The notes: generated by a model from the sequence alone, not told the origin. A stretch of DNA of 64,000 nt from Petrimonas sp. IBARAKI (GCA_002356435.2 AP018040.2:2294001-2358000), one strand, 5' to 3'; positions 1-64,000 are shown, numbered from the stretch's first letter. Numbers and translations are program-made.

Positions 1-742
1 CGTAGCCTATTTCCCTTATTTTGTCGATGTTGTTCAAATCGAACATAAAGTATTTTTGCGCTTCCTCCGCTTCTACAAGGATGTCACATAAACTCCTATC
101 TACCAACGTATTTGAATTCGACATCAGTTTAAACGTACGTTCGGCGGTAGTTTTGATATTGACTTTGTCCGATAAAGGCGTCATCAGCGAAACATTCACG
201 CCGATAACGTACTTACACTCATTCCGAATAACAGAAACCGGAAAATTTTTCAATAATCCACCGTCAACATAGGGCACACCACCAATAACCTTGGGAGTGA
301 AAACGATGGGGACCGAACAGGATGCCACCACGGCATCTACCAACGATCTGCCTTCCGAAAAAACTACAGTCCGGGCCTTTTCCCAATCGGTTACAACTGC
401 TTTAAAAGGAATTCTCAGTTGTTCGAATGAGCTCGACCGCAAATTGTCTTTCAGAAATTTCCCGACACCTGAAGTTTTAAAAAAACCCGTCTTGGGAATG
501 GAAAATCCGATAAATTCATGGAATTCTTTCTTTCGGAAGAGCTCGCTAATCTCGTCGGGAGAAAAACCATCGGCATAAAAAACTCCGGCTAACGCACCGG
601 CACTGGTACCTGCAATTACATCGGGTTTCAGGCCATAACTCTCAAATACCTTGAAAGCGCCTAAATGAGCAAACCCTTTTGCACCGCCACCGCTTAGCGC
701 ATAACCCAAATAATATTGAAAATTTTTCCCAAATATTGCCAC
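1..742 (-). CDS. Patatin-like phospholipase, C-terminus cut by window edge
   Basis: This is a lipid acyl hydrolase of the patatin/RssA type with a Ser-Asp catalytic dyad. The oxyanion-hole glycine loop GGGAKG is at residues 18-23, the nucleophile elbow GTSAG at 45-49 (Ser47), and the DGG motif carrying the catalytic Asp is near residue 160. No signal peptide is visible, so this may be the cytoplasmic type rather than the Bacteroidetes patatin fused to an outer-membrane barrel, although the missing C-terminus leaves that open. I chose the GTG at 742 as start. It lies 15 residues before the glycine loop, and an in-frame TAG sits 10 codons upstream of it; an ATT in between is the only other candidate. 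The gene runs off the left edge of the window. The family assignment is firm; the natural lipid substrate is unknown. Confidence 0.85.
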   Translation of the reverse strand, partial: MAIFGKNFQYYLGYALSGGGAKGFAHLGAFKVFESYGLKPDVIAGTSAGALAGVFYADGFSPDEISELFRKKEFHEFIGFSIPKTGFFKTSGVGKFLKDNLRSSSFEQLRIPFKAVVTDWEKARTVVFSEGRSLVDAVVASCSVPIVFTPKVIGGVPYVDGGLLKNFPVSVIRNECKYVIGVNVSLMTPLSDKVNIKTTAERTFKLMSNSNTLVDRSLCDILVEAEEAQKYFMFDLNNIDKIREIGY

Positions 743-822
743 GACGGTTCCCTTAATGGTACTACAAATATGCTAAAAAATTTGATGATTGTCAAAAATA
801 AAACCGTTATCAAATGGTTTAT

Positions 823-897
823 TTATGTTTTTTTATACAAATAAACCATGGTTAATGCGACAAAAATCAATACCGCAATACCAAGTGGCTTGTTCAT
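823..897 (-). CDS. Possible 24-residue single-span membrane peptide
   Basis: A short reading frame starts with MNKPLGIAVLIF, is almost entirely hydrophobic, and ends in a Tyr-Lys-Lys-Thr tail. That is the pattern of a small one-pass membrane peptide with a charged cytosolic end. It sits between the patatin gene and the lipoprotein gene, on the same strand. No ribosome binding site is visible, which is normal for this phylum. It could equally be chance coding in AT-rich intergenic DNA; only conservation in relatives would decide. Confidence 0.25.
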   Translation of the reverse strand: MNKPLGIAVLIFVALTMVYLYKKT

Positions 898-939
898 CTT
901 CGTTCGATTAAAATTATTTATTTTTCAGGGATGATTTTA

Positions 940-1779
940 TTATAAAACCCCGACGGGCATTTCAAAGGAAGACAACAGCGTGCCGAACGCTTTATACGCT
1001 GTGCCCATCCCTTCCATTGGGATGCCTATTTCCCAATCATACCTGATGAGTTCTTTCCAATTGCCCGGCATGGAGGTCTCGAGGCCCAAATTCAAATTCT
1101 GATTTAACCGGTGCAGGGCCAAATCATTTATCGACATGCGAAAACGGTATGAGACGGTTTTTGCCGATTCCGCATCCAGCGTTGGCTGCCCTTTTTCATC
1201 AACCCCGTATGAAAAGGTCATAAAGCAATTACCCTCCTCTGTGTCAATCGTGTAAGTTCCTTTACCCCGTACTTTCAACACGTAATCGGTTGACGATGTG
1301 CTCTCCCTGTTGACAAGGTAGAGATCCCGCTCCGTGTTGTTTACCAGGCAAATCCATTCTATAGTGTTCAAGGAAGCGGGGAAAGGAGGCACTTCGCCGT
1401 TATCTGTTTTGTTAGCTTTGGATATGCGCATTACCTCATAGTTATCGGTCACCTTAATCTTCAATTTTTGCGATTCTTTGGTTAGGTTATCCGTAACCGT
1501 GAGCCGGGTATCTCCTTTGAGCCGCCCCTGAATGGCAATCATTCCCGCCGCACTCGACCAGCCGGTTTGCATTTCTGCCGAAAACAGAAGCGGGTTTTCT
1601 ACTTCCAGCGTGTAATTTCCGCTGCCTGTTTTCGGCCCGATTAAGACCGTTCCGTTCACGGGCACTTCGCGATAATCGTAATAAAAAAAGAGTGATTCGT
1701 GTTCTATTTTTTCACAACTTGGCATTAAAATGAATACCAAAAGCGGTATCAGGAACTTGCTTTTTGTGTTGGTTTTCAT
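940..1779 (-). CDS. Lipoprotein of unknown function (279 aa)
   Basis: I do not recognise this family. The N-terminus is a lipoprotein signal with the lipobox ending in Cys22 (LMPSC), so the protein should be lipid-anchored in the cell envelope. The rest is rich in beta-strand-like alternation, with Ig-like stretches around residues 35-115 (NGTVLIGP, LTVTDNLTKES), suggesting a beta-sandwich N-terminal part. It lies 21 bp downstream of the lipoprotein gene at 1801-2781, and both mature proteins begin Cys-Glu-Lys-Ile. They are probably co-transcribed and may work as a pair on the cell surface. No catalytic motif is visible. Confidence 0.75.
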   Translation of the reverse strand: MKTNTKSKFLIPLLVFILMPSCEKIEHESLFFYYDYREVPVNGTVLIGPKTGSGNYTLEVENPLLFSAEMQTGWSSAAGMIAIQGRLKGDTRLTVTDNLTKESQKLKIKVTDNYEVMRISKANKTDNGEVPPFPASLNTIEWICLVNNTERDLYLVNRESTSSTDYVLKVRGKGTYTIDTEEGNCFMTFSYGVDEKGQPTLDAESAKTVSYRFRMSINDLALHRLNQNLNLGLETSMPGNWKELIRYDWEIGIPMEGMGTAYKAFGTLLSSFEMPVGVL

Positions 1780-1800
1780 ATTTGTACAAAATTTATGTGA

Positions 1801-2781
1801 TTATTTATTTTCCTTGATTGATTTTAGCGCAATTGTTTCGCCATACAAACCCGTATTTTCATCTTTAATTTTAATCTCCATTTCAGAAGAAGATAAACGC
1901 ATAACCTTCCAGTATTCCTGGTGAGTTTGCATGGTAACCAACACTTCATCAAACAATAAGTTATCGGACTTGAAGGAAAGTGCCTCTGCGACCCTTATCT
2001 TCTCCCCATTCTCATAAGTGGTCCAGAATTTGTTTCCCGGGAATGCACCATTATACGAAAAATAATATTCCGTTGTGTATTCTTTACCGCCTTCCTCGTA
2101 AGTGTATTCCCAGCCTCTGACAAAGTCATGCATAGCCCTGTTTTTATCCTTGCTGACACCGGTTTGAAACTCGCCTTTCACTTTCCACATTGTTGAATTA
2201 TTTTCGTGCAAGGGTGAGGGTACCTCATACTCAAATTTTGCATATACATGCCCGTTATCGGGTTTTGTTACGTCCAAATCCAAACGCACAAATTCGATGT
2301 ACCCCTCTCCAAAGGATTCCTTTGTTTTAATTTCCGTCACATTAAACGATTCGTGTTGTTCAAGCGGAACTTCCTCCCACGATGTCAACTCAAATAAAGG
2401 CGGGTTCTTACCCTGTGTAGGTTCGGATTTGACGTAATATCTTTTACCCACAACGATGGGTTCGGTGGCTGGGAGACACACCCTTACCAAAAATTCAGGC
2501 TCTTGAGATGTTTTGTCAACAGGACTGCAAAACTGCGAGAAGGTAAAGTAAATACTGTCGTTATCCATATAATCATAGCGGGCATTCATTCCTATGGGAG
2601 GCCCAAAGTTTATTGGAGGTAAAAAATCTACCTTTTCAAACTTCTCACCCTTTATTTCACAACGTAAGTAATGTTTGGATTGGAAATCTTCTTGTATCTT
2701 CTCACAACTTGTCAACCCAAGTGACACAAAAAGGATGGCTGCCATAAGCAGACAGCTGTTTTTCAATACAGATTTTCTCAT
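1801..2781 (-). CDS. Lipoprotein of unknown function (326 aa)
   Basis: This is an unrecognised envelope lipoprotein. The signal peptide ends at the lipobox LTSC (Cys26) and the mature protein begins CEKIQEDF. The sequence is polar and aromatic with many Tyr, Glu and Lys residues (for example YEEGGKEYTTEYYFSYNG near residue 225), as in many extracellular Bacteroidetes binding lipoproteins. It appears to be the first gene of a two-gene unit with the lipoprotein that follows (21 bp gap). The 167 bp upstream separate it from the displaced folK fragment and presumably hold its promoter. No domain or enzymatic motif can be named. Confidence 0.75.
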   Translation of the reverse strand: MRKSVLKNSCLLMAAILFVSLGLTSCEKIQEDFQSKHYLRCEIKGEKFEKVDFLPPINFGPPIGMNARYDYMDNDSIYFTFSQFCSPVDKTSQEPEFLVRVCLPATEPIVVGKRYYVKSEPTQGKNPPLFELTSWEEVPLEQHESFNVTEIKTKESFGEGYIEFVRLDLDVTKPDNGHVYAKFEYEVPSPLHENNSTMWKVKGEFQTGVSKDKNRAMHDFVRGWEYTYEEGGKEYTTEYYFSYNGAFPGNKFWTTYENGEKIRVAEALSFKSDNLLFDEVLVTMQTHQEYWKVMRLSSSEMEIKIKDENTGLYGETIALKSIKENK

Positions 2782-2948
2782 TGTAATGATTGTCTAAAGA
2801 TTCTAATTGACTGTTCTTTTACGTAAGACGTAGAATCTGAGAAAAAGCTGCACAAATAATGTTAAATATAAATAAAAGAAATAAATGACAGGAAAGGAAA
2901 AATAGCTGCCGCCTCGAATGGTACGGTTTCGGAAGGCAGTATGCACGA

Positions 2949-3072
2949 TTAAAGATAGCCAAACTCATTCTTCAATTGCAAAATGGTTTTGGCAAACACC
3001 GGATGAACGGTGTCTGGCGAGATTTCGGCAAAAGGGGTCAACACAAAGTCGCGCGAATGGAAGCGGGGATGC
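2949..3072 (-). pseudogene. Displaced 3' end of folK
   Basis: Read on the minus strand, this fragment encodes HPRFHSRDFVLTPFAEISPD followed by about 20 more residues to a stop at 2949. It is the C-terminal 40 residues of 6-hydroxymethyl-dihydropterin pyrophosphokinase without the rest of the gene. Over 2982-3072 it matches the intact folK at 46504-46594 with one base difference, which changes Leu to Ser. Further toward the stop the two copies diverge at DNA level but still encode related ends (ILQLKNEFGYL here, ILELKKGLQYSGGA in the intact gene). That looks like two alleles of one gene end rather than a recent copy. Similarity stops abruptly at 3072. Confidence 0.9.
2982..3072. repeat. Left copy of 91-bp direct repeat flanking the island
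   Basis: This stretch equals 46504-46594 at a constant offset of 43522 bp with one mismatch, in the same orientation. It consists of folK 3'-end coding sequence. Together the two copies bracket the whole glycan-utilisation island, as attachment-site cores or recombination joints do. No integrase or transposase gene is visible inside. Confidence 0.93.
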
Positions 3073-3349
3073 AGTTGTTTTTCCTGTCAGGAGAATTGCT
3101 GAACGAACACGTATTGTGAGGCGGGCCTGTTGTCATGAATACCTGGGAAGAGCTGGAACTTGCATTCGAAGAACTCGAAAAAGGAAACGTTTTATAAAGC
3201 ACGGTTAACAGCGGATATAAGCTAAAAGGTCATCCCTTCATAGAATTCCGCCAAATCATCCTTTCGGTGAATCCTGTTGCATACCACCAAGACAAGGCCT
3301 CTTAAATCCTTTAATCCGAGAAGCCTATTCGTTTTTCTTCGCCAGCATG
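3073..3349. other. Left junction of island, mostly gene debris
   Basis: There is no intact gene between the folK fragment and the end of the NagB-like gene. On the plus strand, 3120-3225 looks like a decayed dehydrogenase tail, listed separately. The remainder has stops in all frames, no recognisable tRNA and no convincing hairpin terminator, although the long minus-strand operon must end somewhere here. Confidence 0.5.
3120..3225 (+). pseudogene. Possible remnant of a Zn-dependent dehydrogenase C-terminus
   Basis: The frame reads MNTWEELELAFEELEKGNVL and then stops. Skipping one base (equivalently, restoring a 2-base deletion) continues it as YKARLTADIS and a stop. The pattern of Glu-rich helix, then EKGNV, then (Y/F)KA is how medium-chain alcohol/polyol dehydrogenases usually end. 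Nothing of the catalytic or Rossmann domain is present upstream. The match is by eye and short, so this is a suggestion; it fits a scrambled island boundary. Confidence 0.3.
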
Positions 3350-4282
3350 TTAATGCATTTCGGTTCCGCAGGTACCCAGTCCCCCCCTGTAGTAGTTGAA
3401 CTGGACGTTGGGGTGGTCTGCCAGCAGCGACATGGGCACGGCGGAGTCAATAATCTTTTTCCCGATCATCAATGCGGTCAGCCTCTGTCCAAACGGATTG
3501 TCATGTACTCCCGCCTGCCAGATCGATACCTTTTCGGCCTGCCAGGTTTGTACGGGGCCCACCGTCAAGGCCTGCGAGGGGATTCCCGTAACAACACCGC
3601 CGGCACTGGTCCTCGCGTTTTGCATACAGGTAATGGGATGCAGGTCGACAACACGGGTGGTCAGTTTCTTGTACTCTTCCAGCGAGGGAGGGTTGTCCTT
3701 GTATTTCCCTTCTCTTTTCACCGGATCATTAAAGGCCCAATGTTTCGTGTCACCCTGTCCGCCCTGCATTACCGCACATCGTACGCCCGTGTTCCAACTT
3801 TTGATGTATTTCGAGGTGTCGGCTTCGGGATAGTGTATGTTTTCCTCCGGCATGCGCAGTTTTTTATTCATTCTGTGAAACATCAGCTCATTGTTCGCCC
3901 TTTCGAACGAGATGGGGCTCTCGACGCCGATCTCCTTCCCGTCCACGTACCATTCATCCATACCCCAGAAATGGGCATTTGACAGATCCAGTTCCAGCTC
4001 GTTCACCAGCCGGGCCACCAGCGGGAGCTGTTCGGTTGGCCCTATGGGGCCGCAGACCCCGACGGGTTCACTTGCCGTAGCTTGTTTCCATGCTGTAATG
4101 TATTCAAGCGCCTCGGCCAGGTAGAAGTCCTCCAGCGTGTCGTAGAAAACAACCTTGAATCCGGGCCTTGAAAGGGCCAGCATATCTTCGGGGGTCAACC
4201 TGGCGGCATCGCCCAGAATCTCGTCTTCCAGTGTTGTGAAATCCCACCAGTCCGGGGCCAGCATACTTATTTTTCGTGACAT
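3350..4282 (-). CDS. Glucosamine-6-phosphate deaminase-like protein (NagB/SugarP_isomerase fold)
   Basis: This is a member of the NagB/RpiA/SugarP-isomerase superfamily, which converts amino-sugar phosphates to keto-sugar phosphates plus ammonia. Two signature regions are visible. GMDEW (107-111) corresponds to the NMDEY loop of NagB, and [13 protein letters not shown] (174-186) corresponds to its GGVGNDGHIAFNEP loop, with the ring-opening His at 181. At 310 residues it is longer than classical NagB (about 266) and diverged, so the real substrate may differ. It is probably the last gene of operon A, 26 bp after the PIG-L deacetylase. The pair suggests deacetylation followed by deamination of an amino sugar. 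Both genes are noticeably GC-richer than the rest of the operon. Confidence 0.8.
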
Positions 4283-4308
4283 AGTTTAAATTATTTAATT
4301 TGGGTGTT

Positions 4309-5067
4309 TTACTTGATAATGATATTCTCTTCCAGGATCCCGGCAAGCACGTTTCCCTGCTGGAACCCGTGCCCCAGGTGTTGCCGGAAACCTTCCGCGT
4401 ACTTGCGGTTCACCTCTTTTCCCCTTACCTCCGCAAAGTGTTTCATGGAAAGGATGTACTCGTCCACCTTGTGGTGTTCAAGCAGCCAGTCCCGCTGGCT
4501 TGCATGGGCTTTCAACATCTCCTCCTTAACCGGCATCTCTCCCGTTATGTCCACATACATCGAGGGGGCGACGGCATGTCCGAACTTGTCCTTTCCATCC
4601 ATGGCGTCCGCGTAATAGAGGTAGGGTGACGGCTCGAAGGGCGCTTCATCAACTTCCATGTTTTTTATGCCACAACAGAAGCAGGCCGTCTGAACAATCC
4701 TTGCGGTCGTCTCGTGATCCACCATGTAGTCCGTCGGGCTGGCGGTAATAACTATCGAGGGCCGGATCTTTCTCAACACGGCGGTTGTCCTGTTTATCGC
4801 TTCCCTATCGTAGATTATGTACACATCTTCGAGCCCCACGCAATGGTAGGTTGCCCCGATAATCTGCGCGGATCTGCGTGCCTCGCCGGTCCTTATCCGG
4901 GAAATTTCCTCCCGGGTGTGTACCGCAGAGCCTTTATCTCCGGGAGTCATGGTGACAATATGAACCTCCCAGCCCCTGTTTCTAAACAGGGACAATGTCC
5001 CGGCACACATGAATTCCGCATCGTCCGGATGCGCTAAAATGGCAACAATTCTTTTTTCCAGATCCAT
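4309..5067 (-). CDS. PIG-L/LmbE family N-deacetylase
   Basis: This is a zinc-dependent de-N-acetylase of the PIG-L/LmbE family, which removes acetyl from N-acetylglucosamine-type groups in small molecules. The Zn motif AHPDDAE is at residues 12-18 (His13, Asp16), and the third ligand region PTDYMVDHE is at 111-119 (His118). The 252-residue length is typical and there is no signal peptide, so it should act in the cytoplasm. It precedes the NagB-like gene by 26 bp and follows the RhaT-type symporter by 40 bp. The composition changes sharply at this gene: it is GC-rich, whereas 5108 onward is AT-rich. The deacetylase/deaminase pair may therefore have been joined to the operon from another source. 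Confidence 0.88.
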   Translation of the reverse strand: MDLEKRIVAILAHPDDAEFMCAGTLSLFRNRGWEVHIVTMTPGDKGSAVHTREEISRIRTGEARRSAQIIGATYHCVGLEDVYIIYDREAINRTTAVLRKIRPSIVITASPTDYMVDHETTARIVQTACFCCGIKNMEVDEAPFEPSPYLYYADAMDGKDKFGHAVAPSMYVDITGEMPVKEEMLKAHASQRDWLLEHHKVDEYILSMKHFAEVRGKEVNRKYAEGFRQHLGHGFQQGNVLAGILEENIIIK

Positions 5068-5107
5068 CCTGTTATTTCATTTAAGATTATTTTCCTTGGC
5101 GGATTTA

Positions 5108-6148
5108 TCAGCTTGCATAATAATTTCCAAAACCAATCAAGACTACAGATATTATCAATAAAATGATTCCTGCCAGTAAATATTTTATCACATTTTTACT
5201 TACTAATTGCCACTCTTTCAACCACAGCCCCCATAGATTACTGAAGATTATAATGGATGCCATATGAATGCTCCAACTTGCAAAATCGAATTCGCCCATT
5301 TTTGTTGTACCCATACCGTAAAAGAAAAACTGACCGTACCACATTATCCCGCTTAGCATTGCCAAAAAGGAGTTGCGATAGAATGTTTTCGAAGACGTTA
5401 CGGTAAATGTCGTATCTGATTTAGTCTTTGACCAAGATAGAATTGTATAGATAAAATTAGTAGTAAATCCACCTGCCAGGATAAAGACATAACTTGGATT
5501 GTTCATGAATACTGTTTGGGTTCCCTTTTCAATTGCATGATTCGCAATGGGTCCACCCAACTTGATCGCAATTGCCATACAAGCACTCATGACACCTCCA
5601 AAAACGGCCATCGTTATTCCTTTTGCGGCCGAAAACTCTTTTACCGATTCCTGTTTCTGCTCCTTGGTTAAATTTTTATCCTTTAATACTCCGGCATATC
5701 CGCACAGAATAATTCCGGCAATACATACCATAAATCCTAAAATTATAATGATTCCAGCCGTTGACGAGAAAAGCATCATAAATTTATTATCCATGATTGC
5801 AGGAACAATTGTTCCGACAATTGCACAAACACCAAGTGATATGGATTGCCCGAGGGAAAGGCCTAAATATCTCAATGCAAGACCTGCCCCCAGTCCTCCA
5901 AATCCCCATAAAATACCAAAAGTATACGTCAGGATTTTACTGCTTAACGGACTGTCTCTTAAAATATCGATTAAATGAGGTGCTGTTAAGAAACCTCCGA
6001 TCCAAGGCATTACCATCCATGCAACAAAACCAAGGCTTATCCAATAGATTTGCCACGACCATTTTTTAACGAAATTGTACGGAACATAAAAACTGGCCGA
6101 AGAAAAGCCACCTATAAAGTGTAGTATGATTCCTATTAATTGAGACAT
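5108..6148 (-). CDS. rhaT: RhaT-type L-rhamnose/proton symporter family protein
   Basis: This is an inner-membrane sugar:proton symporter of the RhaT family (drug/metabolite transporter superfamily). The 346-residue length matches RhaT. About ten hydrophobic segments can be counted, and the N-terminal signature GGFSSASFYVPYNFVKKWSW corresponds to the conserved first helix and loop of RhaT. RhaM is encoded two genes upstream in the same operon, which strengthens the rhamnose assignment. Homologues also occur in other sugar loci, so another deoxy-sugar is possible. The gene is AT-rich like the genes before it. Spacing to the mutarotase-like gene upstream is 10 bp, indicating co-transcription. 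Confidence 0.85.
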   Translation of the reverse strand: MSQLIGIILHFIGGFSSASFYVPYNFVKKWSWQIYWISLGFVAWMVMPWIGGFLTAPHLIDILRDSPLSSKILTYTFGILWGFGGLGAGLALRYLGLSLGQSISLGVCAIVGTIVPAIMDNKFMMLFSSTAGIIIILGFMVCIAGIILCGYAGVLKDKNLTKEQKQESVKEFSAAKGITMAVFGGVMSACMAIAIKLGGPIANHAIEKGTQTVFMNNPSYVFILAGGFTTNFIYTILSWSKTKSDTTFTVTSSKTFYRNSFLAMLSGIMWYGQFFFYGMGTTKMGEFDFASWSIHMASIIIFSNLWGLWLKEWQLVSKNVIKYLLAGIILLIISVVLIGFGNYYAS

Positions 6149-6158
6149 CTATATATAT

Positions 6159-7109
6159 TTATGTTTTAAACTTTGCAAAAGTAGTGATTATTCTAACATT
6201 CATCTCCGTTCCTTTTTGAATTATCTCCGGACACCCTCCCACAGCTTCAATTTCCATAAATCTGTTATTGTCGTTATACACACTATAACGAACACCTCTT
6301 GAGTCAGGGGCAATCGTTGGCTGCACATCTCTTATATCAATGTACGATTCGTATGGAGATACACCACTACTTTCTCTTTTAACTCTCCACCCATTAACAG
6401 GATCAAAGAACTCAATGTAAGGGACTTTTTCACTTATTCCAACCTGGAATCGATTTGTCCCCTCAGTTAAAACACAACACTGATTATTTTCCCATATTAA
6501 TTCACGGCCAATTTCGTTTTCATAAAGACTCCAGACATGTGATTTGTCCACACAAGGGAAAACAACATTACATCCTGGTCCGCAATTAAGCTGGCACAAC
6601 GACCATGGAGCCAAACTACATTCGGACCTGGTTACTATTCGATCCCCAATGTAAGTAATACTCTCGGTAACACTTACTGAAATAACGTCTTGGCCTGGCT
6701 GGATATAAACGCTTCGTTTAAAAATGGTAGGAAATCCTAACCCTTGATTATTGACAAGGTCGATTTCTGCCATAATGACGACACTTTTATCTGTTGACTC
6801 GGTAACTAAATATCTTGCTGCACTTATGGCTGGACTTACTCGCCAACTTCCTGTAGAATATTGATATCCCAAGGTGGTACCTTCCGGGGCAGGCCAAAGA
6901 GCATCACCTCCAGGATTCAAATAATTTTCTAACGTGCTTTGTCCATTTATCGCATCCGTATTAATTTTGTTTATCACCTCCCCGTTGAGGACAGTGAAAA
7001 TACGTCCTTCCATATCTAATGCTATGATGACAGCAGCTTCAGAAGTTCCAATGACATGTACTCTCTTTTTTGCTTTGTCGAATTCCGATAAAAAATCTTC
7101 TATTCTCAT
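6159..7109 (-). CDS. Mutarotase-like protein of unknown function (316 aa)
   Basis: No family is certain. The sequence is all-beta in character with aromatic patches such as NPGGDALWPAPEGTTLGYQY (about 86-105) and repeated strand-turn units. That resembles the galactose-mutarotase-like supersandwich found in uncharacterised Bacteroidetes families such as DUF4380 or DUF6786. There is no signal peptide, so it is probably cytoplasmic. It lies between RhaM (9 bp upstream) and the RhaT-type symporter (10 bp downstream), where a sugar epimerase, mutarotase or lyase-like step would make sense. The fold is an impression from strand patterns; function unknown. Confidence 0.6.
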   Translation of the reverse strand: MRIEDFLSEFDKAKKRVHVIGTSEAAVIIALDMEGRIFTVLNGEVINKINTDAINGQSTLENYLNPGGDALWPAPEGTTLGYQYSTGSWRVSPAISAARYLVTESTDKSVVIMAEIDLVNNQGLGFPTIFKRSVYIQPGQDVISVSVTESITYIGDRIVTRSECSLAPWSLCQLNCGPGCNVVFPCVDKSHVWSLYENEIGRELIWENNQCCVLTEGTNRFQVGISEKVPYIEFFDPVNGWRVKRESSGVSPYESYIDIRDVQPTIAPDSRGVRYSVYNDNNRFMEIEAVGGCPEIIQKGTEMNVRIITTFAKFKT

Positions 7110-7118
7110 ACATCTCTA

Positions 7119-7445
7119 TTAATCAAGATGAAAAACTTCGAGTAATAAATCCTCTTTTCCTTTTTCATCGGTTTCATTACCGCAAACAAGAACTTCAGTC
7201 ATATACTTCCACCATTTTATACATACTTCGGACTTGCTCATTTCGCTAAACAACACTTCATCTTCAACTTCGTAATAACCAAAAAGATACTCATTATCAG
7301 GATGTAAAAAAATAGAATAATTATTTACCCCGTACTTTTTTAATTCCTTTTCAAGCTCCGGCCAAATGGGATTATGCCTTTTTATATATTCTTCTGCTTT
7401 TTCAGGCTGCAGATAGATTAAAAATGCCTTACGAACTTTATTCAT
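7119..7445 (-). CDS. rhaM: L-rhamnose mutarotase RhaM
   Basis: RhaM interconverts the alpha and beta anomers of L-rhamnose before isomerisation, in the cytoplasm. The 108-residue protein aligns along its length with Escherichia coli RhaM. The RHNPIWPEL motif is at residues 23-31 with the catalytic His24 (His22 in E. coli). NYSIFLH and LFGYYEVED follow, then KWWKYM, and the C-terminus ends LLEVFHLD. It sits between the CE4 deacetylase (5 bp) and the mutarotase-like gene (9 bp) in operon A. No rhamnose isomerase, kinase or aldolase gene is in the window, so the rest of the pathway must lie elsewhere. Confidence 0.95.
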   Translation of the reverse strand: MNKVRKAFLIYLQPEKAEEYIKRHNPIWPELEKELKKYGVNNYSIFLHPDNEYLFGYYEVEDEVLFSEMSKSEVCIKWWKYMTEVLVCGNETDEKGKEDLLLEVFHLD

Positions 7446-7450
7446 ACTTT

Positions 7451-8380
7451 TTAATTGTTAATTTTATGTTCCTCAGCCAATTCTCCCGCCGGAATAAAAC
7501 GGGCTCCTTTTTCCAACAACATTTTACATAGCCGGTCGAATTGATCAACGGCTACTTGACCGCAATTTTTTATGATAAAAGGCAGAGGAGTAACACTACA
7601 TTCCCCAAAATCAATCGAGCCTTGTGGCATTTCATAAAACTCCCATGGGTGTAGATAAAAACACAGTACTGGTCGTGAGGTGCGTCGAACAAAGTCGATA
7701 AAGTCATCTACTTTTTCCATCAAAAAATTCGCTGATTCAGTTCTAAACAGTGGCCACTGGTCACGATCTCGTTGGTAAGGATCATTACTTTCCATAGTAA
7801 GATCACAAAAATTAGGTATTTCTAAAATTTTCATTCCACCTTCCTTTGTCCAGTCTGTTTCCGAAGGATAATAAGGGACAAAAGGCTTTCCGTAAAAGTA
7901 AAGCGGAAAAGATGCATCTGCCTTATAACCCAACTTTTCAAGAATATTCACGACATTTGTACTCCCCCACAACCGAGGGCACCGGAAACTCACGGGTTGT
8001 ACTCCACTTATCTCTTTTACTATTTCTGTGGCAATAGTAATCCTGCCCTCTACTTCCGATGGTAAGACAGGCATATTGTTAGGCAAAGGGAAAATCTCGT
8101 CTCCAAGAGTTTCATGATATAATCCATGACAACCGATCTCATGGCCTGCTTCTTTTACCATTCGTACTATTTCAGGATTATTTTCCGCAGCATGCCCTGT
8201 CCAAAAAAACGAGGCTTTGATACCATACTTTTTGAGAATAGACAGAATCTCGGGAGTTCCATGTTGTACACCTTCATAGTAAGGAGTGTAAGAACCAATA
8301 TCGGTTTCCATGTCAAAACCCAGTACTACGTCGAAACAACTTTCCTCTTTATTTTTAATTTTCTGTTTGTTTATTTCCAT
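7451..8380 (-). CDS. Polysaccharide deacetylase family (CE4/NodB fold)
   Basis: This is a metal-dependent deacetylase of the CE4 superfamily. Motif 1 with the catalytic and metal Asp is FDMETD (residues 22-27), and motif 2, the metal-binding HxxxH, is HGLYH (85-89). The motif 3-like Arg is in RCPRLWG, and HPWEFY near the C-terminus supplies the motif-5-type His. The spacing and the HGLYHE form resemble the PuuE/allantoinase-like and peptidoglycan-deacetylase branches more than chitin deacetylases. No signal peptide is visible, so it probably acts on an imported oligosaccharide or small amide. It is flanked by RhaM and the creatinase-fold protein at 5 and 10 bp spacing. Confidence 0.82.
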   Translation of the reverse strand: MEINKQKIKNKEESCFDVVLGFDMETDIGSYTPYYEGVQHGTPEILSILKKYGIKASFFWTGHAAENNPEIVRMVKEAGHEIGCHGLYHETLGDEIFPLPNNMPVLPSEVEGRITIATEIVKEISGVQPVSFRCPRLWGSTNVVNILEKLGYKADASFPLYFYGKPFVPYYPSETDWTKEGGMKILEIPNFCDLTMESNDPYQRDRDQWPLFRTESANFLMEKVDDFIDFVRRTSRPVLCFYLHPWEFYEMPQGSIDFGECSVTPLPFIIKNCGQVAVDQFDRLCKMLLEKGARFIPAGELAEEHKINN

Positions 8381-8390
8381 GTTACAAGAA

Positions 8391-9560
8391 TTAATATTCA
8401 GTTAAAATTTTATCCATCTTTTCGCTTAAAGGTATCGCACCCTCTTCAGTGATCTTATATCCGGTTTCAATCCGGACTCCATTGAATTCAGGATGCCCAA
8501 AGAAACTAACATCCACGCAAACCATCATTCCTGGTTTTAAAACATCGGAGCTATTGGGTCCAAAGAAAGGTGATTCCGCTTCATGAAGACCAATGGTATG
8601 CACAAAAGGACAAACTAGATATTTTGACAGATTATGTTTTTCAAAATATTTTCTTGCCGGAGCATCAATCTCTTTCCCTGTCTTACCCAGTATAAGTTGT
8701 TCCCTGGTCAACCTGAATGCATCTTTCAGATAACGGATACAATCTAACTGAGAAGTACTGTATTCACCGCTCACCGGAATTACATCTCCCACTACACCCG
8801 CATATCCATTTACCTTGGGAGCGATTCCCAACATAACAAGTTCACCGTCCTGTAAAATCTTGGAACTTGCTGTGGGGACAACCGCATTGGAGCGTTTTCC
8901 ACTCCCTACAATCGTAGTGAATCCAAATCCACTGGCTCCACGGCTTCTTACCTCAAATTCGCCGACAGCAGCCACTTCAATTTCAGAAACTCCCGACGTT
9001 ATTTTATTTTTCATAGCGTCATAGGCATAATCTGCCAGTTTAAATGCAGCTTCGATTTGTAATCTTTCCCAAGGAGATTTAATATACCTCAATTGGACAT
9101 AATCAGAAGTAACGTCTACTAAATCAACGCCTTTAAACCCTTCTACAATTTGCATGTAGCCGCCTGCTGGCATCCGTTCCGCCCCGACAAGTCCCACCTT
9201 TTTAACGTTGCCTAATTCCGCATTTAACTCGGTAAACAATTGTGGAAAATCAATGATAGTGGCATTCGGATATTCTTCATCGGGAACCATAAAAACAGGG
9301 AAGTTACGCGTTTCAGTAATCATGCTGTCCAGCTTCGCAAACGGTTCGCTTTCGGGGCCACCTAATATAAGAGGATTCCCCGATCTTGGAATTAAAACCG
9401 CTCCACTTTCAAACTGAGGACACCATCCGGTTAAATACCAGCCATTGCCAATATTAAATTCATCGTAATACACTAAGACCACATCCAAATCTTTTGATTT
9501 CATGATCTCTTTCACCCGAGCAATCCTGGATTCGCTCTCCGCTTTATTCAAGTATGCCAT
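8391..9560 (-). CDS. M24 (creatinase/prolidase fold) family protein with altered metal site
   Basis: This is a pita-bread fold protein: N-terminal creatinase-like domain (about 10-160) and C-terminal M24 domain (about 165-380). Active M24 metallopeptidases carry five metal ligands (Asp, Asp, His, Glu, Glu). Here the first Asp position is Gly245 (in LGIAPKVNGY) and the second is probably Asp259. His321 is kept (FVHTIGLHE), the first Glu is replaced by Asp350 (VCVDVSF), and the last Glu is Glu365 (RIETGY). The metal site is therefore probably incomplete, as in creatinase, which is a metal-independent C-N hydrolase. In a glycan operon, amide or amidine hydrolysis seems more likely than peptidase work. 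Substrate unknown. Confidence 0.75.
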   Translation of the reverse strand: MAYLNKAESESRIARVKEIMKSKDLDVVLVYYDEFNIGNGWYLTGWCPQFESGAVLIPRSGNPLILGGPESEPFAKLDSMITETRNFPVFMVPDEEYPNATIIDFPQLFTELNAELGNVKKVGLVGAERMPAGGYMQIVEGFKGVDLVDVTSDYVQLRYIKSPWERLQIEAAFKLADYAYDAMKNKITSGVSEIEVAAVGEFEVRSRGASGFGFTTIVGSGKRSNAVVPTASSKILQDGELVMLGIAPKVNGYAGVVGDVIPVSGEYSTSQLDCIRYLKDAFRLTREQLILGKTGKEIDAPARKYFEKHNLSKYLVCPFVHTIGLHEAESPFFGPNSSDVLKPGMMVCVDVSFFGHPEFNGVRIETGYKITEEGAIPLSEKMDKILTEY

Positions 9561-9590
9561 AATAAAAAATTTATAAGATTATTATTTTGA

Positions 9591-12536
9591 TTATTTTATA
9601 TCGAGCGGTTTACCGTGTCCGATCACCGTAACCTGTACCCGTGTATTTACCTCTTTAGTACCGGTACATGAAAATGAAATTTTGTTATCTCCAGGTATTA
9701 AAGAAGGGAGTTTGCTTTCTAATGTAATCTCTTGTAGTAATTCACCTCTGGATCCGTATAACTTACAGTCGGTTGGAGAAAGGAGTTCAAGGTACATTCC
9801 TGATTCCATCTTTACCGGAATAATCAACTTTTCTCCATTCAAGGTAATTTCCGGGTTTTCAATCGTTAACGGAACCATAGGCAATGCTTTGACGGGACCT
9901 ATTAAACAACTGACTTCTTTTTTATTCGGAAGATTATTATACCATAATTGAAGTTTATCAATATTTTCAAACTGTATCGTATGCCTGTATGAATCATATA
10001 CATAAAAATGGGAATCATCAGGCCAAATATAATTGCTGATTTCCGACGATTCAACTTCGACTAATTCAAAATATTTCCATCCGGTAAAATCAACTTTTAT
10101 AAAGTGGTCTCCGTGTGCACCGTGCGAAATATGGATGGGACTTCTTAAACTAAGGTTGAGTAATTGTCCACTACCATCTCCTTTCACCCATACTCCCAAT
10201 CCTTGGTTGTTTTTAAGATCAAGTCCGGGAGTGAAAATTTTTTCCATATTTATATAAGTGCTTTCCCGGAGCAACTTTCCATCGTTGGTAGCAGAGAATT
10301 GACTACTCGAGTCTCCCTTTGGTGTTTTCTCCGGAGATGGTTTTATTAACCCAGAGACTCCATCGGCTGATGTTTGATAAGTAAAATCATCAGATGAGGA
10401 AAAATCAGCGAGAAGGATGCCGGAAGGGTCGTTGTATGATTTTACGGCCATCAAGGGTTCTATTCTCAATTTAATAGGTTGGGATTCAAAAGAATTGTTT
10501 ACTACCCAACTAACGGAAGGATGATCCAATCCCAAAACTTTGTGCTTTTCGTAAAAAGTCGGTTTAAAATTCCATTTGCCTGCTTCGTCCTGAAACAATG
10601 TATATTCTTTTCCCGCTTGACGCAAGAGTGCTCGCACAGAATCGTTAAAATAATTGGCACGGCGCAACTCTTCGTATTGTTTAAGAATCTCCGCATCCCT
10701 TTTAAACAATGGAAATTCTTGAAAAGTTTTTTCATCAACTCCACCCAATTGTGAGAACCCGGCGTTATTGCCGATCATTTTACATCCCAGATATTCGATG
10801 TCGTCAAAAAAAGTAGGTTCTATTTGAGGAGGTGCCCAGGTTTGATTACCCCACCATCCCAAATGCAGCGGTAACATAGTCTGACTCTTCTCTGCCGATG
10901 CATATTTATCAATCAAAGGAGAATGTCCACGCCACAAGCCATGTTCCCATTCATTTGATTTTATTTCTTTAGGAAGAAAATAACTTGGATTTTTTATTGA
11001 AGCCAGATGGATATCCAAGAATCTTTTATAGCCACGGACAGGACGATCCCATGCCTGATATCTTGATCGGTAATGCCACCAATGATGGGCCATAGAACTC
11101 ATCTCCATGCCGACGGGACGTTTCAGCTGCTTGGCTATTTCGAAAATGAATTTTGTACCATAATACCAGAAGTTTTCTTTGCCACCGAGTACGGCAGCGC
11201 CGTCTATGGCATCCAAATACAACCCGTCGAACTCGCAATCATTTACAATTTCAGCATGACGGTGCGCCATTTCTTTAAAAAGTTCGGTGTCAGGACCAGG
11301 AACGAATCTTCCGAAGCGTTCACTTAAATGAAAAGCAGTTTCGTCAATCTTATATGAGGCCGGTTTAGTTCCATTTGCTCCACGTTTCAATCCCGTAAAT
11401 TTATAAGGCGGTGCCTGTGTCACTCCACTGAAAGTCATCAATTCATCACCAATGCGAAGCGTAACACTGTTTTCAGTATGAAACCCGATTTCCGTAGAAA
11501 TATCAGCAGTTGATTCTTTTACAACGACTTCGGTTGCTATGTCATTTAATGGTTCAGCAAGAGTAAAAGTAGTGACATACCCTAAGTCTTTACTGGGTAC
11601 AGGAGTAACATATTTCGAACTTTTATCTATGAAGAAGGCATAAGTGTGAAATATGTGAGAAATACCTGCCTCATGTAAACGTTGATTGATTCGTTTAAAT
11701 GAAGCCCAACCATCCGGCCATTTTTGTTTGTTCAAATCAAATGTGCCAAATTCAAAAAAACCACCTCCCCCATGACTATCAATTTGCGTGAAACCCAATC
11801 TCTTGCATGTCTCAATCCATTCATCTACTGTTTCTTCAGATAATGTACCGAAATTCATCAAGTAGGAACCATAACCTTCTTTACCCATTTGCGCCCATGC
11901 GCCCCCTTGGTCAGAAAAGGGAATATCCTTGGCTCCTTCGATCACCTTTCGAATGGTTGGTAATATTTCTTGTTGAGGCACCCCTAGTAGGGCAACTTGT
12001 GCATTTTTCATACCAAAACGTTGATAACATGTAGCCCATAAATTATTTTGCAAAGCAGGTAATTGACGTACATGAGTAAATAAATTCAACGAAAGAGCAC
12101 AGGCAGCAAACGATTCGTCTGGCATCGCTTCCAGTTTTAGAGGTATGTTTAGGAATGTTAGTGATTCAGCACTTCCGGTAACATCAACCACGTTTAAAAT
12201 AACATGATCATTTACTGACTTGATCTGAATTTTGGCAACGACTTCGCTGTCACCAAAGCCGAGGTTTAATAAGCTATCTTCTAATGATACTGACTGCACA
12301 TTGTGTATTTCCCCATCCTGGACAATGTAGGCGCAATAAGATACTGTGTCTGAATAGAGATAATCAACCCGGTTCGTTTTGTCAATAAATTTCAGATTCC
12401 TGCCATTGTCAGCTATTTTATACTGAAAATTATCACTTTCTATAGTGATTATATTTTGACATGAAGTAAAAGAAACACAAATCAAAAAAGTACAAAATAG
12501 CAAAATATTAGTTTTATGTCTTTTGTTTAAAATCAT
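9591..12536 (-). CDS. Large lipoprotein with TIM-barrel glycosidase-like domain (paralogue 1)
   Basis: This is a surface or periplasmic lipoprotein (lipobox FTSC, Cys26) of 981 residues. Residues 30-200 look like a beta-sandwich and 230-600 like a (beta/alpha)8 barrel. The barrel has candidate acidic residues in FDGLYLDAIDG (436-446, Asp442) and GMEMS (476-480, Glu478), arranged like the nucleophile and acid/base strands of alpha-glycosidase barrels. A beta insertion with GDELMTFSGV lies at about 325-395. Residues 740-880 form a second beta-sandwich resembling a carbohydrate-binding module. I do not recognise an established GH family. A close paralogue lies at 24796-27648; more than half of the residues appear shared. 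This copy has roughly 35 extra residues (about 517-553) before LPLHLGWW. Confidence 0.8.
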   Translation of the reverse strand: MILNKRHKTNILLFCTFLICVSFTSCQNIITIESDNFQYKIADNGRNLKFIDKTNRVDYLYSDTVSYCAYIVQDGEIHNVQSVSLEDSLLNLGFGDSEVVAKIQIKSVNDHVILNVVDVTGSAESLTFLNIPLKLEAMPDESFAACALSLNLFTHVRQLPALQNNLWATCYQRFGMKNAQVALLGVPQQEILPTIRKVIEGAKDIPFSDQGGAWAQMGKEGYGSYLMNFGTLSEETVDEWIETCKRLGFTQIDSHGGGGFFEFGTFDLNKQKWPDGWASFKRINQRLHEAGISHIFHTYAFFIDKSSKYVTPVPSKDLGYVTTFTLAEPLNDIATEVVVKESTADISTEIGFHTENSVTLRIGDELMTFSGVTQAPPYKFTGLKRGANGTKPASYKIDETAFHLSERFGRFVPGPDTELFKEMAHRHAEIVNDCEFDGLYLDAIDGAAVLGGKENFWYYGTKFIFEIAKQLKRPVGMEMSSMAHHWWHYRSRYQAWDRPVRGYKRFLDIHLASIKNPSYFLPKEIKSNEWEHGLWRGHSPLIDKYASAEKSQTMLPLHLGWWGNQTWAPPQIEPTFFDDIEYLGCKMIGNNAGFSQLGGVDEKTFQEFPLFKRDAEILKQYEELRRANYFNDSVRALLRQAGKEYTLFQDEAGKWNFKPTFYEKHKVLGLDHPSVSWVVNNSFESQPIKLRIEPLMAVKSYNDPSGILLADFSSSDDFTYQTSADGVSGLIKPSPEKTPKGDSSSQFSATNDGKLLRESTYINMEKIFTPGLDLKNNQGLGVWVKGDGSGQLLNLSLRSPIHISHGAHGDHFIKVDFTGWKYFELVEVESSEISNYIWPDDSHFYVYDSYRHTIQFENIDKLQLWYNNLPNKKEVSCLIGPVKALPMVPLTIENPEITLNGEKLIIPVKMESGMYLELLSPTDCKLYGSRGELLQEITLESKLPSLIPGDNKISFSCTGTKEVNTRVQVTVIGHGKPLDIK

Positions 12537-12553
12537 TTTTCTAAAAATTAATA

Positions 12554-14929
12554 TTATTTAAAATTAATCAGAAGCATCGAAAAATCCTTCAACTCTTCAA
12601 TTGAAATGTCTACTTTCCCTTTTTCTTGCTCATATTTGATTGCTTGACCTGTCGCAACATCTGTTATGGAAACGATTTGTTCCGGTATTTCCAGTGTCAC
12701 ATTTATATTGTACGCAATCAATCCCCGTTCATTATCAGAAATATTATTTAGAGTTAGCTGATAACGTTTATTATCTGAATCCCGGAAAACAATTGATTCC
12801 AACCACCTCGGTGCATTTGTTGATAATCTTGGTGAGTATAAGCGTCCTATCAGTGAAGCAAATGTTTGTTGTTGTGGACGTAATATCTCTTTTTCTAAAG
12901 GAGCAGCAATGTACATTGCCTGTCCCTTCCCATATGAATTGAGTGTCACTGATGGATGTTCAGAAGGATAAGCTGGGGGATTGCTTATTGCTGAACCAAA
13001 CTTATATATCTCGCCACTAGAAGAATACGGCAATGTAATTGTAGCAAGTGTCTTGATACCCGGATCAGTTTTTACAATAATTTGAGGTCCAGTAAGTGCT
13101 AATGGATATTTTGCATCATTTTCTTTAAAATGGACCTGACCTTCAACAGTGGGTGCAATATAGGTACGGTTCTCTTCCGTTTTACCCTTGTAGTGGACGC
13201 CCAGGACGTCACTTAATGCGAAATCCACTAGCCGGTTGCCTTCCATGTTATTCATACCACTCTCACCGGTAACAACGAGGTTCCCTCCTTCTGAGACATA
13301 TCGTCTAAACGCACGAATCTCATCATCAGATAACACGTACTGGTTGGGAAGTACAATGACCGAATAACGATTTAAGTTGTCAAGTTGTGGCTCTCCAATA
13401 AAATCATAGAGTATATTATTTCTCACCATCATACCTCCAATATTCTGCATATCCCGCACTATTGAGAAATAACTACTTGCACTCCTCATCGGCACCCCGT
13501 TCTGTGCCGGATTGTAAGCAGAAGCAAAATTTAAATAGAATCCCACATCTGATATCATTTCAGCATCTGGGTTTATAGCACGTTGATAGATACTTACCTG
13601 ATCCTTTATACGCCCCATTCGACGATAGAAATCCCTATCTATCGTGCCTATCGGGTCAATTGCATCGATGAAGGTAAAAGCTGCATTATGAGCATACGCA
13701 CCTAACACGCTTGACCGCAATTCCTCATCCGTTTTTGTTGTAGTGTGAAATTCTAGATTATAACAACGAGATGTCATGAACTCTATCGGGCGATTTCGTG
13801 TAAGGTTGTTTAGATACTTACATATTACCGAATATTGCATAGGTTGGCCATAAAAATCACCGGCAAGGTAATCGCTGCGATTAAGGAACGACTGAGTTAC
13901 ACCACCTCCCCAACCAGACAACAGGGAAGTAGTCTGAAATGCGAGAGTTAAATTCGGATTAATGTTGTGGGCGGCATCTTGAATCATCTGTGCAAATTCA
14001 TCAAACCAGCGCTCTCTACTTCTTACGAAATCTACCCATTTAGGATCGTCCCAATTAATGACTTTAGGTATTTCTCGACCTGTCTCTGCTAGATATTTAT
14101 CGCGACAACTTCCACAGTAACACACTGTACCAAAATAGCCGATCATATCAATCCACAGGCCATCACAATCAAAACTTTTACTTAAATCCGTAATTTGTTC
14201 GCTCACAAAGCTACGATAGCCTTCATTATTCATACAGCATTGACCAAAACGAGAGAAGCTTCCATCTGCATTTTCAGTAGTGGAGCGGCCATCGGCCTTA
14301 ATCATGCGCCACGAAGGGTATGTATCGTATGCCCAACGGTTCCAAATGTTAAAATAAACGATAACTTTTATACCTTGTTTGTGAAGCGCATTGATCGTTT
14401 CGGAATTAATATCACGACCTTTCAACCCTTTGTGCATATGTCCCACTTTAGTAGGCCAAAAACACATCCCAAGACAGTTGCCAGCATAGATAATCGAAGC
14501 GTCAACCTTTGCATCAACCATTGACTGTGCATACTCCTCAGGGGAAAATTCACTTAAGAATTCAGGATTCCAATCCGGAATATGCATATCTATGAGATTA
14601 CGCCATGTTGATGTTTTATACCACAAATTATCCTTTTCCGGCACGGGTTGATGAGAAGCAGACACTTCATCTAAAATAATATCAGTCCGGGTTAGAGGAT
14701 GTTGGCTTGGCCTAAAGCTTGAAGCGTGATGTTTCTTGAAAGTATCGTTTATTCTTTTTACTTTCAAATTGGGTTGATTATATATGCCAGAGAAAACATC
14801 TTTAACCACAAAAGATTGTTGTACACTTTGACCGTTAACATCTTCAAAGAAATCCCCAGCTGTAGTATTTGATATTGGTAATATTATCAAAGATATCAAC
14901 AAACATATCAATTTACAATAATGACTCAT
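12554..14929 (-). CDS. Exported GHL6-like glycoside hydrolase with beta-galactosidase trimerisation-like domain
   Basis: A signal peptide (residues 1-24) targets this 791-residue protein out of the cytoplasm. Residues 110-450 form a TIM-barrel of the hypothetical glycosyl hydrolase 6 (GHL6) type. DGLWIDMIG is at 256-264 (Asp261), followed by the clustered cysteines CYCGSC characteristic of that group. Residues about 480-700 resemble the GH42 trimerisation domain (a glutamine-amidotransferase-like fold), visible as VIVLPNQYVLSDDEIRAF followed by a GGNLVVTGE stretch. The protein ends with a small beta domain. It is the first enzyme gene after susD, 101 bp downstream with a large hairpin between them, and 18 bp ahead of the 981-residue lipoprotein gene. 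Family assignment is by pattern; activity unknown. Confidence 0.72.
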   Translation of the reverse strand: MSHYCKLICLLISLIILPISNTTAGDFFEDVNGQSVQQSFVVKDVFSGIYNQPNLKVKRINDTFKKHHASSFRPSQHPLTRTDIILDEVSASHQPVPEKDNLWYKTSTWRNLIDMHIPDWNPEFLSEFSPEEYAQSMVDAKVDASIIYAGNCLGMCFWPTKVGHMHKGLKGRDINSETINALHKQGIKVIVYFNIWNRWAYDTYPSWRMIKADGRSTTENADGSFSRFGQCCMNNEGYRSFVSEQITDLSKSFDCDGLWIDMIGYFGTVCYCGSCRDKYLAETGREIPKVINWDDPKWVDFVRSRERWFDEFAQMIQDAAHNINPNLTLAFQTTSLLSGWGGGVTQSFLNRSDYLAGDFYGQPMQYSVICKYLNNLTRNRPIEFMTSRCYNLEFHTTTKTDEELRSSVLGAYAHNAAFTFIDAIDPIGTIDRDFYRRMGRIKDQVSIYQRAINPDAEMISDVGFYLNFASAYNPAQNGVPMRSASSYFSIVRDMQNIGGMMVRNNILYDFIGEPQLDNLNRYSVIVLPNQYVLSDDEIRAFRRYVSEGGNLVVTGESGMNNMEGNRLVDFALSDVLGVHYKGKTEENRTYIAPTVEGQVHFKENDAKYPLALTGPQIIVKTDPGIKTLATITLPYSSSGEIYKFGSAISNPPAYPSEHPSVTLNSYGKGQAMYIAAPLEKEILRPQQQTFASLIGRLYSPRLSTNAPRWLESIVFRDSDNKRYQLTLNNISDNERGLIAYNINVTLEIPEQIVSITDVATGQAIKYEQEKGKVDISIEELKDFSMLLINFK

Positions 14930-14961
14930 AATATTTTATTTTAATTCCCAATAAATCTACA

Positions 14962-15021
14962 AATTACTCTATTAGATTTCAGACTCTTATTGATGAAAAA
15001 CTGAAATCTAATAGAGTAATT
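14962..15021 (-). terminator. 21-bp perfect stem-loop between susD and the enzyme genes
   Basis: The arms 14962-14982 and 15001-15021 are exact reverse complements, with an 18-base loop. On the transcript the hairpin follows the susD stop by about 9 bases and is followed by only a weak U-run (UGUAGAUUU). It is therefore more likely a partial terminator or an mRNA-processing/stability element than a full stop. Such an element would allow much more SusC/SusD than enzyme to be made from one operon. Confidence 0.75.
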
Positions 15022-15029
15022 AGGGATAA

Positions 15030-16568
15030 TTAATATCCTGGATTCTGTTGTAAATCAGGATTCACCTGTGTTTCTCTGTAAGGTATCGGATAAATCAACC
15101 TGTTTTCAGTTATATTATATGAATTCTCTGGTAAAAAATCATATTTTTGTTTCATTTTTTGCCCATATTCAGTCATGATTCCAATTACTTTGCCTGTTCT
15201 TATTAAATCTGTCCATCGATGATTTTCAAATGCCAATTCATGACGTCTTTCATTCAATACATCGTCCAGGGTCACTTCAGTCAGGTTAGAAAGTCCTGCC
15301 CTATTCCTTACTCTGTTTACTAATGGAAGAGCTTCACTTGCTTTTCCTTGTTGTACTAAATTTTCTGCTAGCAACAATAATGCATCAGCGAAACGAAATA
15401 CAGGCCAATTCTCACCGGTATTATTTGGCCTACTATATGGCCCGTGAATAAATTTAGAAATGTATGGATAATAAACCTTATCCGGTTCCGGAACATATTT
15501 ACCCACATCTTTTATCGCAAGAATAACGACCGGATCAAAATAAGGATCTCCTCCGTTTAAAGTACCTTCTATAATTTTAATCGATGCTGGTAATCTTAAA
15601 TCTCCTTCTTCATAAGAATCAATGAATTCCTGATTAGGTACATTCCATCCTCCCGGAGTTACGTTATTTACAGCCAATCCTGTTATTATAGCAGTATTCG
15701 CAGTTTTAGGCATCATATAATATACGAAATTACTCTCTTGTCCATCAGGACCTTCTCTAAATTGAATCTCAAAAATTGATTCTTTGTGATTTTTATTAAC
15801 AGAACTAAATACGTCAGCATAATTATCTAAAAGATCGTAGTTCATTTTTAGAATATCACGCAGCTCACTTTCTGCTAAAGAATATTCTCTTTGTGTCTTA
15901 GACATGTATGCCTTAGCCAACAACATTTTTGCTGCTCCTGCGGTTGCTCTTCCTGATTGAGGAAAAGAAGTAACTGATGGCAGATTAGGAATAGCACTCT
16001 TTAAATCGGTTATTATTTGATTATAAACCTCATCTGCAGAGGATCTTGATTTATACGAAGTTTTTTCGTCAATAACTTCTTCAAGGTATAAAGGCACCCC
16101 TCCGTAGTGTGTAACTAAATCAAAATAATAAAACGCTCTTAGAAATAGAGTTTCGCCCGAAATCTTTTGTTTAAATTGATCACTTAAATCTGCCGTTTGA
16201 AGTCGAGATAAAATGGTATTGGTTCTTGAAATACCCGTATAATCACTGTAATACCTATTATTTACAGCTGTTGTTTGTGATTGATCCGTCCATTGAATAA
16301 TATCTTCTACCCAGTTAGCCGGCCCACGGTCGGGTGCATAATAACGAAAAAATGTATTATCAGCTCTCATTTCATCCATATACATTCCAGGATAAACAAT
16401 GGATCGTAAAGGTGTATAAGCTGCAACAAGGGCCAAATCAAAATGAGATTCAGTCTTATAAAAAATACCTGAGGTTATAGATGTTTCAGGAGATATTTTA
16501 AGAAATTCGTCACTGCATGAGTTCAATAGAACTATCCCGATCAAATAAAATATTATATTTTTTTTCAT
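15030..16568 (-). CDS. SusD/RagB-family glycan-binding lipoprotein (pair 1)
   Basis: This outer-membrane lipoprotein forms the lid of a SusC channel and binds the glycan. The lipobox ends at Cys18 (LLNSC) and the mature N-terminus begins CSDEFLKISPET, a typical SusD start. TPR-like helices fill the middle (for example AKMLLAKAYMS and a later FADALLLLAENLVQQGK stretch). The protein ends with the classic RHELAFENHRWTDLIRTG region and a YPIPYRETQVNPDLQQNPGY tail. At 512 residues it is normal in size. Its susC partner is encoded 12 bp upstream. The bound sugar cannot be read from the sequence. Confidence 0.95.
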   Translation of the reverse strand: MKKNIIFYLIGIVLLNSCSDEFLKISPETSITSGIFYKTESHFDLALVAAYTPLRSIVYPGMYMDEMRADNTFFRYYAPDRGPANWVEDIIQWTDQSQTTAVNNRYYSDYTGISRTNTILSRLQTADLSDQFKQKISGETLFLRAFYYFDLVTHYGGVPLYLEEVIDEKTSYKSRSSADEVYNQIITDLKSAIPNLPSVTSFPQSGRATAGAAKMLLAKAYMSKTQREYSLAESELRDILKMNYDLLDNYADVFSSVNKNHKESIFEIQFREGPDGQESNFVYYMMPKTANTAIITGLAVNNVTPGGWNVPNQEFIDSYEEGDLRLPASIKIIEGTLNGGDPYFDPVVILAIKDVGKYVPEPDKVYYPYISKFIHGPYSRPNNTGENWPVFRFADALLLLAENLVQQGKASEALPLVNRVRNRAGLSNLTEVTLDDVLNERRHELAFENHRWTDLIRTGKVIGIMTEYGQKMKQKYDFLPENSYNITENRLIYPIPYRETQVNPDLQQNPGY

Positions 16569-16580
16569 AATTTTTATTTT

Positions 16581-19500
16581 TTAAAAAGTTATGTCTGCTC
16601 CAATAGTAAATGTTCTCGGAATAGGATATGGAGCAAAATCTCTTCCTTCGTTAAGCCCATCTAGACCGTATTGACTAGCTTCAGGATTCGGGCCAGGATA
16701 ACTTGTAATCATAAAAGCATTTTGAGCACTAATGTACACTCTAGCACTTTTAAATATGTTTTTAAAAGGAAATGTATACCCCAGGGCTATGTTCTTTCCT
16801 GATAGAAAAGATCCATCAAAAATTTGTCTTGAATTGTTAAAACGATGAAGCGGATTTGAATTACTCCTTGGCAAATCACCCTTTCCAGGATTATCAACCG
16901 ATCTCCATCTATCTAAAGCAGCAGGTGTTACGTTAAAAACTCCATCGATATTTTCTATCGATAACATATCACCTTTGAAAACATCACCACCGAATCTACC
17001 AATCAAGCCAATACTAAGGTCGAAATTCTTGTATGAAAAGTTATTGGTAAGACCATAAACGAATTTAGGATTAGGATCGCCAATAAAAGTTTTATCATAC
17101 TGCGGATCAATAAGTCCATCAGGTACACCATCAGGTCCACTAATATCTTTAAGCCTTACTGAACCTACATCAGAACCTCCATAAACAGTAATGTGAGGCC
17201 CTTCTGCTAATTCAGCTTCATTCATAAAAACGCCTTCATAAACATAACCGTAAAACTGACCGATGGGATGTCCAACTTCAGTTCTGTTAAAATCAACATT
17301 TTCTTGGTAACCTCCGATAGGTTTATCTTCTGTACCCAGTTTTTTAACCATGTTTCGATCAAGTCCGAATGTTAGCTGAGTATCCCATTTAAATTCTTTC
17401 ACGAAATTTCTGGTCTCCAAGCTGAATTCATGTCCCCAAAAATCAAATTCTCCAATATTAGATTGGATACTCCCAAAACCAGAAGCATTTGGAATTTCAA
17501 CAGCATATAATAACCCATTGGTTGTTTTCCAGTAATAATCGTACATAAAAAAGATTCGATCATTAAAAAGGCCTAGATCAAAACCAAGATCATTCTGAAC
17601 AGTTGTTTCCCATGTCAACGAAGAATTTCCTAAATTGGAAATTGCCTTCCCTGATACTACAGCGTCGCTAAATACATAATTAGCATCACCCACGGAACTT
17701 ATATGCGAATAATTTCCGATATTATAGTTACCTACTTTACCGGTGCTTGCCCGTAATTTTAAGAAACTTATGCTAGACTCATATTTTTGCATAAAATCTT
17801 CTTCCGATATTATCCATCCAATTGAAGCTGAAGGAAATACACCGTATTTTTTGCTATCACCAAATCTAGACGAACCATCCCGTCTTATTGCCAAAGAAGT
17901 TAAATATTTTCCTTTGTAATTATAATTTAACCTTCCCAAAGCTGAAACAAGTGAATATTCCGATGTTCCTACATTTCCAACCCTGGTTTTGGCAACATTA
18001 ATCCATGGAATTTCATCATCTGGGAAAAGAGATCCAGTGATAGTACTACTCTCACTTCTAACACGTTGAGCGGAATATCCCAACAATATATCAAAATTAT
18101 GAACTTCATTAATACTTTTAGTATAATTGAGAGTATTTTCTAATTGCCAATTTATACTATTCGAAGTATTGTACGAACCGGTAGCAGGGTTTGGAGGAGA
18201 TTGAAACATTGCTCCCTGAGCAGTAGAAGGACTCCAATAACGATTTTTATAATTTCCTAGATCAACATCCGTTCTTAATTTATAAGTTAATCCGTCAATT
18301 ATTTTATATTCGCCGAAAAAGTTTGCCAAAAGATTCGTTGTCTGTGCAGGATTTTCCCGTTCAGTTAGTACTCTATACCAGTTAGGATTAGGAAACATTC
18401 CAGGAGAAGAAAATCCAACGGGAAGAGTTCCGTCAGGATTTTTATATTCCAGTGTAGGGTCCATTATGTAAGCAGATGACATGAAACTCCAATATGCAGG
18501 TGCAAAACTCTGATTATCGGTATTTAAATAGTTCACAGCCAAATTTAGTCCAAAAGTTAATTTATCTGAGATATTAAATATATTATTAGATCTTGCAGTA
18601 ATTCTTTCAGCCATTGTATTAAGAAGAATTCCCTGATTATTATTATAGCTCAAATTAAGGTTGGATTTAACTTTTTCTGTTCCACTGGATATAGATAAGT
18701 TGTAATTTTGAATTGTCGCGTTTGGATTTAATAAGATTTCAAACCAATCAGTCCCATCATTCGGACCATACTGCTCCGGGTTTTTATATCTTTCAGGTAC
18801 TTCAATCCCCTGATCAGAATACCATTCATTCTTATATTGGGCAAATTGTCTGGCATTCATTACATCCGGTCTCCCTCGCTGAGGTACTTTTTGAGTGCCT
18901 CCATATACACTAAATTTGACTTCAGTCTTTCCCAGTTTTGCTTGTTTGGTTGTTATAAGAACAACACCATTAGCTGCTCGAGAACCATATAAGGATGAAG
19001 CAGACGCATCTTTTAAAACTGAAATCGTTTCGATTTCATCTGGATTTAAGGCATCTAAACCAGTGCTGGAAGGGAATCCGTCAATAACGACTAATGGGGA
19101 GTTTCCGGCATTGATAGAAGCCTGCCCACGAATTCTAAAAGACATTCCTCGTCCAGGTATTCCCTCAGTCTGATATATCCTTACCCCGGGTAATTTACCT
19201 TGTAAACGTTGCCCAAGCTGTCCGATGGGTGACTTCTCCAAATCACTAGACCTAACAGAACTAATTGAACCCGTTAACTCCGTTTTCTTTTGTGTACCAT
19301 AAGCTACAACAACAACATCCTCTAACAATTGTGTATCTTCCGTTAAGATGACATTTATTGTTTTTCTGTTACTAACATTGACTTCCTCAACTTTCATTCC
19401 GATGTAACGGAATTGCAGAATAGCATTAGGATTAACATTATTAATCACATAATTACCATTGTTATCGGTAATCGTTCCATGTGCAGCATCATCTTTTACT

Positions 19501-19658
19501 ACTACAGTAACTCCTGGCAAAGGAACATTTTTATCATCAGTTACTGTACCACTGATAGAGATGTTTTGTGCAATCAAAGACAAAGACATTATCCACATTA
19601 CAGCGAATAAAAATCTTTTACATAAAAAAAATAGAATTTTGTTTTTCATTTCATACAC
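16581..19658 (-). CDS. SusC/RagA-family TonB-dependent transporter (pair 1)
   Basis: This is an outer-membrane TonB-dependent glycan importer of 1025 residues. In order it has a signal peptide (to about 30), a carboxypeptidase-regulatory-like beta domain (ISISGTVTDDKNVPLPGVTV onward) and the TonB box region (DVVVVAYGTQKK). The plug follows, with the SusC signature SVLKDASASSLYGSRAANGV, then a 22-strand barrel ending in an aromatic residue. It is the first gene of operon A. The regulatory site at 19896-19970 lies about 240-310 bp upstream, leaving a long 5' leader of about 230 bases. The next gene, its susD partner, starts 12 bp after the stop. Confidence 0.96.
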   Translation of the reverse strand: MYEMKNKILFFLCKRFLFAVMWIMSLSLIAQNISISGTVTDDKNVPLPGVTVVVKDDAAHGTITDNNGNYVINNVNPNAILQFRYIGMKVEEVNVSNRKTINVILTEDTQLLEDVVVVAYGTQKKTELTGSISSVRSSDLEKSPIGQLGQRLQGKLPGVRIYQTEGIPGRGMSFRIRGQASINAGNSPLVVIDGFPSSTGLDALNPDEIETISVLKDASASSLYGSRAANGVVLITTKQAKLGKTEVKFSVYGGTQKVPQRGRPDVMNARQFAQYKNEWYSDQGIEVPERYKNPEQYGPNDGTDWFEILLNPNATIQNYNLSISSGTEKVKSNLNLSYNNNQGILLNTMAERITARSNNIFNISDKLTFGLNLAVNYLNTDNQSFAPAYWSFMSSAYIMDPTLEYKNPDGTLPVGFSSPGMFPNPNWYRVLTERENPAQTTNLLANFFGEYKIIDGLTYKLRTDVDLGNYKNRYWSPSTAQGAMFQSPPNPATGSYNTSNSINWQLENTLNYTKSINEVHNFDILLGYSAQRVRSESSTITGSLFPDDEIPWINVAKTRVGNVGTSEYSLVSALGRLNYNYKGKYLTSLAIRRDGSSRFGDSKKYGVFPSASIGWIISEEDFMQKYESSISFLKLRASTGKVGNYNIGNYSHISSVGDANYVFSDAVVSGKAISNLGNSSLTWETTVQNDLGFDLGLFNDRIFFMYDYYWKTTNGLLYAVEIPNASGFGSIQSNIGEFDFWGHEFSLETRNFVKEFKWDTQLTFGLDRNMVKKLGTEDKPIGGYQENVDFNRTEVGHPIGQFYGYVYEGVFMNEAELAEGPHITVYGGSDVGSVRLKDISGPDGVPDGLIDPQYDKTFIGDPNPKFVYGLTNNFSYKNFDLSIGLIGRFGGDVFKGDMLSIENIDGVFNVTPAALDRWRSVDNPGKGDLPRSNSNPLHRFNNSRQIFDGSFLSGKNIALGYTFPFKNIFKSARVYISAQNAFMITSYPGPNPEASQYGLDGLNEGRDFAPYPIPRTFTIGADITF

Positions 19659-19895
19659 ATTTAATAATTACTACTTCGTTTCCTTCTTCCTGTTTGATTA
19701 ATCTTTTTCAAACATTAAATTTTTCTCAAAAGCACATTCTTATATACCTAGGCATTACCTATAAATTTTTCTAAAATTTATTTCTCACGTATTTAAGATA
19801 AACTAAAACAAACTCATTTAAGAAGAATTACTTTCAGACTATACATTTAGTCCAACAAGAGAAATAAAAAAAGTATCAATTTTTATTTTTCACAA

Positions 19896-19970
19896 CAAAG
19901 AAAAAGGAATATTAGCACAAATAGGAAGCATTTTGCGCATTATTTTGCATATATTACGCAAATTAAGAAA
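19896..19970 (-). promoter_or_regulatory. Operator A: 21-bp-spaced TTGCGCA repeat plus -7-like box, upstream of susC pair 1
   Basis: In plus-strand notation the half-sites are TTGCGCA (19933-19939) and TTACGCA (19954-19960), starts 21 bp apart, followed by AATTAAGAAA. The minus-strand promoter box TTTCTTTG (19903-19896, a variant of TAnnTTTG) begins 30 bp from the near half-site. Positions 19895-19970 align without gaps to 46238-46313 with 9 differences in 76. Two-turn direct repeats are what dimeric AraC/XylR regulators bind. The remaining intergenic sequence (19659-19895 and 19971-19995) is AT-rich leader with no other structure that I can support. Confidence 0.8.
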
Positions 19971-19995
19971 ACACATTTCAATTCAATAAGGTTTT

Positions 19996-20961
19996 TTAAT
20001 CTATATTAGTATATTTTTGAATAGAAAGTTCAGTCCACGAATTTATCTCCCTTAAATCAATTTCTTGTATATTATTATCACCCACATAAGTAACCCATTC
20101 ACGAGTCCATTCTACGGCATCAAGATTTAAGTCACAAATACAACTTGCCAGAAAAACTATTCCTTCAATAGAGCCATCCTTAAGAAACTTAAGTGCATTT
20201 TGGCATTGTTCAGCCATTTTTCTCACTGACATAGGTTTATTTAAACCATAATCATACATATAACAACCTAATATTATCCTTTTGTTAGGTACACGCAACC
20301 GTAATTTATTAAGATTCGCCTCTAAAGAATCTAAATCATTGGACTTCCATGTCCAAAAGTTTAAGACATCAAAATACTCTAAATATTCATCGTGTAAATA
20401 TTCTTCAAGATTAAAATCATAAATAACCACCCACATATCAAGAGGTCTTTCTCTTTCATGTATTAAAGTGCGCATTTCATGTAATTGATCTAAAGTTACT
20501 CGTGGTTTATCTCCAACAAAAAAATCATCAAACATTACCTCTTTTAGATTTTCAAACTTATCCGATAATTGTAGAATAGTTTTAATTGGCTTTACATGAT
20601 CAACAACAAAATCATCTGGTGTGCCAGCTCCAACAGCTGACCATCCTATTCTTTTACAATCCGATAGCTGAGCTGCATAATTTGCGCCTTCTTCATATTC
20701 TGGTTTACCATCATATTCCACCACCATACAGTTTTTAATACCCATATAATTACAGGCTTCCATCATAGTAATTTTAGAGCCATCTAAACCTGAAGGTAAG
20801 CCAAAATGTCCATTATGGGAACCTTCAACATGTCCCCAAAGCCATATTTTATCGCGAACTGTTTCATTATTTGAAACTTTTTGATTTCTCTTACAAGAAA
20901 GAAAAATAAAAACTAAGCATAATAAAAAAAAACTGATTATTAAAAATTTATTGTTTCTCAT
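19996..20961 (-). CDS. Lipoprotein with possible TIM-barrel fold, unknown function (321 aa)
   Basis: The signal peptide ends at lipobox FLSC (Cys23), so the protein is envelope-anchored. The body looks alpha/beta with barrel-like strand ends carrying acids and aromatics (KEVMFDDFFVG, MWVVIYDFN, DVLNFWTWKSND, RIILGCYMYDYG). That is reminiscent of small glycoside-hydrolase-like barrels and of families annotated only as hypothetical in glycan loci. No established catalytic pair can be named. It is probably the last gene of operon C, 121 bp after the Gfo/Idh/MocA gene, and ends just before operator A of the next operon. Confidence 0.65.
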   Translation of the reverse strand: MRNNKFLIISFFLLCLVFIFLSCKRNQKVSNNETVRDKIWLWGHVEGSHNGHFGLPSGLDGSKITMMEACNYMGIKNCMVVEYDGKPEYEEGANYAAQLSDCKRIGWSAVGAGTPDDFVVDHVKPIKTILQLSDKFENLKEVMFDDFFVGDKPRVTLDQLHEMRTLIHERERPLDMWVVIYDFNLEEYLHDEYLEYFDVLNFWTWKSNDLDSLEANLNKLRLRVPNKRIILGCYMYDYGLNKPMSVRKMAEQCQNALKFLKDGSIEGIVFLASCICDLNLDAVEWTREWVTYVGDNNIQEIDLREINSWTELSIQKYTNID

Positions 20962-21082
20962 ATCTAATATGTTTAATGATGATTATTATTTTTTAAATAC
21001 TAATCATCGTTTTTTAAGATTATCCATATAAATTTGTCTTCATGAGTATTGAGAAAATATAATTACAAATACTTTTCCAATT

Positions 21083-22435
21083 TTATTCTTTTCCGGGCAC
21101 ACCTGCCACCGGGATAATTTCAGGAATGTTTTCAACAGGACCCATTACGTAGGTTTTTGGACCCAGGTATAAATCGGAGTTAAGCACCTCTTCGCGGGTA
21201 ACGTCTTTTCCCGTGTAGGCAGCCATGCGTCCCATTATCGTAACCAGCGTGGTGTTGGCTTGTTCTTCACCGTCGTTGATGGTTTCTCCCGAACGGATGG
21301 CGGTAATCAGGTTGATATGTTCCTGGACAAACGGATTGGTCACTTGCCATTCCGATTCCGTTTCGCCTTCGGCGGGATAGGGATATTCCCAGGTCAGTTT
21401 ACCCTGGAGGTCGTAGAGCTTTCCCGACGCGTCTGCGTACCCGTTGGTGCCGGTAAAGTATTCTATTTTCCGGTTTGTGCAGCCGTCTATCTGGCGTGCG
21501 GCACAATGGGTGCGCATACCGTTGTCGTACAAGTACTCGATGCTGAAGAAATCATACTGGTCGCCGGTTACCCTTCTTTGGCGCCCGCCCCAACCGCTGG
21601 CTTGTATGGGATATTCGCCCAGGTACCAGTTCATCGTATCTATTTCGTGGATAAATTGTTCGGTTATGTGGTCGCCCGAAAGCCAACAGAAATTAACCCA
21701 GTTGCGCAACATATATTCCATGTCCGTCCATTCGGGCCTTCTGGAACGATACCACAAGGCTCCTCCGTTCCGGATGATGTTTGCCCCCACGATATCGCCG
21801 ATTTCGCCGTTGAGAACCCTTCTTCTGGTTTCCATGTAATCTTTTTGCGAACGGCGGATAGTTCCGCTTATGATATTCAAGTTCAGTGTCTTTGCTCTTT
21901 TCACTGCAGCCAGTACTTTTCGCACACCGGTGGGGTCCACAGCAATGGGTTTTTCCATGAAAATATGCTTTTGAGCATTTACGGCGGCTTCCAGATGCGC
22001 AGGACGGAAATGGGGCGGGGTACAGAGCAATACCACATCCACACCGGAATCGATTACCTTTTCGTAACTGTCGAATCCGATAAAACAGTTCTCGTCGGGG
22101 ATTTCAACGTTCCGTTCTTTTTTCAGGATCTCCCTGCAACTGTCAAGCTTGTCCTGAAAAACATCCCCTAGAGCAACAATCTGAAGGTTTGGACCCGCGT
22201 TTAAGAAGTCCATGGCGGCACCGGTCCCGCGACCTCCACATCCGATTAATCCGGCTTTAAGTACTTTCCCGTCGGGAGCCTGTTTCAGTAACTTGGGCAG
22301 CGTCAGTTCACCTTTTTTGGATTTATCGGTCGAACAGGAACTCAGCATTGGAATTCCTCCCATCATCCCTACTGTTCCGGCCACAACCGAACTTTTTAAA
22401 AAACTTCTTCTCGATAATGAATTTTTGTTTCTCAT
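21083..22435 (-). CDS. Gfo/Idh/MocA-family oxidoreductase with Tat-type lipoprotein signal
   Basis: This is an NAD(P)-dependent sugar oxidoreductase family protein of 450 residues. It starts with a twin-arginine signal (SRRSFLKSS, residues 8-16) followed by a lipobox-like LSSC (Cys34), so it is probably exported folded with its cofactor. The Rossmann loop GLIGCGGRGTG is at 62-72, and the catalytic-lysine motif EKP is at 161-163. Exported members of this family include glycosidases that use an NAD redox mechanism (GH109-like), so glycosidase or sugar epimerase activity are both possible. It is GC-richer than its neighbours and separated by 208 bp from the gene upstream, so it may have joined operon C later. 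Confidence 0.85.
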   Translation of the reverse strand: MRNKNSLSRRSFLKSSVVAGTVGMMGGIPMLSSCSTDKSKKGELTLPKLLKQAPDGKVLKAGLIGCGGRGTGAAMDFLNAGPNLQIVALGDVFQDKLDSCREILKKERNVEIPDENCFIGFDSYEKVIDSGVDVVLLCTPPHFRPAHLEAAVNAQKHIFMEKPIAVDPTGVRKVLAAVKRAKTLNLNIISGTIRRSQKDYMETRRRVLNGEIGDIVGANIIRNGGALWYRSRRPEWTDMEYMLRNWVNFCWLSGDHITEQFIHEIDTMNWYLGEYPIQASGWGGRQRRVTGDQYDFFSIEYLYDNGMRTHCAARQIDGCTNRKIEYFTGTNGYADASGKLYDLQGKLTWEYPYPAEGETESEWQVTNPFVQEHINLITAIRSGETINDGEEQANTTLVTIMGRMAAYTGKDVTREEVLNSDLYLGPKTYVMGPVENIPEIIPVAGVPGKE

Positions 22436-22643
22436 ATCCTATAAAATTATTTGTCAGATAGTATGGTCAAGCTTTTGAGAATATTGACGTTTGATATTCT
22501 GAATTTGCTTAAACACATTTTTGACAAAGATTTAAAATATGTATTTAACTCTTTGAAGATAAAAAAATGATTTGTTTAATTTCGATCCATTTAATATTTA
22601 GATGAGTATTTAGCTAAAACCTAGTTGTTATACTAATCATTTT

Positions 22644-24791
22644 TCAATTTTCATAACAAATACTTAAAATGACCATACCTTTTCCCGGTATCTTTACATT
22701 AAATTGTTTATTATCAAAATAAACCGGGATACCGGGAAAAGTGGTTTTAACTACAATATCTTTTATCTTATGCTTGGTTTCAATCTTTGGCGTTTTATAG
22801 TAGTAACTGTCGTTACCGATTAAACTTACTATTTCATTTGTCGACTTTTTTAAAATAATGATCTTTATAAATTCAGCTTCGGTTAATAGTTTAAGTTCAG
22901 GCATACAAGTTGATATAACCGAAACACATTTACTAAGAAATGAGGTAGAAACTTTTCTGTAATATAGTGATTCTGTCCATGAATAAGGTTCAGTCACTTC
23001 TGTAAAGTTAGGAGGAATAATCTCAATCGGCTCATTATTTAATTTCACGTCAAACTGTTTTCCAGATTGAAAAATTGCACATGATAATGGATCAGGTAAA
23101 TAAACATCACTGAATTCATAATCTGGAGTGACAGGGAATTTACATTTTCCTCCTATCGTTAAAATTGGGCCATTCCTATATGAAAAAACTTTTTTTATCT
23201 CATTTTCTGAATAAAGATGAGGGTTTAAAATTAGTACTGGTCCTTGTATTTTATCGATTGAATCAATAGCACAAACAACATTTATCGATGCTCCTCTGTA
23301 CATTAATTCATACAGTAGCTTATGAGTAGACCAACGTCGAGTAGTAATATAATCTTTTAGCTGATTTTCAAAAGCATTGTCTGACCAAATGAGAGTGATG
23401 GCCACATTAAATTTAGGACTAAACGAATATGCTAAATCCCATTTTTTCTTTAACCAATCCCATTCATGACTATACAAACTATCTGAGAGACATCCCACAA
23501 TTCCGGAAGAACATCGTTGTAAATTTCCAAAATCATTATAAAAATATAAATTAGCCATTGAATAAATATCACGTTCAACTACAGTTGGAATATGTCTTAG
23601 TGCATCGTATTGCTCTGTTGTATCATGTATAGTAGTAAAAGGAAGTAAATTAGTTGCCTTCACTCTAACCTTTATCAACATCAACATTGACATTGCAATA
23701 TAAAAGAACTTTTCGTGTTCATCACTTAAAATGGGCTCCATTGCAACAGTAGATGATACATTTTCAACGATAAATCCATCAACTCCCAATTCTGCTATTT
23801 TTTGATAATCGATACCATATCTATATATGGCCTCAAATGGAGCTTGAGTCCAGGCAGTATTAATAAAAATTTTCTTACCTTTTTCGTGTATTGCATCTGT
23901 TATTTTCTTAAAAAACTCTGCCCATCGGTTTGTATGAAATAATACCCATTCATATTTTTTATTCTCCCATAACCATTTGCTCCTTTTCTTGTATTCTTCT
24001 TTATTTAGTTTGCAACTTTGTAACAAAAAACTTGGTAGTTCAACACCCGTTTGTTCAAGAAACTGGCTTATCATATCATCAGAGTAATCAACATCATGTA
24101 AAGGTCTCCTTGTGTGTGCGATTCCATCTGCAATGTGTACACCGTCAAAATTGTAATCATCAAGAACCTCAATTAATTTATCTTTAAAAAAGTCTTCGTA
24201 TAAAATCCCATCATCTAACCTCTTTAACGGATGAAGATAAGAATATCTATTACCATCTTTTCCTGTTTCAAAAATTTCGGGATGCATCCAGCTCCATCTG
24301 CCCTTTCTTTCGCCTTCATACACAAAATCAAAAAAGCTACAATAAACCTCAATATCATACTTATGTAATTCAGAAACAAGTCCCTTTAATTGATAGTTTG
24401 TCCAATCTTGCCTTTCCCGTTCTGGGCTGTATGTCCTCGCTGTATATGAACAGTATTCGGGAGGAAAAACCCATTCCTCTAACATTCCGTAATGCGTATT
24501 TACAAAATCAGGAGACACTAACAAAAACGATATTGCTTTTGGAATAAAATTTGTTCTACTCAAAAACTCTTTAACGCCATAATCACTTAGTGTATTGTCA
24601 AATCCAATCAATTCAATCCAAAGTAAAATATCATAAGGAATTTGTTGTTTCTGGAAATCAAAATAAGAGTTATTCTCTTCACTTCTTGCCAACAGGGCTT
24701 CTGATGGAAAAAAAATTGAAGTTAATCCTATTGTGGAGGTTCTTAAGAAATCTCTTCTAGAACTCATTTTTATCATTGAGTGGTAATTCAA
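22644..24791 (-). CDS. Exported TIM-barrel glycosidase-like protein with Tat-type signal (715 aa)
   Basis: The N-terminus has a twin-arginine motif (SSRRDFLRTS), so export is likely. The first Met is used here, but Met9 (MSSRRDF) would place the motif more normally and may be the true start. Residues about 50-440 look like a barrel, with QLKGLVSELHKYDIEVYCSF and YNFDGVHIADGIAH, where the Asp-containing strand resembles the catalytic strand of GHL-type barrels. The C-terminal part (460-715) holds an amidotransferase-like and a small beta domain. The architecture parallels the 791-residue GHL6-like enzyme of operon A. No established family can be assigned. The start codon lies 4 bp after the paralogue 2 stop. 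Confidence 0.65.
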   Translation of the reverse strand: MNYHSMIKMSSRRDFLRTSTIGLTSIFFPSEALLARSEENNSYFDFQKQQIPYDILLWIELIGFDNTLSDYGVKEFLSRTNFIPKAISFLLVSPDFVNTHYGMLEEWVFPPEYCSYTARTYSPERERQDWTNYQLKGLVSELHKYDIEVYCSFFDFVYEGERKGRWSWMHPEIFETGKDGNRYSYLHPLKRLDDGILYEDFFKDKLIEVLDDYNFDGVHIADGIAHTRRPLHDVDYSDDMISQFLEQTGVELPSFLLQSCKLNKEEYKKRSKWLWENKKYEWVLFHTNRWAEFFKKITDAIHEKGKKIFINTAWTQAPFEAIYRYGIDYQKIAELGVDGFIVENVSSTVAMEPILSDEHEKFFYIAMSMLMLIKVRVKATNLLPFTTIHDTTEQYDALRHIPTVVERDIYSMANLYFYNDFGNLQRCSSGIVGCLSDSLYSHEWDWLKKKWDLAYSFSPKFNVAITLIWSDNAFENQLKDYITTRRWSTHKLLYELMYRGASINVVCAIDSIDKIQGPVLILNPHLYSENEIKKVFSYRNGPILTIGGKCKFPVTPDYEFSDVYLPDPLSCAIFQSGKQFDVKLNNEPIEIIPPNFTEVTEPYSWTESLYYRKVSTSFLSKCVSVISTCMPELKLLTEAEFIKIIILKKSTNEIVSLIGNDSYYYKTPKIETKHKIKDIVVKTTFPGIPVYFDNKQFNVKIPGKGMVILSICYEN

Positions 24792-24795
24792 AACA

Positions 24796-27648
24796 TTATA
24801 GAGGCTTTCCTTCGGATATTACAGTTACTTGCACACGCGGGTTTATTCCTGAAGTACTGTTACTATAACTAAATGAAATATTATTATCTCCTGTATTTAA
24901 TATTGGCACACTTCCTTTAATTAATATTTCTTGAATTAATTCGCCTTTAGATCCATATAATTTACAGTCGGAAGGTGAATTAAATTCAATATACATACCA
25001 GATTCCATTACGACAGGCAGAATAATTTTTTCTCCGTTTATTGTAATTACAGGATTTTCTATAGTTGATGATACCGTGGATATTGCTTTTATTGGCCCTA
25101 TTAGGCAATTGATTTGTTTCCCTTTTGGTAAATTATTATACCAAAATTGAAGTTTATCAACCTTGCTGAAATCTACAGCATTTAAATAAGAATTATAAAC
25201 ATGCATCTCTGGCCAAATATATTTACTAAATTCTGCCGATTCTACTTCTACTAGCTCAAAATACTTCCAGCCGATAAAGTCAATTTTTACAAAATGATCT
25301 CCTTTCGCACCATGCGAAAATTGAAAAGGTCCTTGTAATCTTAAATTTAATAGTTCACCGTTTCCATCCCCTTTTATCCAAACACCTAATGCTTTATTAT
25401 TACTTAAGTCTAACCAGGGTTCATATTTTTTTTCCAACATAATCCATGAACCTATTTGAGTTGAAGTTCCATCACTTTGAGCCGTAAAAGAAACTGCATC
25501 CTCATAATTTAATAAATTTTCCGAGCAACAATCAATATCCCCCACTACACCTTTTGACGTAGCTTTATTTAAAAAATTATCTTGACGGGAGTAATCTGTA
25601 AGTATTATATTAGTAGTATCTTGATATGATTTTACCGATAACAATGACTCGATTCTGAATTTTACAGGTTGTGGTTGGAACTCGTTTTTTACAGTCCACT
25701 TTGCAGAAGTGTGACCAAGACCTGCAACTTTATGTTTGATGTAGGTTGCGGGTTTAAAATTGTACTTTCCATTATCCTCCTGAAAAAGTGTGTACTCTTT
25801 TTCAGGTTGACGCAATAATGCTCGAATTGAATCATTGAAGTAATTCTGATTGCGTAATTCTTCATATTGTTTTATGATACTGTTAAATCGTTTAAAGGCT
25901 GGTTTATCTTCAACTTCTTTCTGATCTACTCCACCCAATAAGGCCAGACCCGCATTATAACCAATCATTTTACAACAAAGATACTCTACGTCATCAACAA
26001 ATGTAGCTTCCGTTTGTGGTGGTTCCCAAGTAAAATTCAACCACCATCCTAATTGAAGAGGAAGCAGTAAACCTCCGTTTATTGAAGCAGTATGAAGATC
26101 AATGAATTTTTTAAATCCTCTGCGAGGTGTGTCCCATGCTTGCCATCGTGAACGATAATGCCAGTAATGATGCTCCATTGCACTCATTTCCATGCCAACT
26201 GGGCGTTTCAAATGTTTTGCTATCTCGGTTACAAATTTAGAACTATAATACCATGAATATTCAGGCCCCGCAAGAATACTACTGCCATCTATAGCATCTA
26301 AATAGATTCCATCAAAATTGTTTTCATTAACAATCTTTGCATGATTACGTGCAATTTCTAGAAAAAGCTCACTCTCTGGATCTGGGACGAATAAGCCAAA
26401 CATTTCTTTAAGATGATACGCTTTAGCTTCAGTTATGTGAGCAGATGCTTTCGTACCATTTAAACCTCTTTTACATCCAGTAAACTTAAAGGGATAACTG
26501 TTCGTTACTCCCGTGAATTCTATCAATTCATCTCCTATGCGAAGAGTGCGACTATTTTGTACAAAAAAGCCTGTAACAGCAGTTATATTTTCTGTTGACT
26601 CTTTAACAATTATACTTGAATCTTCAGAATTTATAGGTTCAGCTAATGTAAATGATCTAAAATATGCCAAATCTTTGTGTGGTACTGGTGTTGTATATTT
26701 AGAATTTTTATCTATAAAAAAGGCATATGTGTGAAATATGGATGAAATACCTACATCATGAAGTTGTTCATTGATACGCTTAAAATGGTTCCAGCCTTCA
26801 GGCCATTTCTCTGAATTCAACTCAAAACTTCCAAATTTGAAAAAATCTGCTGCCCCACCATGACTGTCTATTTGATTAAAACCTACGCTAGAACATTTAT
26901 CAATCCATTCATTTACTGTACTTTCTGTCAGATTACCAAAATTAAATAAATATGAGCCTTTACCTTCTTTACTTAATTGAGCCCATGCCCCACCTTTGTC
27001 AGAATAAGGAATATCTTTTGCATTTTTCATCACACTCCTTATCTCAGACAGAATATCTTTCATAGGAACACCTAGCAATGTAATTTCAGCACCTGTAATA
27101 CCAAATTTTTGATAACAAGTCGCCCATAAATGAGTTTGTAAAGCTGGTAACTGACGAACATGAGTAAATGAATTCATTGAAAGAACACATGTAGCAAAAG
27201 GTTCGTAAGGCATCCCTTCTGTCTTTAAAGGAATATTCAAAAATGTCAGTGATTGAATACTTCCCTCAATACCCTCAACTTTCATTTTTATATTGTGTTC
27301 CGTTTCTTGAATGCGAACTATGACAGTCACTCCACTATTTCCAAAACTCAAATATAAAGAACTATCTTTTAATAAAACTGATTGGACATTGTACTGTTTT
27401 CCATTCTGAACAATGTATGCACAATATGAAACTGTATCAGAATTCAGAAGATCAATATTATCGGACTTATTAAAAAATAATAAATTTTTTCCATCAGATG
27501 AAATTCTATACCTGATATAATCATTTTCAATAATGATATCTTTCTCGTCAATACGTGAATCTGTTTTTTTTACCGAACAAGACATAATTAAAGAAAATAG
27601 ACATATAATATAAAAAGTTCTTTTTAGTAAAAAGTATAATTTTTCCAT
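24796..27648 (-). CDS. Large lipoprotein with TIM-barrel glycosidase-like domain (paralogue 2)
   Basis: This is the paralogue of the 981-residue protein at 9591-12536, with the same domain order. The lipobox is MSC (Cys24), followed by an N-terminal beta-sandwich and then a barrel with FDGIYLDAIDG (445-455, Asp451) and GMEMS (485-489, Glu487). The GDELIEFTGV insertion (about 372-381) and the C-terminal carbohydrate-binding-like sandwich are also kept. Both candidate acids are conserved. Relative to paralogue 1 it lacks about 35 residues just after the FIDLHTASI stretch. The two copies belong to different SusC/SusD operons under the same operator type, so they may act on two linkages or two forms of one glycan. 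It follows susD pair 2 after 219 bp containing a hairpin. Confidence 0.8.
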   Translation of the reverse strand: MEKLYFLLKRTFYIICLFSLIMSCSVKKTDSRIDEKDIIIENDYIRYRISSDGKNLLFFNKSDNIDLLNSDTVSYCAYIVQNGKQYNVQSVLLKDSSLYLSFGNSGVTVIVRIQETEHNIKMKVEGIEGSIQSLTFLNIPLKTEGMPYEPFATCVLSMNSFTHVRQLPALQTHLWATCYQKFGITGAEITLLGVPMKDILSEIRSVMKNAKDIPYSDKGGAWAQLSKEGKGSYLFNFGNLTESTVNEWIDKCSSVGFNQIDSHGGAADFFKFGSFELNSEKWPEGWNHFKRINEQLHDVGISSIFHTYAFFIDKNSKYTTPVPHKDLAYFRSFTLAEPINSEDSSIIVKESTENITAVTGFFVQNSRTLRIGDELIEFTGVTNSYPFKFTGCKRGLNGTKASAHITEAKAYHLKEMFGLFVPDPESELFLEIARNHAKIVNENNFDGIYLDAIDGSSILAGPEYSWYYSSKFVTEIAKHLKRPVGMEMSAMEHHYWHYRSRWQAWDTPRRGFKKFIDLHTASINGGLLLPLQLGWWLNFTWEPPQTEATFVDDVEYLCCKMIGYNAGLALLGGVDQKEVEDKPAFKRFNSIIKQYEELRNQNYFNDSIRALLRQPEKEYTLFQEDNGKYNFKPATYIKHKVAGLGHTSAKWTVKNEFQPQPVKFRIESLLSVKSYQDTTNIILTDYSRQDNFLNKATSKGVVGDIDCCSENLLNYEDAVSFTAQSDGTSTQIGSWIMLEKKYEPWLDLSNNKALGVWIKGDGNGELLNLRLQGPFQFSHGAKGDHFVKIDFIGWKYFELVEVESAEFSKYIWPEMHVYNSYLNAVDFSKVDKLQFWYNNLPKGKQINCLIGPIKAISTVSSTIENPVITINGEKIILPVVMESGMYIEFNSPSDCKLYGSKGELIQEILIKGSVPILNTGDNNISFSYSNSTSGINPRVQVTVISEGKPL

Positions 27649-27728
27649 GTTGTTTTTTCCATTTAAAATATTTTGCTTTTCAAATATAATTTGTCACTTT
27701 GTTTCTCGTCATAAGCCTATATTACTTA

Positions 27729-27764
27729 AGTTAAGTTTGTTATCATTCACAAACAAAATTAACT
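27729..27764 (-). terminator. Imperfect hairpin after susD pair 2
   Basis: AGTTAAGTTTGT (27729-27740) can pair with ACAAAC (27749-27754) and TTAACT (27759-27764) around a 4-base bulge, with an 8-base loop. It occupies the same operon position as the strong 14962-15021 hairpin, between susD and the large lipoprotein gene, and may likewise reduce or process the downstream transcript. The rest of the 219-bp gap is AT-rich without other structure. Confidence 0.4.
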
Positions 27765-27866
27765 AAAAAGATAAGCTTTCTCTTCTACTACTTATCTATC
27801 TTTTCCAATTTTAAATCTAAAATTTTTTCTTAGAAAAATAATTATCAGAGCTTCAGTATAAACAAG

Positions 27867-29522
27867 TCACCATCCATTATTTTGTGTTAAATTGCTATTA
27901 ATATACACTTCATTTTGCGGAATTGGATATAGATACATTTTGTCATTCCAAACTCTTTGTTCAATAAGTTCATTTTGATATAAAAATGAGCCATCGTTAT
28001 TTTTTACTATATTCATTCCATAAATATTTGTCGTAGTATTACCAATTTTCCACCTCCTAAGATCCCAAAAACGATGATCTTCAAAAGCAAGCTCTACTCT
28101 TCTTTCATTCATCAACTTTACTCTGAATTCTTCTTTCGTTAAATTGTCAGGAAAATAAGGCATTTCTGCGCGACTCCGAATTAAATTTACTGCTTCAGCA
28201 GCTGTCATTGAAAGAGTACCTGGTCCAACGCTATAAGGGCCATAAGCTTCATTCATTGCTTCAGCATAGTTTAATAATACTTCTCCTAAACGAAATGTTA
28301 CCCACACATGTACAATTGACGAAGGGTTAACAGGGTTAAGAGAAATATTCTCTACAACATATTTTCTAAGATAATAACCTGTCCTAGTGGCATTTAATAA
28401 GGGGGGAGCATTCTTACCTCCTGCCCATATTTCTACAGATTCATTTTTAAACATCGCACCGTTATAAAGGATAGTTTTTGCAAATCTTGGGTCACGCCCA
28501 ACATAGGGGTTTAAAGGATCATACCCTGATCCGCTATCAAAAATACTCTTTCCAGTCGATTTCATCTCATAACAGTCAACAAGATTTTGAGTAGGGCAAT
28601 TACCCGTATTACCTCCTTCATAACCAATTGGAAAATTTGCTCTTTCAAAAGTATTGCTTGCACCCTGTCTTGTTTCAAAAATTAACTCTGAAGAAAAAAG
28701 GTTATTAACAAAATTATTATAAGAATCAAGTGAATACAAATTTGAATCAATAATCTTTTTTGCAGCTATTGCAGCTTCGATCCATTTCTCATTTGAATTA
28801 GAATTATTATGTAAGGGGCTGGCAGCATACAATAAAGTTCGTGCTTTTAAAGCATACGCAGCTCCTCTTGTTGCCTTTCCAGTCTCATTGCTTGGGATAT
28901 TTAAATAGCTTATTGGTAAATATTCACTTATAGCATCACATTCATCAACTATAAACTTGACTACCGATTCATATGGTACTTTAGTTGATCCATTAGCTTC
29001 TTGTTCATTGAGAACTGTAGTTATCAAGGGAATATCACCATATCTTTTAGATAGTTCAAAGTAAAAAAAAGCACGCAAAAATCTTGCTTCATACGGGAAG
29101 AGAGCGTATCTTTCCATCATTTGATCATACCCGTCGTTATAACGTAATTCCTCAAATTTTCTATTTTTAGCCAATTCATCTAACAATAGATTACACGCCC
29201 TAATTCCAGAGTACATGTTACTCCACTGGTTGTCAATCGCGTAAATCGGGCTCCAAGTGCCGTCATTAAACATTTGAACTGTTGAAGGATCCCAAACATA
29301 TTCGGCATCATCACTTGCTGAAGAACGCATAGCACCATCGATGCTACTAAAATCAGAAGGCAAATAACTATAAATATTTGTTAGAAAAGCGTGAGTAGTG
29401 CCAAATTCAGAAAAAACAAATTCTTGATTCATAGAAACATCCTCTGAGTAATCCAAATTTTCACAACTAATCAGTAAAGTTATCGCTATAGTAATTATTG
29501 GAATCAATTTAAAATATTTCAT
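27867..29522 (-). CDS. SusD/RagB-family glycan-binding lipoprotein (pair 2)
   Basis: The lipobox is LISC (Cys20) and the protein has 551 residues. The SusD features are YEARFLRAFFYFELSKRYGD in the first TPR-like region and a TRGAAYALKARTLLYAASPL helix. The RRVELAFEDHRFWDLRRWK signature and the YPIPQNEVYINSNLTQNNGW tail follow. Its susC partner gene ends 18 bp upstream. With pair 3 directly before it, this gives two consecutive SusC/SusD systems in one transcript. Confidence 0.95.
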   Translation of the reverse strand: MKYFKLIPIITIAITLLISCENLDYSEDVSMNQEFVFSEFGTTHAFLTNIYSYLPSDFSSIDGAMRSSASDDAEYVWDPSTVQMFNDGTWSPIYAIDNQWSNMYSGIRACNLLLDELAKNRKFEELRYNDGYDQMMERYALFPYEARFLRAFFYFELSKRYGDIPLITTVLNEQEANGSTKVPYESVVKFIVDECDAISEYLPISYLNIPSNETGKATRGAAYALKARTLLYAASPLHNNSNSNEKWIEAAIAAKKIIDSNLYSLDSYNNFVNNLFSSELIFETRQGASNTFERANFPIGYEGGNTGNCPTQNLVDCYEMKSTGKSIFDSGSGYDPLNPYVGRDPRFAKTILYNGAMFKNESVEIWAGGKNAPPLLNATRTGYYLRKYVVENISLNPVNPSSIVHVWVTFRLGEVLLNYAEAMNEAYGPYSVGPGTLSMTAAEAVNLIRSRAEMPYFPDNLTKEEFRVKLMNERRVELAFEDHRFWDLRRWKIGNTTTNIYGMNIVKNNDGSFLYQNELIEQRVWNDKMYLYPIPQNEVYINSNLTQNNGW

Positions 29523-29540
29523 AATAAAGATATTATATGA

Positions 29541-32537
29541 TTAAAATTCAATTTTAATACCAAAAACATATGTTGTTAATGTCGGATAAGTAATTCCAAA
29601 AGATTCTGGGTCTAAATATTTAATCCTATCAAGTGATAACAAATTATATCCTCTCAAATATAACTGCATATTACTTACACTAAAATTAGATGTTAGTTGT
29701 TGAGGAATATTATAATAAATACCCATAGATCTCAATTTAAGAAACGAACCATCTTTAAGCCAGATGTTGTTTGGCCTATAATTATTTGCATTCCCAACAG
29801 TTGTAAGTCTTGGTAATTTAGCTGTATTAGTAGTTTCAGGTGTCCAACTATTATTAGAAAAAGTAGAAATTGTAGTGTTTCCAATCAGAGGCCAAAATAC
29901 ACTTGTTGTATTCAAATAGCGTGTATAATTACCTACACCTTGTATCAATCCATCAATTCCCAATCCTTTATACTCAAAATTAAAAGCTGTTGAAAAATAT
30001 AATTCGGGAAGCGTCGTACTATATCCCATCTTCACCCGGTCATATTCATTAATTAATCCATCATCATTTTGATCCATATACTTTATATCCCCGGGTTGCA
30101 CGATAGAAAATAACTGATTAGGACTAGTAGATATTTCCTGAGAATCTTTAAAAAAGCCTATTTTTTCCCATCCAAATGCTTGACCAATACTATTGCCTGT
30201 ATATTTTAAGTATTCATAAGGCATAAAAGATTCTCCCATTTCTAGGATTTTATTTCTAGCAAATGAAACTTGTCCATTAATCTCGTATCTAAAATTCTTT
30301 TTGTTTTCATTAATGGTTAATCCTAGTTCAAACCCTTTATTCTCCACTCTACCTTTGGTTGATAACGGTAAATTTGTCCCTATTACGGAAGATATTAAAC
30401 CGGCAGACTCGACGAGTATATTTTTTCTATTATTATAAAAAATGTCCAAGTTTAACTCAAGAATATTAAACAATTTTGCGTCAATACCCAGGTTTGTTTT
30501 CATCGAAGATTCATAGGTAACATTCTTGGTGCCCAACCTGCCTTCTTGGTATCCTCCCATTGCAGTATTATTATTGTTAAAATAATATACACCTGAGCCA
30601 ACAAAATTAGTATTTTTGATATTTTGTGGTATTAAATCATTTCCTGTTAGGCCCCAAGATGACCTTATTTTAAGCTCATTTATTTTAGAGTTATTAAACC
30701 AATCTTCGTTTGATAATTTCCAAGCAAAGGATAATGCTGGAAATAGTCCATACTTCTGACCTTTTGGTAACATATTTGTTCCATTATATGCTAATGAAAA
30801 ATCAACAAAGTACTTTTTTAACTTGGAATATTGCATGTTTAATAAAAATAATTGTCGAACAAAAGTATTTAAGTGTCCTCCTCTACTTAGATAATCTTGC
30901 TGAAACAATAACATTGAATTTAATTCATCACTATTGAAAGATTTTGAGTATTTTAGGTTTGTTTCAAACGTAGCATGCATCCATGCTGCTCCTAAATAAT
31001 CGTAATAAGATAATTCAGTATCTCTTCCAAATACATCAGTGGATGTTTCAATTACTTCGCCAGTTTCTGGATCTTTGATTAAATTAATCGATTCATATTG
31101 AAACTGTTTTCTTTTTCCCTCCATATAAGTAGCCGAATTATCGTATGCTACAGCGATTTCTGCAGATAAACCATTTATAAATGCCTCTAAACCTTGTTTT
31201 AATCTTGCATCAATAAATAGCTCACGTTCGTACTCTACACCGTAACCCGTTGCAGAAATTTGAGCAATAGGATTACCGTCATATATAGGAGATCCTCCCC
31301 AAATATTATTTTGAGTTTTAATTGGAAAAGCAGCAGATGGAATAGTGTATAGAGCTCTCATTATATTATCCTGCCCATTTCCTGGACTTCTCAACTCTCG
31401 TAAAAAAGCTCCTACATTAGTTTGCAATAATGTTGATTTTGTTAAGTTAATATCCAAATTTGTACGTAAATTAAATTTTTTGAAAGCAAGTTGAGTATTA
31501 TAACCTTCATTTTCATTCACTGGTTCCAACAAACCATTGTCCGTTTGGTAATTTAACATAGCAAAATATTTAATTCTTTTTTCATTCCCTTCAAAAGATA
31601 TATTGAAATTATTTGAATTTCCAAAATCTCTAAAAGCTTCATTTAGCCAGTTAACGCTTGGATACAAATAGGGAGAATTTTCTGATTTAAATAAAGATAA
31701 TTCATCCGAAGAATAGATTGGAGATAATCCATCATTAATTCGAGCTTGATTTAATGCACTTGCATAACCATGTCCATTTAAAAATTCAGGAAGACGAAAA
31801 GCTTTATTAATACCATGATCATAAGATACAGAAATTTTATGTCCAGGTTCTGAACCTCTTTTTGTTGTGACCAATAAGACTCCATTTGCACCACGTAAAC
31901 CAAATTTTGCAAGTGAGGCGGCATCTTTTAATATTTCAATACTCGAAATCTCATGTATTGATAATGAAGACATTGGACGTTCAAGGCCATCTACTAGAAC
32001 CAATATTGATCCATTACCTAATGTTTCATATCCTCTAATAAAGAGTGATGCCCCATTCCTCCAATTACCACCACCATTTTCTAAAACAGTTAGTCCGGGC
32101 ATGCTCCCAAAAAGTGCATTTGATGGATTGAAAACAAACTTTTTCTCAAGTTTATCTGAATTAACTTTTCCAATAGAAGAAGTTAATTCACTTTTTTTAG
32201 CGGTTACTCCATATCCTAATTGTATGAATTCTTCTTCAGTATTGAGTTTTATTATTTTTGTATCCTCTGAGATTTTGAATGTTTCATTTTGATTCTGTAA
32301 AGTTATCACTTCAATATGTTGCCCAATTTCACCTTCAATAGTGAAATTTCCGTACTCATCAGATAAGACGCTTTTTCGTGGGTCTTCCTTGATGAAAATA
32401 TGGGCTTCATTAATTGGATCTCCATTTTGATCAATTAATACAGCTTCAATCTTTTTTGATTGTGCAATTCCATCAAAAAATATGAAAAAAACTAATCCAA
32501 GGAGTATCAAAAGTTTTCTATGATTTTTGGTTTTCAT
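29541..32537 (-). CDS. SusC/RagA-family TonB-dependent transporter (pair 2)
   Basis: This 998-residue outer-membrane importer has a signal peptide (to about 25), a short carboxypeptidase-like N-terminal domain (AVLIDQNGDPINEAHIFIKE) and a plug with EILKDAASLAKFGLRGANGV. A beta barrel ends in TYVFGIKIEF. The region before the plug (EEEFIQLGYGVTAKKSELTS) replaces the usual DEVVVVGYG TonB-box form, so coupling to TonB may be weaker or use another partner. It lies 34 bp after susD pair 3. Divergence from the other two SusC proteins suggests a different ligand shape rather than a recent duplication. Confidence 0.94.
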   Translation of the reverse strand: MKTKNHRKLLILLGLVFFIFFDGIAQSKKIEAVLIDQNGDPINEAHIFIKEDPRKSVLSDEYGNFTIEGEIGQHIEVITLQNQNETFKISEDTKIIKLNTEEEFIQLGYGVTAKKSELTSSIGKVNSDKLEKKFVFNPSNALFGSMPGLTVLENGGGNWRNGASLFIRGYETLGNGSILVLVDGLERPMSSLSIHEISSIEILKDAASLAKFGLRGANGVLLVTTKRGSEPGHKISVSYDHGINKAFRLPEFLNGHGYASALNQARINDGLSPIYSSDELSLFKSENSPYLYPSVNWLNEAFRDFGNSNNFNISFEGNEKRIKYFAMLNYQTDNGLLEPVNENEGYNTQLAFKKFNLRTNLDINLTKSTLLQTNVGAFLRELRSPGNGQDNIMRALYTIPSAAFPIKTQNNIWGGSPIYDGNPIAQISATGYGVEYERELFIDARLKQGLEAFINGLSAEIAVAYDNSATYMEGKRKQFQYESINLIKDPETGEVIETSTDVFGRDTELSYYDYLGAAWMHATFETNLKYSKSFNSDELNSMLLFQQDYLSRGGHLNTFVRQLFLLNMQYSKLKKYFVDFSLAYNGTNMLPKGQKYGLFPALSFAWKLSNEDWFNNSKINELKIRSSWGLTGNDLIPQNIKNTNFVGSGVYYFNNNNTAMGGYQEGRLGTKNVTYESSMKTNLGIDAKLFNILELNLDIFYNNRKNILVESAGLISSVIGTNLPLSTKGRVENKGFELGLTINENKKNFRYEINGQVSFARNKILEMGESFMPYEYLKYTGNSIGQAFGWEKIGFFKDSQEISTSPNQLFSIVQPGDIKYMDQNDDGLINEYDRVKMGYSTTLPELYFSTAFNFEYKGLGIDGLIQGVGNYTRYLNTTSVFWPLIGNTTISTFSNNSWTPETTNTAKLPRLTTVGNANNYRPNNIWLKDGSFLKLRSMGIYYNIPQQLTSNFSVSNMQLYLRGYNLLSLDRIKYLDPESFGITYPTLTTYVFGIKIEF

Positions 32538-32571
32538 ATCATTTTTTATTATAATAAATTATATTAAACTA

Positions 32572-34350
32572 TTATTCCCATCCTGGATTTTGTATAAGCC
32601 CATAACCTTTATCAAGTTCATTAGTAGCGAAAGCACTGAGATACCATTTGGGAGAGAAATTATTTTGCCAATATCGTGTTGGTTTGTTAAATTCAACATA
32701 TGTTTTTTGCCCGGTATTAGGGTCTCTATATATATTTAATCCTTTAATATCCTTTTTAAAGATATCTTCCCTTTTCCATCTAATTATATCATACCATCTG
32801 ACTTCTTCATAGCCAAATTCACAAGCTCGTTCATTCAATATTATTTCTCTGAATTCTTCTTTTGATAAACCTGTAGGGAGGTCTCCTAATCCAACTCTAT
32901 TTCTGACAATATTTACACACCGATAAGCTTCTGCCGTTGGTCCATTATTTACTTCATTGGCAGCCTCAGCATAAGATAAATATATCTCAGCTAATCTCAA
33001 GTATGGCCATTCAGTAACAGCAGATCCTGATGTTTCAGGAGTTCTTTCAAGTCCAAATTTTCTCCATCCAAATCCAGTTGCAGCCTGAGTTGCATTTTCT
33101 GTGGGACGATCTACTCCACCAACCCACATCTGCGCAGTCCGTCCCATATAATAGTCACCATCAACTAGAACAGTTTCGTATAGTCTTGGGTCTCTATTTA
33201 TTAATGGATTATTCGGGTCATATCCTGAAGTCGGACTTGTTATAGGCTCTCCATTAGCCATTGGAAACATTTTAACATAATTGTATGTTGGCCCGCCTAC
33301 ACCATACCATGCAATAAGTTGGTACATTAAATAATTAGGATCAAAAAAGCCATTTGGTTTATAGGTTATTCTGGTAGTAATTAATAATTCACCGTTACCT
33401 CTTTTATAATATGCATCTTGAAAATCTTTTCGAGGATTTCCTGTTTTTACCAAAGCATACCCTCCTTCGGATTCTACTTTCTCTATTAACTCATGTGCAG
33501 CGTCTGCAGCTTTACCCCACAAGCTCTGATCATATTTACCATGCCATGTTAATTTTTTTTCAGATGCCGAACCTTCAAGAAAAGGTTGATCACTATTAAA
33601 TAAAGGACTAGCACTAAAAAGTAAAACTCTAGCTTTTAATCCCATAGCAGCAGCCTTAGTGAAACGTCCATCCCAATTATTTGTGTCCTGTATAATCCAA
33701 GGTAAATCTGGGATTGCTTCATCAATTAATGCTACGATCGAATCTGCAGTAGCGAGACTTGTGCTTCTTTCAATATTTAAATCTTCGTCCACAGCATAAG
33801 CGTGATTTATCCATGGTACTCCTCCGTAATGCCTGAACATATCTGTATAATGAACCGCAATGATCATTTTTGCTTCAGCAATTAATTTATTCTTGGTTTG
33901 CTGATCTATATTGGGTACATTTCCTATATTCGCTATGAAAATGTAGCTCGACCTTATTCCTCTCCAGGCATCACGTCTTTTAACAAAATTATATTTAGTA
34001 CCTTGTGCCCAGTATGCTCCATTTTCAAAATCAGGCTGATAAGCTCCAGTATAATAGGTTGTTTGACTTCCAGACCAAGTTAGATCCGATTGATTTAGAT
34101 CAGTTATAGATTCAATGATATCCCCCCCCATATAAAGTCCGTCACCCCAATTAGTAGGCATTCCATAAGGCAATGTTTTATAGGCACCCCATAAAAATTG
34201 TTCTGCATATTCAAGTTTTGAGAAAATTGTGTCCTTTGTTACATCCACACTAGGTGGTTTTTCAAGAAAATTATCCCCAAAATCCGCACATCCACCGAGT
34301 TTTGTTAGCATCAAAAGCACGGACAAAATCAATATATTATTTGTTTTCAT
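32572..34350 (-). CDS. SusD/RagB-family glycan-binding lipoprotein (pair 3)
   Basis: This lipoprotein of 592 residues has a signal ending at GGC (Cys21) and mature start CADFGDNFLEKPPS. It shows the SusD helices AAAMGLKARVLLFSASPLFN, the ACEFGYEEVRWYDIIRWKR signature and a GYGLIQNPGWE tail. It is the longest of the three SusD proteins. The partner susC gene lies 12 bp upstream. It presumably forms a surface complex with that transporter. Confidence 0.95.
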   Translation of the reverse strand: MKTNNILILSVLLMLTKLGGCADFGDNFLEKPPSVDVTKDTIFSKLEYAEQFLWGAYKTLPYGMPTNWGDGLYMGGDIIESITDLNQSDLTWSGSQTTYYTGAYQPDFENGAYWAQGTKYNFVKRRDAWRGIRSSYIFIANIGNVPNIDQQTKNKLIAEAKMIIAVHYTDMFRHYGGVPWINHAYAVDEDLNIERSTSLATADSIVALIDEAIPDLPWIIQDTNNWDGRFTKAAAMGLKARVLLFSASPLFNSDQPFLEGSASEKKLTWHGKYDQSLWGKAADAAHELIEKVESEGGYALVKTGNPRKDFQDAYYKRGNGELLITTRITYKPNGFFDPNYLMYQLIAWYGVGGPTYNYVKMFPMANGEPITSPTSGYDPNNPLINRDPRLYETVLVDGDYYMGRTAQMWVGGVDRPTENATQAATGFGWRKFGLERTPETSGSAVTEWPYLRLAEIYLSYAEAANEVNNGPTAEAYRCVNIVRNRVGLGDLPTGLSKEEFREIILNERACEFGYEEVRWYDIIRWKREDIFKKDIKGLNIYRDPNTGQKTYVEFNKPTRYWQNNFSPKWYLSAFATNELDKGYGLIQNPGWE

Positions 34351-34362
34351 AGTTATGTATTA

Positions 34363-37300
34363 TTAAAATTTCACGGAAAGCCCTATGTTAAAAATCTTCA
34401 TTAATAAATAATCCATATCTCCACCCGATGCTTCCGGATCAATAACTTTTAACCTATCCCAAGTATATAAATTGTATCCATTTAAGTAAACTCTCATGTT
34501 ACCAATGCCTAAACGCTTTAAACCAGAAGTATTGAAATTATAACCTAATTCAACATTTTTTAAGCGAATGTAAGATGCATCTTTCATCCAAAAATCAGAA
34601 TCCTTTAAATTATTTGCTGCGCTTGCAGCCAAACCTAAACGAGGATAAGTAGCGTTATTCCCTTTTTCTGGAGTCCATTGTCCATCTACCATATATTGTA
34701 ATAGAGAATGGTCATGTGTACTACCAAAAGCAGTTCTATATAAGGATTGTAAATTTCTTGATGTGTGAGTTGCACCTGAAAAAAGCATTACTAGATCAAA
34801 ATTTTTAAAATTAAATCCGATATTAGCACCAAATACATATTCAGGATATTCTGGATAACCAATCGCTTTCGTATCATAATTATCAATTCGTCCATCTTGA
34901 TTTATATCTTTATATCTCATATCACCCGGAACTGGTATCATATTGTGATCTGGAAAATCTTTGTAGTTTTGAACATCTTCTTTCGACCAAAAACCATCCC
35001 AAATTAATCCCCATCGTTGTCCAACAGGTTTTCCTGTTCTCAATAACCAATCATATTTTTTTGGTATTTCGTCTGAAAACAATATTTTATTTCGTGAAAA
35101 TGAAACATTGGAATTAATAAAGTAATTAAAATCTCCTAATTTATCCCTCCACTCAATTGACAATTCATATCCACGATTTTCAACTTCTCCAATATTAACT
35201 GCTGGTAATGTAATCGCAAGATATTCGGGGACAACTTGACGGGTAGTAAGAATATTATTTCTATATTCATCAAACAAATCAAAAGTAAAACCTAACTTGC
35301 TGTTAATTATTCTCAAGTCTACTCCAACGTTTCTTTTTCTGGCTTTTTCCCAAGTTACATTAGGATTTCCTACTTGTCCTTCTGAAGCCGTATATTGATT
35401 AACCGGATTATCGGTTCCGAAATTATAACCACCTGACTGTAACAAATAGCTGTCAGGTAGATAAAGAAATCTATTTCCACCCTGAATATCATTTCCAACT
35501 ATTCCATAAGATGCTCTAAATTTTAAATAATCAATAAAATCTATATTTTTCATAAAGGTTTCTTCTGTTGGAATCCATCCAACTGAAACAGCAGGAAATA
35601 ATCCAAATCTTTTACCTTTAGCAAAATTTTCAGAACCGTTATATCCCAAATTTATATCTAACATATACTTGGTCATATAATCGTAAGTAACTCTCCCTGC
35701 AATTCCAACATAACCTAAAGGTATATCTCTGAATGCAGCAGGATAAAAGATCTTATTTGCATTATAAAGTATTAATCCTGTAATATTATGGTCTCCAAAA
35801 CTATTACTATATGATAGAGCTGTTTCAAAATACCAATTTCTCGATTTAGAAGATGATTCACTAAATCCTCTTTGACCATCAATTCCAAACTTTCTGAAAA
35901 CAACTTTTCTGCTGTCAGGTTTGGTGGAATCAACATCTTTTTCAAAATATGGTTCATAATAGGCTCTACTTACTGGCATGTTTTTTGTTCTGGAAAAAGA
36001 ACTGTTATTAGCATATTTTATTCTATATGAAAGTCCTTTTGTTATAAAATCGAGATTTTGAGTAAGAAGTATATCAAGATTTAATACGTTATTATTGAAT
36101 TTGGTAGTACCTAAGTTGTAAAAATGATCAAGAGCATCATACTTTGCCCCTGAGATGTAAGTATTTCCAACGCGGATATATTTACCATCCACAATACCTG
36201 GTCCGGTAAATGGTGCAGCCCAGTTCATGTATTCAAAAAGGTCATTTATTGTCCAACCAGGATTCCCAGACTGGTACGGCATACTGCGAACCTCGCTTCT
36301 TCCTCCCGTTGTAAGTGAAATTTTTGTACTTTTAGTTACATCAACATCGATATTTGCCCTGTAATTATATCTGTCATAACCAAAATTATAATTTACATCT
36401 GAACCAAAAGTATTAAACATTCCATCTTGTCTAAGATATCCTACGGACACAAAATATTTTACGATTTCTGTCCCTCCAGATATATTAACATTATTATTTG
36501 TTTGCAGGGATGCGGGTTTAAATATTATGGAGGGCCAATCCATGTCGGGATAAATCAAAGGATCTGAACCAGTCCTAAAAGCTTCAATAGCTTCATCAGA
36601 AAATTTCAATTGAGCATTTGGGTTGTCATTTAATTGTGCCTGATTATAGCTCGTAGCATAAGTATATGCATCAGCATATTTAAGGAGTTTGGTTGGAGAT
36701 TGCAATCCAAAACTTGTAGTAAAAGAAACTGTTGGAGTTCCTTCACTACCTCTCTTTGTTGTAACTAAGATAACTCCGTTTGCTCCTCTAATTCCATAAA
36801 CTGCTGTAGCTGATGCATCTTTTAAAACTGTAATAGATTCAACTTCATTTGGATCCAACTGAGTAAATGAACGCTCCACCCCATCTACCATTATCAATGG
36901 AGCTGATCTGGATTCAAATAATGAACCTATTCCACGCACCAAAATGCGTGGATCATCAGCGCCAGGCATTCCTGAATATTGTATAGTAGATAAACCTGTT
37001 ACCCTACCAGCTAAAGTATTTGCTATACTTGCTGCAGGCGATTTTATTAAGACATCAGAACTAACAGATGATACGGAACCTGTCACTGTAAATTTCTTTT
37101 GAGTACCATATCCTACAACAACAACTTCATCCAACGTTCTTCTGTCCTCTTCTAACGTAATATTAAGAGTTGTTCTTCCATCGATAGGAACATCTTTTTC
37201 TATATACCCGATATATGAAATACGAAGTATTGCGTTTGGCGGAATATTTAGCGTAAAGTTTCCTTCTACATCTGTTACAGTTCCATTCATCGTCCCTAGT

Positions 37301-37548
37301 TCAATTACATTTGCTCCAATGATTGGTTCACCATTTTCATCTGTAACATTACCTCTAATTGTGATATTTACCTGCTGTTGAATTTCTAGAGAATGGAAAG
37401 ATGCATTAAAATACTCCTTAGCCCAGTAAATATCAGTTGAGGTTTTAGAAAAAAGAGAAAATGTACATAATAAGAATAAAATTATTAACATGCCCCTTGA
37501 TGGATGTTTAGCCATGTCATAAATATTTTTCTCGGTATAATCATTCAT
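34363..37548 (-). CDS. SusC/RagA-family TonB-dependent transporter (pair 3)
   Basis: This outer-membrane importer has 1061 residues. It has a long N-terminal extension before the mature start (a second Met at residue 13 may be the true start), then the carboxypeptidase-like domain (ITIRGNVTDENGEPIIGANV). The TonB-box region DEVVVVGYGTQKK, the plug with ITVLKDASATAVYGIRGANG, and a barrel ending IFNIGLSVKF follow. It is the first gene of operon C. Operator C lies about 190-265 bp upstream, and the regulator gene ends just beyond it. Expression is probably tightly inducible. Confidence 0.95.
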   Translation of the reverse strand: MNDYTEKNIYDMAKHPSRGMLIILFLLCTFSLFSKTSTDIYWAKEYFNASFHSLEIQQQVNITIRGNVTDENGEPIIGANVIELGTMNGTVTDVEGNFTLNIPPNAILRISYIGYIEKDVPIDGRTTLNITLEEDRRTLDEVVVVGYGTQKKFTVTGSVSSVSSDVLIKSPAASIANTLAGRVTGLSTIQYSGMPGADDPRILVRGIGSLFESRSAPLIMVDGVERSFTQLDPNEVESITVLKDASATAVYGIRGANGVILVTTKRGSEGTPTVSFTTSFGLQSPTKLLKYADAYTYATSYNQAQLNDNPNAQLKFSDEAIEAFRTGSDPLIYPDMDWPSIIFKPASLQTNNNVNISGGTEIVKYFVSVGYLRQDGMFNTFGSDVNYNFGYDRYNYRANIDVDVTKSTKISLTTGGRSEVRSMPYQSGNPGWTINDLFEYMNWAAPFTGPGIVDGKYIRVGNTYISGAKYDALDHFYNLGTTKFNNNVLNLDILLTQNLDFITKGLSYRIKYANNSSFSRTKNMPVSRAYYEPYFEKDVDSTKPDSRKVVFRKFGIDGQRGFSESSSKSRNWYFETALSYSNSFGDHNITGLILYNANKIFYPAAFRDIPLGYVGIAGRVTYDYMTKYMLDINLGYNGSENFAKGKRFGLFPAVSVGWIPTEETFMKNIDFIDYLKFRASYGIVGNDIQGGNRFLYLPDSYLLQSGGYNFGTDNPVNQYTASEGQVGNPNVTWEKARKRNVGVDLRIINSKLGFTFDLFDEYRNNILTTRQVVPEYLAITLPAVNIGEVENRGYELSIEWRDKLGDFNYFINSNVSFSRNKILFSDEIPKKYDWLLRTGKPVGQRWGLIWDGFWSKEDVQNYKDFPDHNMIPVPGDMRYKDINQDGRIDNYDTKAIGYPEYPEYVFGANIGFNFKNFDLVMLFSGATHTSRNLQSLYRTAFGSTHDHSLLQYMVDGQWTPEKGNNATYPRLGLAASAANNLKDSDFWMKDASYIRLKNVELGYNFNTSGLKRLGIGNMRVYLNGYNLYTWDRLKVIDPEASGGDMDYLLMKIFNIGLSVKF

Positions 37549-37737
37549 ATTAAATAAATTTAAATTGTATAAAGTTAAATAGTCATGTTCATTAAAATAA
37601 ATATCAATTACTTAATTTATAAAATGTTTATGTTATTTCCCATAGGCATTACTAATTGTATGAACTTATAACCTCATTCGCTTAAATTAACACATAAGAA
37701 GGACATCATCTCAGTTACATTTTTCATCTTAGATATA

Positions 37738-37812
37738 CAAATTAAATAACTTAAGATCAGGAAATGGATACTTATTGCGCAGAATATTATACATTTTGCG
37801 CAGAATGAGAAA
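37738..37812 (-). promoter_or_regulatory. Operator C: 21-bp-spaced TTGCGCA repeat plus -7-like box, upstream of susC pair 3
   Basis: Two perfect half-sites TTGCGCA lie at 37775-37781 and 37796-37802, starts 21 bp apart, followed by GAATGAGAAA. The minus-strand box TTAATTTG (37745-37738) begins exactly 30 bp from the near half-site, as at operators A and B. This is the most symmetrical of the three copies and lies 24 bp past the end of the XylR/AraC-type regulator gene. The rest of 37549-37835 is AT-rich leader. Confidence 0.8.
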
Positions 37813-37835
37813 AAATGAAATATTGATATATTTTA

Positions 37836-38990
37836 CTAAGGTTTTTTGTATTTTTTTCGAAATTCCAAAGGAGTATATCCTTTTACCTTTTTAAAGTACC
37901 TGGAGGCATTTTTACAATTATTAAAACCCGATTCGCTTGTAATTTCATAAACCTCTCTGTCTGTTGTAAGTAGCAGGTTAGCAAAATATTCTATTCTATA
38001 ATTTAAAAGAAACTGATAGATAGATATCCCTAATTCCTGCCTAAACTTAATTTCTAGGTTTCGTCTCGACAATGGCACTAAGTCTGTTAATAGTTTAATA
38101 TTATAGTTATTTCTGAAATTGTTTTCTATATAATTAATAACTTTTATTATATTTTTATCTTTTATAGAAAATTGTTCAGTTGATTTTCTTAGTTCTATAT
38201 GTAGGGGATCAATTGAAATGCTAAAAGGCTCGTTACGACGGTTTAAAATTATTTTGTCTATCTGTCTTCCTATTTCGTATCCTCCTTTTTCGATATTTAA
38301 GACAATAGATGATATCGGGGGTTCGGATAAGTTACATATCAACTCATCATTATCGACTCCAAGAAGTGAAATTTCTTGCGGTATCAAAATATGGTTCATC
38401 TTACAAACCTCTGAAATTTGGATTGCAAAATTGTCGTCACATGCAAACAGAGCCACAGGTTTGGGCAAGGAAATTAACCATTCCTCGAGTTCAATATGAG
38501 CTCTACTCCATTGGATTTCATTTAAATTATCCGAATCGTAATAATAATAATTTCCTCTAATCTTTTCTACCTCGCTTCGGTATCCCTCTGCTCTTTCTAA
38601 AGACCATTTAAAGCCTTTGTAGCCATAAAAAGCAAAATTTTTGTATCCTCTTTGTATAAAAAATCTTGCAGCTAATCTGCCTGTGCTAATATAATCACCG
38701 TTTATGTATGAGAAATATTCATTTTTTTCATTATAATTTTGTAAAAAAACCGGTATATTTAGGTTTTTTAATATATCAAACCTTCCCTGTTCCCATTGAG
38801 CAATAATAGCATCTGCTTTCCACTCTTTAGCCCAATCGAAAATACCGATCTCTCCAAGCAAAGTCTTATAATACAACGGCATTCTGTAAAAGGTCCATTC
38901 TCCATTTTCTTTTGTATAATCCATTAAACCTCTCAGGAGTTTTCTGCTAAACTCAGTGGAGTAGTCAATAAGAAGTAAAATTTTAATCAT
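37836..38990 (-). CDS. XylR-type transcriptional regulator (LacI-like sensor plus AraC DNA-binding domain)
   Basis: This 384-residue regulator joins a periplasmic-binding-protein-like sugar sensor (residues 1-275) to an AraC-type double helix-turn-helix (about 280-384), the layout of XylR. Sensor landmarks are LLIDYSTEFSRKLLRGLMDY, INGDYISTGRLAARFF and LLGVDNDELIC. The DNA-binding part shows LSRRNLEIKFRQELG and ESGFNNCKNASRYFKKVKGY, ending TPLEFRKKYKK. It is a single gene upstream of operon C on the same strand. XylR-type proteins bind direct repeats two helical turns apart, matching operators A, B and C, so it is the likely activator of the whole island. The sugar it senses is unknown. Confidence 0.92.
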   Translation of the reverse strand: MIKILLLIDYSTEFSRKLLRGLMDYTKENGEWTFYRMPLYYKTLLGEIGIFDWAKEWKADAIIAQWEQGRFDILKNLNIPVFLQNYNEKNEYFSYINGDYISTGRLAARFFIQRGYKNFAFYGYKGFKWSLERAEGYRSEVEKIRGNYYYYDSDNLNEIQWSRAHIELEEWLISLPKPVALFACDDNFAIQISEVCKMNHILIPQEISLLGVDNDELICNLSEPPISSIVLNIEKGGYEIGRQIDKIILNRRNEPFSISIDPLHIELRKSTEQFSIKDKNIIKVINYIENNFRNNYNIKLLTDLVPLSRRNLEIKFRQELGISIYQFLLNYRIEYFANLLLTTDREVYEITSESGFNNCKNASRYFKKVKGYTPLEFRKKYKKP

Positions 38991-39555
38991 TGTCTTTTGC
39001 CAGTTTTGATGTGGGCCTTCAAACTAAAGTTTACCATTACCAGAACAGTTGATTTAATATTGGGCACGCTAAATTAAGAACTACCTTTTTATTATATATC
39101 AAATAATAATACCAAGCGTGGCGTTTTCCTTGATTATTTTTTTAGCTTCTAATAAAGCTAAAACTGAGGTGAACATTATTCGGTAATTGCCTCTGAAAGG
39201 ACATCTTTACCTTTACAGTTATAAAACATAAGAATGGCAATAACTGACACGAACAAAGATACAAACTTTAGCACATACCGATCTTAATACACCTATTAAA
39301 TTTATCAGTAAAAGTCAAAAATATTAAAAAAACCTCGGCAACCTTTTGTGTAGATGAGTAGAGTCAGACATTATACCTATCATTTTCATAATGTTTGCTA
39401 ACATAATAAATAATCAGACCTTTGCTCTTTCCAATGTCACCTGTTTAACAAGTCTTAACCCCCAGCACCATTGTAGACACCTAATGAATGATAGTTTTAA
39501 TTAATAAACAAGGCTTTTTTCTTTAGGAATAAGAGCGAGAATAAACTTTCCTAAA
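38991..39555. other. Intergenic region upstream of the regulator, no gene seen
   Basis: This is 565 bp of AT-rich sequence between the end of the corrinoid module and the regulator start. I see no convincing reading frame, tRNA or copy of the 21-bp operator. The only supported item is the -7-type box at 39254-39261. Confidence 0.6.
39254..39261 (-). promoter_or_regulatory. Candidate -7 box for the regulator gene
   Basis: The minus strand reads TATCTTTG, a perfect TAnnTTTG. Transcription from here would give a leader of about 255 bases before 38990. No clear -33 TTTG is visible at the expected distance, so confidence is modest. Confidence 0.35.
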
Positions 39556-40260
39556 TCAATGAATACAGTTTCTATTGATATTGCGGTAAATACATGTTTT
39601 ATTGTTGCAAATATCGCATGCGTAGCCTCTTTTCTTTACCTTTTTCCCGATGCCGACGATCCCGCTCACGCTTTTTATAGGTATCATCAGGCTGCTCCCC
39701 GTCAGGCGGATGTTGCAGGGCTGTCCGGGAAGAAGGGAGAAAAGCGGTTGCTGTTCACTGACAGGCCAGTTGCAATAACCGGGGCTGTACCGGTTGGTGA
39801 CATGCATCCCAAGCTCCCTGAAAGCATTCTCCAGTTTCTCCTGAATCAGGTCCATGGCTCTCTCCACCACCCATGAACCCATGGTGTCGGTGATGAATCC
39901 CTTCAGGTAATCCCCCTCCTTGTTGTACTCGCGTGAACGGGCAGTAAAACCTTCACCCGCCGTACAGACAAGCAGGGCCAGCTTTTCCGCTCCCTTCATG
40001 TACCCGCAAATCTGTTGTTGCGGGTGGATCTTCCTGTCCAGGATCCTGATCGACCCCTCCTTTTCGTCAATGCGGATATCCTCATACACCGCATATCCTC
40101 CCCGTATGCTTGCCAGACCGGGGAGTTGGCCGAACAGCCCGGTCGCCTCGTGCACCACGGGATTGTCGGGTGAGTGGTCAGGCACCTGCAGTAGCCGCAA
40201 CAAGTCGCCGAGGTGCAAGCGCAATTCGTCGGGTTCAATGTGATAATCGACAAAGGTCAT
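39556..40260 (-). CDS. MetH activation-domain-like protein (corrinoid reactivation)
   Basis: This resembles the S-adenosylmethionine-binding activation domain of cobalamin-dependent methionine synthase, used as a stand-alone protein. The key motif is RYSPGYCNWPVSEQ, equivalent to the RPAPGY loop, and it is followed by ITGIG-like strands. A C-terminal Cys cluster CDICNNKTCIY could bind metal. Such proteins reductively remethylate an oxidised corrinoid partner. I take the ATG at 40260 (MTFVDYHIEPDEL), 7 bp after the methyltransferase stop; a longer frame from 40341 would overlap that gene by 74 bp and adds basic, unconserved sequence. It is the last gene of a GC-rich three-gene unit with the methyltransferase and corrinoid protein. 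Confidence 0.82.
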   Translation of the reverse strand: MTFVDYHIEPDELRLHLGDLLRLLQVPDHSPDNPVVHEATGLFGQLPGLASIRGGYAVYEDIRIDEKEGSIRILDRKIHPQQQICGYMKGAEKLALLVCTAGEGFTARSREYNKEGDYLKGFITDTMGSWVVERAMDLIQEKLENAFRELGMHVTNRYSPGYCNWPVSEQQPLFSLLPGQPCNIRLTGSSLMIPIKSVSGIVGIGKKVKKRGYACDICNNKTCIYRNINRNCIH

Positions 40261-40267
40261 GAAAGGT

Positions 40268-41272
40268 TCACTTTTGGTTGAAGGCGGCGAGCGCGTCATA
40301 AAAAGCCCGGATGTTCTCCGGCGATACATGCGGAGGCACATCGCAGCCGGTTGACAATACGAAGTTTGGATAAGGGGCGGTCTCTTCGAGGAGCTGCGTG
40401 ACCTTTTCCTTAACCTTTTCGGGGGGCAACATCTGCAATACGGCTACCGGATCGATATTCCCCATCACCAGTACATCCGCCGGACATTGCGCCAGTGCCT
40501 CCGTCATATTTGCCGCATTGCCGAAATGATAGGCCGCGGCACCGGTTTGTATCATGGCATCCGTACAATGGCCCCTGTTTCCGCAATTGTGGAGCACTAC
40601 CATGAACTGTTCGTCCTGTACCGATTCAATGATCCTTTTGACATACCGGGAGGAAAACTGCAGGCAATCATCGTTGGAGAGCAGTCCCGCGGCCGGCTCC
40701 GCGATGACGATACCCGCGCAGCCGCTTTCCTGTTTCAATGCTGTGGCGTAGGACAGGATAAACTGCGTGCACTTCTCGAGCAGCAGTTCCACCGCACCGG
40801 TTTCGAGATAACAACCGGTCATGATCTCCGACATGCCAAACAGTCTGCCCGCCAGGGAAAAAGGGCCAATCACACCGGCCAGTACGGGTCGGGTATCGAT
40901 CATCCCTGCCGCCAACCTGTTGGCTTTCAGGTATTGTGGTATTCTCCCTGCGGCCAGGGAGGGAACCTTCAACCGCTCTACGGTTGAAGCATCAACGAGC
41001 TTCCCGGAAATATGGGGCATGTCCTCCTCCGGAAAAGAGATGTCACATCCAAACGCTTCCGCCTCAACAGTCAGGTCCATGATTACCGTGGAGGCTTTGG
41101 AAGGATATTTGTCGCTAAGCGCTTTAATAGCTCTCGCATGAACCTCCCCGTTCTGGACGGCTTCCCTTACGGAGTATCCCAGCATCTCGATCCCCGGATG
41201 CGTCATGACGGGGATGGCATACCGGTCGGGGGATTGGATGATCTGTTCCATCCAGCTTTTAATTTCCATCAT
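40268..41272 (-). CDS. UroD-family corrinoid methyltransferase (MtaA/CmuA-like)
   Basis: This uroporphyrinogen-decarboxylase-fold methyltransferase has 334 residues. The zinc/thiol motifs of the MtaA/MtbA/CmuA branch are present: HNCGNRGHC (His228, Cys230) and STGCDVPP (Cys310). True uroporphyrinogen decarboxylases lack these. It either moves methyl groups from a methylated substrate to a corrinoid protein or from the corrinoid to a thiol or folate acceptor. The start overlaps the corrinoid-protein stop in an ATGA arrangement (41272/41269), so the two are translationally coupled. The substrate cannot be read from the sequence. Confidence 0.88.
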   Translation of the reverse strand: MMEIKSWMEQIIQSPDRYAIPVMTHPGIEMLGYSVREAVQNGEVHARAIKALSDKYPSKASTVIMDLTVEAEAFGCDISFPEEDMPHISGKLVDASTVERLKVPSLAAGRIPQYLKANRLAAGMIDTRPVLAGVIGPFSLAGRLFGMSEIMTGCYLETGAVELLLEKCTQFILSYATALKQESGCAGIVIAEPAAGLLSNDDCLQFSSRYVKRIIESVQDEQFMVVLHNCGNRGHCTDAMIQTGAAAYHFGNAANMTEALAQCPADVLVMGNIDPVAVLQMLPPEKVKEKVTQLLEETAPYPNFVLSTGCDVPPHVSPENIRAFYDALAAFNQK

Positions 41273-41949
41273 GATGCATTGTTGATTGTCAGTTTATCCA
41301 GTATCTCCACCATCTCCTGAGGTCCGTCCGTATAATGGTCGGCTCCGATTTTTTGCGCAAATTCACGGTTCAGCGGGGCACCGCCCACAAAGGTGATCAC
41401 CTCCGGAAACGCTTGTTTGATTGTTTGGTTGATAACCGCCATGTTGGCCATGGTCGTTGTGAGCAAGGCTGACATTCCCACAAAGGCGGAGGGATGGTCC
41501 TGAAGCGCTTCAATAAATTTCGTTGCAGGGACATCCACGCCCAGATCGATGATTTCATATCCGTTTCCCTCCGCGATCATGCTGACCAGGTTCTTTCCGA
41601 TGTCATGCAAATCGCCTTCCACCGTGCCGATGATCAGTTTTCCCTTGTGTGCTACCGTTCCGTCAACGAAAAATTTTTTCAGGTGCATCATCCCGCAGTT
41701 CATTGCCTTGGCGCTCATCAGCACCTGTGGTACGAAGACCCGGTTTTCCCTGAATTTTGTCCCGATGCGTTCCATCCCTGCGATTAATCCTTTTGAAAGT
41801 ATTTCCGAGGGTGGAAAGTTTAACTCCAATGCCTGCAGGGTAAGTTCGTCCACACCCGGTTGTCCCTTCATTTCCGGGGGATAGGGGACGCTCCGGTTAA
41901 TCTTCCCTTTATCCACACAATTGGCAATCTGCTCAAGAATATTTTCCAT
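41269..41949 (-). CDS. Corrinoid (B12-binding) methyl carrier protein
   Basis: This 226-residue protein has an N-terminal helical cap (about 1-95) and a Rossmann-like cobalamin domain, as in MtaC/MtbC/MtmC. The base-off cobalamin motif DLHDIG is at 113-118, with the lower-ligand His115. Later come VGMSALLTTTM (SxL motif) and FVGGAPLNREFAQKIGADHY (the GG motif). It carries the methyl group between two methyltransferases. It is the first gene of a three-gene operon with the UroD-like methyltransferase and the activation protein. The block is GC-richer than both neighbours. Confidence 0.93.
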   Translation of the reverse strand: MENILEQIANCVDKGKINRSVPYPPEMKGQPGVDELTLQALELNFPPSEILSKGLIAGMERIGTKFRENRVFVPQVLMSAKAMNCGMMHLKKFFVDGTVAHKGKLIIGTVEGDLHDIGKNLVSMIAEGNGYEIIDLGVDVPATKFIEALQDHPSAFVGMSALLTTTMANMAVINQTIKQAFPEVITFVGGAPLNREFAQKIGADHYTDGPQEMVEILDKLTINNAS

Positions 41950-42297
41950 ACGATATTATGATTATTGAGTTCATTAAAAATGACATCTCTAAATTTAAAA
42001 AAAGAATTGACACACCTCCAACAGTACAATATAGATGTTGCTGCTAAACATTATCAATCTGAAAAGATTCATTTACATACAGCAGAGATTAACTTACATA
42101 TTTCAACTAATCTAGATTTGACTCAAATGGATAGGTCTTTTTTAGAAAACATAAGATAGCTTTTGTTTGATGTCTTTAAAATGCAAAAAATTCCAGGACG
42201 TTATTTTAAAAAAACACTTCAGTAAAACTGGTTTATTTACCTAATTTTACAAGTAATCCTTTAATGTCTGCATTTGCAGATCTTCCTGAAGATTTAA
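41950..42297. other. Gap between corrinoid operon and second methyltransferase; possible gene debris
   Basis: This AT-rich stretch has no confident gene. On the plus strand it contains a 59-codon frame from 41980 (starting MTSLNLKKELTHLQQYN). A second frame through 42254-42335 runs MSAFADLPEDLINTAHIFQS to a stop inside the convergent methyltransferase gene. Both are Leu/Asn-rich and I recognise neither. They could be remnants of a disrupted plus-strand gene or chance frames. No hairpin or operator copy is seen. Confidence 0.35.
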
Positions 42298-43443
42298 TCA
42301 ATACTGCCCATATTTTTCAATCATTTGAGATAACATAAATAAACGTTCTTTTGATACCATGGGAGCAATTGAACAGGCAGTACTGAGTATAAACCCTTTT
42401 CCTTGCATTTTTCCAATCTCAATAATTTGACGCACATCATTTTTTGCTTTCTCGTCGTCAGCAAAAAGCAATGTGTTAACCGAATCAATATTCCCTTTAA
42501 TAAAAAGCTCATTCCCAATTCGTTTAAACGCGTCAGACAAATCAACATTTCCTATCGGAGGGGGATCTAAACATTCTAATCCGGAGGCATTACTCTGGCA
42601 CATCAACTCCAACCGATCTCCAATAGAACCACAGGTATGAATGTATGTGTGCTTTCCTTTTTTACGAATAGCACTAATTATTTTCTTTTCGTAAGGTAAA
42701 ACAAATTCTTCGTATTGTTCAGGCGAAATGAAACCCATTCCGGCAAATGGAGAAGAAATTTTAATAGCATCAATATTTTTTTCACACATCTTCAGTGCAA
42801 TATCCAATATTCCATTTGTGTATTTTTCAAGGACTGATTTACTCTTCTCCGGTGACATGATTAATGAAATCAGGCCGTTCTGGTACCCAAACAAATCAAG
42901 AAAATAATCAAACGGGGACGTGATCTCTCCATGTATAGAATATTCCTCTCCTACTTTCTGATAAACACTATCAAATATTTCGAATAGATTATCGGTATCT
43001 AGCTTAAAATAAAGATTATTAGATACAGGGATATAATCAATTACTGATGGAATATCAACTTCTGAAACTATTTCTTCGATATCAAGTGTTCTTTTCCTTT
43101 TATGAATTGTAACTAAAGGTAAATCATTTAACGAATGAATTTCAGTTCTGTCGTTAAATATCAATTTTTGTTTTCCATCATCAAGCAATTCTTGCGACAC
43201 CAACTCCTTTCTCCAATTTTCCGAATGGCCATGGAGGCTAATCAAAATACCATCAAACTTAAATCGCTTGCATAATTCAACCAAGCCTTCAGCAAAAACC
43301 TTTTTATTATACCAGAACTCAACAGGATCGGGCTTAAGCTGTTGCAACATGCTTCCAATACTAAACTGACACATTAACGGGACCCTGTCAGGTTTATTTA
43401 AATTCATTGCAATGTTAACCCGTTCTTTTGAAGTAAGTTTCAT
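42298..43443 (-). CDS. Second UroD-family methyltransferase (AT-rich, operon B)
   Basis: This 381-residue protein of the uroporphyrinogen-decarboxylase fold carries the methyltransferase motifs YIHTCGSIGDRL (His and Cys for zinc) and LSTACSIAP near the end. It is distantly related to the 334-residue protein at 40268. A typical corrinoid system needs two such enzymes, one for the methyl donor and one for the acceptor, and these two bracket the corrinoid protein. This copy is AT-rich like the PUL and lies downstream of the oxidoreductase and isomerase genes, so it would be expressed from operator B. That suggests it handles the substrate-specific demethylation. The gap of 61 bp to the broken gene upstream does not suggest a separate promoter. 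Confidence 0.85.
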   Translation of the reverse strand: MKLTSKERVNIAMNLNKPDRVPLMCQFSIGSMLQQLKPDPVEFWYNKKVFAEGLVELCKRFKFDGILISLHGHSENWRKELVSQELLDDGKQKLIFNDRTEIHSLNDLPLVTIHKRKRTLDIEEIVSEVDIPSVIDYIPVSNNLYFKLDTDNLFEIFDSVYQKVGEEYSIHGEITSPFDYFLDLFGYQNGLISLIMSPEKSKSVLEKYTNGILDIALKMCEKNIDAIKISSPFAGMGFISPEQYEEFVLPYEKKIISAIRKKGKHTYIHTCGSIGDRLELMCQSNASGLECLDPPPIGNVDLSDAFKRIGNELFIKGNIDSVNTLLFADDEKAKNDVRQIIEIGKMQGKGFILSTACSIAPMVSKERLFMLSQMIEKYGQY

Positions 43444-43504
43444 TGTTAAACTCTAATTTTTTGTGTTATATCTTTGATTTTTTAAATGTACCTCTGAATT
43501 CAAT

Positions 43505-43756
43505 TTATTTCTTCATTTCATTTATATTCTCTTTTTCCCATATTTTTTCACGTAAGATTGAACGACATTTGTGCGGTGTGATAATCGGTTTTGTTTGAGA
43601 TGCTACCCAAAAAATATTATCGGTTGTCATCTGAGTACTTTTTTCAATGTTTGAAAACCGGTAGCCTCAAGCAGGTTGTATTCTATCTACAATCGTCTGT
43701 GCAAATAATGAATTTTCGACTATTATAAGGCATAAAAATAAAATCAATAGTTTCAT
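43505..43756 (-). pseudogene. Broken beta-lactamase-family serine hydrolase
   Basis: The ATG at 43756 directly follows the stop of the isomerase gene. It encodes a signal peptide (MKLLILFLCLIIVENSLFAQ) and then TIVDRIQPA before a TGA at 43669-43667. In the same frame beyond the stop comes GYRFSNIEKSTQMTTDNIFW, then VASQTKPI. That is the nucleophile region of class C beta-lactamase/esterase-type proteins (Pfam Beta-lactamase), with SQTK as the SxxK motif. The frame ends at 43505 after about 30 unrelated-looking residues. The segment between the signal peptide and GYR, and everything after TKPI, is missing. The gene was probably an exported esterase or amidase of operon B before decay. Confidence 0.75.
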
Positions 43757-44683
43757 TTATTCAATCGTTTGAAACAATTTCTCCAAATAATTTTTTGTTT
43801 TTACAATATAGTCGTAGTTCTTCTCTGCAAGCTCATATTCGATAGTTATAGTCCCCTTAAAATGAATCTCTTTAAGATACTTTACAATTTCAGGAAAATT
43901 GACCTCTCCCTCTGGGATAGGCTTTTCTTTTCCTAACTGATAAGGATTTATCGGGTATAACCCATCTTTTGCATGAATCTCCCTAACATATTTGTGTAAT
44001 GTCTTTAACCCGTCTAAAGAATTGGATTTGCCATACATTACCAGATTAGCCAGATCACAGTTAATAAATAAATTTCCAGTTCCAATATCTGTAATAGCCC
44101 TTAATAGTGTAATGGGCGTCTCCTGCCCAGTCTCAAAATAAATATCTATTCCCTTGCTCAAAGCATACTCTCCCAGTTCTTTCATTAATTTTACAAATTC
44201 AATATAAAGAGTATCCCGGGGATTTTCCGGAATAAATCCAAAATGGGCATGAACAGCAGGGATTCCGGCTTGTTTACAGAAATCGATCCCTTCGTACAAC
44301 CGTTTAATTCGTTCTGTCCTGAACTCCCTTGGGATTAACCCAATCGTAGAAGGTCCTTCGATAAAATTCCATATATATTTACCGGGTCCCATGCAAATTA
44401 AAGTTGTTGGAAAAACTTTATATTTTTTTGAGGAAGAACGTATTGATTGGGCTAACTCCGGCGTATATTCAGTTACATTTAACTGACAGTGAGAGAAGCC
44501 CAGTTCTTTAATCTCTTTAAATTCTTTTTCAGGATTGTTACCTCCAATAATCACCCCAAAAGTAACATCGCTCTTGAGTTTTCCAATGTTTTGATTTTGG
44601 TATGGTTGTTTGTCCTCCGCTTTTATTAAATGCGAAAAAACAAGTATCAATATCGAGGTAACTAGAATTTTATTACGTTTCAC
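43757..44683 (-). CDS. Exported sugar phosphate isomerase/epimerase-like protein (AP endonuclease 2 family)
   Basis: This is a TIM-barrel protein of the xylose-isomerase-like/AP-endonuclease-2 family with an N-terminal signal peptide (residues 1-22, ending IKAEDKQ). Barrel strands carry typical metal-binding acids: DIYFETGQETP, FINCDLANLVMYG, VREIHAKDGLYP and a late GTITIEYE. Secreted members in Bacteroidetes glycan loci usually accompany Gfo/Idh/MocA oxidoreductases, as here (7 bp upstream), and probably isomerise keto-sugar intermediates outside the cytoplasm. Length (308 aa) is normal. Substrate unknown. Confidence 0.85.
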   Translation of the reverse strand: MKRNKILVTSILILVFSHLIKAEDKQPYQNQNIGKLKSDVTFGVIIGGNNPEKEFKEIKELGFSHCQLNVTEYTPELAQSIRSSSKKYKVFPTTLICMGPGKYIWNFIEGPSTIGLIPREFRTERIKRLYEGIDFCKQAGIPAVHAHFGFIPENPRDTLYIEFVKLMKELGEYALSKGIDIYFETGQETPITLLRAITDIGTGNLFINCDLANLVMYGKSNSLDGLKTLHKYVREIHAKDGLYPINPYQLGKEKPIPEGEVNFPEIVKYLKEIHFKGTITIEYELAEKNYDYIVKTKNYLEKLFQTIE

Positions 44684-44690
44684 AGTTTTG

Positions 44691-45974
44691 TTATTTTTTT
44701 ATGTCAAATTGTTTTAAATCTAATTGAGGATCAATTTTCGCTGATGAAGAATAAATTTCTTCCCAAGTAACCAATTCCTGTCGATTAGTAGCTTCTCTTC
44801 CGAGCACTGCGCTTAATGTCGATTCACAACCTGCCTTAAGTTGATTTAAATAACGGCCTGTTTCAATGCTGTCAATAAAAGACTTTCCTTTATTCTTATC
44901 TGCATCATCAAGCGATGAGAGTGAACCTCCTGTAGCAATCTTTTCTGGGGTCAGAACATCTGCAGACTTCACCACACCCGAATCCCATTCGTTCTCTCCT
45001 TTAATAAACACTCCGCCGGTATAATGAGCTTCGGCAATTCCTGTTGTTCCGATAAACCTTGCACAAACATCGCCAAAACTCTGGCCTAGCTGAGTAGATT
45101 GAACCGAGACATTCACATTATTCGGATATTTATAAATTACTTGATAGTTTGTCAAAGTATTTCCAAATTCCAGACAACCCTTTCGTCCCCCTATACCCAT
45201 AGCATAAAGCGGATTACTTTTAAGTGTCCAGTTGCAGACATCTATCATGTGTATCCCCTGATCCAACAATATACCTCCCGATAACTCGTTGAAATGAAAA
45301 TGATTTCTAATACGGGCTTCGTCAAATGCCATTCCTTTTATTGGCTTTAACGGGATCTCCGAAGAAAAATAATAGAGTTGTACACTGACAATTTCACCGA
45401 TATCCCCACGCTGAATTCGTTTGACCATTTCAACAAAAGGTGTCGCATAACGGATCTGAAAACCCATTACAACACTTAGCTTTTCGTTAACAGTTTCACT
45501 TACCTTCAGTATGCGCTTACACCCATCTATATCTGTTGCGGCAGGTTTCTCGCAATAGACATGTTTCCCCGCAGCAACAGCACTTTCCAAAATTTCAGGA
45601 TGTGCATAAGCAGGAGTAGAGATGAGTACTGCATCGATTTCCTTGTTCTCCAATAATTTCAAATATGCGTCTGCCCCTTGATGGATATTTTTTTTTTGAA
45701 TATCACTAAATCTTTTTTTTGAGTTAAAAGCATTTAAGGTTTTACTTGCCTTACTCAATTGATCCTCAAACAAATCGGCCAATGCAAATATATTAATATT
45801 AGTATATTTCGACATAGATGAAATAACTGACGTTCCTCGGTTACCACATCCTATAAAGCCTACGTTGATAGCAGAATTATTAGTTGAACCGAAGACTATA
45901 TGGGGCTTCAGAACTGTAAAAGCTGCTATGGCACTGCTCGTTTTTAAAAAGTCTCTTCGTGCAATTCTTTTCAT
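44691..45974 (-). CDS. Gfo/Idh/MocA-family oxidoreductase with Tat signal (operon B)
   Basis: This is an NAD(P)-binding sugar dehydrogenase family protein of 427 residues. The twin-arginine signal ARRDFLKTS is at residues 5-13, the Rossmann loop GFIGCGNRGTS follows at about 39-49, and the EKP catalytic-lysine motif is in HVYCEKPAATD. It lacks the lipobox seen in the 21083-22435 protein. As the first gene of operon B it lies about 260 bp downstream of operator B. The pairing with an exported isomerase suggests an oxidation/epimerisation step on a sugar in the periplasm; family members can also be redox glycosidases. Confidence 0.87.
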   Translation of the reverse strand: MKRIARRDFLKTSSAIAAFTVLKPHIVFGSTNNSAINVGFIGCGNRGTSVISSMSKYTNINIFALADLFEDQLSKASKTLNAFNSKKRFSDIQKKNIHQGADAYLKLLENKEIDAVLISTPAYAHPEILESAVAAGKHVYCEKPAATDIDGCKRILKVSETVNEKLSVVMGFQIRYATPFVEMVKRIQRGDIGEIVSVQLYYFSSEIPLKPIKGMAFDEARIRNHFHFNELSGGILLDQGIHMIDVCNWTLKSNPLYAMGIGGRKGCLEFGNTLTNYQVIYKYPNNVNVSVQSTQLGQSFGDVCARFIGTTGIAEAHYTGGVFIKGENEWDSGVVKSADVLTPEKIATGGSLSSLDDADKNKGKSFIDSIETGRYLNQLKAGCESTLSAVLGREATNRQELVTWEEIYSSSAKIDPQLDLKQFDIKK

Positions 45975-46238
45975 GCTTTTTCCTTTTTTAAGATAGATTT
46001 AACATCATGTTTACTTATTTTCTCATTTTACATTTCCAGTCAAATAATTTCCAACGCTAATTATCAGTATCAGTATAGGAATAATTGACAGGTTATACCT
46101 GACCATTAATGGACACTCTTTTTCTGTTAATTAAAGTTTATTCTTTTTATCAGACCCAAAGATTAAAGAAATTTACAATTAATGACATAAGAATCGACCT
46201 ACTAGCAAAAAGGAAGAGCTTTTCATATTTGTTTAAGA

Positions 46239-46313
46239 CAAAGAAAAAGAAATATTAGCACAAATAGGGAATATTTTGCGCATTTTTTTGCATATATCAC
46301 GTAAAATGAGAAA
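46239..46313 (-). promoter_or_regulatory. Operator B: 21-bp-spaced repeat plus -7-like box, upstream of operon B
   Basis: The half-sites are TTGCGCA (46276-46282) and TCACGTA (46297-46303), starts 21 bp apart, followed by AAATGAGAAA. The box TTTCTTTG on the minus strand (46246-46239) begins 30 bp from the near half-site. With operator A it shares 67 of 76 positions, ungapped, including the region between box and operator. Its second half-site is the weakest of the six. The remainder of 45975-46461 is AT-rich, and I see no other feature before the folK stop. Confidence 0.8.
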
Positions 46314-46461
46314 GAAGATCGTAATCTGATGAGGATTTCTATCGAAGTTTAGGTTAAAGAAGAAATCTTGTATTTAAAGAATATGAAATACGGCAACTAC
46401 AGTAAGGTATTTTGACAATAACTTTTTCTCAGGTTAAACACATTTAAAAATGGACAAATCA

Positions 46462-46956
46462 CTAAGCACCGCCGGAATATTGCAACCCTTTTTTCAGTTC
46501 TAGAATGGTTTTGGCAAACACCGGATGAACGGTGTCTGGCGAGATTTCGGCAAAAGGGGTCAACACAAAGTCGCGCAAATGGAAGCGGGGATGCGGAATG
46601 ATTAATCCGGGTTCCTCAACGATTCGGTTATCAACCATCAGGATGTCAATATCGATGGTGCGATCGGCATACCCACCATCCGGAGATTTTTTTGTCCGCC
46701 CCAGTTCCTTTTCAATCGCCTGAGTTACACGCAGTACCTCTCTGGCTTCCAGGATTGTGACCAGTTCACAAACGGAATTAACGAACCTGTTTTCAGACTC
46801 GAAACCCTCCGGATCGGACACATAAAAAGCGGATTTGGAAATAATTCTCCCTATCCGCTTGTCAATTTCTCTGTAGGCACGCTCGATATTTTTTTCCTTG
46901 TCTCCCAGGTTGGAGCCCAATCCCAAAAAAACAACATGAATATCGTTATCAGGCAT
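46462..46956 (-). CDS. folK: 6-hydroxymethyl-7,8-dihydropterin pyrophosphokinase (HPPK)
   Basis: HPPK transfers pyrophosphate from ATP to hydroxymethyl-dihydropterin in folate synthesis. The 164-residue protein shows the N-terminal LGLGSNLGD loop, the YADRTIDIDILMV motif with the metal aspartates, and IPHPRFHLRDFVL. It follows queA in the core gene string. The C-terminal 31 or so residues lie within or beyond the direct repeat, and the last dozen (LELKKGLQYSGGA) differ from the displaced copy at 2949. The present 3' end may therefore have been supplied by the incoming island while the enzyme stayed intact. Confidence 0.96.
   Translation of the reverse strand: MPDNDIHVVFLGLGSNLGDKEKNIERAYREIDKRIGRIISKSAFYVSDPEGFESENRFVNSVCELVTILEAREVLRVTQAIEKELGRTKKSPDGGYADRTIDIDILMVDNRIVEEPGLIIPHPRFHLRDFVLTPFAEISPDTVHPVFAKTILELKKGLQYSGGA
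46504..46594. repeat. Right copy of 91-bp direct repeat, inside folK
   Basis: This is identical to 2982-3072 except for one base, in the same orientation, and lies within the intact folK. The DNA to its right is ordinary folK sequence; the DNA to its left leads into the island. It marks the right joint of the roughly 43.5-kb insertion. Confidence 0.93.
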
Positions 46957-46991
46957 TTTTCAGCGTAGCATCATCGCACAAAGTGCGCGTT

Positions 46992-48041
46992 TTAAATTAT
47001 CAGCATAGCATCCCCGTACGCACCAAACTCGTATTTCTCCTTGATGGCCGTCTGATACACATCCATAATTCTTTCGTATCCGCCGAAAGCAGTCGTCACC
47101 ATCAAAAGCGTGGAGAACGGCAGGTGGAAGTTGGTAACCAACGCATCGGGTAGTGTAAAGTCATAAGGCGGGAAAATAAACTTGTTCGTCCATCCCTCCC
47201 TCGGCTTGATGTGCCCGTCTGTACTGATGGTGGTTTCAATAGCCCGCAGAACCGACGTACCCACGGCACAGATTTTGTGCCCGTTGTCTTTTGCCGTATT
47301 CACCTTGTCGCACAACTCCTGCGTAATGATCATCTGCTCCGAATCAACTTTATGCTTGGTTAAATCCTCCACGTCGATATCGCGGTAGGCACCTAATCCG
47401 TGGTGAAGCGTAAGGAAGCCGTAATCGATATTTTTAATCTCCATACGTTTGATCAACTCCCGACTGAAATGAAGTCCTGCCGCAGGAACAACGACAGCTC
47501 CTTCGTTATTGGCAAAAATATTCTGGTACCTCTCCGCATCCTCCGGCACGACCGACCGCTCCATATATTCTGGGATCGGAGTTTCACCGATGGAGAAAAG
47601 CAGGTCTTTGAACTCTTCGTACGGTCCGTCGTAAAGAAAACGAAGCGTACGTCCGCGTGAGGTGGTGTTGTCAATCACTTCAGCTACGAGCTCTTCATTT
47701 TCGCCAAAGTACAACTTGTTCCCGATCCTTATTTTCCGAGCGGGATTAACCAAAACATCCCACAGATGCTGCGCGGGATTCAACTCCCTGAGCAAAAACA
47801 CTTCTATTTTGGCTCCGGTTTTTTCTTTGTTTCCGAACAACCGGGCAGGAAATACCTTGGTGTCGTTGAAAACGAAAAAGTCGTGGGCGTCAAAATAATT
47901 CAGAATATCCTTAAAAACAAGATGTTCTATTTTATCGGAATTTCGATGAACCACAAGCAATCTGGATTCATCGCGATGTTTACTCGGATGCTTGGCAATC
48001 AATTCCTCCGGTAAATTAAATTTAAACTGAGAAAGTTTCAT
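46992..48041 (-). CDS. queA: S-adenosylmethionine:tRNA ribosyltransferase-isomerase
   Basis: QueA transfers and isomerises the ribosyl group of SAM onto preQ1 in tRNA to make epoxyqueuosine. The 349-residue sequence has the usual N-terminus ([21 protein letters not shown]), the [11 protein letters not shown] motif, and the late [11 protein letters not shown] and [12 protein letters not shown] motifs. Length is typical. It lies 35 bp before folK and 48 bp after truB in the core string. Confidence 0.97.
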
Positions 48042-48089
48042 ATGTGATTAAACTGATTCTTTATAATACTATCGTGAAATAATTTATTG

Positions 48090-48791
48090 TTAAGCCTCTC
48101 CCTTGGTTATCTGCCGGTCAAAAAAATCGTCCAGCTCTTCAACCTTTAAACAATCATTCAATGATACATCTCCCACCCTCGTTCGTTGGAGAGCAAGAAG
48201 ATGTGCACCCGACTGAAGGCTTTCGCCTATGTCGCGCGCCAAAGCACGTATATACGTGCCTTTACTGCAAACAACCCGGATAGTTATCGTTGGTAAATTG
48301 TAAAACAACAATTCAATTTCCTTTATAACCAATATCTTTGGTTTTAGTTCAATTTCTTCATTCTTCCGGGCAAACTCGTACGCTCTTTTACCGTCGATCT
48401 TTACTGCCGAAAAAAGAGGCGGGATCTGCTCAATTTTTCCGGTGAATTGCTTCAGGCACTCCTCCACCTTTTCGCGTGAGATGTGTTCCACCGGATATTC
48501 GGCATCAATTTCCGTCTCCAAGTCAAAAGAGGGAGTAGTTGCTCCCAGCCGGATCTCGGCAATATACTCTTTTGTTTGAGCCTGTAACCTTTCAATCTCT
48601 TTTGTCTTTTTTCCCGTGCAAACGGTCATTACACCTGTAGCCAGCGGATCGAGTGTTCCCGCATGCCCTACTTTCAGCTTTTTAATTTTCAGTTTCTGGC
48701 ACAACTTCGCCCGTACTACCCTCACCAGCCGGAACGAAGTCCAATGCAGCGGTTTATCGATGTGTAAGATCTCTCCTTCAATAAAATCCAT
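48090..48791 (-). CDS. truB: tRNA pseudouridine-55 synthase
   Basis: TruB makes pseudouridine 55 in the T-loop of tRNAs. The catalytic motif VGHAGTLDPLATGVM places the nucleophile at Asp48, as in Escherichia coli. KPLHWTSF comes before it, and later VVCSKGTYIRALARDIG. At 233 residues it lacks the C-terminal PUA extension of longer homologues, the common short form in Bacteroidetes. It starts 1 bp after the uppP stop, so the two are coupled. Confidence 0.96.
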   Translation of the reverse strand: MDFIEGEILHIDKPLHWTSFRLVRVVRAKLCQKLKIKKLKVGHAGTLDPLATGVMTVCTGKKTKEIERLQAQTKEYIAEIRLGATTPSFDLETEIDAEYPVEHISREKVEECLKQFTGKIEQIPPLFSAVKIDGKRAYEFARKNEEIELKPKILVIKEIELLFYNLPTITIRVVCSKGTYIRALARDIGESLQSGAHLLALQRTRVGDVSLNDCLKVEELDDFFDRQITKGEA

Positions 48792-48792
48792 A

Positions 48793-49677
48793 TCACGCTA
48801 CGTTTGATACGGTTCCGGATAACAGCAACACGATCAGCAGAACACCTACGATAATTCTGTACCATCCAAATGCCTTAAATCCGTGTCGGGTCAGAAAATC
48901 GATAAAAAACCGAATAGCAATGATGGCAACCACAAAAGCAACCACGTTTCCGATAATCAACACCCCTATATTTTCCTGCAACATTGCTGCACTGGCAGGA
49001 TCCTTTATCAGCTGATACAGCTTGTAACCGGCTGCTGCAGCCATGGTAGGTACAGCCAGGAAAAACGAAAATTCAGCGGCGTTTTTCCGGTCGAGCCGGG
49101 TGCTCATACCTCCCACAATGGTAGCCATCGACCGGGAAACACCCGGAATCATCGCAATACACTGAAAGAAACCGATCTTCAACGCCCGCTGCCACGATAT
49201 CGATTGATTCTCAACGGGTCTATTGAACCACGTATCCACAAAAAGCATCACGATACCGCCTGCGACAAGCATCACGCTCACGACAAAGACATTCTCGAGC
49301 AGCAAGTCGATCTGGTCTCCAAAAGTCAACCCCAACACTCCTGCCGGGACAACAGCGATAAACAATTTCCAGTAAAAATCGAACTTATGCAGAAACCGCC
49401 TTAGAAATGTCCACCCTTTCTGTACGAACCCCTTTCCTGCTACGGCGCTCTTATCGAAAATCACCACCGGATTCAGTCGAAAAAACCGTTTCCAGTAAAG
49501 AAGTACCACCGACAGAATGGCTCCAAACTGAATAATCACTGTAAATGCCTTTACAAACGGTGTACTCTCAATCCCAAGCAGCGCCTGAGTTATGATCATA
49601 TGCCCGGTCGAAGAAACGGGCAAAAACTCTGTCAAGCCCTCTACAACAGCAATAATAATTGCTTCTAAAATACTCAT
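48793..49677 (-). CDS. uppP: Undecaprenyl-diphosphatase (BacA/UppP)
   Basis: This inner-membrane phosphatase recycles undecaprenyl diphosphate to the monophosphate carrier for cell-wall synthesis. The signature regions [14 protein letters not shown] (residues 14-27) and [13 protein letters not shown] are intact. The 294-residue length and several hydrophobic segments fit the family. It lies between DUF3098 (16 bp) and truB. Confidence 0.96.
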
Positions 49678-49693
49678 CTAACTTATCAGGGAA

Positions 49694-49939
49694 TTATTTT
49701 ATTTCTTCCTTTTTCCTGTCCTTTGCCGGATACAAAATTCCGACAATCATCAGCACAAAGCCGGCCAGACAAACAAGTGGGGCTACTTTGATGCGTCGCG
49801 CACTGAATATATCGGGTTCAAAACCGTCAAAAGTTGTTGCAGGGCCACTCATCAGCAGAAAGCCTGCGATGATAACAAGCACGGCAACCCCGCAAATGAT
49901 GAGGTTTATTTTATGGAAAGCAAGATTTTTGTGAGACAT
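49694..49939 (-). CDS. DUF3098 small membrane protein
   Basis: This 81-residue protein has two transmembrane helices (NLIICGVAVLVIIAGFLLMSG and VCLAGFVLMIVGILYP) separated by the polar ARRIKVAP loop. It is always found next to ftsX and uppP in this order. It is assumed to be an inner-membrane protein; the function is unknown, perhaps linked to division or envelope synthesis through its neighbours. The gap to ftsX is 114 bp. Confidence 0.9.
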   Translation of the reverse strand: MSHKNLAFHKINLIICGVAVLVIIAGFLLMSGPATTFDGFEPDIFSARRIKVAPLVCLAGFVLMIVGILYPAKDRKKEEIK

Positions 49940-50053
49940 ACTTTTTAAATTATGAGTTTGGAGTTTTATGCGTGTTGTGTAAGATGTCAGATCGCTATAC
50001 TGAATGAAAACTCTTGGATTGTATATAACATCTTTTGTTTGAAATCTATTAAA

Positions 50054-50932
50054 TTATACATAATACAAGTTCTCGGTTTTCATCTTCAGGTAGCGGTTCA
50101 CCGCAAAATAAGTCGCCACGGTCGAAATCAGAATTCCCAGCAAGATGACGACAACAAAAATAACGATCAGATCCGTCACACCAATGATGGATTGCAACTC
50201 GGCGTATTCTTTGTTGAAATAGGCAAGGACCAGAAAGATGATGCCGTCTGCAAAAATACCCGCAACGATACCGATGAGAATGTTGTTGCGGATAAACGGC
50301 TTGCGGATAAAACTTCCGTTAGCACCGACAAGCTTCATCGTATTGATAATAAATCGCTTGGAATAAACACTCAACCGAATGGTGTTTCGGATCAGCGTAA
50401 AGGAAATAAACATTAAAACTGCCGCTAAAATCAGTAAAATCAGGGTAACCTTCGATAGGTTATCGTTGATAAGGTCGATGGCTTCCTGCTGGTACAGCAA
50501 GTCCCGAACATTGTTTTGCTGCCGGATCACCTGACTGATGACCGCAATACTGTCGCTGTTGGCATACTCCGAATGGAGATAAATCTCTATGGCATCCTGC
50601 GCCGGATTATATCCCAGCAACTCTTCGGGATCCTCGCCCAGGTCTTTAATCAATTGCTCTTTTGCCTCATCCTTGCTGATGAACCGTGAAGATTTCACAA
50701 ACGGCTGGCCGTCCAAGTTTTTCCTCAACCGCTGAATCCCGGCATCGGTAACGTCGCTATCAAGCATCACGCTGAAGCTCATGTTCTCTTTCACGAATTT
50801 CGACAACCCGTTGCCCATAAACAGAATGAGGATAGTCAGGCCCAATAAGACCAACACCAGCGATATACTGATGGTGGATGTAATTTTTGCATTTACAAAT
50901 CGCGCAGTGGATATCTTTTTCTTTTTCGACAT
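50054..50932 (-). CDS. ftsX: Cell division protein FtsX
   Basis: FtsX is the membrane component of the FtsEX ABC-type complex that activates peptidoglycan hydrolases at the septum. The 292 residues show one N-terminal membrane helix (SISLVLVLLGLTILILFMGN). A periplasmic domain (about 45-165) and three C-terminal helices of the FtsX/MacB type follow. ftsE is not adjacent, as is usual in this phylum. It is the first gene of the ftsX-folK string. Confidence 0.95.
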   Translation of the reverse strand: MSKKKKISTARFVNAKITSTISISLVLVLLGLTILILFMGNGLSKFVKENMSFSVMLDSDVTDAGIQRLRKNLDGQPFVKSSRFISKDEAKEQLIKDLGEDPEELLGYNPAQDAIEIYLHSEYANSDSIAVISQVIRQQNNVRDLLYQQEAIDLINDNLSKVTLILLILAAVLMFISFTLIRNTIRLSVYSKRFIINTMKLVGANGSFIRKPFIRNNILIGIVAGIFADGIIFLVLAYFNKEYAELQSIIGVTDLIVIFVVVILLGILISTVATYFAVNRYLKMKTENLYYV

Positions 50933-51008
50933 AAAAAAGGGTTACACCAAGAAAAACCCGATTGCTCTCAATAAAAAAACGGTTTTTCCCAAATTGGCTG
51001 CAAAGTAA

Positions 51009-51016
51009 CAAAAATA
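51009..51016 (-). promoter_or_regulatory. Candidate -7 box for the ftsX-folK operon
   Basis: The minus strand reads TATTTTTG, a perfect TAnnTTTG, giving a leader of about 70 bases before the ftsX start at 50932. The position between two operons on the same strand suits a promoter. Confidence 0.5.
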
Positions 51017-51061
51017 TTGCGAAAACCGGAAATTTACTCCGGTAATAATCAACAAGAAAGA

Positions 51062-52105
51062 TTAATTTTCCAAAACCTCGTTTTCGCGGCCCGTTTTTTC
51101 AACAACTTCCCGGACGGTTACTGGCTCTCTTACCACCGTTTGCTTATGAGCACGGCTCCTGACAAGGGATGCCGCAATTGAGATGAGTAAAAACGAGGCA
51201 ATAACAAGCAGCGACGCAACGTTGGAAATATGAAAATCCCACGCAACAGTATGGGCATAATGATTGATGATCATTTTAAAACCGATGAAGATCAAAATTC
51301 CGCTCAACGCATATTTCAGGTAATAAAACAAATCCATGATGCCCCGCAATGCGAAATAGAGCGACCGAAGTCCCAGGATCGCAAAAATATTCGACGTGTA
51401 AACAATAAACGTATTGGTCGAAACCGAGAGCACTGCCGGAATGGAGTCTATGGCAAAAATAAGATCGGTAAACTCTATAACGAGCAATGCCAGAAAGAAA
51501 GGGGTGGCGTATAGTCTTTTATCGATTTTTTTGAAAAATGTTGGCTCCGACATATCATCGGTTACCGGCATAACCCTTTTGAAAATTTTCACCAACCCGT
51601 TGTTGTTCGGATCTTTCTTCTCTTTTTCCTTTTCGTGATCCAACACCCTGAACTCATCTGCCACCATCTTGGCACCGGTGAACAACAGGAATGCACCGAA
51701 CACATACATGATCCAGGCAAATCGTTCAATCAGGGCCACACCGGCAAAAATAAAGACCGCCCGAAAAACAATCGCTCCCAAAATTCCCCAGAATAAAACA
51801 CTGTGCTGATGCTCGGGTTTAATCTTGAAAGCCGTAAAAATGATGATAAAAACAAATAAGTTATCAATGCTCAGCGACTCCTCGATAAGATAAGCCGTAA
51901 GAAACTCAAGGGCGCTTTCCTTGCCGAAGACAACGTAAACTCCCGCGTTGAAGACCAAGGCAAGTGAAATCCAGAAAAGGCTGAGCCACAACGCTTTTTT
52001 CACATCGATAACCGTACCTTTCTTATTAAAAACAAACATATCAAGCGACAGGAGAATCACCACAAGGATGATAAAACCTATCCAAAAAGAAGCACTTACT
52101 TCCAT
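51062..52105 (-). CDS. TerC family integral membrane protein
   Basis: This 347-residue TerC-family protein has seven or more membrane helices. The conserved acid-rich motifs are EESLSIDNLFVF near residue 80 and EFTDLIFAIDSIPAVL near 210. Some family members help load manganese or other metals onto exported proteins or confer tellurite resistance. Which role applies here is unknown. The gene follows the SGNH hydrolase by 26 bp and is probably the last gene of the cca operon. Confidence 0.9.
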   Translation of the reverse strand: MEVSASFWIGFIILVVILLSLDMFVFNKKGTVIDVKKALWLSLFWISLALVFNAGVYVVFGKESALEFLTAYLIEESLSIDNLFVFIIIFTAFKIKPEHQHSVLFWGILGAIVFRAVFIFAGVALIERFAWIMYVFGAFLLFTGAKMVADEFRVLDHEKEKEKKDPNNNGLVKIFKRVMPVTDDMSEPTFFKKIDKRLYATPFFLALLVIEFTDLIFAIDSIPAVLSVSTNTFIVYTSNIFAILGLRSLYFALRGIMDLFYYLKYALSGILIFIGFKMIINHYAHTVAWDFHISNVASLLVIASFLLISIAASLVRSRAHKQTVVREPVTVREVVEKTGRENEVLEN

Positions 52106-52131
52106 ATCGTTTACTCTTGTAATTCTAAAAA

Positions 52132-53856
52132 CTATTCTATTATATCGTTAACGATCAGCGAATAGCCTTTTTCATTCGGATGTAAACCATCCAGAAACAG
52201 GCTCTCGTCTATCTTTCCGCTTTTCGTCAATAATTTGTTACCAACATCCAGGTAACGGTAATTGTTCAGGGAGGCCATCTTGGAGATCTGCCGGTTGATG
52301 GCTGTCACTTCTGACTCCTTATTGCGTCGGGGAAGCAATCCGACGACTTTTATCCTGGCCTCCGGTTGACGAATCTTTATCTGCTCAAGCAGGAACTCCA
52401 GCCCCTCAACAATCTCTTCATCAGAAACTGATCCCAAGTTATTGGTCCCGATCATCAGAACCACTTCGCTAGCCCGGTAGTCATCGAGTTCGCCATGATA
52501 CACGCGCCAAAGCACATTTTCCACCCGATCCCACCCGTATCCCAGGTTTAAATACCCGGCAGGCTGTACCTGTTTTTTCCAGCTTTGGCTCCCGTTCTCC
52601 CGTCCGGGCTCCCCACCCCAGTAATGGGTAATGGAATTTCCGATAATCACTTTTTCCGGACGCTGCAACTGAATGTTTTGCAGGATACCGACATGCCGTT
52701 CTTTCCATTCGTAAATATAAGGTTCCCTTCGCTGGCTTACAGGCCTGGTAGTGCTGATTTTTCCGACAGGCATATTCAGTATCTTCCGGATTATTTTCTC
52801 GTATGCGTCGGCGTAGACCTGCATTCCAAGGTCACTGGGATGGATGTTATCCACACATCCGTCAGCAGGCATGTTAATGGAGTCCTTGTGCAGGTGGTAA
52901 ATGTTCTTCACACCCAGCTCAACCAGCGAATCGAATGCCTGGCGCGATGCCACATTCATCCGGTCTGCCGTTTCCCTGGACAACTCGTTGAGTTCATCGT
53001 TCCTATACCCGATATGATCCACGATAAGAATAGGCACATCGTGCTTTTCCCGGAGTTTTTTAACTCCGTAAACGGTTCTTTTTATCACTTCTTCGGATGA
53101 CAAGCTCCCCATGTTGGGAAGACAATCAAAAACGTAGAGCGATGCGTCTATTTCATCTATCAAATCTACAAATTCCTTTTCCAGCGGGCCATTTCCGGAA
53201 AAAGCCAGGTTGACGACCGGATAATCGAGCTTTCTCGATAAAATATTGGTCCAGGCCATTCCCGGGCGGGAAGCACATCCACCTTGTGCGATGGACGTCC
53301 CGTAAACCACTATCGGTTTCTCTCTGAGCACGGGAATAAACTTGAATTCCGCCGAATCGGGGACTCCAATCTCCATCCATTTTACCGAATTGTAAAGCGG
53401 GAGGAAAAGCCGGTATTCAAAACCCTGCTTGTGGTAGCGGCTCTGAGACAGGTTGTTGAACGTGTAGGTAACGGTATCGCCAAAGCTGTATTTATCGGTT
53501 GCTACGCGCCATTTGCCATCGGAATCCATCGCATAGAGGTCGACTCCCGACTTTCCGGTGGCCGGCATGTGTAGCATGGCGTGGCTGCCAGCCACACCGT
53601 ACCGCACTTCAATTTTCGCGGCGTTCGTGTAGAAATGAATGGCCAGCCCGGCTGAGTTTTCCGATAAATTCCAAACCGCCTTTCTCACTTTCTTCTCTGC
53701 GCGGTCGGGCAGGCGCTGATAGGTTTTTCCGATCTCACGGGTCCAACCCTGGTTCTGGATGACGTGTGCTTCTTCTTTCAACGGATCATGCCATTGGGTT
53801 TGTGCAGGCAAAGCAACTGTGCACAAAAGACTGACAACAAAAATAATACTTTTCAT
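52132..53856 (-). CDS. Exported protein with two tandem SGNH/GDSL hydrolase domains
   Basis: A signal peptide (to about residue 20) is followed by a beta-sandwich N-domain (25-175). The first SGNH esterase domain has nucleophile Ser188 in YGTSIAQGG and a catalytic pair in DNIHPSD (Asp336, His339). A second SGNH domain has Ser408 in IGNSITHYW, GTNN at 470-473, and Asp556/His559 in DGLHP. Both active sites look complete. Such tandem esterases probably remove acetyl groups from polysaccharides, perhaps at two positions. The start overlaps the end of cca by 4 bp. Confidence 0.88.
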   Translation of the reverse strand: MKSIIFVVSLLCTVALPAQTQWHDPLKEEAHVIQNQGWTREIGKTYQRLPDRAEKKVRKAVWNLSENSAGLAIHFYTNAAKIEVRYGVAGSHAMLHMPATGKSGVDLYAMDSDGKWRVATDKYSFGDTVTYTFNNLSQSRYHKQGFEYRLFLPLYNSVKWMEIGVPDSAEFKFIPVLREKPIVVYGTSIAQGGCASRPGMAWTNILSRKLDYPVVNLAFSGNGPLEKEFVDLIDEIDASLYVFDCLPNMGSLSSEEVIKRTVYGVKKLREKHDVPILIVDHIGYRNDELNELSRETADRMNVASRQAFDSLVELGVKNIYHLHKDSINMPADGCVDNIHPSDLGMQVYADAYEKIIRKILNMPVGKISTTRPVSQRREPYIYEWKERHVGILQNIQLQRPEKVIIGNSITHYWGGEPGRENGSQSWKKQVQPAGYLNLGYGWDRVENVLWRVYHGELDDYRASEVVLMIGTNNLGSVSDEEIVEGLEFLLEQIKIRQPEARIKVVGLLPRRNKESEVTAINRQISKMASLNNYRYLDVGNKLLTKSGKIDESLFLDGLHPNEKGYSLIVNDIIE

Positions 53857-55295
53857 GATTTGGTTTTTTTTATCGGTTCCAACCCGGTTTCTTTTGCTTT
53901 TCGGATCAGGAAGTCATAGGCCGCATGACGTTCGTTGGGAATCTCTCCCTCCAGAATAGCTTCCTTGATAAATGATTTCAGTTCACCTACCTCCCGTCCC
54001 TGCCCCAAACCGAAGATCTCCATGATCTCGTTGCCGTCGATCGGGGGCTGGAAATTTCGCACACGGTCCTTTTCTTCAATCTCCGTAAGCTTTCTGCGGA
54101 CGATCCTGAAATTCTGGAGGTGCCGCCGTACTTTCTCGGCGTTTTTCGATGTGATGTCGGCTTCACAAAGAGTCATCAAATCGTCTATATCGTCACCGGC
54201 ATCAAACAACAGACGCCGAACGGCAGAATCCGTCACCTCCTCCTCCACCAGCTGCATCGGGCGCATGTGCATCGACACCATTTTCTGTGTGTATTTCATC
54301 TTTTCGTTCAACGGCAATTTCATGCGGCTGAAGATCCTGGGCACCATCTTTTCACCCACATAGTTGTGGTTGTGAAATGTCCAGCCCAGCTTATTGTCCC
54401 AGCGTTTGGTAACCGGCTTGGCAATATCGTGCAGCAAAGCCGACCACCGCAACCAGAGGTTGTCCGTCTTTAACGAGATATTATCGAGAACGGCAAGCGT
54501 GTGGTAAAAATTATCCTTGTGCCCCACCCCTTCCTTGGTTTCGGCTCCCTTAAGCGCAACCAGTTCTGGTAAAATAATCTCCAACAAGCCCGTCTTCTCC
54601 AGCAAAACAAAGCCGACAGACGGTTTGGGGGAAAGAATGATTTTGTTCAGCTCATCCGCAATACGTTCCTTGGATATGATTTTTATGCGTTCCTTATTCC
54701 GGGCAACCGCATCAAACGTTTCGGGGAAAATGTCGAATCCCAGCTGCGAGGCAAACCTCACGGCCCGCATCATCCGCAACGGATCGTCACTGAACGTGAT
54801 ATCGGGATCGAGCGGAGTGCGGATAATCAAGTCCTGCAGGTCCTGCAGTCCGTTAAACGGATCCAGCAATTCGCCGAAACGGTTTTTATTCAGGCAGAAA
54901 GCCATTGCATTGATCGTGAAGTCGCGGCGTTTCTGGTCATCTTCCAGTGTACCATCCTCCACGACGGGATTTCGGGAATCGTGGGTGTAAGACTCTTTGC
55001 GGGCACCGACAAACTCGATTTCAAAATCCTTGTATTTCAGTTGTGCCGTACCAAAATTTTTAAAAACCGACAACTTCGTGCGTGGCCCCAACGCTGAAGC
55101 AACGGCCTCGGCCAAGGCAATCCCCTTGCCAACGGCAACAATATCTATGTCTTTTGACGAGCGGTATAAAAAGAAATCACGAACGTAACCGCCGATCACG
55201 TAGCAATCGAGCTCCATCCGGTCGGCCACTTCCGAAATAAGTTTAAAGATGTTTCTGTTTAGAAAATCCTGTATCTCTTCGCGAGAAATATCCAT
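53853..55295 (-). CDS. cca: CCA tRNA nucleotidyltransferase with HD domain
   Basis: The enzyme adds or repairs the 3' CCA of tRNAs. The nucleotidyltransferase head has GGYVRDFFLYRSSKDIDIVA, followed by RRDFTINAMAF. An HD phosphohydrolase domain follows (LLHDIAKPVTKRW). The start is set at the ATG at 55295 (MDISREEIQDF). A TTG ten codons upstream falls inside a perfect minus-strand -7 box (TAATTTTG, 55330-55323), so it cannot be used from that promoter. The resulting 480-residue length is normal. Confidence 0.95.
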   Translation of the reverse strand: MDISREEIQDFLNRNIFKLISEVADRMELDCYVIGGYVRDFFLYRSSKDIDIVAVGKGIALAEAVASALGPRTKLSVFKNFGTAQLKYKDFEIEFVGARKESYTHDSRNPVVEDGTLEDDQKRRDFTINAMAFCLNKNRFGELLDPFNGLQDLQDLIIRTPLDPDITFSDDPLRMMRAVRFASQLGFDIFPETFDAVARNKERIKIISKERIADELNKIILSPKPSVGFVLLEKTGLLEIILPELVALKGAETKEGVGHKDNFYHTLAVLDNISLKTDNLWLRWSALLHDIAKPVTKRWDNKLGWTFHNHNYVGEKMVPRIFSRMKLPLNEKMKYTQKMVSMHMRPMQLVEEEVTDSAVRRLLFDAGDDIDDLMTLCEADITSKNAEKVRRHLQNFRIVRRKLTEIEEKDRVRNFQPPIDGNEIMEIFGLGQGREVGELKSFIKEAILEGEIPNERHAAYDFLIRKAKETGLEPIKKTKS

Positions 55296-55322
55296 TAGCA
55301 AATCAAATTCTGTTATGATTTG

Positions 55323-55330
55323 CAAAATTA
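55323..55330 (-). promoter_or_regulatory. -7 box for the cca-SGNH-terC operon
   Basis: The minus strand reads TAATTTTG. Transcription would start about 20 bases upstream of the cca ATG at 55295. It is divergent from the plus-strand box at 55376-55383. Confidence 0.55.
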
Positions 55331-55375
55331 CAATAATTGAGCGTGAAAACCATTTTAACGTTGAATTTTATTTCT

Positions 55376-55383
55376 TATTTTTG
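55376..55383 (+). promoter_or_regulatory. -7 box for the plus-strand lipoprotein gene
   Basis: TATTTTTG matches TAnnTTTG and ends 10 bases before the ATG at 55394. It therefore gives a very short leader and argues against the upstream TTG start at 55337. Confidence 0.55.
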
Positions 55384-55393
55384 TATACTGATT

Positions 55394-56260
55394 ATGAAAG
55401 GGACTCTATCAAATAAATTATATCCCAGACCGTTATCCGGTTATTGTTTTGTCTTTACGGCTGTTTGTGTTTTTGGACTTCTTCTTTTCTCCTGTTCAGG
55501 GAAAGGTAAAAATGCCAAAACCTACCTTGCCGAAGCCGAATCAGCGCTTAGCGCAGGCAACTATTCGCTGGCAAAGCTCAAGATCGACAGCATCAAGGTG
55601 CTTTATCCCCAATCGTTCGACGAGATAAACAAGGGGTTCGGACTGATGCAGCGTGTGCGGATGGCAGAAAACCAAAGGAACATTGTTTATTGTGACTCGA
55701 TGCTTGCGGTCAACTACCAGCTGCTTACCAAAATGCTGAACGACTTCACTTACGTCAGGGACCCCAGGTATCAGGAGTTTGGAGATTATGTCCCCAAAGT
55801 ATATCCGCTGAGCAGCTCCTTTCACCAGAACGGGCTCCGTTCAGCCGTAAGCGAAAATGGACAAATGTATATCGAGAGTGTGCTTTCGGGTGGCTCGCTG
55901 AAGCACAACCGGATAAAAGTGGCTACAAAAGACGGCTCCTTTGCGGAGTCACTGCCCGTCACTACCGATGGACTGAACTACCGGTTCAGCACGCTCAACA
56001 CTACATACGAGATTGTCCGCTTCTCGGGAAACGATGACAACGGCGTGGCTAAATTCATCTACACATTTAAAGATTCACCCCTTACCCTCAGCTTTATCGG
56101 AAGTAGGACCACCTCGATTCCCCTGCCCGAAAAGGCAAAGAAAGGCATTGCGCAGTCGTTCGAGCTCTCCACACTCCTGCTCGACATAGAAAACCTCAAG
56201 TATGAAAAAGGGCGCAGTGAAGCACTGATAAACTACCTGGAAAGCAGGAAAACGGATTAA
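55394..56260 (+). CDS. Lipoprotein of unknown function with TPR-like N-terminus (288 aa)
   Basis: I chose the ATG at 55394 because a TTG at 55337 lies upstream of the visible promoter box. The lipoprotein signal ends LLLFSC, about 32 residues in. The mature N-terminus KTYLAEAESALSAGNYSLAK looks like a TPR helix pair that collects small units. The C-terminal half is beta-rich, and a coiled stretch ends the protein. It is the only plus-strand gene between folK and the riboswitch, and converges with the ABC transporter gene (10 bp between stops). The family is common in Bacteroidales but has no function that I know. Confidence 0.8.
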   Translation: MKGTLSNKLYPRPLSGYCFVFTAVCVFGLLLFSCSGKGKNAKTYLAEAESALSAGNYSLAKLKIDSIKVLYPQSFDEINKGFGLMQRVRMAENQRNIVYCDSMLAVNYQLLTKMLNDFTYVRDPRYQEFGDYVPKVYPLSSSFHQNGLRSAVSENGQMYIESVLSGGSLKHNRIKVATKDGSFAESLPVTTDGLNYRFSTLNTTYEIVRFSGNDDNGVAKFIYTFKDSPLTLSFIGSRTTSIPLPEKAKKGIAQSFELSTLLLDIENLKYEKGRSEALINYLESRKTD

Positions 56261-56270
56261 GAAACTGTTT

Positions 56271-57890
56271 CTAAATTCTGTAAATGCGGTCGCAATACCT
56301 GGCTACCTCCGCATGGTGGGTGATGAACAGCACCGTCCTGCTGCCAATGTGTTTTTTAAGGTTAGTCAGAAACGTTTTTTCGGTCTCAATATCCAGGGCC
56401 GATGTGGCTTCATCCAGCAGCAGAATTCCTCCGGGGCGAAGCAACGAGCGTGCAATAGCAATCCGTTGAGCCTGGCCTTCGGAAACCCCCGAACCGCCCA
56501 TACCAAGAACCGTATCCAGTCCTTCGGGCAGCTCCAGGACAAAACCTGCGGAAGCCACATCGAGCGCTTCCACGAGCATCTCCTCGCCGGCATCCGGATT
56601 TCCTATCAGCAGGTTGCTCCGAATAGTGCCGCTGAACAACGTGTTGCCTTGCGGAACATATACAAAATTCGAACGGGTGGACGGGGACACCTTCACCGCC
56701 CTCTCTTCATTCCTTATCGAGATCGACCCTTTCTGCGGCTCAATCAGGGCAAGGATCAGCCTGATCAGCGTGGTCTTCCCCGTACCGGTTTCTCCCATGA
56801 CCGCAACCATCTCTCCCGGTACGGCATCCAGTGAAAATCCGGAAATGACCGGCCTGCTTTCGTCTCCGTACGCGTAAGTGATGTCCTCTACACGCAACGA
56901 GACACGGCCTGCCAGGAATTGTTTTTCCCCAATCTCCTCGCTCTCCAGCTTTTTCAGGAACGATAGCCGTTCACTGGCCGCCTGGGCAGAAATCAGGGTT
57001 GGGAACAGGCGCATCAGATCGTACAGCGGACGTTGTATCTGATTGACCAACTGCAGGTAAGCCGTAACGGTACCGAACGTAATCGTTTTACCGGCAATTC
57101 CCCAGGCACCCCATATAAATGCAGTGATGTACCCGCCGCTGAATGCCAATCCCGAGACAAAGCGTGCCCAAGCCGATACCGTGGTTTTTTTCTCCACCTT
57201 CCGCTGCAGTTCCCGCTGCAGGTTCCCCAGCCTGTCCAACTCATCCTCCTGCCTTTCGTACGTCCGCACCACCAACTGATTCAGTAAATTTTCCTCCATC
57301 ATGGAAGTGATGAAGCTTTCGCTTTCTTTTATCTGCCGGCTGTAATCCCTCATCTTCACGTAATAGGGTTTGCTGAAAAGAAGCAGAACCGGCATGGCAA
57401 TGCCCAAGACAAGGGCCAGGAGCGGATCCATCAACAACAGAATCAGAAATGCCCCTCCCAGCTGCAAAACAGCCGTTATCAGCATCGGGATCGCGGATAT
57501 CAATGTTTTTATGATATCGTCCGTATCCTTGATCATTCGGGTCAGCACATCGCCACTATGCAGTGAGCTGGCCTCGGTCCACCTTGTATAGAGCAGGTTT
57601 GCGAAAACTTTTTGACGGATAGAATTCCCGACCCTCACCTCGGTCATGTTCACGTAGCGCACATCCACCACGTTCAGCAATACCCTGAACAACGTAAGCA
57701 GGACGAGAATCAGTGAATAATGCAACAGCGAGCCTGTGGCATCTCCCGACGCGACATCAATAACCAGCTTCAGGGCCCACACGAAACTCAGCGACACGGC
57801 CACACTTAACACTCCAATCAGCGTTATCACCATCAGCGCTTTACGATGGCCCCTGGAAATATCGGTCAGAAACTTCAGAAAACGTAACAT
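56271..57890 (-). CDS. ABC transporter, fused permease and ATPase
   Basis: This half-size ABC exporter of 539 residues has a transmembrane domain with about six helices (to about residue 300) and a nucleotide-binding domain. The Walker A motif is GETGTGKTT (366-374), the signature region is GSGVSEGQAQR (Ser-Glu-Gly-Gln in place of LSGGQ), and Walker B is GGILLLDEATSALD. It closes an operon with a PqqD-like protein, a nucleotidyltransferase and an HPr-kinase-like protein, where such exporters usually secrete a modified peptide. It starts directly at the nucleotidyltransferase stop. No peptidase domain is fused to it. Confidence 0.9.
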   Translation of the reverse strand: MLRFLKFLTDISRGHRKALMVITLIGVLSVAVSLSFVWALKLVIDVASGDATGSLLHYSLILVLLTLFRVLLNVVDVRYVNMTEVRVGNSIRQKVFANLLYTRWTEASSLHSGDVLTRMIKDTDDIIKTLISAIPMLITAVLQLGGAFLILLLMDPLLALVLGIAMPVLLLFSKPYYVKMRDYSRQIKESESFITSMMEENLLNQLVVRTYERQEDELDRLGNLQRELQRKVEKKTTVSAWARFVSGLAFSGGYITAFIWGAWGIAGKTITFGTVTAYLQLVNQIQRPLYDLMRLFPTLISAQAASERLSFLKKLESEEIGEKQFLAGRVSLRVEDITYAYGDESRPVISGFSLDAVPGEMVAVMGETGTGKTTLIRLILALIEPQKGSISIRNEERAVKVSPSTRSNFVYVPQGNTLFSGTIRSNLLIGNPDAGEEMLVEALDVASAGFVLELPEGLDTVLGMGGSGVSEGQAQRIAIARSLLRPGGILLLDEATSALDIETEKTFLTNLKKHIGSRTVLFITHHAEVARYCDRIYRI

Positions 57891-59012
57891 CTATTTTTTG
57901 AACAGCAGTTTCAGGTTGGTTGTTATTTTAGTTACCGGCAAAGGGTTTATGTGCCGGGGAGCAATACCGGATATTTTTTTCGTTCTCGCTACCGAATAGG
58001 TGAACCTGTGCCATTTTGCATCCCATTTCCCCCGGAAAGACTTGTTTCTGAAGGTAGAAAACCCGAAATTACCTCCCCTCAACACGTCATCCATCACCAC
58101 ATCCACAAATTTTCCTTCCGTATCGGTAGTAAACGGGAAAACACCCGGATCTGCACCCAGGTACCTTACGGCTGCCGATGCGAATACCTCCATGGCGTTT
58201 AACAAATCGAACTGCCTCGCCAGGCCTGTAAGCGCCTCTTTATCCATTTGCGGTGAGTGGGTATGCATGAACAGTACCCAATCGCAAAACTGACGGACAC
58301 CGACACCCAGGTGGATAAAATGATGAAAGAGGTGATAAAAGAGAAAAAAAGCATTGAACTCAACGGGCAAGACACTCACTTTCAAGCTATCGATTTCCAG
58401 CTCGATAAAGCGATGGTTCCGTATAATTTCCTGCATCTTTTCTTCCAGCAGTCCGTCGTATTTCCTGATCCCGAAGTAGCAGATGTTTTTGTGGTTTTCA
58501 ACATGAATACCGTTGATTTCATAGGATTGATGATGGATATTTTCCGCATCTATCCGGCATCCTTTTTTTTTGGCCCATTCGTTCGCTTTTTCGTAATCTC
58601 CCTTCCGATAAAGAAACAGGTCAATATCGCCGGGAGCACGATGCTCCGGCCTGGGATAAAGGATAGCGTTGGCCTGTCCTTTTAACAGCACAAAGGGGCA
58701 ACCTATCTTCCCGTATTCCATCGCAAGGTTCCCCAGTTCGTCGTTCAGCCCTTTGTTCAGTTTCTCAATAGCTTCAGCCTGCAAAAAAAGCGTGTACACC
58801 TCCTTTTTTCCCGGCCGAAGGGCTGTAGGCAACGTCATGATTCCGTCGTACAACAAGGCACTCACCCGTTGAGATTCCGCCAGGCTGATCACCTCTTCCC
58901 AAACCGTAGAGCCAACATGCCGGAACAGGTCTTCATCGGCCGACCTGTTCCAGATGGCAGAGCGGAGCAACTCCAGGAAAAGAGAAACAGCCGGTTCATT
59001 CATAGATCGCAC
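57891..59012 (-). CDS. Nucleotidyltransferase-fold protein (NTP_transf_5 type)
   Basis: This 373-residue protein belongs to the uncharacterised nucleotidyltransferase family found in peptide-modification clusters. The core is LLKGQANAILYP followed by RAPGDIDLFLYRKGDYEKA, with Asp-Ile-Asp as the metal-binding pair. The C-terminal half is helical (YHLFHHFIHLGVGVRQFCDW). In lasso-peptide and related clusters such proteins accompany HPr-kinase-like enzymes and tailor the peptide terminus. The gene overlaps the PqqD-like gene by 17 bp. Confidence 0.85.
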   Translation of the reverse strand: MRSMNEPAVSLFLELLRSAIWNRSADEDLFRHVGSTVWEEVISLAESQRVSALLYDGIMTLPTALRPGKKEVYTLFLQAEAIEKLNKGLNDELGNLAMEYGKIGCPFVLLKGQANAILYPRPEHRAPGDIDLFLYRKGDYEKANEWAKKKGCRIDAENIHHQSYEINGIHVENHKNICYFGIRKYDGLLEEKMQEIIRNHRFIELEIDSLKVSVLPVEFNAFFLFYHLFHHFIHLGVGVRQFCDWVLFMHTHSPQMDKEALTGLARQFDLLNAMEVFASAAVRYLGADPGVFPFTTDTEGKFVDVVMDDVLRGGNFGFSTFRNKSFRGKWDAKWHRFTYSVARTKKISGIAPRHINPLPVTKITTNLKLLFKK

Positions 59013-59265
59013 CGGCTTTCATCAGTTTATCGGCCAGTACCTGAGCATCAGCCACGGCCTGTGTTTTGTCGATACCGTATCTCCCCGTCAGCCTTTCCGC
59101 CCAGTCCTGAACGGTAAAGTCCACACCGAAGCTTCCTGCTATCAGAAATTCCGCGGATTTGTTGAGCGATATTACGCGGGTGTAGTTCATGTTCTCCCCG
59201 TCGTGGGAAACCAGGATGGACTCATCCCCTATCTGTTTGATTCTGATGTTCTCTTTTATCTTCAT
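58996..59265 (-). CDS. PqqD-like peptide chaperone
   Basis: An 89-residue PqqD/RRE-type domain: winged-helix-like, with SLNKSAEFLIAG in the recognition region and KTQAVADAQVLADKLMKAGA as the last helix. Such domains bind the leader of a ribosomal precursor peptide and pass it to modifying enzymes. No candidate precursor gene is visible next to it, although the 47-bp gap upstream leaves no room for one. It overlaps the nucleotidyltransferase start by 17 bp. Confidence 0.88.
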   Translation of the reverse strand: MKIKENIRIKQIGDESILVSHDGENMNYTRVISLNKSAEFLIAGSFGVDFTVQDWAERLTGRYGIDKTQAVADAQVLADKLMKAGAIYE

Positions 59266-59312
59266 TTGACTTGTTATTTTTATTAAAGCCGTTTACGGCA
59301 TACGCCCTTCAA

Positions 59313-60152
59313 TCAGTATATCACTCCCGAAGGGCCGTTGGGCAATATCGGTATCCGCAGCACATGCTCCACGTACTGGAAATAGTAGAACAGTTTGTGG
59401 TTCAGTTCAAACCCATAATCCACACCCGGCTCATACCCTATGATAGACTCAAAGAACGATCTTCTCCGGGGCTGGGTCGCCAGGTAATTCCATTCCGACA
59501 CATATTGCTGGTTCCAACCTTCGTAGTACTCCTGAGAACGATACCTGGCCGGGGAATTCTGGAGTGTGTACCATGTTTCAAATCCCGGATCAAATACAAT
59601 CAGCTCGTATTCCACCGAATCTTCCTGCGGCGGTTCAATTTTCACCATCCCTTTTGGCCCTGAACAGGCTGCCAGGAATGCGAGAACGGTGAATAAAAAA
59701 AATATTTTTTTCATATTTCTGCTAATTCCCAGATAAAACCTTCGTAACAACGGGCTCGTAAACCAACAATCTCTTGCCAGGTTCCATTCAAGGCTTCCCT
59801 TGCTGATTTTCCTTCCCTTTTTATAAACAGCCGTCACCTCCGCAACGACATTTCCCTTGTCGCATCGCTCGCGGACAGACAGATTACCGTCGCCCCTGAG
59901 CGTCACCACCTCCCCTTCAACCTTCTCGATCCTGTGAACAACATAGTTGCTCCCGTTCGTCCTGGCCAGCACGATATTCCCTTTTGTCACCGATTGCCCG
60001 GTTAATTCCGAGAGTTCGACCTGATCCGTCAACGGGCGGATAAAAGGCAGCATACTGTTTCCCTTTACCGGAATCCTCACCGCACGGCGCGCTTCAATTT
60101 CCTCCAGAATATGCGAAAAGAAGACCTCGTTCGGGACAATCAGGGATTCCAT
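59313..60152 (-). CDS. S24/S26 peptidase-like domain fused in frame to a DUF6146-type lipoprotein
   Basis: Residues 1-146 are an S24/S26 signal-peptidase-like domain. PVKGNSMLPFIRP holds the Ser nucleophile Ser33, and the following TGQSVTKGNIVLARTNG and VVHRIEKVEG are the usual beta core. The general-base Lys is not obvious. Without any stop the frame continues into Met147, which begins a complete lipoprotein signal (MKKIFFLFTVLAFLAACSG, lipobox AAC). After it comes the small Bacteroidetes lipoprotein family DUF6146 (YELIVFDPGFETWYTLQ, EPGVDYGFELNHKLFYYF). The lipoprotein alone would be 59313-59714 (133 residues). This may be two genes that lost the stop between them, with the second still translated from its own ATG. 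The next gene upstream ends 2 bp away. Confidence 0.8.
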   Translation of the reverse strand: MESLIVPNEVFFSHILEEIEARRAVRIPVKGNSMLPFIRPLTDQVELSELTGQSVTKGNIVLARTNGSNYVVHRIEKVEGEVVTLRGDGNLSVRERCDKGNVVAEVTAVYKKGRKISKGSLEWNLARDCWFTSPLLRRFYLGISRNMKKIFFLFTVLAFLAACSGPKGMVKIEPPQEDSVEYELIVFDPGFETWYTLQNSPARYRSQEYYEGWNQQYVSEWNYLATQPRRRSFFESIIGYEPGVDYGFELNHKLFYYFQYVEHVLRIPILPNGPSGVIY

Positions 60153-60154
60153 TC

Positions 60155-61027
60155 TTACGGCAATAACGAGCGGGTTAATGACACAGCTTCATAGTCCGGC
60201 CGGCAATCGAGCCGGTAAACCGGTACACGTTGCAAAACAGCCGCAACAACATCCAGCACCCGGTCTTTATTACCGGCATCCGACCGGAGCATCGCCGCCG
60301 AAGCATACAACGAAGAGAGCGCTTCAACGTTCCTGAGCCGTGTCAACCGATTTTCGGGGCTCTGGTACAAGTGGATGAAAGCGGCAACCTCCGCCGATGC
60401 GTTCCTGAAGCAGGCCGTGCTTCCGCTCCAGGGTGCCCCGTACACCCTTACCGGCTCGTCTTCGAATACACGTATCAGCGGTTCATCATCATTCAGCAGC
60501 GTACAGTCGGGTACAAACTCGCGCCATAGCCGGCTATGGGTGCTTTTTCCCGTTCCGCTCTTACCTAAAAAAACCAGCGCCTTGCCGTTCAGTTCCGTCA
60601 CGGAGGCATGAATCTTGATGGTCCGGTTCGCAAGGATGGAGGTCACGCCAAAGGCCAGCCTCAGGAAACTATTGAGAAAGACGGCTTCGTTTTTATCGGT
60701 AAACGAGAGATCGCAAACCACCTCCTTCCAGTCTGCCTGAGCAAAGAACCGGTGTTCCTTCCCCCCCTGTTTCATGGAGACAACCATCCCTTCCGGTGAG
60801 TGGTACACCCGATAGTCCACGCCGTTCCACTCCATCGTATCGTCCGGCGGAAATTCGGGCAGATGAACCTCCCGGTGGCCTCTTAAACTGAACAAAAAAT
60901 CATCGCCGGAACTATTTTCCACCCGGAAAGGGGTGTAATTCGGCATAATTCCGGTAGTACGTGCCCTGTCGGGGGTTTCTATGCAGAATAGATGTCCGGC
61001 CACACTGTATTTAAGTTTCTCATTCAT
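60155..61027 (-). CDS. HPr-kinase-like (HprK fold) protein
   Basis: This 290-residue protein shares the P-loop kinase fold of HPr kinase/phosphorylase. The Walker A motif is LGKSGTGKSTHSRLW, and CTLLNDDEPLIRV is the acidic catalytic segment. Stand-alone copies occur beside PqqD-like proteins in peptide-maturation clusters, where some phosphorylate a precursor Ser. It is the first gene of the operon. Its start lies 10 bp from the perfect -7 box at 61037-61044, so the transcript is almost leaderless. Confidence 0.85.
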   Translation of the reverse strand: MNEKLKYSVAGHLFCIETPDRARTTGIMPNYTPFRVENSSGDDFLFSLRGHREVHLPEFPPDDTMEWNGVDYRVYHSPEGMVVSMKQGGKEHRFFAQADWKEVVCDLSFTDKNEAVFLNSFLRLAFGVTSILANRTIKIHASVTELNGKALVFLGKSGTGKSTHSRLWREFVPDCTLLNDDEPLIRVFEDEPVRVYGAPWSGSTACFRNASAEVAAFIHLYQSPENRLTRLRNVEALSSLYASAAMLRSDAGNKDRVLDVVAAVLQRVPVYRLDCRPDYEAVSLTRSLLP

Positions 61028-61036
61028 AACTCAACA

Positions 61037-61044
61037 CAAAGATA
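61037..61044 (-). promoter_or_regulatory. -7 box for the HPr-kinase/PqqD operon
   Basis: The minus strand reads TATCTTTG, a perfect TAnnTTTG. With the usual 5-7 bases to the start site, only a few untranslated bases precede the ATG at 61027. Confidence 0.6.
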
Positions 61045-61077
61045 TATTTTTTTATTTTCTTTCCACTTTTTTTTACC

Positions 61078-61085
61078 TATCTTTG
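61078..61085 (+). promoter_or_regulatory. -7 box for the cobalamin riboswitch transcript
   Basis: TATCTTTG matches TAnnTTTG and ends just before the riboswitch aptamer. It is arranged back to back with the minus-strand box at 61037-61044. Confidence 0.65.
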
Positions 61086-61092
61086 TCCTCGA

Positions 61093-61330
61093 AATGTTGG
61101 TGTTACGCGTTCCAGATTTGGCTTCGGAACCGTAATGAAAAGGGAATCAGGTGAAAATCCTGAACAGACCCGCTGCTGTAAGCTTCGTTTCACGTGCTGA
61201 ACAGATCACCTTTTGCCACTAAAACCCGCTCCTGCTTCCCCTCAAGGGAGGCACTAGCTTCGGAAAAAAGCTCGAAAACCGGTTTTGGGAAGGCGTTCAG
61301 GACACGGAAGTAAGTCAGAAGACCTGCCAT
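61093..61330 (+). ncRNA. Cobalamin riboswitch
   Basis: The aptamer landmarks occur in order. First GGGAATCAGGTGAAAATCC and ACAGACCCGCTGCTGTAAGC (61142-61193), then GCCACT (61215-61220, the B12-box region), a variable arm, GGGAAGGCG (61287-61295), and finally GGAAGTAAGTCAGAAGACCTGCC (61306-61328). It senses adenosyl- or other cobalamins and turns down the downstream receptor genes when B12 is sufficient. The 120 bases after it hold the expression platform before the btuB ATG at 61453; no obvious U-run terminator is visible, so control may be translational. Confidence 0.95.
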
Positions 61331-61452
61331 CGTTTCGCACCTGTTAATGGCTTTCGGGGGATAGAGCTTGAAAACGACTCGCGAACAGAATCTTTTTTAT
61401 TTACGCGCTTCATTTTCAGAATGCTTTACCGGAATTAAAAATTCGGTATAAG

Positions 61453-63474
61453 ATGAATGTTTTAAAAAGAAATGCAGTAATCGTTGCCGCACTTTATGCG
61501 GTAACTACTCCGTTGCTGGCACAGACCAGCCTCGACAGCTTGCAGCACCTGCCCGAAGTGGTCGTGACGGAGAGGTATGGCGACCGGGAAATCCGCTCAT
61601 CGGCTCCGATGCGTATTTTATTGCGAAAATCGATCCGGAACCTCAATGCGTTGCAGCTGTCCGACGTGGTTAAACACTTTCCCGGCGTTACCGTGAAGGA
61701 CTTCGGGGGTATCGGCGGGCTCAAGGCCGTATCGGTACGCAGCCTCGGTGCCAGCCACACGGCGGTGAACTACAACGGCTTTACCATAAACGACATACAA
61801 ACGGGACAAATAGATATCGGCCGGTTTGCCCTGGACAACGTCGATATGATCTCCCTGAACTCGGGACAAAGCGATAACATCTTTCAACCGGCCCGGCTGT
61901 TCGCGTCAGCCTCGGTACTGAACATCCAGAGCGCCGCACCACAGGTAGGCCCGGGAAAAAAGGTCAACGGGCGGGCTTCGCTCAAAGCCGGATCGTTCGG
62001 CATGTTCAACCCGGCAGTCTCCACCAACCTGAAAATCAACGAAAAGCTATCGGCATCGTTGAGCGGCGAATGGCTGTCCGCTAACGGTGAGTACCCGTAC
62101 ATCTTGCATTACGGTGAGGCCGGAAGAGACAGCTCATCGGTAGAGAAACGCGAAAATACCGATGTGAAGAACCTCCGGCTGGAGGGTGCCCTGTTCGCCA
62201 ACTTTTCCGATAAAAGCAGCGGAAACCTGCGCACCTACTACTACCAGTCGGAACGCGGACTGCCCGGAGCCACCATCCTCTACAACACGTCCGGCTTTTC
62301 CAAACAACGGCTCCGGGACAACACCTTTTTCACGCAGGCACACTACCTCAACAACCTCTCCGGGCGGTGGGCCTTACAGGCAAATGCCAAGTATAACCAC
62401 GGCTATGTGTATTACCTCGATCCGGAATTTTTAAATGCGGAAGGGAAACTGGAAAACAGGTACCGGCAAAACGAATTTTACGGATCGGTTTCTGCCCTGT
62501 TCAGGGCGTTGGAGAACCTCTCGTTCTCGGCATCAACGGATGTCGTGATGAACAACATGTCGGCCAATCTACCGGATTTTGCCTACCCCACCCGCTACAC
62601 CTCACTCTCGAGCCTTGCCGCGAAGTACGTCTCCGACCGGCTCCTGGCCACGGCCAGCCTGCTTTACACACAGACATCGGAGCACGTACGGTCGGGTACG
62701 GCTGCAGACAACCGGCACAGGCTTTCCCCATACTCCAGCCTAACGTTCCAGCCTTTCGAAGCGATCGATTTCCGCCTGAGGGCGTTCTACAAAAATATTT
62801 TCCGGCTACCCACCTTCAACGACCTGTATTATTCGCGCGTGGGGAAACGGGACCTGAAACCCGAAGATACGCATCAGTTCAACATAGGGTTCACTTATTC
62901 TACGTCCGCGGGCGAACGGCTCCTGCTGCTGACAATGACCACAGATGCCTATTTCAACAAGATCAACAACAAGATTGTCGCCTACCCCAACCGGAACATC
63001 TTCGAGTGGAGCATGATGAACTTTGGCTCGGTGGAGATCTGCGGCGTGGACATTGCGCTGGAAAGTGCTTTTGCGCTTTCCTCCAAGGTAAAGCTGCTTG
63101 CCGGAAGTTCGTTCACCTTTCAGGATTCCCGAAACAAGTCCAACCCCGGCAGCCCAGCCTATAACCATCAATTGCCCTATACGCCCCGCTTCTCGGGTTC
63201 GGGCAGGGCTGTTGTGGAAACGCCCTGGCTAAACGCGGCTTACACGTTGCTGTGGTCGGGAACACGGTACACCTCGGCACAGAACATGCCGGAGAACAGG
63301 TTGAGCGGGTATGCCGATCACGGCATTTCGCTGTCGAAGAGTGTTGAGATAAAACACAACAGGATCGGCCTGTCGGTCGAGGCCCTCAACCTGGGAAACA
63401 AGAACTACGAGATCGTCCGCAACTTTCCGATGCCCGGACGGTCATTCAGGGGAACCATTTCCATAAACTTTTAA
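61453..63474 (+). CDS. btuB: TonB-dependent cobalamin receptor BtuB
   Basis: This 673-residue outer-membrane receptor has a signal peptide (to about 24) and the TonB-box region LPEVVVTERYG. The plug contains LSDVVKHFPGVTVKDFGGIG and VSVRSLGASHTAVNYNG. A 22-strand barrel ends in FRGTISINF. It is the size of BtuB rather than of SusC and has no carboxypeptidase-like domain. Location right behind a cobalamin riboswitch and ahead of a BtuG-like gene gives the substrate. It probably forms a lid-and-barrel complex with that lipoprotein. Confidence 0.92.
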   Translation: MNVLKRNAVIVAALYAVTTPLLAQTSLDSLQHLPEVVVTERYGDREIRSSAPMRILLRKSIRNLNALQLSDVVKHFPGVTVKDFGGIGGLKAVSVRSLGASHTAVNYNGFTINDIQTGQIDIGRFALDNVDMISLNSGQSDNIFQPARLFASASVLNIQSAAPQVGPGKKVNGRASLKAGSFGMFNPAVSTNLKINEKLSASLSGEWLSANGEYPYILHYGEAGRDSSSVEKRENTDVKNLRLEGALFANFSDKSSGNLRTYYYQSERGLPGATILYNTSGFSKQRLRDNTFFTQAHYLNNLSGRWALQANAKYNHGYVYYLDPEFLNAEGKLENRYRQNEFYGSVSALFRALENLSFSASTDVVMNNMSANLPDFAYPTRYTSLSSLAAKYVSDRLLATASLLYTQTSEHVRSGTAADNRHRLSPYSSLTFQPFEAIDFRLRAFYKNIFRLPTFNDLYYSRVGKRDLKPEDTHQFNIGFTYSTSAGERLLLLTMTTDAYFNKINNKIVAYPNRNIFEWSMMNFGSVEICGVDIALESAFALSSKVKLLAGSSFTFQDSRNKSNPGSPAYNHQLPYTPRFSGSGRAVVETPWLNAAYTLLWSGTRYTSAQNMPENRLSGYADHGISLSKSVEIKHNRIGLSVEALNLGNKNYEIVRNFPMPGRSFRGTISINF

Positions 63475-63486
63475 ATATTTAAATAA

Positions 63487-64000
63487 ATGAAGAAGTATTT
63501 TGTATTTATTCTGCTGCTCACAACTGCGTTTTTTACGGCCTGCACGCCCGAGACCGTTATCGATGAAACTGAACTTCCGGCAAAGGAAGCCAAGCGTATT
63601 CTGATCCTTTCCGAAGGATTTTACGGAGACAACAGCGCGTCGCTTGCGCATTACGACTTTGATAAACAGGTATTGACCAAGGATTATTTCACGTCTGTCA
63701 ACCAAAGGGGTTTGGGCGACACAGCCAACGACGCCATCCGGTACGGAGCCAAAATCTACGTTGTGGTCAACTCGTCCAGCACCGTTGAGGTGATTGCCGC
63801 TAACACGGGGAAATCACTGAAACAGATCCCGATGAAAACCGCTACTAACCAGGCAAAGCAACCCCGGTATGCCGCGGCTTACGGAGGAAAAGTGTATGTC
63901 ACTTCACACGATGACACCGTCACCCGCATCGACACCACAACGCTGAGCATAGACGGTTCGGTGCAGGTGGGAGCAGATCCCGAAGGCATCTGTATCGCCA
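63487..64000 (+). CDS. BtuG-like beta-propeller surface lipoprotein, cut by window edge
   Basis: The ATG at 63487 lies 12 bp after the btuB stop. The lipobox is FFTAC (Cys20). The visible 171 residues show propeller blades of the YncE/DUF5074 type: LILSEGFYGDNSASLAHYDF, GDTANDAIRYGAKIYVVVNS, AAAYGGKVYVTSHDDTVTRI. In Bacteroides such lipoproteins (BtuG) cap BtuB and bind cobalamin very tightly. The assignment rests on the blades and on position; the C-terminus is outside the window. Confidence 0.85.
   Translation, partial: MKKYFVFILLLTTAFFTACTPETVIDETELPAKEAKRILILSEGFYGDNSASLAHYDFDKQVLTKDYFTSVNQRGLGDTANDAIRYGAKIYVVVNSSSTVEVIAANTGKSLKQIPMKTATNQAKQPRYAAAYGGKVYVTSHDDTVTRIDTTTLSIDGSVQVGADPEGICIA

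Follow-up and report, generated by a model that had tools for sequence, protein, structure and literature searches.

The 64-kb stretch of the Petrimonas genome analysed here (the window) carries, within a 43-kb glycan island, a corrinoid methyl-transfer module whose ties to the island are a shared operator, a recent copy event and recurrence in related genomes. The best explanation of this arrangement, and one that we hold to be fairly probable, is corrinoid-dependent demethylation of methylated sugars released by the island. A first-pass annotation of the window had proposed anaerobic demethylation of a sugar released by this polysaccharide utilization locus; the corrinoid module in the glycan island and its co-regulation with susCD through the methyltransferase gene UROD1 both hold, while sugar demethylation stands as the best reading of them, with an O-methyl sugar as the putative substrate and both the identity of that sugar and the methyl acceptor likewise predicted. 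Many glycans of plants, algae, microbes and animals are capped by methylated sugars. An anaerobic corrinoid route in sugar loci, if true, would explain how anaerobes open these methyl caps; it would also link the use of glycans to the supply of vitamin B12 and assign a role to many UroD proteins that currently bear the name uroporphyrinogen decarboxylase.

Table 1. Features of the glycan island and its corrinoid module (window coordinates).
Feature	Position	Strand	Basis
Left direct repeat, copy of folK 3' end	2962..3072	.	Sequence comparison, bounds island
PIG-L / LmbE-type de-N-acetylase	4309..5067	-	
RhaT, L-rhamnose-proton symporter family	5108..6148	-	
rhaM, L-rhamnose mutarotase family	7119..7445	-	
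Operator-like box upstream of susC (16581-19658), core motif 19933-19949	19895..19970	-	
Operator-like motif upstream of susC (34363-37548)	37775..37802	-	
Periplasmic-binding-domain/AraC regulator (XylR-like)	37836..38990	-	Domain match; homologue in Mariniphaga locus
ACT, MetH-type SAM-binding activation protein	39556..40260	-	Pfam Met_synt_B12 6.5e-9; motif conservation in homologues
Copied cassette, 2,383 bp	39575..41957	-	Near-identical to resident cassette C1:869931-872313
UROD_A, UroD-family methyltransferase	40268..41272	-	Pfam URO-D 1.3e-57; MtaA/CmuA family similarity; alignment; single clade
Corrinoid carrier	41269..41949	-	Pfam B12-binding + B12-binding_2 (7e-23, 4e-15); invariant DxHxxG
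UROD1, locus-specific UroD methyltransferase	42298..43443	-	Pfam URO-D 1.1e-35; UroD fold; own clade
AP_endonuc_2 / sugar isomerase-like TIM barrel, UROD1 operon	43757..44683	-	Domain match; synteny with Mariniphaga
GFO/IDH/MocA oxidoreductase, first gene of UROD1 operon	44691..45974	-	Domain match; synteny with Mariniphaga
Operator-like box upstream of UROD1 operon, core motif 46276-46292	46238..46313	-	
Right direct repeat at folK 3' end	46484..46594	.	Sequence comparison, bounds island

The module comprises a three-gene core (39556-41949), which encodes a corrinoid carrier, the UroD-family methyltransferase UROD_A and a MetH-activation-domain protein (ACT), and a second UroD-family methyltransferase, UROD1, just upstream across a gap of 348 bp. 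All four genes are intact open reading frames on the minus strand (4/4 in the ORF listing), with the two MtaA-like UroDs and the corrinoid protein codirectional within 2 kb. Pfam matches and motifs confirmed each of the four proteins named in the first-pass annotation, including the DLHDIG of the carrier, which shows no variation across 11 corrinoid homologues, and the His/Cys zinc motifs it had reported were recovered as the triads H228/C230/C310 in UROD_A (by alignment) and H269/C271/C357 in UROD1. Homologue lengths make 40260 the most likely start of ACT, rather than the 40341 of the annotated ORF (39556-40341). This protein keeps the SAM motif RYSPGY and a conserved C-terminal CxxCxxxxC. 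Most ACT homologues have the RxxPGY of MetH, and every intact one has the C-terminal CxxC and another Cys after it, which suggests a reductive remethylation that depends on SAM and involves a metal or iron-sulfur site. The nearest NCBIfam families were methylcobalamin:CoM methyltransferases for the UroDs and methylamine/betaine carriers for the carrier, all well below the cut-offs, and therefore none of the three belongs to a named equivalog. The UROD1 model forms a UroD barrel with moderate confidence (pLDDT 70.6, pTM 0.75), and among its best structure matches are human UroD and MtaA 4AY8 (TM 0.70/0.78, 19% identity), the latter being its best methyltransferase match. Just four UroD genes in the genome pass the Pfam cut-off, and UROD1 is the only one outside the copied core and the resident locus described below.

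The island is a recent insertion bounded by direct repeats of 111 nt (93% identity). In another genome of the same species (G049), window positions 1-3072 and 46504-50254 adjoin, overlapping by 91 bp, and the site is therefore empty there. With SusC/SusD proteins, glycan-active enzymes and a regulator, the island qualifies as a polysaccharide utilization locus: 15030-16568 has a SusD match in Pfam, SusC/D-like ORFs were read from the sequence at 16581, 27867, 29541, 32572 and 34363, and a GHL6/GH42M-type protein (12554-14929) is joined by further glycosidase-like proteins outside assigned families. The structure model of one of the glycosidase-like proteins, of 981 aa, was discarded (pLDDT 32), and searching the PDB with sequences of its family gave no match that would have named the glycan of the island. 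The NagB-like match of 3350-4282 is weak (PDB E 0.65), and this gene has no Pfam hit.

The regulatory link between module and island comes from the upstream regions. One methyltransferase had been placed in an 'operon B' behind the same operator as the susCD operons, and we can confirm this because the paired TGCAAAA/TGCGCAA motif (TGCAAAAWAATGCGCAA or its TGCGCAA-pair form) has exactly three occurrences in the 64-kb window, one upstream of the UROD1 operon, one upstream of the 37548 susC and one upstream of the 19658 susC. The first and the last of these upstream regions, those of the MocA-APend-UROD1 operon and of the operon of the 19658 susC, share a longer box of 76 nt (88%, E 3e-22). The periplasmic-binding-domain/AraC regulator is a candidate reader of this operator.

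The core, at 53% GC in an island of 34-36% GC, is near-identical to a cassette resident 1.46 Mb away in the same genome (99.7% identity). The copied segment begins 8 nt ahead of the carrier start and ends where the activator gene ends; its first 2,278 bp are identical in the two cassettes, and all six differences lie in a 31-bp stretch close to the 3' end, where three agree with the G049 allele. The microhomology AATATC at both ends of the cassette would fit excision and re-insertion through short homology. The resident locus is another glycan locus, in which the gene after the core encodes a different UroD, UROD2 (L005 13859-14905, ligands His-Asp-His), and the surroundings hold GH29, GH127s, ADP-ribosylglycohydrolases, a PfkB kinase and a sugar permease. 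This locus is syntenic and 99% identical in G049, which lacks the window copy of the core. Since G049 has an empty island site and only the resident core, the core was added beside UROD1; most simply, the UROD1 island came first and the host's core was then copied in 348 bp behind UROD1. In this way a newly acquired methyltransferase would have come by its own copy of the host's corrinoid core. The recent copy amounts to a natural experiment, which connects the two parts and opens the hypothesis to direct testing.

The same event bears on the proposal that the core is a split methionine synthase, active in homocysteine methylation and reactivation with no dedicated demethylation, which landed behind UROD1 by chance. 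MetH and the core do resemble each other in their corrinoid domain, SAM-dependent activation domain and thiol acceptor logic, and carrier, MetH-type activation domain and thiol-type UroD could pass for MetH parts; some UROD_A loci, moreover, are without glycan genes. However, the core is made of separate proteins without a folate or homocysteine domain, a complete MetH is encoded elsewhere in the genome, and a second UroD is paired with the core in nearly all carrier-holding loci. A random landing in the right orientation and within about 350 bp of the sole orphan UroD in 3.69 Mb would have a probability of about 5e-5 (a post hoc estimate), and we consider this proposal very unlikely.

A scan of named genomes yielded one relative of UROD1, 84% identical, in Mariniphaga sediminis. 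Its operon, which matches two parts of the window island, contains RhaT, DUF6786, rhaM, polysaccharide deacetylase, M24 peptidase, MocA and AP-endonuclease-like genes, and the locus also holds a further UroD-like protein, a homologous PBP-AraC regulator and SusCD. The core is not found beside the UROD1 relative in this island; a related carrier is encoded elsewhere in the Mariniphaga genome, where the genes after it specify a UroD-thioredoxin fusion, a homocysteine S-methyltransferase and CobW. The core is not part of the related Mariniphaga island and is a secondary addition in the Petrimonas genome. Three further relatives were found among 393 genomes of the same order. The first is flanked by a NanM-SSF fusion, a DHDPS/NanA-type lyase and a sialate esterase-like gene on one side and by a GlcNAc 2-epimerase on the other; after the second come a GlcNAc 2-epimerase, a UroD-thioredoxin and a protein read from its sequence as CobW-like; and the third adjoins GH20 on a short contig. 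UROD1 and these four relatives, the only ones found across the named and same-order genomes, form a clade with 100/100 support in the tree.

The settings of its relatives (a rhamnose-type locus, a sialic-acid operon, and positions next to an N-acylglucosamine epimerase and to GH20) tie UROD1 to sugar catabolism, though not to that of rhamnose alone. The rhaM and RhaT genes of the island point to a rhamnose-type sugar, and O-methyl rhamnose had been put forward as the substrate; with UROD1 relatives beside sialic-acid, N-acylglucosamine epimerase and GH20 genes, this substrate is not established, and amino or sialic sugars fit as well as rhamnose. Rhamnose specificity of UROD1, being inconsistent across the relatives, was not accepted.

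Orthologues of UROD_A, which form a single clade (100/100 in the tree), were found in 16 of 101 genomes of the same family (two of the 16 being weak matches only in part) and in 23 of the 393 genomes of the same order, while a class-wide draw returned only genomes already known to carry UROD_A. Nearly every carrier-holding locus has an additional UroD or a UroD-like protein of 354 aa (U354). Most core loci contain GH31, GH2, GH38, GH78, GH141, GH29 or GH20b/67N-like proteins, MFS/SSF/RhaT or susCD, core and variable UroD recurring together in glycan loci of relatives. AraC, LacI, MFS, SSF, GH31, GH38, GH2 and MocA were among the commonest families in 97 neighbouring proteins scanned; in 108 control proteins from other positions of the same contigs or genomes, the 25 commonest families included SSF and SusD but none of those hydrolases, regulators or MocA. 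Relative to control regions, the neighbours of the core are thus enriched in glycoside hydrolases and in sugar-type regulators and transporters. A minority of UROD_A loci (L125/L126, L139-L141, L132/L134/L138) are without a partner UroD or glycan link, with no glycan genes at all in L125/126 and L139-141. In L132, sialidase, NanA-type and NanE-type genes were considered as one operon with UROD_A and the carrier gene; this was rejected, as the genes converge and the LacI-UROD_A-CORR unit recurs without them in L134 and L138. U354 gave an hhalign probability of 67 against UROD2 types and none against UROD_A, and had no relative in the PDB; its membership of the UroD family is only suggested.

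These neighbourhoods also speak to whether the methyl donor might be something other than a sugar, such as an aglycone or small molecule coming with the glycan (e.g. methanol, a methoxylated aromatic, a methylamine or betaine). The best scores of the carrier, below the cut-off, are indeed to glycine-betaine, methylamine and methanol carriers, yet the scan of locus proteins turned up no MtaB or MttB/MtgB partner, one UROD1 relative sits directly between sialic-acid transport, lyase and epimerase genes, and the partners of the core vary with glycan enzymes rather than with aromatic or amine genes; we rate a non-sugar donor as decidedly unlikely. Points that weigh against sugar demethylation as the best explanation are the His-Cys-Cys site of UROD1 described below, the finding of four UROD1 relatives only, the 348-bp gap, across which co-transcription of UROD1 and core is only putative, the absence of the core near the Mariniphaga island, and the UROD_A loci without glycan genes.

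The predicted zinc sites differ among the partners of the core. The site is His-Cys-Cys in all five members of the UROD1 clade, in the L063/L129 partners and in nearly all UROD_A proteins, and other partner UroDs have His-Cys-His, His-Asp-His, His-Cys-Asn or, in U354, His-Asp. According to Kountz and Balskus (PMC10418091), S/Se-methyltransferases of this superfamily have His-Cys-Cys, and in the O-methyltransferases the ligands include a carboxylate or are substituted; UROD1, which lacks such ligands, differs in this from the O-methyltransferase sites, whereas the UROD2 and U354 partners of the same core have Asp or His. The Moorella O-demethylase and CdmB contain no zinc (PMC13222342), and the UROD1 site is therefore suggestive, not decisive.

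One of the closest known systems is the type 1 mlp cluster, described in a paper (PMC10418091) in which the word stem 'Bacteroid' does not occur. These clusters likewise group several MtaA-like UroDs with a carrier and an activator, have His-Cys-Cys UroDs and lack a folate methyltransferase. Chemistry on S- or Se-methyl groups rather than sugar O-demethylation would accord with the His-Cys-Cys signature of both UROD_A and UROD1, with their placement together in one half of the tree and with the missing folate methyltransferase. The mlp activator is of the Ram/RACE type, however, and scanning the locus proteins gave no Ram/RACE match but a SAM-binding Met_synt_B12 protein with CxxCxxxxC. Glycan genes, not sulfur or selenium genes, stand beside the core in the loci read, most of the extra UroDs paired with it are His-Asp-His, His-Cys-His or His-Asp, and the UROD1 operon shares the susC operator, which together make S/Se-methyl chemistry unlikely.

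For sugar demethylation, the gene content suggests the following scheme. UROD1, as the locus-specific enzyme, would transfer the methyl group from the sugar to Co(I) of the carrier; UROD_A, which is His-Cys-Cys and MtaA-related, would pass it from the methyl-corrinoid to a thiol, most likely homocysteine; and ACT would rescue the oxidised carrier in a SAM-dependent manner. Carrier, UROD_A and ACT would form the constant core, and the first methyltransferase would be exchangeable and set the substrate. A thiol methyltransferase role for UROD_A fits its His-Cys-Cys site and the absence of an MtrH/MeTr-type folate methyltransferase, Pterin_bind being present genome-wide only in FolP and MetH; the gene order in Mariniphaga makes homocysteine probably the acceptor. 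Searching the plasmid DNA brought up nothing beyond weak B12-domain matches. We give about an even chance to the broader view that anaerobic Bacteroidota possess a general, modular corrinoid demethylation of many glycan-derived sugars, in which interchangeable UroD demethylases travel with sugar-specific operons, including sialic-acid-type and rhamnose-type ones, around a constant core.

Known corrinoid O-demethylases of acetogens and methanogens (Odm/Vdm/Mtv/Mto) and the chloromethane system Cdm (PMC8630106, PMC13222342) share with the module a UroD-family MT1, a carrier, an MT2 and an activator. They differ in passing the methyl group to folate or H4MPT via an MtrH/MeTr-type MT2, in place of the putative UroD-type MT2 here, and in acting on aromatic ethers or haloalkanes rather than in a context of sugar catabolism. 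The P450 demethylation of 6-O-methyl-galactose in marine bacteria (PMC10033563) also removes an O-methyl group from a glycan-derived sugar in polysaccharide degraders, but it needs oxygen, releases formaldehyde and involves no corrinoid. No corrinoid route for sugar demethylation was found in the open-access literature searched, an absence that is not proof; the pattern, with the kit present in many sugar loci of relatives, points to a route, as yet undescribed, by which sugars lose their methyl groups without oxygen. Of the BtuB/BtuG uptake locus that had been noted nearby, we recovered a TonB-plug receptor, at 61453-63474.

In the sialic-acid-type operon of locus L172, a homologue of UROD1 (the UroD-family methyltransferase specific to the window's glycan island) lies within the gene run, with a His-Asp-His UroD protein nearby, and this gene content suggests a methylated sialic acid. 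A second operon is kept across several genera (L070, with homologues in L059, L062, L065-L072 and L123). Its order is GH20b/67N-like, rhaM, GH31, a 354-aa UroD-like protein carrying YHLDG, an SSF transporter and the corrinoid core (carrier, UROD_A methyltransferase and MetH-type activator), followed by GH2 or by GH141/GH78; it is a candidate locus for a methylated sugar of the pectin type.

Features of the window and of loci elsewhere
Feature	Location	Coordinates	Details
Inserted island	window	3073-46483	43 kb; insertion point, folK 3' end
Flanking repeats	window	2962-3072; 46484-46594	111 nt each
Large paralogues	window	9591-12536; 24796-27648	59% identical to each other
Recurrent operon	L070	6346-7410	
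Sialic-acid-type operon	L172	2098-12228	esterase, NanA-type lyase, NanM-SSF fusion, GlcNAc 2-epimerase
UROD_A and activator genes	L135/L136	9337-13780	directly 3' of gene for large protein
Carrier-containing run	L086	8597-12902	carrier, UroD-thioredoxin fusion, homocysteine S-methyltransferase, CobW

The core and carrier genes also occur in other arrangements. In L131, L133 and L061 one core is surrounded by two or three different UroD proteins, as if it were shared among several substrates. The L135/L136 run lacks a carrier gene, and we take the large protein ahead of it, assigned by eye, to be fucokinase-like. In Mariniphaga sediminis, the L086 run may represent a stand-alone corrinoid path to methionine. 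The same run of genes, >18 kb long, is present on two contigs of the Mariniphaga assembly (L091 and L092), which reflects either real duplication in the genome or an error of assembly.

No integrase was recognised among the ORFs of the island, and its folK-end site is unoccupied in one same-species genome. The two large island paralogues, which have a weak CBM_11 match and for which neither a known glycoside hydrolase family nor a PDB relative was found, are likely glycosidases of a family so far undescribed.
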